36,203 nucleotides of DNA, taken from the NCBI RefSeq assembly GCF_013215345.1, contig NZ_JABSOV010000035.1:1-36203 (forward strand). The letters are read 5' to 3'. Positions 1-36,203 of the stretch are shown one piece after another. The stretch comes from Colwellia sp. (lineage in GTDB: Bacteria; Pseudomonadota; Gammaproteobacteria; Enterobacterales; Alteromonadaceae). Below the pieces are notes generated by a model. That model saw only the letters and a program-made list of their open reading frames with translations. It searched no databases and was not told the DNA's origin. Each line of letters starts with the position of its first letter. Within the stretch, counting starts at the first letter, position 1. Made by a program: the position numbers and the translations under genes.

Positions 1-1328
1 TATTGCTAGCAGCGTCTTTAACGACTGGTTTTGTAGCAACAACTCAAGCAAATCAATTAGATGATTTGTTAAAACAAGTAAAAGCTGACCGTGTATCTGA
101 AGCTAAACTTGATAAAAAACGTGAAGCTGAATTTTTATCAGCACGCGCTGACAAATCGGCTTTATTAAATAAAGCTAAAAAAGAGTTAACAAGTCAGCAA
201 GCACGTAACAAGCGTTTAACTAAAGCTTATGCAGCGAATGAAATTTCTCTTACGCAAAAGTCAGTTGAATTAGATAATGCGACCGGCACACTAGGTGAAA
301 TGTTTGGTGTTTCACGTGCTGCAGCTGCTAATGCCTTTGGCCAAATCAGTACTTCAATTGTAAGTGCGGAGTTTCCTAACCGTGGTGAAGCACTTAATCG
401 TATCGCTAACGCAAAAGAAATTCCAAGTATCGCTGATCTAGAAGAATTATGGTTTGCTTTACAAACTGAAATGACTGAGTCAGGTAAAGTTTCACAATTC
501 AGTGTTGATGTAACTAAACTTGATGGCACTAAGTCTACTGAAACGATTACTCGTATCGGTACCTTTAACCTAGTATCTACTAACGGTTACTTAACTTACA
601 ACGATGAAGTAGGTCAAGTTCAACCTTTACCTAAACAACCTGCAGGCTATATCAGTGAAACTGCTGCAGATTTTTTCAATACTTCTTCAGGATATGCCGC
701 AGTTTATGTCGATCCTTCACGTGGTGGTATCTTAGCATTAGAAACACGTAAGAAAACTGTTGATGAATTCTTCCATGAAGGTAAAGAAGTTGGTTACGCT
801 ATCACGGTATTATTTATCATCGGTCTTCTAATTGCAGCTGAACGTTTAATCGTTTTAGGCGGCATGACTTCTCGCATTAAAGCTCAAGAGAAAAACCTTG
901 ATAAGCCAAATGAAAATAACCCATTAGGTCGTCTACTTAAAGTTTTCTATGATAACCAATCTGCAGATGCTGAAACACTCGAATTAAAACTTGATGAAGC
1001 GATTCTTCGTGAAACTCCACAAGTTGACCGTGGTGTTAACTTAATCAAAATGTTTGCTGCTATTGCCCCGCTTATGGGTCTATTAGGTACAGTAATCGGT
1101 ATGATTATGACTTTCCAAACAATTACTTTGTTTGGTACTGGCGACCCGAAAATCATGGCTGGTAACATCTCACTTGCCCTTGTTACAACAGCATTAGGTT
1201 TGATTTGTGCATTACCACTTATCTTAATCCACTCAATTGTTGCAGGTAAGAGTAAATCAGTTTTACAAAAACTTGATGAGCAAAGCGCTGGTTTAATCGC
1301 TGCTATTGCTGAGAAGGGGTCTAAATAA
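1..1328 (+). CDS. ttpC: TtpC-like MotA/TolQ/ExbB proton-channel protein (5' partial)
   Basis: Inner-membrane component of a TonB2-type energy-transduction system, which couples the proton gradient to outer-membrane receptors. The frame is open from the left edge, so the true start lies outside the window; the visible beginning looks like the end of a signal peptide (cleavage near ATTQA-NQ). A long charged periplasmic region of about 250 residues follows, then a membrane segment (around GYAITVLFIIGLLIA) and a C-terminal MotA/TolQ/ExbB domain with the channel signature APLMGLLGTVIGM and a last hydrophobic pair ending near LICALPLILIHS. The roughly 440 visible residues fit TtpC, the extended ExbB paralogue of Vibrio, Shewanella and relatives, rather than the short ExbB of about 230 residues. 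Its stop overlaps the next start in TAATG, so translation is probably coupled. Family assignment is firm; the name ttpC rests on length and gene order. Confidence 0.88.
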   Translation, partial: LLAASLTTGFVATTQANQLDDLLKQVKADRVSEAKLDKKREAEFLSARADKSALLNKAKKELTSQQARNKRLTKAYAANEISLTQKSVELDNATGTLGEMFGVSRAAAANAFGQISTSIVSAEFPNRGEALNRIANAKEIPSIADLEELWFALQTEMTESGKVSQFSVDVTKLDGTKSTETITRIGTFNLVSTNGYLTYNDEVGQVQPLPKQPAGYISETAADFFNTSSGYAAVYVDPSRGGILALETRKKTVDEFFHEGKEVGYAITVLFIIGLLIAAERLIVLGGMTSRIKAQEKNLDKPNENNPLGRLLKVFYDNQSADAETLELKLDEAILRETPQVDRGVNLIKMFAAIAPLMGLLGTVIGMIMTFQTITLFGTGDPKIMAGNISLALVTTALGLICALPLILIHSIVAGKSKSVLQKLDEQSAGLIAAIAEKGSK

Positions 1329-1852
1329 TGTTATTCCTGATAGAGCTTTGGGAATCTGTCAGGGGTTTTATTGCGACAGGTGGCAACGTTCTTTATGCTG
1401 TTGCCTTCGCACTCTTATTAATGTGGATACTGATGATTGAACGCTTTTGGTTCTTAACATCAGAGTACCCAAAACTTAGAGATAGTATTATCGCTAATTG
1501 GGAAGCTCGTACAGACACTACGTCTTGGTATGCACATCGAATTAGAGAGACTTGGATCTCCGAAGCAGCAGAATTACTCGAAAAGCGTATGATTACCATA
1601 AAAACCTTGGTGGCTATGTGTCCTCTTATCGGCTTACTGGGAACAGTAACGGGTATGATTGGCGTATTTGAAGTCATGGCAGAACAAGGTACAGGTAATC
1701 CACGACTAATGGCCGCTGGTATTTCGCAAGCAACAATTCCGACTATGGCGGGTATGGTTGCAGCGTTATCAGGTGTGTTCTTTAGTACAAGACTTGACGC
1801 TAAACTTAAACTAGCAAAGGCTAAACTGGTTGACAGTTTACCTCATCACTAG
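1328..1852 (+). CDS. exbB2: ExbB2-like proton channel subunit
   Basis: Short MotA/TolQ/ExbB-family protein of 174 residues, second proton-channel subunit of the TonB2 operon. An N-terminal membrane segment at about residues 20-40 (LYAVAFALLLMWILM) is followed by a cytoplasmic loop. The conserved channel helix reads CPLIGLLGTVTGMIGVFEVM at about residues 97-116, and a third segment contains TIPTMAGMVAALSGVFFS. The small size is normal for ExbB2 of TonB2 clusters, which lack the long N-terminal region of TtpC. The start overlaps the ttpC stop by one base and exbD follows after 12 bases, so all are very likely on one transcript. It should assemble with ExbD and TonB in the cytoplasmic membrane. 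Confidence 0.93.
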   Translation: MLFLIELWESVRGFIATGGNVLYAVAFALLLMWILMIERFWFLTSEYPKLRDSIIANWEARTDTTSWYAHRIRETWISEAAELLEKRMITIKTLVAMCPLIGLLGTVTGMIGVFEVMAEQGTGNPRLMAAGISQATIPTMAGMVAALSGVFFSTRLDAKLKLAKAKLVDSLPHH

Positions 1853-1864
1853 AGAGAACTATTC

Positions 1865-2266
1865 ATGGCACGTAAAAAAATCCGTGAGGACGAAGAAGCA
1901 GTAATTGATATGACACCGATGTTAGACATCGTATTTATCATGCTGATCTTCTTCATCGTAACTACTTCTTTTGTAAAAGAAGCAGGTATTGAAGTAAATA
2001 AACCGAAAGCGGCGAATCAAACTAAGCAAAAAAATGCCAATATCTTTGTTGCAATTAAAGAAAATGGTGAGATTTGGTTAGATAAAGGTCGAGTAGACAT
2101 TGAACGTGTTGGTGCAAGAATTGAAAAATTACTTGCTGAGCAACCTACCGATGTTGTAATCATTCAAGCTGACAAAGACGCTAAACATGGTGTTGTTGTT
2201 AAAGTAATGGATGCAATTAAAGAGGCTGGCATAGACCGAATTTCTATCGCGGCTGCGAAGGGGTAA
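1865..2266 (+). CDS. exbD2: ExbD2-like biopolymer transport protein
   Basis: ExbD/TolR family protein of 133 residues. A short charged cytoplasmic N-terminus leads into one membrane helix with the family signature DMTPMLDIVFIMLIFFIV. Asp21 in MLDIV is at the position of the proton-carrying aspartate of ExbD and TolR. The rest (residues about 45-133) is the periplasmic domain and includes the typical end pattern DAIKEAGIDRISIAA. It forms the proton-driven motor with the ExbB-like proteins encoded just upstream. The ribosome site AGAGAACT precedes the ATG, and only three bases separate its stop from tonB. Length and motifs are normal, so function is probably intact. Confidence 0.95.
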   Translation: MARKKIREDEEAVIDMTPMLDIVFIMLIFFIVTTSFVKEAGIEVNKPKAANQTKQKNANIFVAIKENGEIWLDKGRVDIERVGARIEKLLAEQPTDVVIIQADKDAKHGVVVKVMDAIKEAGIDRISIAAAKG

Positions 2267-2269
2267 AAT

Positions 2270-2884
2270 ATGGTTCGCTTTTTAGTATCAATACTACTAG
2301 GCGCTGCAGTTACCTTTGGCTTATTTGTATTTATGGCCTTCCTTGTTTCTAGCGGAGATAGAAGCAAAGAAGATCAGCAAGAAAATATAATAGTAGAAGT
2401 AAATACTACGCCGCCAAAGTCTGCAGCAGAGCAGCGTCGCCGTGTACCGCCGCCGCCGCCTCCGCCGCCTAAAACGCCGCCGAAGCAGCAAACACCGGAG
2501 CCTGAAACCAGCAATAATACTGGTGGTTTAAACTTCAATATGCCGGGTGTACAGATGTCAAGTGCGTCAACTGGTTTGTCTGCTCCTGGAGCAGGTATGG
2601 GACGTGATGGCGATGCTACACCGATCGTACGTATCGAGCCTAAGTACCCGATTCAAGCTGCTAGAGATGGTAAAGAAGGTTATGTAATCCTTTCTTTCTC
2701 CATCAATAAAATTGGTGGTGTTGAGGATGTTAAAGTTATAGAAGCTAAACCTAAGCGTGTCTTTGATAAAGAAGCTCGACGTGCACTTAGAAAGTGGAAA
2801 TACAAACCGAAGATTGTTGATGGTGTACCTTTAGTACAAAAAGGCTTAACCGTTCAACTTGACTTCAAAATGGGAGGTGATTAG
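2270..2884 (+). CDS. tonB2: TonB2-like energy transducer
   Basis: TonB-family protein of 204 residues that transmits energy from the ExbB/ExbD motor to outer-membrane receptors. An N-terminal membrane anchor spans about residues 4-26. A periplasmic proline-rich stretch includes eight consecutive prolines encoded at 2447-2470. The C-terminal TonB domain (about residues 118-204) contains the hallmark PKYPIQAARDGKEGYVILSF and ends in the strand VQLDFKMG. It is shorter than E. coli TonB (239 residues), as is usual for TonB2. The octaproline should make its synthesis depend on EF-P (inference from known ribosome stalling). Spacing to the flanking genes is 3 and 2 bases, consistent with an operon. 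A plausible client is the TonB-dependent receptor at 27489-30503, but nothing in the sequence proves that pairing. Confidence 0.94.
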   Translation: MVRFLVSILLGAAVTFGLFVFMAFLVSSGDRSKEDQQENIIVEVNTTPPKSAAEQRRRVPPPPPPPPKTPPKQQTPEPETSNNTGGLNFNMPGVQMSSASTGLSAPGAGMGRDGDATPIVRIEPKYPIQAARDGKEGYVILSFSINKIGGVEDVKVIEAKPKRVFDKEARRALRKWKYKPKIVDGVPLVQKGLTVQLDFKMGGD

Positions 2885-2886
2885 TT

Positions 2887-4179
2887 ATGTTTAATAAATT
2901 AGTGTTTAAAAACTTAAAACTTAAAAAATTATCCACTTCTCTAGTTGTTGTTGCTTCGTTACTTGTTGCGCAGGCTCCGTTTGCAAATTATGCAGAAGCT
3001 GCTGGTGCAGAAAAAACCGAGAAAAAGAAGCGTAAGACACAACTTGTTGGACCACGTGTTGGTAAGAAAGTACAGAAAGCTTTTGAAGCTTATAGTGCGG
3101 ACGATGTCAAAGGTGCTCTAGTTATTTTGTTGGATATTGACGCTTCAAAAGCTTATGACAAAGCTTATGTAGCTCGTATGATTTCTGTTATGTATGCAAC
3201 CTTAGGTGACAATGAACAGAAAACCATTGAATATCTTAAAAAAGCTATAGAGCCTGATCTACTTAATACAGCCGATCATAGCCAGTCTTTAAAGTTATTG
3301 GGCGACATGCAAATGCAGACCAAAGACTATAAAGGTGCGTTGAAGACTTACTATGCTTGGATGGATTTCTCTGGCGAGAGTGATGGTCAAACCTATATTA
3401 AAATTGCTAATGCGTATTACTCGTTAAAGCAATTAGATAAAGTGATTGAGCCAGCTGATAAAGCGATTGCTGCTTTTGGTGATAAACCAAATCAAAACCC
3501 ATACATCTTGAAAATTACTTCTTACTATGAACGTAAAAAGTATAAAGAAGCTGTTCAGGTTTTAGAGACAGTAATACAGATCTTCCCGGATAAGAAACAA
3601 TGGTGGACACAATTGCCAATGTTTTATTTACTGATCGAAGATTACGATAAAGCAGTACAAACACTTGACTTAGCTTATAAACTTGGTCACTTGCAGAAAG
3701 AAGGTCAAATAAAGACTCTAGCAAGCTTATACTCTCAATCTGAAGCGCCTTTTAAGGCTGCTAAGTTGTTAGAAAAGCATATTGCTTCTGGTCTAGTTAA
3801 ACGTGACGATAAAAATATCGCTACTTTAGCTAATGCTTGGCATTCTGCACAACATATTGATAAAGCCGCAAGTTATTATGGTGAATTAGCCAAAATGACA
3901 ACTAATGCGAAACATTATCGTAAACAAGGTATGTTGTTAAAACAAGATGAGCAGTTTGCTAAAGCTATTGTTGCTTTGAATAAAGCTCTTGAATTAGGCG
4001 TATCAAATCAAGGTCGAATTCATATGAGCATTGCTGAATCGTATTTCTATCTTGAGAAATACAAAAAAGCCTATGCGGCTATTCTAAAAGCAATGAAAGA
4101 TCCAAAGTCTCGTAAATCGGCTAAAGGTTGGAAAAGCTTTATTGTTGACACAGCTAGACGCAAGAACGTTACTATTTAG
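2887..4179 (+). CDS. TPR-repeat periplasmic protein of the TonB2 operon
   Basis: Protein of 430 residues with a signal peptide (long basic N-terminus, hydrophobic core VVVASLLVAQ, likely cleavage after NYAEA) and then a Lys-rich stretch. The body is made of helical tetratricopeptide-like repeats, visible as recurring pairs such as DYKGALKTYYAWMDFSGE, KYKEAVQVLETVIQIFPDK and QFAKAIVALNKALELG. A TPR gene in this position is characteristic of TtpC-type TonB2 operons in marine gammaproteobacteria and is thought to support TonB2 function in the periplasm; the exact role is not visible from sequence. Two bases separate it from tonB2. It is the last gene of the operon, since a strong terminator follows about 35 bases downstream. 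Confidence 0.85.
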   Translation: MFNKLVFKNLKLKKLSTSLVVVASLLVAQAPFANYAEAAGAEKTEKKKRKTQLVGPRVGKKVQKAFEAYSADDVKGALVILLDIDASKAYDKAYVARMISVMYATLGDNEQKTIEYLKKAIEPDLLNTADHSQSLKLLGDMQMQTKDYKGALKTYYAWMDFSGESDGQTYIKIANAYYSLKQLDKVIEPADKAIAAFGDKPNQNPYILKITSYYERKKYKEAVQVLETVIQIFPDKKQWWTQLPMFYLLIEDYDKAVQTLDLAYKLGHLQKEGQIKTLASLYSQSEAPFKAAKLLEKHIASGLVKRDDKNIATLANAWHSAQHIDKAASYYGELAKMTTNAKHYRKQGMLLKQDEQFAKAIVALNKALELGVSNQGRIHMSIAESYFYLEKYKKAYAAILKAMKDPKSRKSAKGWKSFIVDTARRKNVTI

Positions 4180-4214
4180 TTTGAACGCTTAGCGTTAAGT
4201 TAAATTTTAATATT

Positions 4215-4251
4215 AAAACCAGCATATATCTTACGGTAATGCTGGTTTTTT
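4215..4251 (+). terminator. Rho-independent terminator of the TonB2 operon
   Basis: An 11-bp perfect stem (AAAACCAGCAT at 4215-4225 pairing with ATGCTGGTTTT at 4239-4249) is followed by a run of T. It lies just after the TPR gene and in front of the small peptide gene, so the TonB2 operon probably ends here. Confidence 0.88.
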
Positions 4252-4322
4252 ATTGCCTAAATTTTATTAGGATGAAATTTTTATTTACCCGTTCAGGTCT
4301 ATGTAAAAAGTTATATCACTAA

Positions 4323-4341
4323 ATCTCAATGATAATGAGAT
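4323..4341. promoter_or_regulatory. Fur-like palindrome upstream of the HvfA-like gene
   Basis: Inverted repeat ATCTCA-ATGATAA-TGAGAT, 36 bases before the start of the HvfA-like gene. The core AATGATAATGA resembles the left part of the Fur consensus GATAATGATAATCATTATC (roughly 10 of 19 positions in the best alignment I could make by eye). The palindrome itself is clear; assignment to Fur is tentative, and another regulator such as a metal or stress repressor is possible. Confidence 0.4.
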
Positions 4342-4376
4342 CACAAACAAATCAGTAAAGATAAAGGACATAAATC

Positions 4377-4757
4377 ATGAATATAGTTAAGAAATCATCA
4401 ATAGCAGCGGTACTTGGCTTACTTACTTTTAGCCTTTTTGCTAGTAATGTGGCAAAAGCAGAGACAAACCCTTTTGCAGCCAATGAACTAGTCACTATTG
4501 CCGCGGAACACACCGATACTAAATGTGGTGAAGGTAAAGCGAAAGATGGTAAAAAAGGTAAGTGTGGGGAAGGAAAATGTGGCGAAGGTAAAATGAAAGA
4601 CCACAAAAAAGGCAAGTGTGGTGAAGGTAAAATGACTAGTCACGAGCAAGGAAAGTGCGGCGAAGGTAAAATGAAAGCCGCTAAAAAAGGAAAATGTGGT
4701 GAAGGCAAGTGCGGTGAAGGTAAAATGAAAGACAAAAGTAAAAAGTGTGGTGGCTAA
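4377..4757 (+). CDS. HvfA-like Cys-rich repeat precursor peptide
   Basis: Secreted low-complexity protein of 126 residues. Residues 1-28 are a signal peptide ending in VAKA, followed by a short linker and then a tail of seven CGEGK units plus a final CGG, giving eight cysteines spaced by Lys-rich segments (for example KGKCGEGKCGEGKMKD). Repeats of this type are the mark of HvfA-family precursors. In Haemophilus influenzae HvfA, the EGKCG cysteines are converted by the MNIO (DUF692) enzyme HvfB into oxazolone/thioamide groups that bind copper. Here no hvfB, hvfC or DoxX-like hvfD gene is adjacent: the gene is monocistronic, with a good ribosome site (AAGGA at 4364-4368), a possible Fur site upstream and its own terminator. 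A simple Cys-rich metal-binding protein without modification is an alternative. Family resemblance is good; chemistry is inferred. Confidence 0.75.
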   Translation: MNIVKKSSIAAVLGLLTFSLFASNVAKAETNPFAANELVTIAAEHTDTKCGEGKAKDGKKGKCGEGKCGEGKMKDHKKGKCGEGKMTSHEQGKCGEGKMKAAKKGKCGEGKCGEGKMKDKSKKCGG

Positions 4758-4790
4758 TTCCCTCACTTACTATTAGGTAATGAATAAATG

Positions 4791-4812
4791 ACGGGCTAAG
4801 GCCCGTTTTTTT
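4791..4812 (+). terminator. Rho-independent terminator after the HvfA-like gene
   Basis: GC-rich stem ACGGGC (4791-4796) and GCCCGT (4801-4806) with a TAAG loop, followed directly by more T residues. It lies 34 bases after the stop codon and isolates the small gene from the YbaK-like gene downstream. Confidence 0.92.
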
Positions 4813-4914
4813 GTGACTAATAAATCTGTCAGTTAACTGCAAAGATGCTCATCAAGTAACTTGGCTATATATAGCTATACTGTAATAAGCATACCTACTG
4901 TACCCGAGGTTTAT

Positions 4915-5394
4915 ATGAACACTTCAACCCGACTAACTCGCTATTTAACTGAAAAAAGCATTCCATACCATGTGGTTGAACATTTCCACAGTAATAGTTC
5001 TGTTGGTACGGCAATCACGGCTAATATTTCCTTAAAACAAATAGCCAAAGCTGTGTTGTTGAAAAATCATGAAGATAAAAAGTTGCTGGCGATACTACCC
5101 GCGGCTGACAAAATTAGCCTATCTGTACTCAATGAAAATCTACATGGTAGCTATCAATTAATGAAGGAGCAGGAAGTCTATCAGGTATTTTCTGATTGTA
5201 ACCCTGGTGCTGTACCCCCAGCAGCGGATGCTTATCATTTGAGTATGGTTTGTGAGCAAGAGTTAGCTAAATTATCAAAAGTTTACCTCGAAGCAGGCGA
5301 TCATGAGACGCTACTTTGTGTTAATCAGCATGACTTTAAAACGTTAATGACATCTGGCAAGCAGCTGCACTTTAGCCGAGAAGTATTTCACTAA
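4915..5394 (+). CDS. YbaK/ProX-type aminoacyl-tRNA deacylase family protein
   Basis: Predicted cytosolic protein of 159 residues in the YbaK/aminoacyl-tRNA synthetase-associated domain family, which hydrolyses mischarged tRNAs. Visible features are the N-terminal strand-helix start LTEKSIPYHVVEHFHSNSS, the segment QIAKAVLLKNHEDKKLLAILPA, where the family has its conserved lysine (AKAVLLK), and GAVPPAADAY, matching the conserved Gly-x-x-Pro-Pro loop. ATG 4915 is preferred because it follows the ribosome site CGAGG (about 4905-4909); an upstream in-frame TTG at 4861 would add 18 residues with no matching homology. It stands alone between two transcriptional units. Substrate specificity (Cys-tRNA-Pro, Ala-tRNA-Pro or other) cannot be told. 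Confidence 0.8.
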   Translation: MNTSTRLTRYLTEKSIPYHVVEHFHSNSSVGTAITANISLKQIAKAVLLKNHEDKKLLAILPAADKISLSVLNENLHGSYQLMKEQEVYQVFSDCNPGAVPPAADAYHLSMVCEQELAKLSKVYLEAGDHETLLCVNQHDFKTLMTSGKQLHFSREVFH

Positions 5395-5461
5395 CAGTTA
5401 TGTTAGCTATTAGCCTTAGTGTGTATAATAGCGTTCTTATGCTTATGTACTGGATATTACC

Positions 5462-6139
5462 GTGAACAATAATGATGTTTTACGCCGCTTGCGTTACACC
5501 TTTAATTTTAATGATAAACAAATGGTAGCTATCTTTGCCTCGGCAGGTGAGGAAGTAAGCCGTGAACAAATAAGTCAATGGTTGAAAAAAGACGATGATG
5601 GCGACTTTGTTTCATTATTTGATACCAAATTAGCAATATTTCTCAATGGCTTTATCAATGAAAAACGTGGTAAAAAACCTGGTGCTCAGGCGATACCAGA
5701 GAAGCGACTATCCAATAATATTATTTTAACAAAACTTAAGATCGCACTTAATCTACAAGCTGAACAATTAATCTCACTGCTAGAAACCGTTGACTTTCGT
5801 CTAAGCAAACCTGAATTAAGTGCCTTTTCACGTAAAGTTGATCATAAACATTATCGAGAGTGTAAAGATCAGGTTTTACGAAACTTGTTACAGGCTATTG
5901 ATAAAAAATATCATGTCGAAAGAAGTAAGAAAATAGTTAGTTCAGCTGGTAGTGCTTCTAAACCAGGTAATGACAAAGGCAATTACACTAAGAAAAAAAC
6001 AAATAAAACAAGTCAAACGAGCAAAGAAAAGCCTTCGTCGCCATGGGTAGAAGGGGCAAGGCCAAATGCTAGTAATATTTATGTTAACCCAAACAGCACG
6101 GCTAATCCTAAACGTCAAAAGCTCAAACTGTCCAAATAA
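5462..6139 (+). CDS. DUF1456 (YehS-like) protein with an extra basic tail
   Basis: Protein of 225 residues starting at GTG. Two DUF1456 repeats are visible: NNDVLRRLRYTFNFNDKQM followed by EEVSREQISQWLKK (residues about 3-45), and SNNIILTKLKIALNLQAEQL followed by RLSKPELSAFSRK (about 82-125). Each has the family pattern of a short helix pair with a conserved Leu-Arg/Lys core and a downstream LxxWL or LxxF element. E. coli YehS ends at about 156 residues; here another roughly 65 residues follow, very rich in Lys, Ser, Thr and Asn (TKKKTNKTSQTSKEK), with no predicted fold. The biochemical role of DUF1456 is unknown. The gene looks monocistronic. Start choice: the GTG puts the first repeat directly at the N-terminus as in homologues. 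Confidence 0.82.
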   Translation: MNNNDVLRRLRYTFNFNDKQMVAIFASAGEEVSREQISQWLKKDDDGDFVSLFDTKLAIFLNGFINEKRGKKPGAQAIPEKRLSNNIILTKLKIALNLQAEQLISLLETVDFRLSKPELSAFSRKVDHKHYRECKDQVLRNLLQAIDKKYHVERSKKIVSSAGSASKPGNDKGNYTKKKTNKTSQTSKEKPSSPWVEGARPNASNIYVNPNSTANPKRQKLKLSK

Positions 6140-6223
6140 AGATAAGCCTTTGGCAATGAAATTATACATTAGTGCTAAGATGGCGTTACATTGAAATTAT
6201 TTTGTTTCATCTTTGATCTACGA

Positions 6224-6255
6224 TTACCCTATAAACTGAAATAATTATAGGGTAA
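6224..6255. repeat. 11-bp perfect inverted repeat between DUF1456 and response regulator genes
   Basis: TTACCCTATAA at 6224-6234 and TTATAGGGTAA at 6245-6255, separated by 10 bases. No T-run follows on either strand close to the stem, so it is not a classical terminator; a regulator-binding site or a weak mRNA hairpin ahead of the response regulator (start 6288) is possible. Confidence 0.6.
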
Positions 6256-6287
6256 GATCCGCGCCAAATTAGCTATAACTGTTAAAA

Positions 6288-6689
6288 ATGTATATGAATA
6301 TATTAGTTGTTGATGACAAAAAAACTGTTCAAGATTTACTAACAGAGTTACTCATTTCACAGGGGCATAATGTTGATAAAGCGATTAATGGTCTAGATGC
6401 TTTAGGTAAAGCACAACAAGGCAATTATCAGCTCTTTATTATCGACCATTTAATGCCTTTGATGAATGGCCTACAGCTTACTAAAAACTTAAAAAACATC
6501 CCCGGACTTGCTGATAGTAAGATCATTTTTATGACCACCCAAGGTAGTCATACCCTCAAAGCATTACCCGAATTTCCGTTGTTTGATCGCGTTATCGATA
6601 AGCCTATTAATAAAGAGTTATTGCTAAGTTTGATTACAGAGTTCAGTGATTCAAGCTTTGAGAGTGATGGCTGGCAAGTTAATTCATAA
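6288..6689 (+). CDS. Single-domain CheY-like response regulator
   Basis: Protein of 133 residues that is only a receiver domain. The acidic pair Asp9-Asp10 (VVDDKK), the phospho-acceptor Asp53 (IIDHLMPLMNG), a Thr in IIFMTTQGS and the conserved Lys in VIDKPIN are all present. No DNA-binding or enzymatic output domain follows, so it should act by protein-protein contact as CheY or Spo0F do. No histidine kinase is encoded nearby, so the partner is unknown. Either ATG 6288 or ATG 6294 could be the start; both keep the first beta strand. The gene is separate from apt, 114 bases downstream. Confidence 0.88.
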   Translation: MYMNILVVDDKKTVQDLLTELLISQGHNVDKAINGLDALGKAQQGNYQLFIIDHLMPLMNGLQLTKNLKNIPGLADSKIIFMTTQGSHTLKALPEFPLFDRVIDKPINKELLLSLITEFSDSSFESDGWQVNS

Positions 6690-6803
6690 TATTGCTTAAG
6701 CAGGCGTATTATCGCTATAAAAAATAGCAGAATTGCTTTATGATTTACATATCTATTTATTACTATTACAGCGAGCCTATCTAAGGCTTTCTGCTTCGAA
6801 ATC

Positions 6804-7349
6804 ATGAATAATACCCAACAACAACAGTTGCTCAATGCGATACAGACTGTCCCTGATTATCCAGTTAAAGGCATTATGTTTCGCGATGTCACCAGCTTAT
6901 TAGAAGATGCAGAGGCTTTTGCTTTAACCATTGAGCTATTAGCCAATACCTACAGAAATAAAGGTTTTACCAAGGTTGTTGGTACTGAGGCTCGCGGCTT
7001 CCTCTTTGGCGCCCCTTTGGCGCTTGCTCTGAATATAGGCTTTATCCCTGTTCGTAAGCCGGGCAAGTTACCTCGTGATACCTATGCACAGGCTTATCAA
7101 TTAGAGTACGGCGAAGATATCTTAGAAATTCACCAAGATGCGCTAACTCCAGCAGATAAAGTACTCATCATTGATGATTTATTAGCAACTGGCGGTACCA
7201 TTGAGGCAACAACTAAATTGATCCGACGTCTTGGTGCGCAAGTACAAGATGCTGGTTTTGTTATATCTTTACCTGATTTAGGTGGCGAAAAACGCCTTGC
7301 AGATATTAATATCACCCCTTATTCGCTTCTTCAGTATCAAGGCGAATAA
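6804..7349 (+). CDS. apt: Adenine phosphoribosyltransferase
   Basis: Cytosolic purine-salvage enzyme converting adenine and PRPP to AMP and pyrophosphate. At 181 residues it has the normal length. The PRPP-binding motif [13 protein letters not shown] is near residues 113-125; the N-terminal [20 protein letters not shown] and the flexible-loop segment [10 protein letters not shown] are typical of bacterial Apt. dnaX follows after 29 bases, and apt-dnaX-ybaB is the conserved gammaproteobacterial order. The neighbourhood and motifs make the call secure. Confidence 0.97.
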
Positions 7350-7378
7350 TTTGTCACTGAATCAAAAAGTAATTTAAT

Positions 7379-9583
7379 ATGAGTTATCAAGTTTTAGCGA
7401 GAAAATGGCGACCTAAAAATTTCCAACAATTAATGGGCCAAGAGCATGTTGTCAATGTGCTTGCCAATGCATTATCTCAACAGCGCTTGCACCATGCCTA
7501 TCTCTTTACTGGCACGCGAGGTGTAGGTAAAACTACCATTGCACGAATTTTTGCTAAAAGTCTTAATTGTGAAATTGGTATTACCGATAAGCCCTGTGGG
7601 GAATGTGATGCCTGTATTGATATCGACCAAGGTCGCTTCGTTGACTTACTAGAAATTGATGCCGCCTCTAAAACTAAAGTCGATGATACCCGTGAAATTC
7701 TTGATAATGTTCAATATGCACCAAGCCGAGGTCGATTTAAGGTTTACCTGATAGATGAAGTGCATATGTTATCTCGTCATAGTTTTAATGCCTTATTAAA
7801 AACGCTAGAAGAGCCACCTGAACATGTAAAATTTATTTTAGCGACCACTGATCCGCAAAAGTTACCTGTTACTGTTTTATCACGTTGTTTACAGTTTCAC
7901 TTAAAAGCCTTAACGGTTAAGCAAATCGAAGAAAAGCTCGCTGAAATTTTATCTCATGAAAAAGTCAGTCATGAACAAGGTTGTTTGACTTTACTCGCTA
8001 AAGCCGCCCGTGGCAGTATGCGTGATTCACTGAGTTTAACAGATCAAGCCATTGCTCAAGGGCGAGGAAGTATTAGTTTAGTTAATATTCAACAGATGCT
8101 TGGTGGTATCGACCAAAACTGGGTTTACCAGCTGGTTATTGCTTTATTAAAACAAGACAGCCAAGCATTAATGGCGTTATCACAAGAAATAGCCTCATAT
8201 GCGCCTAGTTATAGCCGTTTATTTGCGGAATTAATTCAGTTATTTCATCAAATAGCTTTACTGCAAATAGTTGATCAGCATTTTGATTTACCCGCTGATT
8301 TGTTAGGGTTATTAAAGAAATTTAGTAAAGCTATGTCAGCTGAAGATGTGCAGCTTTATTACCAAATAAGTCTTAATGGCCGCAAAGATTTACCTTATGC
8401 TTTTGATGAGCAAGCCGCTTTTGATATGACTTTATTGCGCTTACTTGCTTTTAAGCCAATGCAAAAGTCACAGTTTAGCAACGATTCAGTTACCGCCACC
8501 AATACCCAAAGCAATGAAGCTAGTATCAATGAGGTTAACTTCGATGATGTTGAGCTGATAAAATCGGCTAAAGTGCCGGCAAGTGCCGTGGCTTTACCTC
8601 AAATTCCTGCTGTTGAGTTAACTGAGAGTCCAGCTGTAGTAGCTCAACCTGAGCCTGGAGTTCAAGCTACTAACATTGAGTCTGTTGCTAGTGCGGACAA
8701 TGTCCAACAAGAACAATTGCATGATGAAATGCTTGCTATCGAGCAACAAGCAGTCGAACTTAAAAATAGTGCCGGGAAATTTCCAATTCAAGCTCCGAGC
8801 CAACAAGTTGCGGCTCAAGCACCTGTTATCCCAGAGCAAGAAGTTGTTACTCCACAGCAAGTATCATCAATACCTAGTAGCAGTGAACAAAAAAGCCCAA
8901 CACCGATTAGTCCAAATGTGCAAGAAGGGCAACTTAGTATTGATAGTCCAGTAGCCTCCGTGCTCGCAACGAGGAATATGCTTCGAAGTCGAAAGAAAGA
9001 GTTGGAGAAGCAAGCAAAAAAGCCAAGTGACGCAGCTCTGCGTCAGTCTAGTAACCTAGATAGTAATAAAAACAGCGTTAGCGAAGCACCGGTTGACTCA
9101 CAGGTAGCAGCAACGGAAAGTGTTGTTATAGCGCCAGAGCCAGAAGTACCCTTTCATCAAGATAATATTGATCCTGCGAAAATAACAAAAGCGAATCAAG
9201 TTGATAAGTGGGCGCATATGATTGATTCTATGCAACTTACTGCGCGTATTCGGCAACTAGCGATTCATGCAACCATTAGTGAAGATTCGACTGATGATAA
9301 TTTAATTCTTAAGTTAGATCAGGCAACTCGGCATTTATATACTGAGGTCGCTCAACAACAGTTACAAAGCTATATTTGTCAGTTTCTATCTCGGCAAGTT
9401 ACCGTTACCCTCGCTATTGTTGAAGAAACGGTAGCTGATCCTTATCAGATCCAAGTGCAAATTAATGACAAACGACTTGAGTATGCTAAGACTTTATTAA
9501 AAGAAGATGCTGTGGTTATCGCTTTACAAGACACTTTTCAAGCAAGTTTAAATGAAGAGAGTATCTCGCCACGGGAAAGCTAA
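7379..9583 (+). CDS. dnaX: DNA polymerase III subunits tau and gamma
   Basis: Clamp-loader ATPase of 734 residues (tau). The AAA+ core shows the P-loop GTRGVGKT at residues 45-52, four zinc-binding cysteines (64, 73, 76, 79), the Walker B variant LIDEVHM (124-130) and the SRC motif (VLSRCLQF) near residue 168. Domain III extends to about 370. A long Gln/Ser/Ala/Val-rich linker (about 370-600) precedes the C-terminal region (about 605-734) expected to bind DnaB and the polymerase alpha subunit. E. coli tau has 643 residues; the extra length is in the linker. A -1 frameshift cassette at 9004-9045 should also yield a 550-residue gamma form ending at TGA 9028-9030. It lies 29 bases after apt and upstream of ybaB. 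Confidence 0.97.
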   Translation: MSYQVLARKWRPKNFQQLMGQEHVVNVLANALSQQRLHHAYLFTGTRGVGKTTIARIFAKSLNCEIGITDKPCGECDACIDIDQGRFVDLLEIDAASKTKVDDTREILDNVQYAPSRGRFKVYLIDEVHMLSRHSFNALLKTLEEPPEHVKFILATTDPQKLPVTVLSRCLQFHLKALTVKQIEEKLAEILSHEKVSHEQGCLTLLAKAARGSMRDSLSLTDQAIAQGRGSISLVNIQQMLGGIDQNWVYQLVIALLKQDSQALMALSQEIASYAPSYSRLFAELIQLFHQIALLQIVDQHFDLPADLLGLLKKFSKAMSAEDVQLYYQISLNGRKDLPYAFDEQAAFDMTLLRLLAFKPMQKSQFSNDSVTATNTQSNEASINEVNFDDVELIKSAKVPASAVALPQIPAVELTESPAVVAQPEPGVQATNIESVASADNVQQEQLHDEMLAIEQQAVELKNSAGKFPIQAPSQQVAAQAPVIPEQEVVTPQQVSSIPSSSEQKSPTPISPNVQEGQLSIDSPVASVLATRNMLRSRKKELEKQAKKPSDAALRQSSNLDSNKNSVSEAPVDSQVAATESVVIAPEPEVPFHQDNIDPAKITKANQVDKWAHMIDSMQLTARIRQLAIHATISEDSTDDNLILKLDQATRHLYTEVAQQQLQSYICQFLSRQVTVTLAIVEETVADPYQIQVQINDKRLEYAKTLLKEDAVVIALQDTFQASLNEESISPRES
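9004..9045 (+). promoter_or_regulatory. Programmed -1 ribosomal frameshift cassette in dnaX
   Basis: Three parts are in the right order. A Shine-Dalgarno-like GGAG lies at 9004-9007. The heptamer A AAA AAG lies at 9016-9022, exactly in the X XXY YYZ phase of the dnaX frame (GCA AAA AAG CCA). An 8-bp hairpin follows: TGACGCAG at 9028-9035 pairs with CTGCGTCA at 9038-9045, and a slightly shorter stem with a 4-base loop is also possible. After slippage, the ribosome reads GCC AAG TGA, so gamma gains two residues (Ala-Lys) and stops inside the hairpin. This is the arrangement known from E. coli dnaX. Frame and phase were checked by counting from 7379. Confidence 0.9.
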
Positions 9584-9717
9584 TTTTTCTCTTTGAAATA
9601 GGCAATGCTCTAACGGAATAAATTCATTTCATTTACGTTCAAAACTTGCTGTCTTTCAGGTAAAATAGCACAATCAAAGTATAAAATAGTCAACCTAGCA
9701 AATATTGGAGAAAGAAC

Positions 9718-10044
9718 ATGATGAAAGGCGGAATGGGTAACTTAATGAAGCAAGCCCAACAAATGCAGGCCAAAATGGCTAAAGCTCAAGAAGAGCTGGC
9801 AAAAATGGAAGTTGTTGGTGAAGCCGGTGCTGGTATGGTTAAAGTAACTATGACTGGTAGCCACAGTGTGCGTCGTGTTGAGCTTGATGACAGCTTAATG
9901 GACGATGATAAAGACATGATTGAAGATTTACTTGCTGCTGCAGTAAATGATGCCGTACGTCGTGTGGAAGAGCAGAACAAAGATAAAATGGGCGCACTTA
10001 CTGGTGGTATGCAATTACCACCAGGTATGAAAATGCCATTTTAG
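9718..10044 (+). CDS. ybaB: YbaB/EbfC nucleoid-associated protein
   Basis: Small DNA-binding protein of 108 residues. The N-terminal [20 protein letters not shown] coiled-coil helix, the central [19 protein letters not shown] strands, the [16 protein letters not shown] helix and the Met/Gly/Pro-rich tail ending GMKMPF are all typical. Two ATGs (9718 and 9721) follow the ribosome site TTGGAGAAAG. In most gammaproteobacteria ybaB is directly followed by recR; here it is followed by a terminator and a convergent glucokinase gene, so the usual ybaB-recR pair is split. Confidence 0.96.
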
Positions 10045-10073
10045 GCTGCTTCTCTAAGCTAGCCCATAAATAT

Positions 10074-10102
10074 AAAAGCTCAAGCATTGCTTGAGCTTTT
10101 TT
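10074..10102. terminator. Bidirectional rho-independent terminator between ybaB and glk
   Basis: A 12-bp perfect stem, AAAAGCTCAAGC (10074-10085) with GCTTGAGCTTTT (10089-10100), followed by T on the plus strand. On the minus strand it also ends in TTTTATATTT. It can serve both ybaB and the convergent glk. Confidence 0.9.
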
Positions 10103-10126
10103 GTTTTTGGCAATGCTATTTTTATG

Positions 10127-11116
10127 TTATTGGCAAACTTGATGAAGATAAGCCGCGGCCCCGATTAAACCCGGTTGGCTTTCAGTAATAACATATGTAG
10201 GCGTTTGTTGGTTTAAATGAGACATACGACCTTTAGTTTCAAAGCGTGATCTAAATTCGCTGTCTTTAACATAGTCAATAAAGCGAGGTACGATACCGCC
10301 AGCGATATATACGCCACCAAGAGAGGCTGTTGTTAAAGCGAGGTTACCAGCAAAACTACCTAACACTTTACAAAATTGAGCTAAGGCTTGCTGACACAAT
10401 TGGCAGCTGCCATTTATAGCCTGTGCACTAATATCTTTCGCCGTTAACTTAGTTTCAGAGGGGGCTGATGAGTCTTCACTTTTGATAACTACTAATGCCT
10501 GATATATTTGCTCTAAGCCATAGCCAGAAAGAAGTTGCTCATAGGATACTCGTTTCTTAAAGGTTTTTAAGTATTGCAATATTTGAATATCAAGCTCATC
10601 AACAGGGGCGAAATCAATATGACCGCCTTCGCCACTCAAACAATGCCAATTGTTATTGACAGGAATTAAGTTAGCAACGCCCAAGCCTGTTCCTGGTCCA
10701 CAAACGGCAATAGGTTTATTTGCTATAGGTTCGCCGCCACCAATCTTTACTTTTTGTCCATCTGTTAACATGGGTATTGCCATAGCAATAGCGGTGTAAT
10801 CATTGATTAGCATTAATTTGTTAAGCTGTAACTCTGCTTTAAGTTCTTTTTGAGAGAACTGCCAAGGTAAATTGGTCATCGAAATTAAATCATCATCGGC
10901 GGGGCAAGCTATTGCCAGACAAGCATTGATACTGGCATTAGTCAGTTGCTTTTCTACCAGATAGTGGCGAATAACGTCAATCAAACTTGAGAATTTAGCA
11001 CATTGATAGCTAATGATTTCTGTGATGTTATTATTTTCGGTAATCGCTAATCTGATATTAGTGCCGCCAATATCAGCAACCAGATTAATTACTTGAGTAT
11101 CTTGTGAGGTCATCAT
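10127..11116 (-). CDS. glk: Glucokinase (Glk family)
   Basis: Cytosolic kinase of 329 residues that phosphorylates glucose with ATP to glucose-6-phosphate. The N-terminal phosphate loop VADIGGTNIRLAI (residues about 13-25), the segment VCGPGTGLGVANL and the sugar-binding GEGGHIDFAP mark it as the E. coli-type Glk family (PF02685), not ROK. It is the last gene of the leftward GH1-GPH-GPH-lacI-glk series and fits as the consumer of glucose released by GH1 and GH3. A 265-bp inverted-repeat element separates it from lacI, so it may be transcribed partly from its own promoter in the 55 bases before its start. ATG 11116 and ATG 11113 are adjacent start choices. Confidence 0.95.
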   Translation of the reverse strand: MMTSQDTQVINLVADIGGTNIRLAITENNNITEIISYQCAKFSSLIDVIRHYLVEKQLTNASINACLAIACPADDDLISMTNLPWQFSQKELKAELQLNKLMLINDYTAIAMAIPMLTDGQKVKIGGGEPIANKPIAVCGPGTGLGVANLIPVNNNWHCLSGEGGHIDFAPVDELDIQILQYLKTFKKRVSYEQLLSGYGLEQIYQALVVIKSEDSSAPSETKLTAKDISAQAINGSCQLCQQALAQFCKVLGSFAGNLALTTASLGGVYIAGGIVPRFIDYVKDSEFRSRFETKGRMSHLNQQTPTYVITESQPGLIGAAAYLHQVCQ

Positions 11117-11171
11117 CTTTTGTGTTACTTCTCGTTCAAAGGTATTTATTTTTCAACTGCATTAGCAACTA

Positions 11172-11436
11172 ATACCAAGTTGATTAAGTTCTTTCCCACT
11201 CAGCGAGAATTAAAAGTCTTAAAGACAAGGCATTGATTGAAGAGAATGGTTATTCCCTTCTCAAAATCAATAACGCTGTGTGTAAGCCTTTTAAACTCGC
11301 CCTTGGGAGCTTACTCGATGACCACTAACTTCGTTAAATTCATTTGATTTAGAATGACTAAACCGGAACAAATTCGCCTTGTTATTGAACATCGTTCATA
11401 GCTCTGAGTAGGGAAGAAATTTAATCAAATTGGTAT
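11172..11436. mobile_element. MITE-like non-autonomous inverted-repeat element
   Basis: Imperfect terminal inverted repeats of about 32 bases. The left end at 11172-11203 begins ATACCAAGTTGATTAAG; the right end, read inwards on the other strand from 11436, begins ATACCAATTTGATTAAA, and both continue into a CTTCCC-ACTCAG-like block. The interior has no convincing ORF but holds a further hairpin (11234-11280, TTGATT...GAGAATGG with TCCCTTCTC...AATCAA). This is the structure of a miniature inverted-repeat transposable element. Its right edge lies 3-4 bases past the lacI stop codon, so it sits exactly in the lacI-glk gap. I saw no clear target-site duplication. Other copies in the genome would be expected. 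Confidence 0.7.
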
Positions 11437-11439
11437 AAG

Positions 11440-12441
11440 CTAAGTTTTGTTAATTACGGAATCTCTGGTAATAAGTGTCGGTTCAAAAGAATGGGTAATT
11501 GACATATCCTTTTGTTTATAAATATTTTTCAATACTAACTTTGCCGCCATATGGCCCATTAAATTTACCGGATTATCTATGGTGGTAAGTTTAGGGTAGG
11601 TATGTCGTGCAAAAATGATATTATCAAAGCCTATTATTGATAGATCTTTAGGTAAGGACAGCCCTTGCTCTCTGCCATAAGTTATTGCTCCCGAAGCCAT
11701 CTCATCATTGGCACAAATTAAAGCGCTAAACTCCTGTTTACTCTCAATGAAAAATTTTAAGCCGTCACTACCACCGGTTTCTTTAAAGTCACCTTCAAAA
11801 TATAGCGTGTCACTAAACGCTATATTATTATCTGCAAGTGCTCGTTTATGACCCGCTAATCGGTCTTTTGAATCGGCTTTAAATTCTGGTCCTGCGATAT
11901 AGGCAATAGCTGAGTGCCCTTGTTCTAATACTGACTGGGTTGCTAAGTAGCCGCCTAATTCATTATCTAAGCTAATGCAGTTGTCATTTAAACCTTCAAC
12001 TAATCGACTCATGAAATAGACCGGCATTTTACCTTTGCATAAATCAATCAGGTAAGCATCACTGACGGCCTCGACGTGTAAGATAATGGCATCACAATTT
12101 CGGCTGATCAGAAACTCAATGCCGTCCTTCTCTTTATCTTCTTCACTGTGACCACAGGTAATAATGACATGTTTGCCAGCGGCTCTTAATTCAGCCTCGA
12201 TGCCCGCCATCATTTGACCAAAGAAAGGACCATGTAATTCTGAAACTAATATGCCAACACTGTTGCTTCTATTGGATGCTAATGATTGCGCAATAGAATT
12301 AGGGCGATAGCCTAACTCTTTCATGGCATCCTGAACTTTTAGGCGTGTTTTATCGCTGACTCGAGAGTTTTTATTTATCACCCGAGAAACGGTTGCTAAA
12401 GAAACCCCCGCCAGTTTTGAAACTTCGTATATAGTCGCCAT
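11440..12441 (-). CDS. LacI-family transcriptional repressor of the beta-glucoside locus
   Basis: Protein of 333 residues. The N-terminal helix-turn-helix IYEVSKLAGVSLATVSRVIN (residues 4-23) and hinge region (SIAQSLASN) are followed by a periplasmic-binding-protein-like effector domain (about residues 60-330: VGILVSELHGPFFGQMMAGI, LIGFDN-like SIIGFDNIIFA and LTTIDNPV). LacI-family regulators usually bind 14-20-bp palindromes with a central CG; six such sites (ATGTAAGCGCTTACAT type) lie in this locus, making it the obvious candidate to bind them. It is fourth in the leftward GH1-GPH-GPH-lacI operon, so it is probably autoregulated through the site at 16977-16992. The effector is likely a beta-glucoside, glucose or a cellobiose derivative, not determinable here. 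Confidence 0.94.
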   Translation of the reverse strand: MATIYEVSKLAGVSLATVSRVINKNSRVSDKTRLKVQDAMKELGYRPNSIAQSLASNRSNSVGILVSELHGPFFGQMMAGIEAELRAAGKHVIITCGHSEEDKEKDGIEFLISRNCDAIILHVEAVSDAYLIDLCKGKMPVYFMSRLVEGLNDNCISLDNELGGYLATQSVLEQGHSAIAYIAGPEFKADSKDRLAGHKRALADNNIAFSDTLYFEGDFKETGGSDGLKFFIESKQEFSALICANDEMASGAITYGREQGLSLPKDLSIIGFDNIIFARHTYPKLTTIDNPVNLMGHMAAKLVLKNIYKQKDMSITHSFEPTLITRDSVINKT

Positions 12442-12518
12442 GTTATTCCTAAGTTGCGCAATGTTGTGGTAAATACTTTGAATTCTAACGATAAAATTCT
12501 AACATGTTTGCCGATATA

Positions 12519-13847
12519 TTAACTAGTAGTAGTACTTAATTGTGCTTGGATTTTAACTACTTTCTGCTCTGTTAAGGTGTATTTTCGCATAACCCAAGCA
12601 ACAGCAAATGAGCCTAACGCGGGTAAAACGGTAAAGGATAATAATATCCCTTGTTTGGTGGCTTCTGTTTGAGCAACATCTGCCTGGTAGTTATAAAATG
12701 CTAATAACCAACCAGCTAGTGCGCCGCCAATAGCTACGCCCATTTTAATGAAAAAGATTACACCAGAGTAAACCATGCCAGTAATACGAATACCGGTTTT
12801 TTTATGACCATAATCTATGGTGTCAGCCATTTTCGCCCATAACAGGGGCGTCGCCATATCTAAAAAGAATTTCCAAGCGATAAAAGCAATATAGGCTAAA
12901 ACAATTTGCTCTTCGCCAATGAAAAAACTAAATAAACATATGGTTGCTGAGATTACTTGTAGAGTGATATAAGCCTTAATTTTACAGACCCGCTTTGCCA
13001 GTGGTTGGGCGACGGCGCAACCAATCATACTGGCAATAACGCCTAAAGTAAGGAAGGACGTAATTAAGTCTTCACGACCAAGAAAGTATTTCACATAATA
13101 AATGGCTAGGGTAAAGCGTAACACTTGCCCGGTTAGCAAAAATAACGCGGCCATACACAAAATACGCCATTGATCGTTTTGCCATAAAGATTGCAGGTTT
13201 TCTTTAAATGATGACGATTGATTTTCAGGTAAGCTGACTCGCTCTTTAGTGCCTAAAAAGCATAACAAAAACAATATTAAGCCCAGTGAACTCATAGCTA
13301 TCATGGTCATTTGATAGCCTTTAGCGCTATCACCATTGCCGAAAAACTCCACCATGGGTAACGTGGCTGCAGCAACAATAACGCCGCCTAACATACCAAA
13401 AACAAAGCGGTAAGATTGTACGGTAACTCGCTCTTTTGCATCGGCGGTTATGACTCCACCTAGTGCACAATAAGGTATGTTAATGGCGGTATAGGCAATC
13501 ATTAATAAGGTATAAGTGACAAAAGCATAAATTATTTTAGTATCGTCGGGTAAGTCCGGCGTGGTAAAAGCCAATATGCTGATAATGGCAAAGGGAAAAG
13601 CAAGCCATAGTAGGTAGGGTCTAAACTGGCCCCATTTACTTTTAGTGTTGTCGGCAAGGTTACCCATGAGCGGATCTGTTATCGCGTCTATTAGCCGAAC
13701 CACAAGAAACATGGTACCAACGGCTGCCGGTGATAGCCCCATAACATCGGTATAAAAAAGTAATAAAAACATCATTACGGTTTGAAAAATAATGTTACTG
13801 GCGGTATCGCCTAAGCCATAGGCTATTTTTTCTCTAACACTGATCAT
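12519..13847 (-). CDS. GPH-family sugar:cation symporter (second of tandem pair)
   Basis: Twelve-helix MelB-like carrier of 442 residues in the inner membrane. Family marks: YGLGDTASNIIFQ at the N-terminus, the RLIDAITDPLMGNLAD motif containing the cation-site Asp cluster, and KWGQFRPYLLW in the loop between helices 2 and 3. It differs clearly from its neighbour at 13933-15468, lacking that protein's extra hydrophobic hairpin in the middle, so the two are unlikely to be a recent duplication and may carry different sugars. Between GPH1 and lacI in the GH1 operon, the likely cargo is a beta-glucoside such as cellobiose or a related disaccharide. The cargo is inferred only from context. Confidence 0.88.
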   Translation of the reverse strand: MISVREKIAYGLGDTASNIIFQTVMMFLLLFYTDVMGLSPAAVGTMFLVVRLIDAITDPLMGNLADNTKSKWGQFRPYLLWLAFPFAIISILAFTTPDLPDDTKIIYAFVTYTLLMIAYTAINIPYCALGGVITADAKERVTVQSYRFVFGMLGGVIVAAATLPMVEFFGNGDSAKGYQMTMIAMSSLGLILFLLCFLGTKERVSLPENQSSSFKENLQSLWQNDQWRILCMAALFLLTGQVLRFTLAIYYVKYFLGREDLITSFLTLGVIASMIGCAVAQPLAKRVCKIKAYITLQVISATICLFSFFIGEEQIVLAYIAFIAWKFFLDMATPLLWAKMADTIDYGHKKTGIRITGMVYSGVIFFIKMGVAIGGALAGWLLAFYNYQADVAQTEATKQGILLSFTVLPALGSFAVAWVMRKYTLTEQKVVKIQAQLSTTTS

Positions 13848-13932
13848 ATATAGTAAACTCTCTTTTTTTATTATTATAATTTAGCTATTTATGTTTTAAC
13901 TCATTATCGCTAGCTATACCAAACTGCTATGG

Positions 13933-15468
13933 CTAAACTGCGACTAAGTCTGCTCTACGTTGTATTAATTCATCACCTATTTGTTGATTTTGTTTACAGC
14001 TTAATGGGTATAGCATCATTAATGCTGCACCAGCAAAAGCAAAGGCAGCGGGTATCCAGCTCATCAGTAATTGCATACCGGGCAAAGCGGCTTCGATAGT
14101 GGCTTTGTCCATACCGTCATAACCATAGTTAGCAAGCACGACCAATACTAGTGCGCCAGCAAAACCGCCACCAGTTTTTTGTACAAAAGTTCCTGCAGAG
14201 TAGATGAGACCAGTTGCTCGGCGACCATTTTTCCATTCAGAGAAATCCGCAGAATCCCCTAACATAGTAAAGAATAGCGTTGGCATCATGGCAGCAAAGA
14301 ATTCAGCACTACAACCTAAGATGAAAATAGCAGTGATATTGCCCTGAGGTACCCAATAGAAAGCGGCGGTTAATAAACCACTAAGCATGAGTGCGACAAT
14401 AAATAATTTTCGCTTACCCAACAATTTTGATAAATAACCAGTACATAAGGCGCCTAATATAGACACCAGTAAAAGAGCGATGAAGTACTTACCAATCATG
14501 AGTTCATCGCCCACTTGATATTTGAAATAATAAGCGATGGTGCCGTATTTTATGCCGTTAAACATCATGGTTAAAAAGCCAATGCCTAAGAGTATCAACC
14601 AAGGTTTATTGGTTAGTAGGTCAACCATATCTCGTTGCGTGCCACTCATATCTTCAGGCGTATTTTTGATTAAACGCTTAATCAGTATCCACATAGAAGT
14701 CATGATGATGACAAAGAATATGCCACTATAAATATCGCGATAATAGAAAAATAAACTCATCGCTAATAAAGGCAAGATGATAAAAGGTAAGTTCTTACTT
14801 AAATCAAATAACTCAGTTTTTAAATTGCTTGATTCATCAACGACCGTCGTTACCCGTTCTTTGGTGGTGGCAAATGTTATTACCATAAGGGCAATTAAAA
14901 TACCGGCAAACATGTACATACTATATTGATAACCTAAGGCATCATTGCCGTCGCCAAAATAGGTAACCAAATCAGGTAAAAACCCCATCACCAACAAACC
15001 ACCAGCAAAAGCGCCAGCAAAACGAAAGCCAGATAAACTAGTGCGCTCAGTGTCACTAGCGGTCATTACGCCCATCAAAGCGGAGTAGGGCACATTATTT
15101 ACGGTATAGGCGAGGGTCAGGCCTATATAGGTTACATAAGCGTAGATGAGTTTATTGCTATCAGATAAATCAGGGGTGGTGAAACATAGCACCATAAATA
15201 AGGCTAAAAAGGGCGTTGACCATAATATCCACGGGCGAAACTTGCCCCAGCGAGTATTAGTACGATCGGCAATCATGCCCATAATGATATCGGTAACGCC
15301 ATCAGATAAACGCACCACTAAAAATAGCATAGCGGCAGCGGCAGCCGTTAGACCAAAAGTGTCGGTATAAAACACCGCTAAGTAAGCTAAAGCGCCGCGC
15401 CAAACTAAATTAGCGGCAGCATCGCCCGTGGCATAACCTACTTTTTCATAAAAGGGAATTTTAGTCAT
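13933..15468 (-). CDS. GPH-family sugar:cation symporter (first of tandem pair)
   Basis: MelB-like inner-membrane symporter of 511 residues. Signature segments: VGYATGDAAANLVWRG, RLSDGVTDIIMGMIADRTN and RWGKFRPWILWS. Compared with the neighbouring carrier it has an extra stretch of about 60 residues between helices 6 and 7 containing two more hydrophobic segments (FIILPLLAMSLFFYY and IFFVIIMTSMWILI), giving about 14 membrane spans. Start: ATG with its first base at 15468 is preferred because AGGAAA (complement of 15473-15478) sits correctly before it; an in-frame ATG at 15483 would add five residues that include this ribosome site. Downstream of the GH1 gene, it probably imports the substrate of that enzyme. 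Confidence 0.88.
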   Translation of the reverse strand: MTKIPFYEKVGYATGDAAANLVWRGALAYLAVFYTDTFGLTAAAAAMLFLVVRLSDGVTDIIMGMIADRTNTRWGKFRPWILWSTPFLALFMVLCFTTPDLSDSNKLIYAYVTYIGLTLAYTVNNVPYSALMGVMTASDTERTSLSGFRFAGAFAGGLLVMGFLPDLVTYFGDGNDALGYQYSMYMFAGILIALMVITFATTKERVTTVVDESSNLKTELFDLSKNLPFIILPLLAMSLFFYYRDIYSGIFFVIIMTSMWILIKRLIKNTPEDMSGTQRDMVDLLTNKPWLILLGIGFLTMMFNGIKYGTIAYYFKYQVGDELMIGKYFIALLLVSILGALCTGYLSKLLGKRKLFIVALMLSGLLTAAFYWVPQGNITAIFILGCSAEFFAAMMPTLFFTMLGDSADFSEWKNGRRATGLIYSAGTFVQKTGGGFAGALVLVVLANYGYDGMDKATIEAALPGMQLLMSWIPAAFAFAGAALMMLYPLSCKQNQQIGDELIQRRADLVAV

Positions 15469-15527
15469 TTGCTTTCCTATCATTTAGCTTGTAATCATTT
15501 GGGCAAAAAAATCGGCTTATCTATTTG

Positions 15528-16859
15528 TTATCTATTACTTATTAGGGCTTTATAAGCAAGTCCGCTGGCTTTGACTGTTCTTATTTGCGTGTCGTAATCG
15601 ACATAAACAATGCCAAAGCGTTTTAAATAACCTTCAGCCCATTCAAAGTTGTCCATTAAACTCCAAGCAAAGTAGCCATTAACTTGTACACCTTGTTCGA
15701 TAGCATCATGCACTGCATTAAGGTGGTTTTGATAATAATCTATTCGGTCTACATCATTTACTACACCAGCAACTAGTTTATCAGCCATTGCCGCACCATT
15801 TTCAGTGATGTAGATAGGTGGAAGTGAGTATTTTTCATTGAGTGATACCAATAATTCAGTAAAGGCTTTTGGATAAATTTCCCAACCTATATCGGTTCTA
15901 GGCTCGGGGGCATCTATTTGAAAAAAGTGCTCATCAGTATCTGCGCGGTAAATAGAGCGGGTATAGAAGTTAACCCCTAAAAAGTCCATAGGGTGAGTAA
16001 TTATTTCCATATCCCCCTCAAGTACTTCAGGGTGATGTTCAGTTGGTAATTGCGCCATTATTTCTGGATATTCACCGTCAAATAACGGTTTGATATACCA
16101 CTGATTGAAATAATCATCAGCAAAAGCCGTAGCTTTTATGTCTGCTAAGGAATTAGACTCTGGGTAGCAAGGCGTGAAGTTTAGTACTATACCATTTTTG
16201 CTATTAGGACTATTTTTTTCTAGTACTTGCATAGCTAAACCATGGGCAAGTAATAGATGGTGAGCAGCTTTCTTACCAAACTCTTTACCGACAATACCGG
16301 GAGCATGAATGCCGGCTTCATAACCTAAAAAGGCACTGCAAAAAGGTTCGTTGAGCGTAGCATAGGAATAAACCCTATCGCCAAAAGCTGTTGAAATTAA
16401 GTCCGCGTAATCTCTAAATTTATAAGCGGTTGCTCTATTTAACCAACCACCGTTATCTTCAAGGTATTGTGGTAGATCCCAATGATAAAGCGTGACAAAA
16501 GCTTTAATGTTTTTAGATTTCAAGGTATCTAAAATATTTAGGTAATAAGCGACACCTTCTTGATTTAAATCACCAGACTCTGTGATTACTCGCGGCCATG
16601 AAATTGATAGTCGGTAAGCATCAACACCTAAAGACTCTATTAAATCAATATCTTGTTGCCAAAGATTGTAATGATCACAGGCAACTAAGCCATTTGAACC
16701 ATCAATGACTTTACCTGCGGTATCACAAAATGTGTCCCAGATACATGGTAGGCGATTATTTGCTCCGCCCTCTATCTGAAATGAAGCTGTTGCTACACCA
16801 TAAATGAAACCTTGTGATAACATTTTAGATTGAGCGGGTAGAGTAAGTTTGACAGTCAT
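15528..16859 (-). CDS. GH1 beta-glucosidase, cytoplasmic
   Basis: Retaining beta-glucosidase of 443 residues with no signal peptide, so it acts on imported sugars. The acid/base Glu171 is in ATLNEPF, the nucleophile Glu353 in YITENG; the N-terminal FIYGVATASFQIEGG and C-terminal GYFAWSLMDNFEWAEGY with RFGIVYVDY are hallmark GH1 segments. It probably splits cellobiose and short beta-glucosides to glucose, which Glk at the end of the same operon would phosphorylate. First gene of the leftward operon; a perfect 16-bp palindromic operator lies 118 bases upstream. Linkage preference (beta-1,4, beta-1,3 or aryl glucoside) cannot be read from the sequence. Confidence 0.96.
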   Translation of the reverse strand: MTVKLTLPAQSKMLSQGFIYGVATASFQIEGGANNRLPCIWDTFCDTAGKVIDGSNGLVACDHYNLWQQDIDLIESLGVDAYRLSISWPRVITESGDLNQEGVAYYLNILDTLKSKNIKAFVTLYHWDLPQYLEDNGGWLNRATAYKFRDYADLISTAFGDRVYSYATLNEPFCSAFLGYEAGIHAPGIVGKEFGKKAAHHLLLAHGLAMQVLEKNSPNSKNGIVLNFTPCYPESNSLADIKATAFADDYFNQWYIKPLFDGEYPEIMAQLPTEHHPEVLEGDMEIITHPMDFLGVNFYTRSIYRADTDEHFFQIDAPEPRTDIGWEIYPKAFTELLVSLNEKYSLPPIYITENGAAMADKLVAGVVNDVDRIDYYQNHLNAVHDAIEQGVQVNGYFAWSLMDNFEWAEGYLKRFGIVYVDYDTQIRTVKASGLAYKALISNR

Positions 16860-16976
16860 TAACTTTATACCTATGTCTTTAAGCCAACTGAGTTTGGCTA
16901 TTATCTTAATTTTATTTTTATCTAAGCAATTACATAAATACTTGATAAAAACTCTAGTCTGTTTATTAATATAACC

Positions 16977-16992
16977 ATGTAAGCGCTTACAT
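16977..16992. promoter_or_regulatory. LacI-family operator 1 (perfect palindrome)
   Basis: ATGTAAGCGCTTACAT, a perfect 16-bp palindrome with central CG, in the divergent region between the GH1 operon (minus) and the FHS transporter (plus). It is identical to operator 5 at 30624-30639. Likely controls the GH1-GPH-GPH-lacI-glk operon. Confidence 0.88.
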
Positions 16993-17270
16993 TTAGATTA
17001 GTGTTTTCTGTGCTTAAGGTCAACATATTTCAGTTTGATTTAGCTGAGTTATCTATAAGGTATTGAAATGTATTTGGTTATTCGTTTGTGGTGATGTGTG
17101 ATTCTGTAACGTATGGCTGCTAAAACAATACCTTACTTGTTTAATAATGTAATGATTAATCAAGATCCTAATGAAAGTGTTGCCATTAAGTCGTTAGGCT
17201 TTATTACCAAGCAAGCCGCTATTGATATGTACTACGTCAATTCTCCTCATAGCAGCCTTAATTATATAAG

Positions 17271-17302
17271 TCCTTTTAGCAATGTGGCTTGCAATAAAAG
17301 GA
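17271..17302. repeat. Hairpin-forming inverted repeat in the GH1/FHS intergenic region
   Basis: TCCTTTTA (17271-17278) pairs with TAAAAGGA (17295-17302), extended inside by GCAA (17279-17282) with TTGC (17289-17292). It is followed by GCTTTTC on the plus strand. Could be a weak terminator or a remnant of an older gene; the 613-bp gap otherwise holds only the two operators and a short unsupported ORF. Confidence 0.5.
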
Positions 17303-17413
17303 GCTTTTCAATCTTATTCTTTACTGATTTTGATCGAACTGTGCATCTAACTTTAATTCATTAAAGGGATTTAAAAAGCTTGAAAAATATTGTTGGGTAG
17401 TTTTAAATAGAAA

Positions 17414-17429
17414 ATGAAAGCGCTTACAT
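17414..17429. promoter_or_regulatory. LacI-family operator 2
   Basis: ATGAAAGCGCTTACAT, one mismatch to the 16-bp consensus, 43 bases before the FHS transporter start. A -10-like TATTAT lies at 17441-17446, so a bound repressor would cover the place where a -35 box belongs. Confidence 0.82.
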
Positions 17430-17472
17430 CTTGGTGGTTTTATTATTTATTTAAATATTAATAGAGGAAATT

Positions 17473-18738
17473 ATGGCTTCATTTTCAAATACAGGTGTTT
17501 CATCACCCATAACTGGTGAGGCACATGATGTCGACTACCGCTTCGCGCTAACTTCGTTAACGTCTTTATTTTTCATGTGGGGCTTTATCACTTGTTTGAA
17601 TGATATTTTAATCCCGCACTTAAAAGGTGTATTTGATTTATCTTATAGTCAGGCCATGTTGGTACAGTTTTGTTTTTTTGGCGCTTACTTTATTGTTTCA
17701 TTGCCCTCAGGCGCAATTGTTAAAAAGCTAGGTTATCAAAAAGGTATTGTTTTAGGGCTTGTGATAGCCGCCGTTGGTTGCTTATGCTTTTATCCCGCAG
17801 CAACTATGCACAGCTACCCAGTATTCTTGATGGCATTATTTATACTTGCCAGTGGTATTACCTTATTACAAGTATCAGCTAATCCTTACGTCAGTATGCT
17901 AGGCGATGCTAAAACGGCTTCATCTCGTTTAACCATGACGCAAGCTTTTAATGCCTTAGGTACTACTGTAGCGCCATTTTTTGGCGCCTTGTTGATTTTA
18001 AATGAAGCGTCGGATGCACTATCTGCCCGAGCGTCAGCAGAAGCAGTACAAATGCCTTATGTTTTTCTCGCTGCCATGTTATTGGCACTTGCCGCAATTT
18101 TTTCTTGGTTAAAATTACCTAACTTGTCACCTGTTGAGGAAGAAGAAAAACCTCAAGACGAAGTGAGTGGTAGTGCTTGGCAATACCGTCATTTGGTACT
18201 CGGCGCTGTCGGTATTTTCGTTTATGTGGGTGCTGAAGTCTCCATTGGTAGCTTTTTAGTTAGCTTCTTTGCTGATCCTAATATAGCCGGTCTAGAAGAG
18301 TCGCAAGCGGCTAAATATATCGCGTATTATTGGGGCGGTGCCATGGTGGGTCGCTTTATCGGTGCAGCCGTTATGCAAAAAATTGCTGCGGGCAAAGTAT
18401 TATGTTTTAACGCAACGCTAGCTGTTATATTAATTTTAGTGGCTGTTTTCTCTTCGGGTACGCTTGCCATGGTGGCAATTTTACTGGTTGGCTTATGTAA
18501 TTCAATTATGTTCCCAACAATTTTCAGTTTAGCTATTCAAGGTTTAGGCAAACATACCAGTCAAGCTTCAGGTATTTTATGTTTAGCTATTGTTGGTGGA
18601 GCAATTATTCCACTTGTTCAAGGACTGCTAGCTGACACTGTAGGTGTGCAACCTGCGTTTATCTTACCTATATTTTGCTATTTCTTTATCGTCTATTACG
18701 GTCTATCTGGCAGTAAAGTCAAAGCGATTGGCAAGTAA
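17473..18738 (+). CDS. FHS-family glucose/galactose-type MFS transporter
   Basis: Inner-membrane proton-coupled sugar carrier of 421 residues with about 12 membrane helices. The FHS signature is at the start: [23 protein letters not shown]; further family segments are [31 protein letters not shown] and the second-half [27 protein letters not shown]. Closest named types are the GluP/FucP group for glucose, galactose or fucose. With GH3 downstream (65 bases) it most likely takes up glucose liberated in the periplasm. Start is supported by AGAGGAAATT before ATG. A LacI-type operator lies just upstream. Confidence 0.92.
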
Positions 18739-18802
18739 ACACTGATTCACTCTTTTCCTACAGATTGAATATTTATTATTAAAATAAATAAGAAACTACA
18801 TA

Positions 18803-21382
18803 ATGATAAAAAATATAAAACTTACTTATAGTGCTAGAGTCTGCATACTTTGCTTGGCTGTAATATCTGTACTTGTTGGCTGTAATGGCAATAAACAAGA
18901 GGCTGCAGAGACATCATCTCAACTAGCAGTAGCATCAACAAATATTGGCATTTGGCCAAAACTTGATATAGCGGTTAAAGCGGATGCCGATATTGAAGAA
19001 AAAGTCGCATCTTTACTGGCGACAATGACGCTTGAGCAAAAAGTGGCGCAAATGATCCAACCAGAAATACGCGATATCACGGTAGAAGATATGCGTAAAT
19101 ATGGCTTTGGCTCATACTTAAACGGCGGTGGCGCTTTTCCTAATAATGATAAACATGCTACCCCAAGTGATTGGGTTAACTTAGCCGAAGCTATGTACCA
19201 AGCATCAATCGATGACAGTTTAGATGGCAATAGTATTCCTACTATGTGGGGCACAGATGCGGTGCACGGACATAATAATGTTATTGGTGCCACCTTGTTT
19301 CCTCATAATATTGCTTTAGGGGCAACAAATAATCCAGATCTGATTGAGAAAATTGCCGCTATCACGGCTACAGAAGTGATGGTCACTGGCATTGATTGGG
19401 TTTTTGCACCAACGGTTGCCGTAGTGCGGGATGATCGTTGGGGAAGAACCTATGAAGGTTACTCTGAAGATCCTGAGATCGTTAGAGAGTATTCTGCTGC
19501 CATAGTCAAAGGTTTGCAGGGTGCTGCAGACAAAGACTTCCTTGGTGACAATCGTGTTATTAGTACAATAAAACACTTTATCGGCGACGGTGGTACTGAA
19601 GGTGGTGACGATCAAGGAAACAACCTTTCATCAGAGCCAGAATTATTTGATATTCATGCTCAAGGTTACGTTGGCGGTTTAACTGCTGGCGCGCAATCAG
19701 TTATGGCATCTTTTAATAGCTGGCACGGCAGCAAGATTCATGGCAATAAATACCTAATTACTGATGTGTTAAAAGGTAAAATGGGCTTTGATGGTTTTGT
19801 TGTTGGTGACTGGAATGGTCATGGACAGGTCAAAGGTTGCTCAAACGAAAGTTGTGCACAAGCGATAAATGCCGGCTTAGATATTTTTATGGTGCCAACG
19901 GATGCATGGAAACCGCTGTATGAAAATACTATTGCACAAGCCAACAGTGGCGAAATTGCGCAAACACGTATTGATGATGCCGTCAGTAGAATTCTGCGAG
20001 TTAAATTTAGAGCTGGGCTTTTTGATAAACCCAGCCCAGTAAATAGAGCTTTATCAGGAAAAATACATTTAATTGGCGCTATTGAGCACAGAGAAGTTGC
20101 CCGACAAGCGGTAAGAGAGTCGTTAGTTTTACTTAAAAATAAAGGCAATATCTTACCTTTGTCAGCCCAGCAAAATATTCTAGTGGCCGGCGATGGTGCT
20201 GATAATATTGGCAAGCAATCAGGTGGCTGGACTATTACTTGGCAAGGCACCAATAACTTTAATAATGACTTCCCTGGTGGTAGCTCTATTTATCAGGGGA
20301 TTGAGCAACAGGTGAAAGCACAAGGTGGTAGTGTTGAACTCAATGTTGATGGACATTATAAAAATAAGCCTGATGTCGCTATTGTTGTTTTTGGTGAAGA
20401 GCCTTATGCCGAAGGGGTAGGTGATATAGAAAACCTAGAATACCAACAAGGTGTTAAACAAGACCTTGCCTTGTTAAAGCGGCTTAAAGCCGATGGTATT
20501 AAGGTCGTTTCTCTGTTTATTAGTGGTCGTCCATTGTGGGTTAATGCGGAGCTGAATGCCTCTGATGCGTTTGTCGTGGTATGGCTACCTGGCTCAGAAG
20601 GTGTGGCTGTAGCTGATGTCCTTTTTAGCAAAGAAAACGGTGACTTTAACTATGATTTTACCGGTAATTTATCTTACTCTTGGCCAGCAACTGCTAGTCA
20701 AACTAAGGTCAATCGTTTTGATGAAGACTATCAGCCGTTATTGCCTTATGGTTTTGGTTTAAACTATGGTGAGCCGAATGTCTTAGCAGATGATTTAAAC
20801 GTTATTAATGAGAACACCACGGAAAGTTTAGCCAGTATTACCTTGTTTGAAAGCTCGGTAAAATCACCATGGAAAATGATGATTTCTGATAGCCATGCTA
20901 CCAGCACTATGACCAGTAGTATCATTGAAAATAAAGCGTTATATTTGCGTTCTATCGATAGAGATGTGCAAGAAGATGCCAGAAGAGCATTATTTAATGG
21001 CTCAGAAAAAGGCCAGCTTGCTTTTACCAGTAGTTCTGCCACTGATCTATCACCCTATGGCGAAGCGAATTCGACCCTAGAGCTAACGGTGCGTTTGACG
21101 GAAAGGCAAAACTTAGCAGAGCAACAGGGCGTTTATTTAGCAATGCTTTGTGGAGAGCAGTGCCAAGGTAAAGTTAATATAACAAAGCAACTGTCATTAT
21201 TAGAGGTTAACCAATGGCACACTCTGAATATCGACTTAAATTGTTTTGTAAAAAGTGGCGCTGATCTGAGTAGCATTCTTAGTCCATTTTCATTGCAGAC
21301 AGCAGCACCATTAAACATAGATTTCACAGATATCTATATTCGACCTGATAACCTCGAACAAGCGACTATTTCTTGTCAGTAA
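18803..21382 (+). CDS. GH3 exo-1,3/1,4-beta-glucosidase, lipoprotein
   Basis: Glycoside hydrolase of 859 residues that removes glucose from the non-reducing ends of beta-glucans or cello-oligosaccharides. A lipobox ISVLVGC puts the lipidated Cys at residue 27, so it is membrane-anchored, probably facing the periplasm. The GH3 N-terminal domain (about 65-400) has the KH pair (Lys257-His258) and the nucleophile Asp336 in GFVVGDWNGH; the GH3 C-terminal domain spans about 425-655 (ESLVLLKNKGNILPL, then VWLPGSEGVAVADVL). A third beta domain (about 690-855) matches the C-terminal galactose-binding-like domain of Pseudoalteromonas ExoP-type enzymes. It probably shares a transcript with the FHS transporter. 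A terminator follows at 21408. Confidence 0.94.
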   Translation: MIKNIKLTYSARVCILCLAVISVLVGCNGNKQEAAETSSQLAVASTNIGIWPKLDIAVKADADIEEKVASLLATMTLEQKVAQMIQPEIRDITVEDMRKYGFGSYLNGGGAFPNNDKHATPSDWVNLAEAMYQASIDDSLDGNSIPTMWGTDAVHGHNNVIGATLFPHNIALGATNNPDLIEKIAAITATEVMVTGIDWVFAPTVAVVRDDRWGRTYEGYSEDPEIVREYSAAIVKGLQGAADKDFLGDNRVISTIKHFIGDGGTEGGDDQGNNLSSEPELFDIHAQGYVGGLTAGAQSVMASFNSWHGSKIHGNKYLITDVLKGKMGFDGFVVGDWNGHGQVKGCSNESCAQAINAGLDIFMVPTDAWKPLYENTIAQANSGEIAQTRIDDAVSRILRVKFRAGLFDKPSPVNRALSGKIHLIGAIEHREVARQAVRESLVLLKNKGNILPLSAQQNILVAGDGADNIGKQSGGWTITWQGTNNFNNDFPGGSSIYQGIEQQVKAQGGSVELNVDGHYKNKPDVAIVVFGEEPYAEGVGDIENLEYQQGVKQDLALLKRLKADGIKVVSLFISGRPLWVNAELNASDAFVVVWLPGSEGVAVADVLFSKENGDFNYDFTGNLSYSWPATASQTKVNRFDEDYQPLLPYGFGLNYGEPNVLADDLNVINENTTESLASITLFESSVKSPWKMMISDSHATSTMTSSIIENKALYLRSIDRDVQEDARRALFNGSEKGQLAFTSSSATDLSPYGEANSTLELTVRLTERQNLAEQQGVYLAMLCGEQCQGKVNITKQLSLLEVNQWHTLNIDLNCFVKSGADLSSILSPFSLQTAAPLNIDFTDIYIRPDNLEQATISCQ

Positions 21383-21407
21383 TCATTATGTCGTCGTAGT
21401 AATTAAG

Positions 21408-21446
21408 TCAGCTGAATATGTATTGCTCATCTTCAGCTGATTTTTA
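21408..21446 (+). terminator. Rho-independent terminator after the GH3 gene
   Basis: Nine-bp stem TCAGCTGAA (21408-21416) with TTCAGCTGA (21432-21440), then TTTTTA. It closes the FHS-GH3 transcript, 26 bases after the GH3 stop. Confidence 0.85.
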
Positions 21447-21718
21447 TTAGTCTCATTTATTTCATTGCCTCATCAAACAGAGAGTCAGTTAGTCAGCTTG
21501 ATGGGGTAATAAAATCAACCATCAACCAGCTCGCTTGTTCAATAATAATTATCCGCATCAATATTGCTGCTGGTAAAATTCATAATAAGCTGGACTGTCA
21601 TCAATAATCAAGGTTAGTTACCCTTGTTATGGCTGTTGGAAGTATCGTGATTTCCCTTGATTTTTTGTCAGGCTTTACCTTGCTCATTGGCAACATCTGT
21701 TTTACTTAGAACGACTAT

Positions 21719-21841
21719 ATGCTTTCACAACTCGATGAAATACTTGGCGGAATAAATAATTTAAAGTTTCAACTGCTAAATTCTATTGTTCAAAATGTTA
21801 AATCCAGCTTCTCAAAAGCTAAGCTGACTATAATTAAGTGA
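21719..21841 (+). CDS. Possible 40-residue leader ORF before the solute-binding protein
   Basis: An ATG at 21719 opens 40 codons (MLSQLDEILGGINNLKF...) whose TGA stop (21839-21841) overlaps by one base the ATG (21841) of the solute-binding protein. An in-frame TAG lies 12 bases upstream, and no strong ribosome site precedes it. The stop/start overlap is the only real support; it could be chance. The rest of the 458-base gap (21447-21718) shows nothing I can assign. Confidence 0.25.
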   Translation: MLSQLDEILGGINNLKFQLLNSIVQNVKSSFSKAKLTIIK

Positions 21842-22605
21842 TGAATACTCTTAAAGTAGTCTGTTTTGTGCTTTGTTTCTCGGTTATGTATGCTTCGGCT
21901 GCCACGATGAAGGTTTGTATTGATCACTATCCCCCTTTACAGATCCTTACAGGTGAACCTAGAGGTGAAAGTATTGAAGTATTAGAAGTATTAGCAACAT
22001 TGCTTGGTCATGATGTTGAGTATATACCTGGCCCTAATTTTGCTCGTTGTTTACGGATGTTAGAGTTAGGGCAAGTTGATGTTTTAGCAGGGCTAGTGGA
22101 TGATCCTGCTAGGCGAACATTTGCTCATTTTGTACCTTATCAAGAGGATGATAGCTATATCTTTGTTAGTCGTATCGATACGACGGATATTGTTAGTTTT
22201 GGTGATTTAGAAAAGCATGTCGTTGGTATAACAAAACATACTAAGTACTTTAAAGAGTTTGAGTTTGCACAAGACATTAGTAAGGTGCTAATTAAGGATA
22301 TTGCTACGGGCTTAAAAATGTTACTGCTCAAGCGTATTGATGTAATTGTTACCTCTGCGCCAATATTGCAAAGTATTCAAAATGAATTAGGTAATATAAA
22401 TGATAAAATTAAGGTAAACCCTTATAGCTATAATACTTCGAGGCAACTCTGTTTTGGTTTTAGTAAAAAAAGTAAACTTATATTTACTGCCGATGATATA
22501 TTTAAAATCAAACAGGCTGCTCAGCAACAAGTTTTCTCAAAAGCAATTGAACAATTTATTATTGCTAATCCTGAACTCTATTCTAATGCTGACCCCCTTC
22601 TCTAA
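21841..22605 (+). CDS. Orphan family-3 solute-binding (ABC-type) protein
   Basis: Periplasmic protein of about 254 residues. Signal peptide: MNTLKVVCFVLCFSVMYASA, then the mature start ATMKVCIDHYPPLQILTG, as in amino-acid-type (SBP_bac_3) binding proteins. Further matching segments are PNFARCLRMLELGQVDVLAGLVDDPARR and the middle DIATGLKMLLLKRIDVIV. No permease or ATPase gene is adjacent, so it is an orphan of the type common in Alteromonadales, where such proteins may act as sensors or scavengers. Ligand unknown; the family usually binds polar amino acids. ATG 21841 is preferred over the GTG at 21838. No LacI-type operator lies directly in front, so membership in the sugar regulon is unsupported. 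Confidence 0.8.
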   Translation: MNTLKVVCFVLCFSVMYASAATMKVCIDHYPPLQILTGEPRGESIEVLEVLATLLGHDVEYIPGPNFARCLRMLELGQVDVLAGLVDDPARRTFAHFVPYQEDDSYIFVSRIDTTDIVSFGDLEKHVVGITKHTKYFKEFEFAQDISKVLIKDIATGLKMLLLKRIDVIVTSAPILQSIQNELGNINDKIKVNPYSYNTSRQLCFGFSKKSKLIFTADDIFKIKQAAQQQVFSKAIEQFIIANPELYSNADPLL

Positions 22606-23163
22606 TAATGAGTAATAAGGCCAAGCTAATTGATTCTTGTATAACCTGAGATGACTTCCCCCCTATAGGACATAATGCATTATTTAGTTACTGATATTTG
22701 TCATTTTTAGCGTAAACAGCCAATGACAAAGACGATAAGAAGAGCGGAGCTTAATTTCATTGTCATGTTTTAGGCAAGCTATCAATAGAAAGAGATCTTG
22801 CTACTAATTTTCTATCCTAACTACGCAATCCTTAATAGATAAAAGCCTTGCTTAATTAAAATAATTGGTTTTAAATACCTTTTGGTGGAAGCGCTTACAC
22901 TCCTGTTGGTTTATTTGCTTTATCGGCCATCTAAGTAGAGGCGTGGCAAGTAATCAAGATAAACAGCGCAATAAACAAGCCGTGAATATTTAGCTTGTTT
23001 ATCCAATCAATGGATGACTATAGATGACATGTTTATTCATTTTATAGTTAAATCGTAAGGTGTATTCACGTACTTTTTTAGATGTGAAAATAATACCTGA
23101 GAGTGCTAAACAGGCGACCTATAGTTGCCAAAACTGACGAGTATCTTTTATGCGGAGGGAGCT
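22606..23163. other. 558-base non-coding region before halogenase 1
   Basis: No ORF of credible length. It contains the LacI-type operator at 22885-22900 and a 10-bp perfect inverted repeat (ATAAACAAGC at 22971-22980 with GCTTGTTTAT at 22993-23002) lacking a T-run. The distance of about 260 bases from operator to halogenase start implies a long leader or a promoter not placed immediately at the operator. Confidence 0.6.
22885..22900. promoter_or_regulatory. LacI-family operator 3
   Basis: GTGGAAGCGCTTACAC; 13 of 14 inner positions match TGTAAGCGCTTACA. It lies about 265 bases before halogenase 1 in the region between the solute-binding protein and that gene, and is the only site near this halogenase. 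Confidence 0.75.
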
Positions 23164-24723
23164 ATGAGTAAAGTCATTAAAAATATTGTTATCGTAGGTG
23201 GTGGCACAGCGGGTTGGTTAACCGCGGGTGTGATTGCCGCAGAGCATAATTCAAAGTCTGCATCGGGTTTGCAAGTAACGTTAATAGAGTCGCCTGAAGT
23301 TAATACCGTTGGTGTGGGTGAGGGTACTTGGCCAACCATGCGAGAAACCTTAGATAAAATTGGCATAGATGAAACTGATCTGTTTAGAGAATGTGAAGCC
23401 TCTTTTAAACAAGGTGCAAAATTTTCCAAGTGGGTTACCGGCGCTGAAGACGACTATTATTATCACCCGTTAGTATTACCTCAAGGTTATACCAAAACAG
23501 ACCTGGTTTTCCCTTGGCAAAAACATCGAGGCGAAATTTCATTTGCTGATGCCGTCAGTTATCAAGGCCATATTTGTGAACAAGGCCGTGCACCTAAACT
23601 CATTTCAACACCTGAATATGCAGGTATAGCAAATTATGCTTATCATCTTAATGCCGTTAAATTAGGTCAGTTTTTGCGAAAACACTGTATTGAAAAACTA
23701 GGCGTTAAACATGTTGTTGACCATGTAACTGAAATAAACTCAGCGGACAATGGTGATATTGCCTCAGTAGTAACAAAAGAGCATGGTGATATTACTGGTG
23801 ATTTATTTATTGATTGCTCAGGTTTTTCTTCAATATTATTAGGAAAACACTTTAGGGTTCCATTTATTAGCAAAAAGCACATATTATTTAATGATACGGC
23901 CTTGGCTGTGCAAGTGCCTTATCCTGACGGAAATAGCGCTATTGCTTCGCATACTATATCAACAGCGCAAAGCTCAGGCTGGATTTGGGATATAGGTTTA
24001 CCTTCAAGAAGAGGGGTAGGTTATGTTTACTCAAGCGAACATACCAATGAAAAAGATGCTGAAAGTGAGCTACGCGCTTATATTGAATCTTCTATTGGCA
24101 AAGCTGAAACAGATAAACTTAACATAAGAAAAATTAGCTTTAATCCCGGACATAGAGAAAAGTTCTGGCATAAAAACTGTGTAGCCATCGGCATGGCTTC
24201 GGGGTTTTTAGAGCCACTTGAAGCTTCTGCTTTAGTTTTAGTTGAGCTAGCGGCAGCTAAAATAAGTCGTGAAATGCCAGCAACACGCGAAACCATGGAC
24301 ATAGTCGCCAAACGTTATAATAAACAATTCCTCTATCGTTGGCAGCGCATTATAGAATTTTTAAAACTGCACTATATTTTAACTAAAAGAACCGACTCTG
24401 CTTATTGGCGAGATAATTGTAATGCTGAAACGATCCCCGAAAGTCTGCAAGAGTTATTAACCTTATGGAAACATCAGCCCCCAGGGCCGCAAGACTTCCA
24501 CCATGTTGAAGAGGTTTTTCCTTCTTCAAGTTGGCAATATGTGCTTTATGGCATGGGCTTTGAAACCAAAAAAAATGAAGTGTCATGCAAGTTTGTCAAT
24601 GAAGAAATGGCGCATCAATTTTTTAGTGAAAATGCTGAACTTACTAAAAAGTACTTATCGGCTTTACCCAGTAATAGAGAGTTAATTGATAAAATTAAAC
24701 AGTATGGCATGCATAAGATTTAG
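23164..24723 (+). CDS. Flavin-dependent (tryptophan) halogenase family protein 1
   Basis: FAD-dependent halogenase-like protein of 519 residues. The dinucleotide motif VIVGGGTAGW (GGGTAGW at 12-18), the segment GVGEGTWP and the catalytic-type Lys82 in SFKQG (PrnA Lys79) are present, as is Glu353 in PLEAS (PrnA Glu346 in PLEST). The usual WxWxIP motif reads WIWDIGLP (from Trp273), so the Pro directly after Ile is replaced by Gly. The ATG at 23164 follows an excellent GGAGGGA (23154-23160); an earlier in-frame TTG at 23125 would add 13 residues and is rejected. No signal peptide. Such proteins recur in TonB-receptor/sugar loci of Xanthomonas, Caulobacter and Alteromonadales, where the natural substrate is unknown. 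It faces halogenase 2 convergently. Confidence 0.9.
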   Translation: MSKVIKNIVIVGGGTAGWLTAGVIAAEHNSKSASGLQVTLIESPEVNTVGVGEGTWPTMRETLDKIGIDETDLFRECEASFKQGAKFSKWVTGAEDDYYYHPLVLPQGYTKTDLVFPWQKHRGEISFADAVSYQGHICEQGRAPKLISTPEYAGIANYAYHLNAVKLGQFLRKHCIEKLGVKHVVDHVTEINSADNGDIASVVTKEHGDITGDLFIDCSGFSSILLGKHFRVPFISKKHILFNDTALAVQVPYPDGNSAIASHTISTAQSSGWIWDIGLPSRRGVGYVYSSEHTNEKDAESELRAYIESSIGKAETDKLNIRKISFNPGHREKFWHKNCVAIGMASGFLEPLEASALVLVELAAAKISREMPATRETMDIVAKRYNKQFLYRWQRIIEFLKLHYILTKRTDSAYWRDNCNAETIPESLQELLTLWKHQPPGPQDFHHVEEVFPSSSWQYVLYGMGFETKKNEVSCKFVNEEMAHQFFSENAELTKKYLSALPSNRELIDKIKQYGMHKI

Positions 24724-24937
24724 AGGCTTTATTTATCATTGATGCTGACATTAGAATAAAAATATAACCAGTATTACGCTATATATTCAGCGGAGCAAAA
24801 CTGGCTTAATTCCTTCAGATAAGTAACATTAGATAAATAATAGAGTTATTCCCATAGTCTTGGTGATACTTAAGTAAGTACCAGTAAGACCATGTGGAGT
24901 AAAACTTCTACGCTATCAATTCTTTTCTATTCACACG

Positions 24938-26422
24938 TTAGTGGCTTGAACGACAATATTGGTCTAAGAAGGATTGATGTGAAGGTAGGTCTGCGACCGC
25001 CTTATCAATTGTTTGTCTTATATCGCTTAAGAATCTTTCGAGTTCGTGTGGCTTCATAATAGCGGCAATTTGATGATATTGTTCAGGATAAACACCTTGC
25101 CCCAACATTACTTGCGCCCATGAATCAACACGGAATAATTCGCCTTCAGAGGTGAAAATCCGTCCCGTTTCTTTGAATAAGTCTAATCTTTGTTTGAGTG
25201 AATCAGGTATTTCCATATTTTTACAGTACTGCCAAAACGGTGTGTCAGCTCTCTGGGTTGCATGGTAATGTAAAATAATAAAGTCTCGAATATGCTCAAG
25301 TTCAGTGGTGAGTTGTTGATTATATTCGTTAACAGCAGAAGGGCTTATGCCCTCGAAAGGAAATAGTCGAATTAGCCGTAAAACACCTGACATGATCAAA
25401 TGGATACTGGTTGATTCCAATGGCTCTAAGAAGCCGCTAGATAAACCTAAAGCAACACAGTTTTTATTCCAACCTTTTCTTCTACGGCCAGTCTTAAACT
25501 TAATCACTCTTGGTTGGTTAATTGCCTCGCCTTCAATGTTATCCATCAATAAGGTTTTTGCATCATCATCAGCTAAGTACTTACTGCAAAACACTAAGCC
25601 ATTACCTACTCTATGCTGTAATGGAATACGCCACTGCCAACCACTGTCTCGAGCGATAGAACGGGTGTAAGGCAAGGGTGCTGATACAGACTTTGTTTGT
25701 ACGGCTACAGCACTGTCACAGGGTAACCAGTGTGACCAATCTTCATAACCAGTATGTAAGGCTTTTTCGATGAGTAAACCTACAAAACCAGTACAATCTA
25801 TAAATAACTGACCTTCAATAACATTGCCATTGGCAAGTTGTAGTGATTTAATTTCACCCGTTTTACTATCTTTGGTTACGTCGATAATTTTACCTTCTAT
25901 GCGTTTTACACCATGAGCCTCGGCAAATGTGCGTAAAAACTTTGCATAGAGAGTAGCGTCTAAATGATAGGAATAATTTAAGCCGCCTTTAGTCAGGGCG
26001 AATTTTTCAGCTTTAGCTGCTTGAATTTCAGGAGAGTAATGATCAAAGGCGAAGTCAATGTTGTTTCGTTTGCCGTGTAACCAAAAATGCTGAAACTCTC
26101 CAGCCCAACATTCTTTTCCTACACGGCCAAAACCATGCATATATTCATCATCGCCCTTTTTCCAGTTTTCAAAGTTAATACCTAATTTGAACGTTGCATG
26201 TGTTGCTTTCATGAAGGCTTGTTCATTGATCCCAAGTAGACGATGAAATGCAGTTAGGGTCGGGATTGCTGCTTCACCAACACCGACAGTAGCAATTTCG
26301 TCTGACTCCACTAAGGTGATATCAAAGGATTTACCTAACAACTTTGACAATGAGGCTGCTGACATCCAACCGGCAGTTCCGCCACCAGCAATAACTATTT
26401 TAGTAATTTTTTGATTATTCAT
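24938..26422 (-). CDS. Flavin-dependent (tryptophan) halogenase family protein 2
   Basis: Second halogenase-like flavoprotein, 494 residues. All hallmark elements are intact: GGGTAGW (13-19), GVGEAAIP (48-55), catalytic-type Lys79 in TFKLG, WQWRIP (262-267, the WxWxIP motif) and Glu337 in PLESTS. It is therefore more orthodox than the protein at 23164-24723, and the two differ throughout, so they are old paralogues and not a recent duplication. It lies 37 bases downstream of sapC, starts after GAGG, and is probably cotranscribed with it. It likely uses reduced FAD from a partner reductase, which is not encoded here. Substrate unknown; halogenation may not be its true activity in this setting. 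Confidence 0.92.
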   Translation of the reverse strand: MNNQKITKIVIAGGGTAGWMSAASLSKLLGKSFDITLVESDEIATVGVGEAAIPTLTAFHRLLGINEQAFMKATHATFKLGINFENWKKGDDEYMHGFGRVGKECWAGEFQHFWLHGKRNNIDFAFDHYSPEIQAAKAEKFALTKGGLNYSYHLDATLYAKFLRTFAEAHGVKRIEGKIIDVTKDSKTGEIKSLQLANGNVIEGQLFIDCTGFVGLLIEKALHTGYEDWSHWLPCDSAVAVQTKSVSAPLPYTRSIARDSGWQWRIPLQHRVGNGLVFCSKYLADDDAKTLLMDNIEGEAINQPRVIKFKTGRRRKGWNKNCVALGLSSGFLEPLESTSIHLIMSGVLRLIRLFPFEGISPSAVNEYNQQLTTELEHIRDFIILHYHATQRADTPFWQYCKNMEIPDSLKQRLDLFKETGRIFTSEGELFRVDSWAQVMLGQGVYPEQYHQIAAIMKPHELERFLSDIRQTIDKAVADLPSHQSFLDQYCRSSH

Positions 26423-26459
26423 TTAAACCTCAAAACATGTGTTGTCATTAACAGGTAAA

Positions 26460-27176
26460 CTATTGCTTGTTTTTTAAGTCGACTAAGCGTTGAATATTGT
26501 CCAAAGAAGCGGTAATGAAATAGGCTACTCTTAATAAACCGGAGCTATGCAGCTCAGTCAAGGCATCACCACTGAGTAGGGAAAGCTTTTCTTCGTTTAG
26601 GGTATAATTGCCTTGCAGAGAAATTTTTTCACCATTGTTTAATTCAATATTTAAAGCAACAGGTTCAATTAAATCATTTTTCAAGAAAGCGGCAAACATT
26701 TCTTGGTTTAGTTGAGAGCCATCATGTAGTGTTTTTAATGATTGGTTTACTTGCACAAGATAAGGACTAGCCTGACCATCTTCTAAAAATATTGGCTCGC
26801 CACTTTTTTTGTTTACTCGAGGGTTGTCCATATCAATGGCAACTATCGGCAGCTTAACCTTTTCCCCGTTTTCTTCTTTTTCTTCAAAACCAATAATGAA
26901 AGGGCCTTTATTAATCATCGCCGGGATATAGCTGGCTTGCCAACCGTTATTAATATATTGGTTCTCACCAGCAACTAAACCAAGCAATACCACACTTTGA
27001 AACTGACCTGTTTCAGGGTTTTTAATAAATAGAATAGGGTAGTCACGTTGTGCTGCTTTAATTTCGTTAGGGAATATTAAGGCACTGTTAATTTTTTCTG
27101 AAAATTCATCGTCAAAATGAGTGATAACTTTAACGTCTTTGTGGTTTTTATTATCGAGGATGTCGTGATTAGCCAT
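26460..27176 (-). CDS. SapC family protein
   Basis: Protein of 238 residues without a signal peptide, matching the SapC family (PF07277), a name taken from a Campylobacter surface-layer locus. Typical segments are the N-terminal SALIFPNEIKAAQRDYPILF, then GFEEKEENGEKV, the charged IDMDNPRVNKKSG and C-terminal LSGDALTELHSSGLLRVAYF. Its function is unknown. In marine gammaproteobacteria and caulobacters it is regularly found between a TonB-dependent receptor and a tryptophan halogenase, exactly as here. The start follows TAGGAATTTCC. A terminator lies between the receptor gene and sapC, so sapC-halogenase may have its own promoter in the 27177-27390 region as well as read-through. Confidence 0.88.
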   Translation of the reverse strand: MANHDILDNKNHKDVKVITHFDDEFSEKINSALIFPNEIKAAQRDYPILFIKNPETGQFQSVVLLGLVAGENQYINNGWQASYIPAMINKGPFIIGFEEKEENGEKVKLPIVAIDMDNPRVNKKSGEPIFLEDGQASPYLVQVNQSLKTLHDGSQLNQEMFAAFLKNDLIEPVALNIELNNGEKISLQGNYTLNEEKLSLLSGDALTELHSSGLLRVAYFITASLDNIQRLVDLKNKQ

Positions 27177-27390
27177 GGAAATTCCTATAGATGAATGTTT
27201 CTTAATAAAGGTTTTTATTTGTTTTTAGATGTAGCTATTTTTTAACAATTTTAAGTAATGATTCATTATTTCAATTGGTATTACTGTAGTTAAAATGAAT
27301 GTTTTATAAAAGCATCTGGGAGAAGATCACTTTATAAAAAATTATCTAGGCTTTTCTTGTTCTTCTCGGTGCTGAGTATTTATATCCTAA
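27177..27390. other. AT-rich upstream region of sapC
   Basis: Non-coding part of the 312-base gap between the receptor and sapC. It is AT-rich with no operator of the TGTAAGCGCTTACA type and no ORF. It includes ATTTCAATTGGTATTA, faintly like the end of the inverted-repeat element at 11436, but with no partner repeat. A sapC promoter is expected here; I cannot place it. Confidence 0.4.
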
Positions 27391-27433
27391 ATAAAAATAA
27401 ACCGCCAAATTTTTAGGCTTAGCGGTTTATTTA
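27391..27433 (-). terminator. Terminator between TonB receptor and sapC
   Basis: On the minus strand an 11-bp stem (AAATAAACCGC from 27433-27423 with GCGGTTTATTT from 27406-27396) is followed by TTATTTAGG-like U-rich sequence. It lies 56 bases after the receptor stop and would reduce read-through into sapC and halogenase 2, giving a high receptor to low enzyme ratio. Confidence 0.75.
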
Positions 27434-27488
27434 GACATACTTATTAGGTGACTCTTAATTATTAGCTAAGAGCTTATATTCGTATAAC

Positions 27489-30400
27489 TTAGAAAGTATA
27501 ACGAAGACCTAACTCATAACGTGCATCCCATTCTTCAGCAAAAGTTAGCTGGTTAGCTGTTCGACCATGTTTACGCGGGTCTTCACCAGTAATGTTTATG
27601 CCTGCAAATGACATTGAGAACTGCTCGGTTACTTGATAACCAACACTGAAATCAATTTGTGAGTACTCTTCAGTAAACTCAGGCTCATTTGCATAAATTG
27701 CCGCATCGTTTAAGAATTCGTCACGCCAGTTATAAGCAATACGTGCTGAGAAACCTTCCATTTCATATAACAACACTAAGTTAGCCGTGTCACTTAAACC
27801 AAGTAAAGCAAACTGGGTATCTGTAGCTGTTAAATCAAACTCTATATCGCCATTAACAAGGGTATAGTTTGCTTGGAAGCCAAAGCCACTATCGCCAAAG
27901 AAATGCTGCACCGCGAATTCCATACCATCAATTACTGCACTTTTGTTGTTCGTTGGTGATTGTGATAAAAAGCTCATTAATGGATCGTCGCTGTTAGCGA
28001 AAACATCGACTTCTTTTTCATAGTAGTTATCGGTATGACCGTTAGCATAAATTGTTTCACCTAACTGAGTCGCCGCAACTTGTGAGAATAAGGTTGTTTC
28101 GTTAACGTTAATACCAGCGGTATTTAAATCCTCAATCGCTTGTAAAGCTCTTGGGCCGGCACTTGGATCTCTTAAACCATAATAATCACTGACAACCGGT
28201 GCATTACCGATAAATTTATCAACATCTTTTCTGAAATAACCCGCAGAAACATAACTGGTATCGTCAAAATACCATTCCATTGAAATATCAATGTTAGTTG
28301 ATTCTAATGGCACCAGTGATGCGCTACCGCTACTTGCCGAGCCATTTAGTTCATTAAGCACTGTTGGTGCCCCAGGGCCGCCGGTAATACTTACAGCATT
28401 ACTTAATTGGCCGTAAGTAGGACGAGCAATTGTTTGACTAAATGATGCACGGGCTTTGACGTCCGGTGTTAAGTCAATATCAAAATCGATATTCGGTAAG
28501 AAGTGACTATAAGAGTTTGACTCACTACGCAGTTGAGCATCAACAAAGGCACCTTGATCTACGATAAAGTCATTATTACTTACCCAGCGTACCGCGGTTG
28601 GTGCAGCAATATTAGCCGTTGAAGTAGATTTAGTATCTTCATAACGTACACCTACAGAGACGTTGTAAGGCAAGTCAGAGATGTAACCTGAGTAAGAGAC
28701 TTTTACATAAGCCGCGGTAACATCTTCTTGGATACGACGGTCAGTTGCAAGGGCTGTATCACGTGCTAAATCTAAGCCATAAATAGGCGCTGCCCAATTG
28801 GCTAATGCAATAGCATCGCCACGGAAAGCTTGTGTCCAACCAGTCGTTTTATAATCGTCTAAAGAGTCATTAAAATCGATAGCATCTAACATAGAGGCAG
28901 GAATTTCACCGGGGTTGTTTACACCCCAATCACCCATGGATTGGTTAGTACTTGATTGAGTTGAGTGGTTATCCATTTCTCTTGATTCAATACCGAAATC
29001 GATTTGACCATCTTCAAATTCCCAGTTTCCGTCGATACGAATTTGAGTAATGTCATTGGTATTATAAGCATGAGACTTTTGGTAAATAGAGGTACCAAGA
29101 TCGCTAACGTCAAATGCATTGTTACAGTTTAAACCAATGCGAGCATCACAATCGTCGAAACCAACATGGATTGCCGGAATACCTGAGGCGCCATAAGTCG
29201 CACCCTGTTGTGCTAAAATGTTAGAACCAATACCAACAGTGACATCATTACCATAGCTTGATAATGGTGATGACTCAGAAGAAGAGTCGTTATAATCAAA
29301 CGCTAAGGTTAAATCATCATTAACTTCCCAAACTAAGTTCAAGCCAATAGAGTCATCTTCGGTGATTGAATTACGATATTTTTGTTTTGTGGCAATATCA
29401 CGAGGTGCTTGTTCTCTTTTATCTTCACGGTAAATTAAAGGTGAAGGGTTTAAACCATCAGTAAAAGTGATATCACTTTTATAGTCAGACATCCAAATAG
29501 ATAACTCAGTACCCTGTTGCTCTTGCTCTAACTTAGAATAAGTATAATCAAAAGTCGCGGTAAGAGTCTCTATAGGGCGATATTGTAATGTTAGTTGCGC
29601 GTTAGTACGTTCACGTTGACGATCCCATAAACGGTAACCAAGATCTGAAGGAAGGGCATAGTTTTCACCCATACCCGGAGCATTATTTAATTGCGTAGGG
29701 GCTCCTGGAGAAGTCGCAGGCACCATATCAGGCACTGTCCCGTCATATACACCGTTACGCCATTGAGCAACAACGGCTTGTGTTGAACTACTATCACGTT
29801 GAGAAAAGCTACCTGTGAAAGAAGCACCAAACATCTCATCTTCATCGGTCCAACTTAATAAGCCAGAAATTTCAGGTGTTACTTGGTCACTGTAATCACG
29901 AACACCATCTCTTACTGAGGTGTCCATCATTGCTTTACCACCGATGCTGGCAATAAAGCCTGGGTTATCAAGTGGTTTAGCTGTATTAATGTTAATGGTT
30001 GCACCAATACCGCCACTTGCAGCAGCAGCATTAGCTGTTTTGTATATTTCTACCGACTTAACCGCATCAGAAGCAAGATTTTGGAAATCAAAAGCTCTGT
30101 TATCAGAAGCACCGCCACCGTCAGGTAAGGTAGATGAAGCCATAAGGCGGCCATTTAAGGTAACCATATTATACTGAGGACCAAAGCCACGAACTGTTAC
30201 TCGGCTACCTTCACCATTTGAACGGTCAATCGAAACACCGGTAATACGTTGTAAAGATTCGGCTAAGTTAGTATCAGGGAACTTACCGATATCCTCAGCA
30301 GAGATGGCATCGACGACACCCGTAGCATCACGCTTTAAACGCGTTGACTCTTTAATGCTTGAACGCATACCCGTTACTTCGATAACTTCGACGTCTGCTT

Positions 30401-30503
30401 TAGCTGATACTTCTTCTGCTGATACTGCAGGTAGCGCTGTTGCCCCAAGTATCAGTGATAAGCTCGTTGCAATTCTTGTTTTAGTAAATGTTTTCTGAAT
30501 CAT
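27489..30503 (-). CDS. TonB-dependent receptor (carbohydrate-type)
   Basis: Outer-membrane active transporter of 1004 residues. Signal peptide with cleavage near PAVSA-EE, then a TonB-box-like VEVIEVTGMR at about residues 38-47. The plug domain follows (about 60-170: DATGVVDAISAEDIGKFPD, LAESLQRITGVSIDR, VTVRGFGPQYN) and then a long 22-strand barrel ending in the aromatic terminus LGLRYTF. The plug wording is that of the large marine TonB receptors for oligosaccharides rather than siderophore receptors. Together with GH1, GH3, GH94 and LacI sites it most likely imports beta-gluco-oligosaccharides or their oxidised forms. A TATAAT promoter with an overlapping LacI-type operator precedes it, plus a second perfect operator. 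Ligand inferred from context. Confidence 0.93.
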   Translation of the reverse strand: MIQKTFTKTRIATSLSLILGATALPAVSAEEVSAKADVEVIEVTGMRSSIKESTRLKRDATGVVDAISAEDIGKFPDTNLAESLQRITGVSIDRSNGEGSRVTVRGFGPQYNMVTLNGRLMASSTLPDGGGASDNRAFDFQNLASDAVKSVEIYKTANAAAASGGIGATININTAKPLDNPGFIASIGGKAMMDTSVRDGVRDYSDQVTPEISGLLSWTDEDEMFGASFTGSFSQRDSSSTQAVVAQWRNGVYDGTVPDMVPATSPGAPTQLNNAPGMGENYALPSDLGYRLWDRQRERTNAQLTLQYRPIETLTATFDYTYSKLEQEQQGTELSIWMSDYKSDITFTDGLNPSPLIYREDKREQAPRDIATKQKYRNSITEDDSIGLNLVWEVNDDLTLAFDYNDSSSESSPLSSYGNDVTVGIGSNILAQQGATYGASGIPAIHVGFDDCDARIGLNCNNAFDVSDLGTSIYQKSHAYNTNDITQIRIDGNWEFEDGQIDFGIESREMDNHSTQSSTNQSMGDWGVNNPGEIPASMLDAIDFNDSLDDYKTTGWTQAFRGDAIALANWAAPIYGLDLARDTALATDRRIQEDVTAAYVKVSYSGYISDLPYNVSVGVRYEDTKSTSTANIAAPTAVRWVSNNDFIVDQGAFVDAQLRSESNSYSHFLPNIDFDIDLTPDVKARASFSQTIARPTYGQLSNAVSITGGPGAPTVLNELNGSASSGSASLVPLESTNIDISMEWYFDDTSYVSAGYFRKDVDKFIGNAPVVSDYYGLRDPSAGPRALQAIEDLNTAGINVNETTLFSQVAATQLGETIYANGHTDNYYEKEVDVFANSDDPLMSFLSQSPTNNKSAVIDGMEFAVQHFFGDSGFGFQANYTLVNGDIEFDLTATDTQFALLGLSDTANLVLLYEMEGFSARIAYNWRDEFLNDAAIYANEPEFTEEYSQIDFSVGYQVTEQFSMSFAGINITGEDPRKHGRTANQLTFAEEWDARYELGLRYTF

Positions 30504-30535
30504 GTTATATCCCCAGTTTAGTGGATCACTTTATA

Positions 30536-30541
30536 ATTATA
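30536..30541 (-). promoter_or_regulatory. Probable -10 box of the TonB receptor promoter
   Basis: On the minus strand, a perfect TATAAT, 32 bases before the receptor ATG. The region where a -35 box should lie is poor and is covered by the operator at 30548-30563, the arrangement expected for a promoter blocked by a repressor. Confidence 0.55.
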
Positions 30542-30547
30542 TGTATT

Positions 30548-30563
30548 GGTTAAGCGCTTACAT
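30548..30563. promoter_or_regulatory. LacI-family operator 4
   Basis: GGTTAAGCGCTTACAT: the right half-site is perfect, the left degenerate. It sits 6 bases upstream of the receptor -10 box, so occupancy would block RNA polymerase. Confidence 0.75.
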
Positions 30564-30623
30564 TTTTATACGGAAAAATATAACAAATCGGTAATAAATG
30601 ACAAGCTGTAATTTAATGTATCT

Positions 30624-30639
30624 ATGTAAGCGCTTACAT
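30624..30639. promoter_or_regulatory. LacI-family operator 5 (perfect palindrome)
   Basis: ATGTAAGCGCTTACAT, flanked by T and A to make an 18-bp perfect palindrome. Centre-to-centre it is 76 bases from operator 4 and 211 bases from operator 6, within the divergent region of receptor and GPH-GH94 operons. Confidence 0.88.
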
Positions 30640-30834
30640 AAAAGGTAAATTATTAACGAAAATAGGTCAATAAATATTTCAAAGTAAATTAAAGTTTATA
30701 CACTAAATGTATGAATGTTATACAGGCGCGTGCTTTATTTTTTTATCATAAACTTATGTTTTAATTGCGTTTAACTTTATATTAGCATTAGGTGTTAAAA
30801 ATTATTATTGATAATAATACAAATACCAGTATAT

Positions 30835-30850
30835 TTGTAAGCGCTTACAT
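30835..30850. promoter_or_regulatory. LacI-family operator 6
   Basis: TTGTAAGCGCTTACAT, one mismatch at the outermost base. It lies 92 bases before the GPH symporter start and probably controls the GPH-GH94-gntK-CBM9 operon. The region 30504-30941 as a whole is a 438-base regulatory gap with no other gene. Confidence 0.85.
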
Positions 30851-30941
30851 TTGTTGGCGTTTAAGCTAATAAAATTGTAATTAGTACCTTGGTATTTTCC
30901 CTGCGTGAATGTAATTTTTGGTAATGACAGTGAACCTAATA

Positions 30942-32432
30942 ATGATAAAAAATATAAAACAAACTCAACATAATTTAGGCCCAAACTCTGGTCCGAATTC
31001 TGGCCTGAGCTTAGGCGAAAAAGTAGGTTATGCCTGCGGCGATGTCGCATCAAACTTTTATTGGCGTGTCTTTGATGTATTCCTCTTTATCTTTTATACC
31101 GATGTTTTTGGCTTATCAGCAGCTGCCGTCGGTACCATGATGCTGGTGACTCGGCTTATTGATGCCTTTTCTGATCCGCTAATGGGCGCAATCGCCGATA
31201 GAACTAATACTCGTTTTGGTAAATTTAGGCCCTATTTACTCTGGGGTATTATCCCTATGATTGCCGCAGGGGTACTTACTTTTACCGTGCCTGATGTCAG
31301 TGATGGCAATAAATTAATTTGGGCCTATGGCACTTACATCTTTATGATGTTGGCATACACCTTTATAAATGTGCCCTACGGAGCCTTACTCGGTGTGGTT
31401 ACGGGTGACAGTCAACAAAGAACTACCTTAACAAGCTTCCGTTTTATTGGTGCTTTTTCTGGTGGCAGTCTTGTTGCTTTTATGACGCCTGAATTGGTAA
31501 ATTACTTAGGGCAGGGTGATGAAGCACTTGGTTGGCAGCTTACTATGCTTACTTATGGTTTAGTTTCAGCGGTACTTTTTGTTATTACCTTTTTATCAAC
31601 CACTGAGCGTATATCTCCACCAGCACAGCAAAAAACACCGGTATTACAAGATTTAAAAGATTTGACGCAGAATACCCCTTGGAAGATTCTTTTTGTTTTA
31701 GCACTTATCATCATGATGACTATCTCATTAAGAGGCAGCAGCGGAACTTTCTATTTTAAATATTATGTTGAACGTCCGGATTTAATTGGTAGCTTCGCCA
31801 TGGCTTACATGATTGCTTTAGCCATTGGTGCAGCGTCTACGCCTTTATTGACCAAGTTCATTGATAAGCGCCGTTTGTTAATGATACTAATGACTATTGT
31901 CGCAGCGCTATCACTCATTTTCTACTTTGTGCCAAAGGACAACATTACCTCGATGTTTACCTTGCAGATACTCATTGGCTTAGCACTGGGACCAAAATCG
32001 CCGTTAGTTTTTTCTATGTATGCAGATACTGCAGATTTCTCGCAATGGCATACGGGCAGACGGGCCACTGCGATGATATTTTCCGCTGCTGCATTTGCAC
32101 AAAAACTCGGTGGTGCCCTTGCGGGCGCTATGATTGGCTGGACGCTGGCTTCATTAGGTTATATTGCCAACCAGGTGCAAACGGTTACATCTCAAGATGG
32201 CATTGTGTTATTGATGACCTTGCTGCCGGCTATTTTTGCCGCCATTGCCGTGCCGGTAATTTATTTTTATCCGTTAGATGATCAGCAGTTGAAGAAGTTG
32301 CAAGGTGAGTTAATTACCCAGGAAAAAATAGCAAGGGAAGAGTTAGCGGAGCAAGAATTAGCGCAGCAAAAACTAACTAAAAATGAAAAACCTAATGCGA
32401 CTGATGAGCAAACAGGAGCCGTTAATGCCTAA
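30942..32432 (+). CDS. GPH-family symporter, probable cellobionate/cellobiose carrier
   Basis: MelB-like inner-membrane symporter of about 496 residues. Marks: LGEKVGYACGDVASNFYWRV, RLIDAFSDPLMGAIADRTN and RFGKFRPYLLWG; the C-terminal tail is long and Glu/Gln/Lys-rich (QEKIAREELAEQELAQQKL). Its gene overlaps the GH94 gene by 8 bases, so the carrier very likely imports the GH94 substrate. Start is uncertain: ATG 30942 is chosen, ATG 30924 or TTG 30918 are in frame and no candidate has a strong ribosome site. The first 22 bases around ATG 30942 match those around the GH3 start at 18803, an odd resemblance. Cargo inferred from neighbours. Confidence 0.87.
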   Translation: MIKNIKQTQHNLGPNSGPNSGLSLGEKVGYACGDVASNFYWRVFDVFLFIFYTDVFGLSAAAVGTMMLVTRLIDAFSDPLMGAIADRTNTRFGKFRPYLLWGIIPMIAAGVLTFTVPDVSDGNKLIWAYGTYIFMMLAYTFINVPYGALLGVVTGDSQQRTTLTSFRFIGAFSGGSLVAFMTPELVNYLGQGDEALGWQLTMLTYGLVSAVLFVITFLSTTERISPPAQQKTPVLQDLKDLTQNTPWKILFVLALIIMMTISLRGSSGTFYFKYYVERPDLIGSFAMAYMIALAIGAASTPLLTKFIDKRRLLMILMTIVAALSLIFYFVPKDNITSMFTLQILIGLALGPKSPLVFSMYADTADFSQWHTGRRATAMIFSAAAFAQKLGGALAGAMIGWTLASLGYIANQVQTVTSQDGIVLLMTLLPAIFAAIAVPVIYFYPLDDQQLKKLQGELITQEKIAREELAEQELAQQKLTKNEKPNATDEQTGAVNA

Positions 32433-34947
32433 GTCACCTTTGATTAAGTCTCCTCTAGCCAAGCAGCCTTTGATCTCTATAGATAACGCTGTTGATGGTC
32501 ATAGTAAAATAAAACTAAACAGCCCAACCGAATTACCTAATGCGACCGGTTTTTTATGGAACCGCGCCATGGTCATGCAAGTTAATTGTCGAGGTTATGT
32601 CAATTCACAGTTCATGCAGCCTGAGCCCGCAAAATACTCTTACGCGCCGAACATGGAAGCTAAAAGTTTTATTCAACCCGAACATAGTTATTTTAGCCAT
32701 CACCCCGGACGATTTTTCTACCTTAAAGATGAAGACAGTGGTGAAATTATTTCACTGCCCTATGAACCAATGCGGGTTGAACTCGATAAATTCTCTTTTG
32801 AACTCGGCAATAGTGATATTGCTTGGTCAATTGAACACAGTGGCTTGCAGATAAATATCAAAGTAACTTTAACCAAAGATGATTTAGTTGAATGTTGGTC
32901 TTTTTCGGTGCTTAACTTAACTGAGCGGCTAAGAAATATTAGTATTTACCCGTATTTTACTATTGGCTATATGTCGTGGATGAATCAATCAGCTACTTAT
33001 GATAAAGCGTTAAATGCCATTGTGGCAAATAGTGTAACCCCTTATCAAAAAGTGACAGATTACTTTAAAAACAAGCAGTTTAAAGACAAAACTTTCTTTC
33101 TTAGTGATACTCGCCCTACGGCGTGGCATGCTAATCAAAAGGTTTTTGAAGGCGAAGGCGGCTTACATAATCCCAGTGCCTTACAAGCTGAGCTTTTAGA
33201 AAATGTTGATGCACGTTATGAAACTCCGGTTGCAGTAATGCAGTTTCAGCAGCAGTTATTAGCCAGTGAGCGAAAAACCTATCAATTTTTATTTGGTCCG
33301 GCAAAAGATGAAGCCGAAATCGCGATAATTAAAGAAAAATACTTGGGGTATAAGCAGAGAAGCCAAGCAGAGCAGTGCTATCGTGATTACCTTAATCAAG
33401 GTAAAGCCTGTTTAACCATTAACAGTGACAATGGCAATGGCAATGGTAGCGGAAATAAAGGCTTTGATAACTTTAATAACTTTGTTAATCATTGGCTGCC
33501 AAGGCAGATGTTTTATCATGGCGATGTTAATCGCTTAAGTACTGACCCTCAAACTAGAAACTATATTCAAGATAATATGGGCATGGCTTTTATTGATAGC
33601 GATACCACTCGGCAAGCTTATATCTTAGCGGTATCTCAGCAAGCCATTAGCGGTGCTATGCCAGAAGGGGTTTTGCTGCATCAAGATGCAGAGCTTAAAT
33701 ATATTAATCAGGTGCCGCATGCTGATCATGGGGTTTGGTTACCTATCTGCCTGTCGGTTTATTTAAACGAAACTGCTGATGTCAGTTTACTCAGTGAAAT
33801 GATAGCTTTTGCCGATTCAGAGCAAGAGCAATCTTTTTCTTGCCATATCGAGTTAGCTTTAGATTACCTTATTAATGCCACCGATCATCGTGGTTTAAGT
33901 TTTATAGAGCAAGGCGATTGGTGCGATCCGATGAATATGGTTGGTTATCAAGGTAAAGGAGTATCTAGCTGGTTATCATTAGCAACGGCCTACGCATTAA
34001 CGACTTGGTGTGACCTTTGCAATGAATACGACATTAATATTAGCCAACAAAAATATGATGAATATCGCTTTGCTGCCAAAGCAATTAATAACGCGGTAAA
34101 TGAACACTTGTGGCATGGACAGTGGTTTGCCCGTGGCATTACCGATGATGGTCGTGTTTTTGGAACTGATGAAGAGGCAGAGGGCAAGATATTTCTTAAT
34201 CCACAGAGTTGGGCCATGCTCAGTGGCGCGGCAAATGAGCAACAACAAATAGCTATGGTTTCGGCAATATCAAAACAGTTAACAACACCGCAAGGGGTGA
34301 TGATGCTGGCGCCTAGTTATACCGCCATGGTGGAAGATATTGGTCGTATTACCCAAAAACATCCAGGCGTATCTGAAAATGGCTCAGTCTATAACCACGC
34401 GGCAATATTTTATATTTACGCCCTTTATCAAGCTGGACAAAATAACTTAGCTTTTGACTTGCTCAGTAAAATGCTGCCATCCCTTGAAAATGCCCAAAGA
34501 ACCGGGCAGTTACCAATTTATGTGCCTAATTATTATCGCGGTGCTTACTATCAATTTCCTAAACAAGCCGGTCGCTCGAGTCATTTATTTAATACCGGTA
34601 CCATCTCTTGGTTATATCGTTGTTTAGTAGAAGAGTTGTGCGGCTTAAAGGGCTGTGCTCGTGGTTTGCAGATAGCGCCTAAGTTGCCATCAGAGATTAA
34701 AAATTTATCAGGTCAACGGCTATTTAGGCGAGCAATTATCGATTTCACTATTGAGCAAAGCAGTGATGTGAACGCAGTAGAAATTTCACTCAACAAGCAA
34801 AGCATATCAGGTAATATCCTGACAAATTTGCAAGCAGGTCAGCACTATAACTTGCAAGTGAAGGTACCAGTAACCGAGGCGGACGTCATAGCAGGCAAGA
34901 ACAATCCTAAGGAGGAGGAAATTCAGGGAGGCCAATGGCATGATTAA
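32425..34947 (+). CDS. GH94 phosphorylase, probable cellobionic acid phosphorylase
   Basis: Inverting GH94 phosphorylase of 840 residues without a signal peptide. Family marks: N-terminal beta-sandwich (GFLWNRAMVMQVNCRGYVN; HHPGRFFYLKDEDSG), the DPQTRNYIQDNMG segment, and the general-acid Asp498 in EQGDWCDPMNMVGYQGKG. Classical cellobiose phosphorylases have DWND-C at this point; the DWCDPMN form and the basic segment NYYRGAYYQFPKQAGRSS are unlike them, and I associate them with the cellobionic acid phosphorylase group known from Saccharophagus and Neurospora. That enzyme converts cellobionate and phosphate to glucose-1-phosphate and gluconate. The gluconokinase gene directly downstream strongly supports this. 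ATG 32425 is chosen for its AGGAG (32414-32418); an upstream in-frame ATG at 32383 lacks one. A Gly/Asn linker occurs near residues 333-346. Chitobiose or laminaribiose phosphorylase is less likely. Confidence 0.82.
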   Translation: MPKSPLIKSPLAKQPLISIDNAVDGHSKIKLNSPTELPNATGFLWNRAMVMQVNCRGYVNSQFMQPEPAKYSYAPNMEAKSFIQPEHSYFSHHPGRFFYLKDEDSGEIISLPYEPMRVELDKFSFELGNSDIAWSIEHSGLQINIKVTLTKDDLVECWSFSVLNLTERLRNISIYPYFTIGYMSWMNQSATYDKALNAIVANSVTPYQKVTDYFKNKQFKDKTFFLSDTRPTAWHANQKVFEGEGGLHNPSALQAELLENVDARYETPVAVMQFQQQLLASERKTYQFLFGPAKDEAEIAIIKEKYLGYKQRSQAEQCYRDYLNQGKACLTINSDNGNGNGSGNKGFDNFNNFVNHWLPRQMFYHGDVNRLSTDPQTRNYIQDNMGMAFIDSDTTRQAYILAVSQQAISGAMPEGVLLHQDAELKYINQVPHADHGVWLPICLSVYLNETADVSLLSEMIAFADSEQEQSFSCHIELALDYLINATDHRGLSFIEQGDWCDPMNMVGYQGKGVSSWLSLATAYALTTWCDLCNEYDINISQQKYDEYRFAAKAINNAVNEHLWHGQWFARGITDDGRVFGTDEEAEGKIFLNPQSWAMLSGAANEQQQIAMVSAISKQLTTPQGVMMLAPSYTAMVEDIGRITQKHPGVSENGSVYNHAAIFYIYALYQAGQNNLAFDLLSKMLPSLENAQRTGQLPIYVPNYYRGAYYQFPKQAGRSSHLFNTGTISWLYRCLVEELCGLKGCARGLQIAPKLPSEIKNLSGQRLFRRAIIDFTIEQSSDVNAVEISLNKQSISGNILTNLQAGQHYNLQVKVPVTEADVIAGKNNPKEEEIQGGQWHD

Positions 34948-35497
34948 ATCAGCGCAGTTGCAGTTATCACCACCACGATTATTTATTATTATGGGGGTGA
35001 GTGGTACTGGAAAGTCTACTTTAGCCAAGCAAATGGCCGATGAGTTTGGCTATGTTTTTGTTGATGCCGATGATTTTCATAGTGAACAAGCTAAAAAACA
35101 TATGGCCGCTAACCAGCCACTTACTGATGAAATGAGGCAACCTTGGTTAAGCTCAATTTTAAGTCATTTACATTCACTATATCAGCAAGAGAAATCGGTA
35201 GTACTGGCTTATTCAGGATTAAAATCTGCACATAGAGATTTATTTCGAGCTTCGTGTTTTAGGTGTCATTTTTTCTGTTTAATGGGTGATAAAGCTATTA
35301 TTACTAAGCGAGTTACTCAGCGGCAAGGCCACTTCTTTTCCCCTGATTTACTCGATAGTCAGCTTGCAGCTATGGAGTTCCCCCAAGATGATGAAGTCGA
35401 CGTAAATATAATTAATATCGATAGACCTTTTTTACGGGTAGCAAATGAAATAAATAACATAGTTAAAGAAATAGTGGAGCTAGAGAACAATGATTAG
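34940..35497 (+). CDS. gntK: Gluconokinase
   Basis: Cytosolic kinase of 185 residues that phosphorylates gluconate to 6-phosphogluconate. Family marks: P-loop MGVSGTGKSTLAK (residues 18-30), DADDFHSEQAKKHMAANQPL, the MRQPWLSSI segment and late RQGHFFSPDLLDSQLAAMEFP. It overlaps the GH94 gene by 8 bases and starts after GGGAGG (34926-34931). In this position its substrate would be the gluconate released from cellobionate by GH94. 6-phosphogluconate would then enter the Entner-Doudoroff or pentose-phosphate routes, whose genes are not in the window. Confidence 0.95.
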   Translation: MIKSAQLQLSPPRLFIIMGVSGTGKSTLAKQMADEFGYVFVDADDFHSEQAKKHMAANQPLTDEMRQPWLSSILSHLHSLYQQEKSVVLAYSGLKSAHRDLFRASCFRCHFFCLMGDKAIITKRVTQRQGHFFSPDLLDSQLAAMEFPQDDEVDVNIINIDRPFLRVANEINNIVKEIVELENND

Positions 35498-36203
35498 ATT
35501 GGTAAATTTACTAACAGTGTTAGTGGTGATAGTGATGTTAACTACAGTGGATGCCAATGCATTTACCGTTACTGCGATTGATGTTGATATTGATAAACGT
35601 GCCCTTGAGGCTAAAAAAGTAAAAGAAATAATGACTATGGACGGCATTGCCAATGAGGCCAGCTGGCAATTAGCAAGCTGGCAACCAATAGACCAGTTAA
35701 TCTTAGGCACTATGCCAAGCAAAGAGGACTTTTTTGGTCGATTTAAAATAATGTGGGATGATCAACAGTTATATTTGTTGGTAGAAATCACTGATGATAT
35801 TTTATTCGATCAACAAGCCGATCCGCGTCATCTATATTGGGATGATGATTGTTTAGAAATATTTATTGATGAAGATGGATCCGGTGGTAACCATCAGTTC
35901 AATTTTAATGCTTTTGCCTACCATGTTTCCTTGGATAATCAGGCAGTCGATATCGGCGAAAAAAATGCCTACGGCTCGGATAACTTTGTCTTGTTAAATG
36001 ATCATATCAGTAGCTCGTGGCGACGTAATGAAAATTCACCCAATAAAGTTATTTGGGAGCTGGCGGTGCGAGTTTATGACGATAGCTTCTCTATGCAATT
36101 GCCAACACAAGTGACAAAGCCCATGCAAAAGAAAAAGCCACAGCCAGTAAAATTGTTAGCAGGAAAAAAGTTCGGTTTCATGTTGGCTTATTGTGATAAC
36201 GAT
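35490..36203 (+). CDS. CBM9-like secreted sugar-binding protein (3' partial)
   Basis: Open for 238 codons to the right edge. Signal peptide: MIRLVNLLTVLVVIVMLTT, with likely cleavage after VDANA. From about residue 50 a CBM9-type fold is visible: MDGIANEASWQLASW, KIMWDDQQLYLLVEITDD, then YWDDDCLEIFIDEDGSGGN, QFNFNAFAYHVSLDN and VIWELAVRV, the usual order of the PF06452 family. It overlaps gntK by 8 bases, so it belongs to the GH94 operon. CBM9 modules of xylanases bind reducing ends of glucans; a role in binding oxidised or reducing chain ends fits but is inference. The full length is unknown; other domains may follow beyond the window. Confidence 0.8.
   Translation, partial: MIRLVNLLTVLVVIVMLTTVDANAFTVTAIDVDIDKRALEAKKVKEIMTMDGIANEASWQLASWQPIDQLILGTMPSKEDFFGRFKIMWDDQQLYLLVEITDDILFDQQADPRHLYWDDDCLEIFIDEDGSGGNHQFNFNAFAYHVSLDNQAVDIGEKNAYGSDNFVLLNDHISSSWRRNENSPNKVIWELAVRVYDDSFSMQLPTQVTKPMQKKKPQPVKLLAGKKFGFMLAYCDND

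Follow-up and report, generated by a model that had tools for sequence, protein, structure and literature searches.

A predicted cellobionate utilization operon within a probable BglR-type beta-glucoside locus of Colwellia sp.

The window, which is the whole stretch of DNA analyzed, is an entire contig of 36,203 bases (G000:C187) from the 4.24-Mb genome of Colwellia sp., an assembly of 257 contigs that is 95.54% complete. Four genes are located at its end:

30942..32432, + strand: GPH (MelB-type) symporter, predicted cellobionate:cation symporter (TIGR00792)
32425..34947 (alternatively starting with the upstream ATG at 32383), + strand: GH94 enzyme, predicted cellobionic acid phosphorylase (CBAP; PF17167, PF06165)
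34940..35497, + strand: gluconokinase, GntK/IdnK type (TIGR01313)
35490..36203, + strand: CBM9 protein with an N-terminal signal-like segment, ending at the contig edge (PF06452)

The families named for 30942..36203 in the preliminary description are all present there and are matched by their profiles: TIGR00792 with 394.5 bits (cut-off 231.35) for the symporter, PF17167 with 199.7 bits and PF06165 with 81.6 bits (Pfam profiles) for the GH94 enzyme, TIGR01313 with 148.7 bits (cut-off 113.75) for the gluconokinase, and PF06452 with 103.3 bits (cut-off 23.4) for the CBM9_1 protein, which also matches the CBM9 fold. The translational overlap claimed for the genes is borne out and amounts to eight nucleotides at each of the three junctions (32425–32432, 34940–34947, and 35490–35497), where the first value assumes the Shine-Dalgarno-preceded ATG at 32425 as the GH94 start. 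Since the window is a whole contig, the assembly break truncates the CBM9 gene, and further genes of the cluster probably follow. The relatives of the GH94 gene taken for comparison are the best 80 of 513, and the DWCDPMN peptide was among the scan patterns. The genes for GPH, gluconokinase (separate or fused), and CBM9 lie together beside GH94 in 43 of the 110 distinct CBAP rows, a set in which two rows are fragments of the window's own gene and some species are represented more than once. Therefore, the four-gene arrangement is not due to chance.

Active-site residues of the GH94 enzyme, numbered from 32383, are encoded by the following codons:

33046-33048, + strand: Q222
33925-33927, + strand: D515, the catalytic acid
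34345-34347, + strand: R655
34357-34359, + strand: K659

The best match of the GH94 enzyme in the PDB is 4zle (1055.3 bits), followed by the chitobiose phosphorylase 1v7v (167.4 bits); laminaribiose and cellodextrin phosphorylases, which are absent from the tree described below, score far below 4zle. The available part of a review lists 4ZLE as the cellobionic acid phosphorylase of Saccharophagus degradans, Sde_0906 (PMC8950772). The enzyme of the window and SdCBAP have 441 identical residues among 783 aligned. In a tree of 32 rows, both belong to a CBAP clade of 23 rows with a support of 100/100. Outside this clade are CtCBP, VpChBP (represented by the catalytic part only and placed on a long branch), and seven GH94 proteins from the same bacterial family. 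The DWCDPMN segment (residues 512–518, counted from 32383) had been called non-classical, which holds only in comparison with cellobiose phosphorylases; the same segment is present in SdCBAP.

Residues Q190, R609, and K613, which Nam reportedly described in 2015 as the carboxylate-binding residues of SdCBAP, correspond to Q222, R655, and K659 of the window enzyme. The equivalent of Q190 is present in all 110 CBAP rows, and those of R609 and K613 in 109, the remaining row being truncated. The conservation of DWCDPMN partly reflects selection by the scan peptide; Q190, R609, and K613 were absent from the scan patterns. Cellobiose phosphorylases have H, E, E, and Y at SdCBAP positions 190, 347, 609, and 613, and the chitobiose phosphorylase has F and V in the places of R609 and K613. 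Judged from its sequence, the GH94 protein is almost certainly a cellobionic acid phosphorylase; the tree and the acceptor (+1) site residues speak against a cellobiose or chitobiose phosphorylase. The grouping with cellobiose or chitobiose phosphorylases that would have spoken against this assignment in the preliminary description is not what the tree contains. The genome encodes no second GH94 enzyme, and the nearest named GH94 records, among the best 80 of 513, are from Colwellia, with C. psychrerythraea GAB14E reaching 92% identity in the best segment.

The operon gluconokinase is the only match above the cut-off in a genome search that covered the TIGR01313 family; a second match covers model positions 1–37 only and scores 25.2 bits. 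In Psychrosphaera saromensis, the GH94 enzyme and the gluconokinase are encoded by a single frame of 978 residues (locus L047). Such in-frame fusions occur in nine of the 110 distinct CBAP rows, all of them adjoining GPH and CBM9 genes. This count is not a frequency, because four of 13 loci were picked for their long frames, three of which proved to be fused, and only the best loci were taken from the family-wide CBAP matches. That enzymes of consecutive steps are joined in one protein strongly supports gluconate as the second product of the phosphorylase. The gluconokinase partner anticipated in the preliminary description is confirmed, and the natural fusions in relatives strengthen this reading. 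The distribution of fused rows on the tree requires at least four label changes, two of which are forced by the starred branches. A single clade of all fused rows is nevertheless compatible with the data (p-AU 0.415, on a rapidly built tree that has long branches), and therefore both one and several origins of the fusion are compatible. No gluconokinase was seen at the CBAP locus of C. echini (L007). The edd gene of the Entner-Doudoroff pathway is present in the genome of the window (981.8 bits).

The alignment of CBAP-linked GPH symporters contains a signature lysine:

31995-31997, + strand: codon of K352 of the GPH symporter (counted from the ATG at 30942)

K352 is part of the stretch GPKSPLVFSMYADTADF, and a lysine occupies this place in 94 of 94 GPH rows from CBAP loci; the rows include the window itself, and 92 are left when two further pieces of its own gene (L148 and L149) are set aside. 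The GPH and GH94 genes are adjacent in 83 of 93 distinct rows as judged from alignment ends and in nine more as judged from reading frames; the last row is the own piece L148. The lysine is absent from 11 other GPH proteins. The two other GPHs of the window have A and M in its place, MelB has F341, three GPHs from the compared loci have M, and the five from E. coli have T (UidB and YagG, which are annotated as carriers of other acids) or V (YicJ, YihO, and YihP). F341 of MelB adjoins W342 of the sugar site. The residues of UidB, YagG, YihO, and YihP (T, T, V, and V) rule out the lysine as a general mark of acid carriers. No GPH of the lysine type was found in the CBAP loci of Paenibacillus that were compared. 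According to the available part of a study of Neurospora crassa, a single arginine of the transporter CBT-1, R438, is required for the transport of cellobionate (PMC4537572). By analogy, K352 may play the role of R438 in cellobionate transport.

The CBM9 protein of the window stands alone behind its signal-like N-terminus instead of forming a module of a xylanase, in contrast to the CBM9 modules of Thermotoga maritima Xyn10A (1I82) and Caldicellulosiruptor (7NWN). In TmCBM9-2, the reducing-end sugar is held in a sandwich of two tryptophans. Two residues, W119 and E125 in the numbering of the CBM9 protein of C. psychrerythraea GAB14E (L003), are unchanged across all 31 rows and fall opposite the WEQDSVE segment of 1i82; the place of the second tryptophan is outside the alignment. 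The CBM9 gene of C. psychrerythraea GAB14E is followed at its 3′ side by a GH3 gene with an operator in front of it. Most of a counterpart of this GH3 gene is located at the start of contig C239 of the window's genome (87% identity, residues 244–876).

The region preceding the four genes contains the following features:

10127..11116, − strand: glucokinase (PF02685)
11440..12441, − strand: LacI-family regulator, thought from its setting to be a putative repressor of BglR type for the cluster (PF00356, PF13377)
12519-13847 and 13933-15483, − strand: two GPH symporters in a BglT-like place, without the signature lysine
15528..16859, − strand: GH1 beta-glucosidase in a BglA-I-like place
16978..16991: perfect operator in front of the GH1 gene
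17415..17428: operator with one mismatch upstream of the MFS gene
17473..18738, + strand: MFS sugar permease in a GlcP-like place
18803..21382, + strand: GH3 enzyme with an Exop_C domain, beta-glucoside branch, in a BglA-II-like place
22886..22899: operator with one mismatch before the second tryptophan-halogenase-family gene
23125..24723, + strand: second tryptophan-halogenase-family flavoprotein (PF04820)
24938..26422, − strand: tryptophan-halogenase-family flavoprotein (PF04820)
26460..27176, − strand: SapC-family protein that accompanies the TonB-dependent receptor (PF07277)
27489..30503, − strand: TonB-dependent receptor, divergent from the operon (TIGR01782, 634.2 bits, cut-off 310)
30549..30562: weaker operator-like site with two mismatches beside the start of the TonB-dependent receptor gene
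30625..30638: another perfect operator, TGTAAGCGCTTACA, in the gap separating the TonB-dependent receptor gene from the GPH gene
30808-30835: promoter-like TTGATA-16-TATATT, abutting the operator at 30836..30849
30836..30849: perfect operator, TGTAAGCGCTTACA, preceding the GPH-GH94-GntK-CBM9 operon

The operator TGTAAGCGCTTACA is palindromic. The window holds six sites within two mismatches of it, versus 0.19 expected. All five sites of the 4.24-Mb genome that are within one mismatch lie in the window, while the reversed-pattern control gives one site. The five operators precede the GH1 gene, the permease-GH3 pair, the tryptophan-halogenase-family gene, and, twice, the cellobionate operon. Of 35 loci that hold a CBM9 gene, 31 have an operator with at most one mismatch in the 600 base pairs before the GPH match, and four do not. 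In the 42 loci without a CBM9 gene it occurs six times, once in L149, a piece of the window's own gene, and five times in Colwelliaceae. Promoter-like sites are not in excess over chance across the region (20 versus 17.3 expected). The LacI protein clusters with GH1, GPH, the permease-GH3 pair, and the TonB-dependent receptor, and operators are shared among them, as in a BglR-type set. This neighborhood and the operators suggest that the LacI protein is a BglR-type repressor of the cluster. The operator distribution and the gene content from 10127 to 30503 are best explained if the cellobionate operon forms one branch of a BglR-type regulon.

We consider it highly probable that the four genes constitute an operon for the utilization of cellobionate (4-O-beta-D-glucosyl-D-gluconate) that is a branch of the BglR-type beta-glucoside locus. 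As judged from the sequences, the four-gene set very probably imports and splits cellobionate. The family memberships, the CBAP-type active site, the order of the genes, their conservation, the operator distribution, and the edd gene are seen directly in the sequences; substrate, transport, induction, and the role of CBM9 are predictions. The divergent TonB-dependent receptor would bring native and oxidized cello-oligosaccharides into the periplasm, where the CBM9 protein may bind them, and the GH3 protein whose gene comes next in relatives may shorten the longer ones. The GPH symporter with the signature lysine would carry cellobionate inward, and the GH94 enzyme would convert cellobionate and phosphate to glucose 1-phosphate and gluconate. 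The gluconokinase would then phosphorylate gluconate to 6-phosphogluconate, which would enter the Entner-Doudoroff pathway. The LacI-type repressor would release the TGTAAGCGCTTACA sites once an inducer is present. The locus offers a complete predicted route that leads from the outer membrane into central metabolism and includes a named carrier with one testable lysine, a regulator, and operators. If this reading is true, the fusion enzymes of relatives convert cellobionate directly to glucose 1-phosphate and 6-phosphogluconate, and could serve biotechnology.

Cellobionate is a main product of oxidative cellulose cleavage. To our knowledge, little is known about marine consumers of cellobionate and about its entry into Gram-negative cells. 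The search of the genome for AA10 lytic polysaccharide monooxygenases (LPMOs) that the preliminary description had proposed gives a single gene, which encodes a GbpA_2 domain and two CBM5/12 stretches and is positioned between chitinase genes; according to its domains and neighbors, it is of the chitin type. The genome contains one GH9 gene and no match to GH5, and its membrane PQQ glucose dehydrogenase search gives only a weak partial match below the cut-off; with a genome about 95.5% complete, such absences are no proof. A CBAP orthologue (at least 47% identity) is encoded in 57 of 196 genomes of the family, AA10 in 41, and both in 13, as would be expected without association. AA10 is thus present in 13 of the 57 CBAP-bearing genomes, with 44 lacking a match, and in 28 of the 139 others (Fisher p 0.70), which is no association, although these counts pool chitin and cellulose types and could hide a link restricted to the cellulose type. 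The use of oxidized cellulose proposed in the preliminary description is accordingly upheld as far as the CBAP-type enzyme is concerned, whereas its LPMO-made source is weakened. The single chitin-type AA10, the lack of GH5, and the lack of association between AA10 and CBAP fit scavenging better than an oxidative cellulose system of the organism's own. The organism may scavenge cellobionate made by others, or another natural source may exist. The lack of AA10 co-occurrence makes cross-feeding on oxidized cellulose a testable idea.

CBAP reportedly takes glucuronate as an acceptor in synthesis, and therefore the sequence alone would also allow glucosyl-glucuronate, in place of cellobionate, as the natural substrate of the GH94 enzyme. 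The AA10 genes that do not co-occur with CBAP across the 196 genomes, and an organism with no GH5 match and only a chitin-type AA10, agree with this alternative. However, the linked and sometimes fused kinase of the gluconokinase family argues for gluconate being the second product, and the operator ties the operon to the beta-glucoside cluster, which makes glucosyl-glucuronate improbable. Compatible with cellobionate utilization, and quite improbable, is that the operon handles cellobionate produced by the cell's own LPMO or aldose dehydrogenase: the genome has one AA10 and one GH9 gene, but the domains and the flanking chitinase genes of the former, together with the AA10-free majority of CBAP-bearing genomes, argue against an own LPMO, and no membrane PQQ glucose dehydrogenase exceeds the cut-off, in a search that covered this type of oxidase. 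It is extremely improbable that the GH94 enzyme acts on cellobiose (or chitobiose) and that the gluconokinase serves the uptake of free gluconate, as the GH94 family as a whole and the beta-glucosidase-family enzymes of the cluster might suggest, because the enzyme is 55% identical to SdCBAP versus about 22% to CtCBP, lies outside the clades of the cellobiose and chitobiose phosphorylases, has R and K in the acceptor site rather than E and Y or F and V, and is fused in frame to gluconokinase in relatives.

The chemistry of the predicted cellobionate pathway is already known from other microbes; the setting of the locus is new. The operator wiring, the transporter lysine, and the natural enzyme fusions of relatives look undescribed: the accessible parts of the literature searched showed neither the fusion enzyme nor the carrier lysine nor a connection with a BglR-type operator, a gluconokinase-phosphorylase fusion was not found among the matches listed, and a search for Colwellia with cellobionic acid found nothing. 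As a broader and tentative proposal, Alteromonadales, mostly without AA10, might have an oxidized-cellulose scavenging branch on a BglR-type regulon, which would combine a GPH lysine recognizing aldonates, a secreted CBM9 protein binding aldonic chain ends, and at least nine bifunctional fusions.

SdCBAP, compared as a protein alone, has in common with the window enzyme the DWCDPMN segment and the three carboxylate-site residues, whereas the window gene belongs to a GPH-GH94-GntK-CBM9 operon with a BglR-type operator, and several relatives have GH94 fused to gluconokinase. The fungal genes of N. crassa are not known to have an operon, a TonB-dependent receptor, or such an operator. A functional route made up of a cellobionate transporter, a phosphorylase, and a gluconokinase has been demonstrated, and the three functions of the N. 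crassa pathway (CBT-1, CAP NCU09425, and gluconokinase) are, as far as the available part of the study goes, the same as those predicted for the window operon (PMC4537572). CBT-1 belongs to the MFS, has been modelled on XylE, and has its key charge at R438, unlike the GPH symporter of the window. In E. coli, growth on cellobionate requires ascB (PMC4403981). In the available part of its description, the Bgl pathway of Shewanella has GH1-GPH-LacI genes divergent from a permease-GH3 pair, together with a TonB-dependent receptor, a glucokinase, and BglR (PMC2996990). By gene content and layout, it matches the window from 10127 to 30503. By contrast, that text contains no branch with GH94, gluconokinase, or CBM9, and the term GH94 occurs in it zero times. 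Glk-II of Shewanella is of the ROK type in the same source, whereas the glucokinase of the window matches PF02685 best.

In several Alteromonadales, the GH94 protein and the gluconokinase are encoded by a single open frame. Such fusions occur in the cellobionic acid phosphorylase loci L047 (Psychrosphaera saromensis), L044, L049, L099, L102, L105, L162, L163, and L165. The frame in Psychrosphaera saromensis is positioned as follows:

L047:9959-12895, fused GH94-gluconokinase frame

The P-loop of this fusion has the sequence GCGKN, and those of the fusions in L044, L049, L099, L102, and L105 read GCGKS or GCGKT. In the locus of Colwellia echini (L007), the GH94 frame is followed directly by the CBM9 frame, with a gap of about 13 bases, and no match to gluconokinase was found within the locus.

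The window also contains a solute-binding protein gene:

window 21838-22605, family-3 solute-binding protein gene, located between the GH3 gene and a halogenase-like gene

No ABC transporter gene was recognised among its scanned neighbours. Window positions 23125-27176 encode a SapC protein and two flavoproteins of the tryptophan-halogenase family, next to the TonB-dependent receptor. An operator is located upstream of one of the two flavoprotein genes.

The Colwellia sp. genome that contains the window has a sole GH9 match:

L160:3636-5456 (G000:C229), GH9 gene, CelD_N plus GH9

The gene's neighbours include nusG and genes for EF-Tu and an ion channel, and it is not close to any recognised sugar gene. 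On another contig of the same genome (L001, G000:C10), chitinase genes flank a GbpA-like AA10 gene with two CBM5/12 stretches. These AA10 and chitinase genes form a chitin-use cluster.
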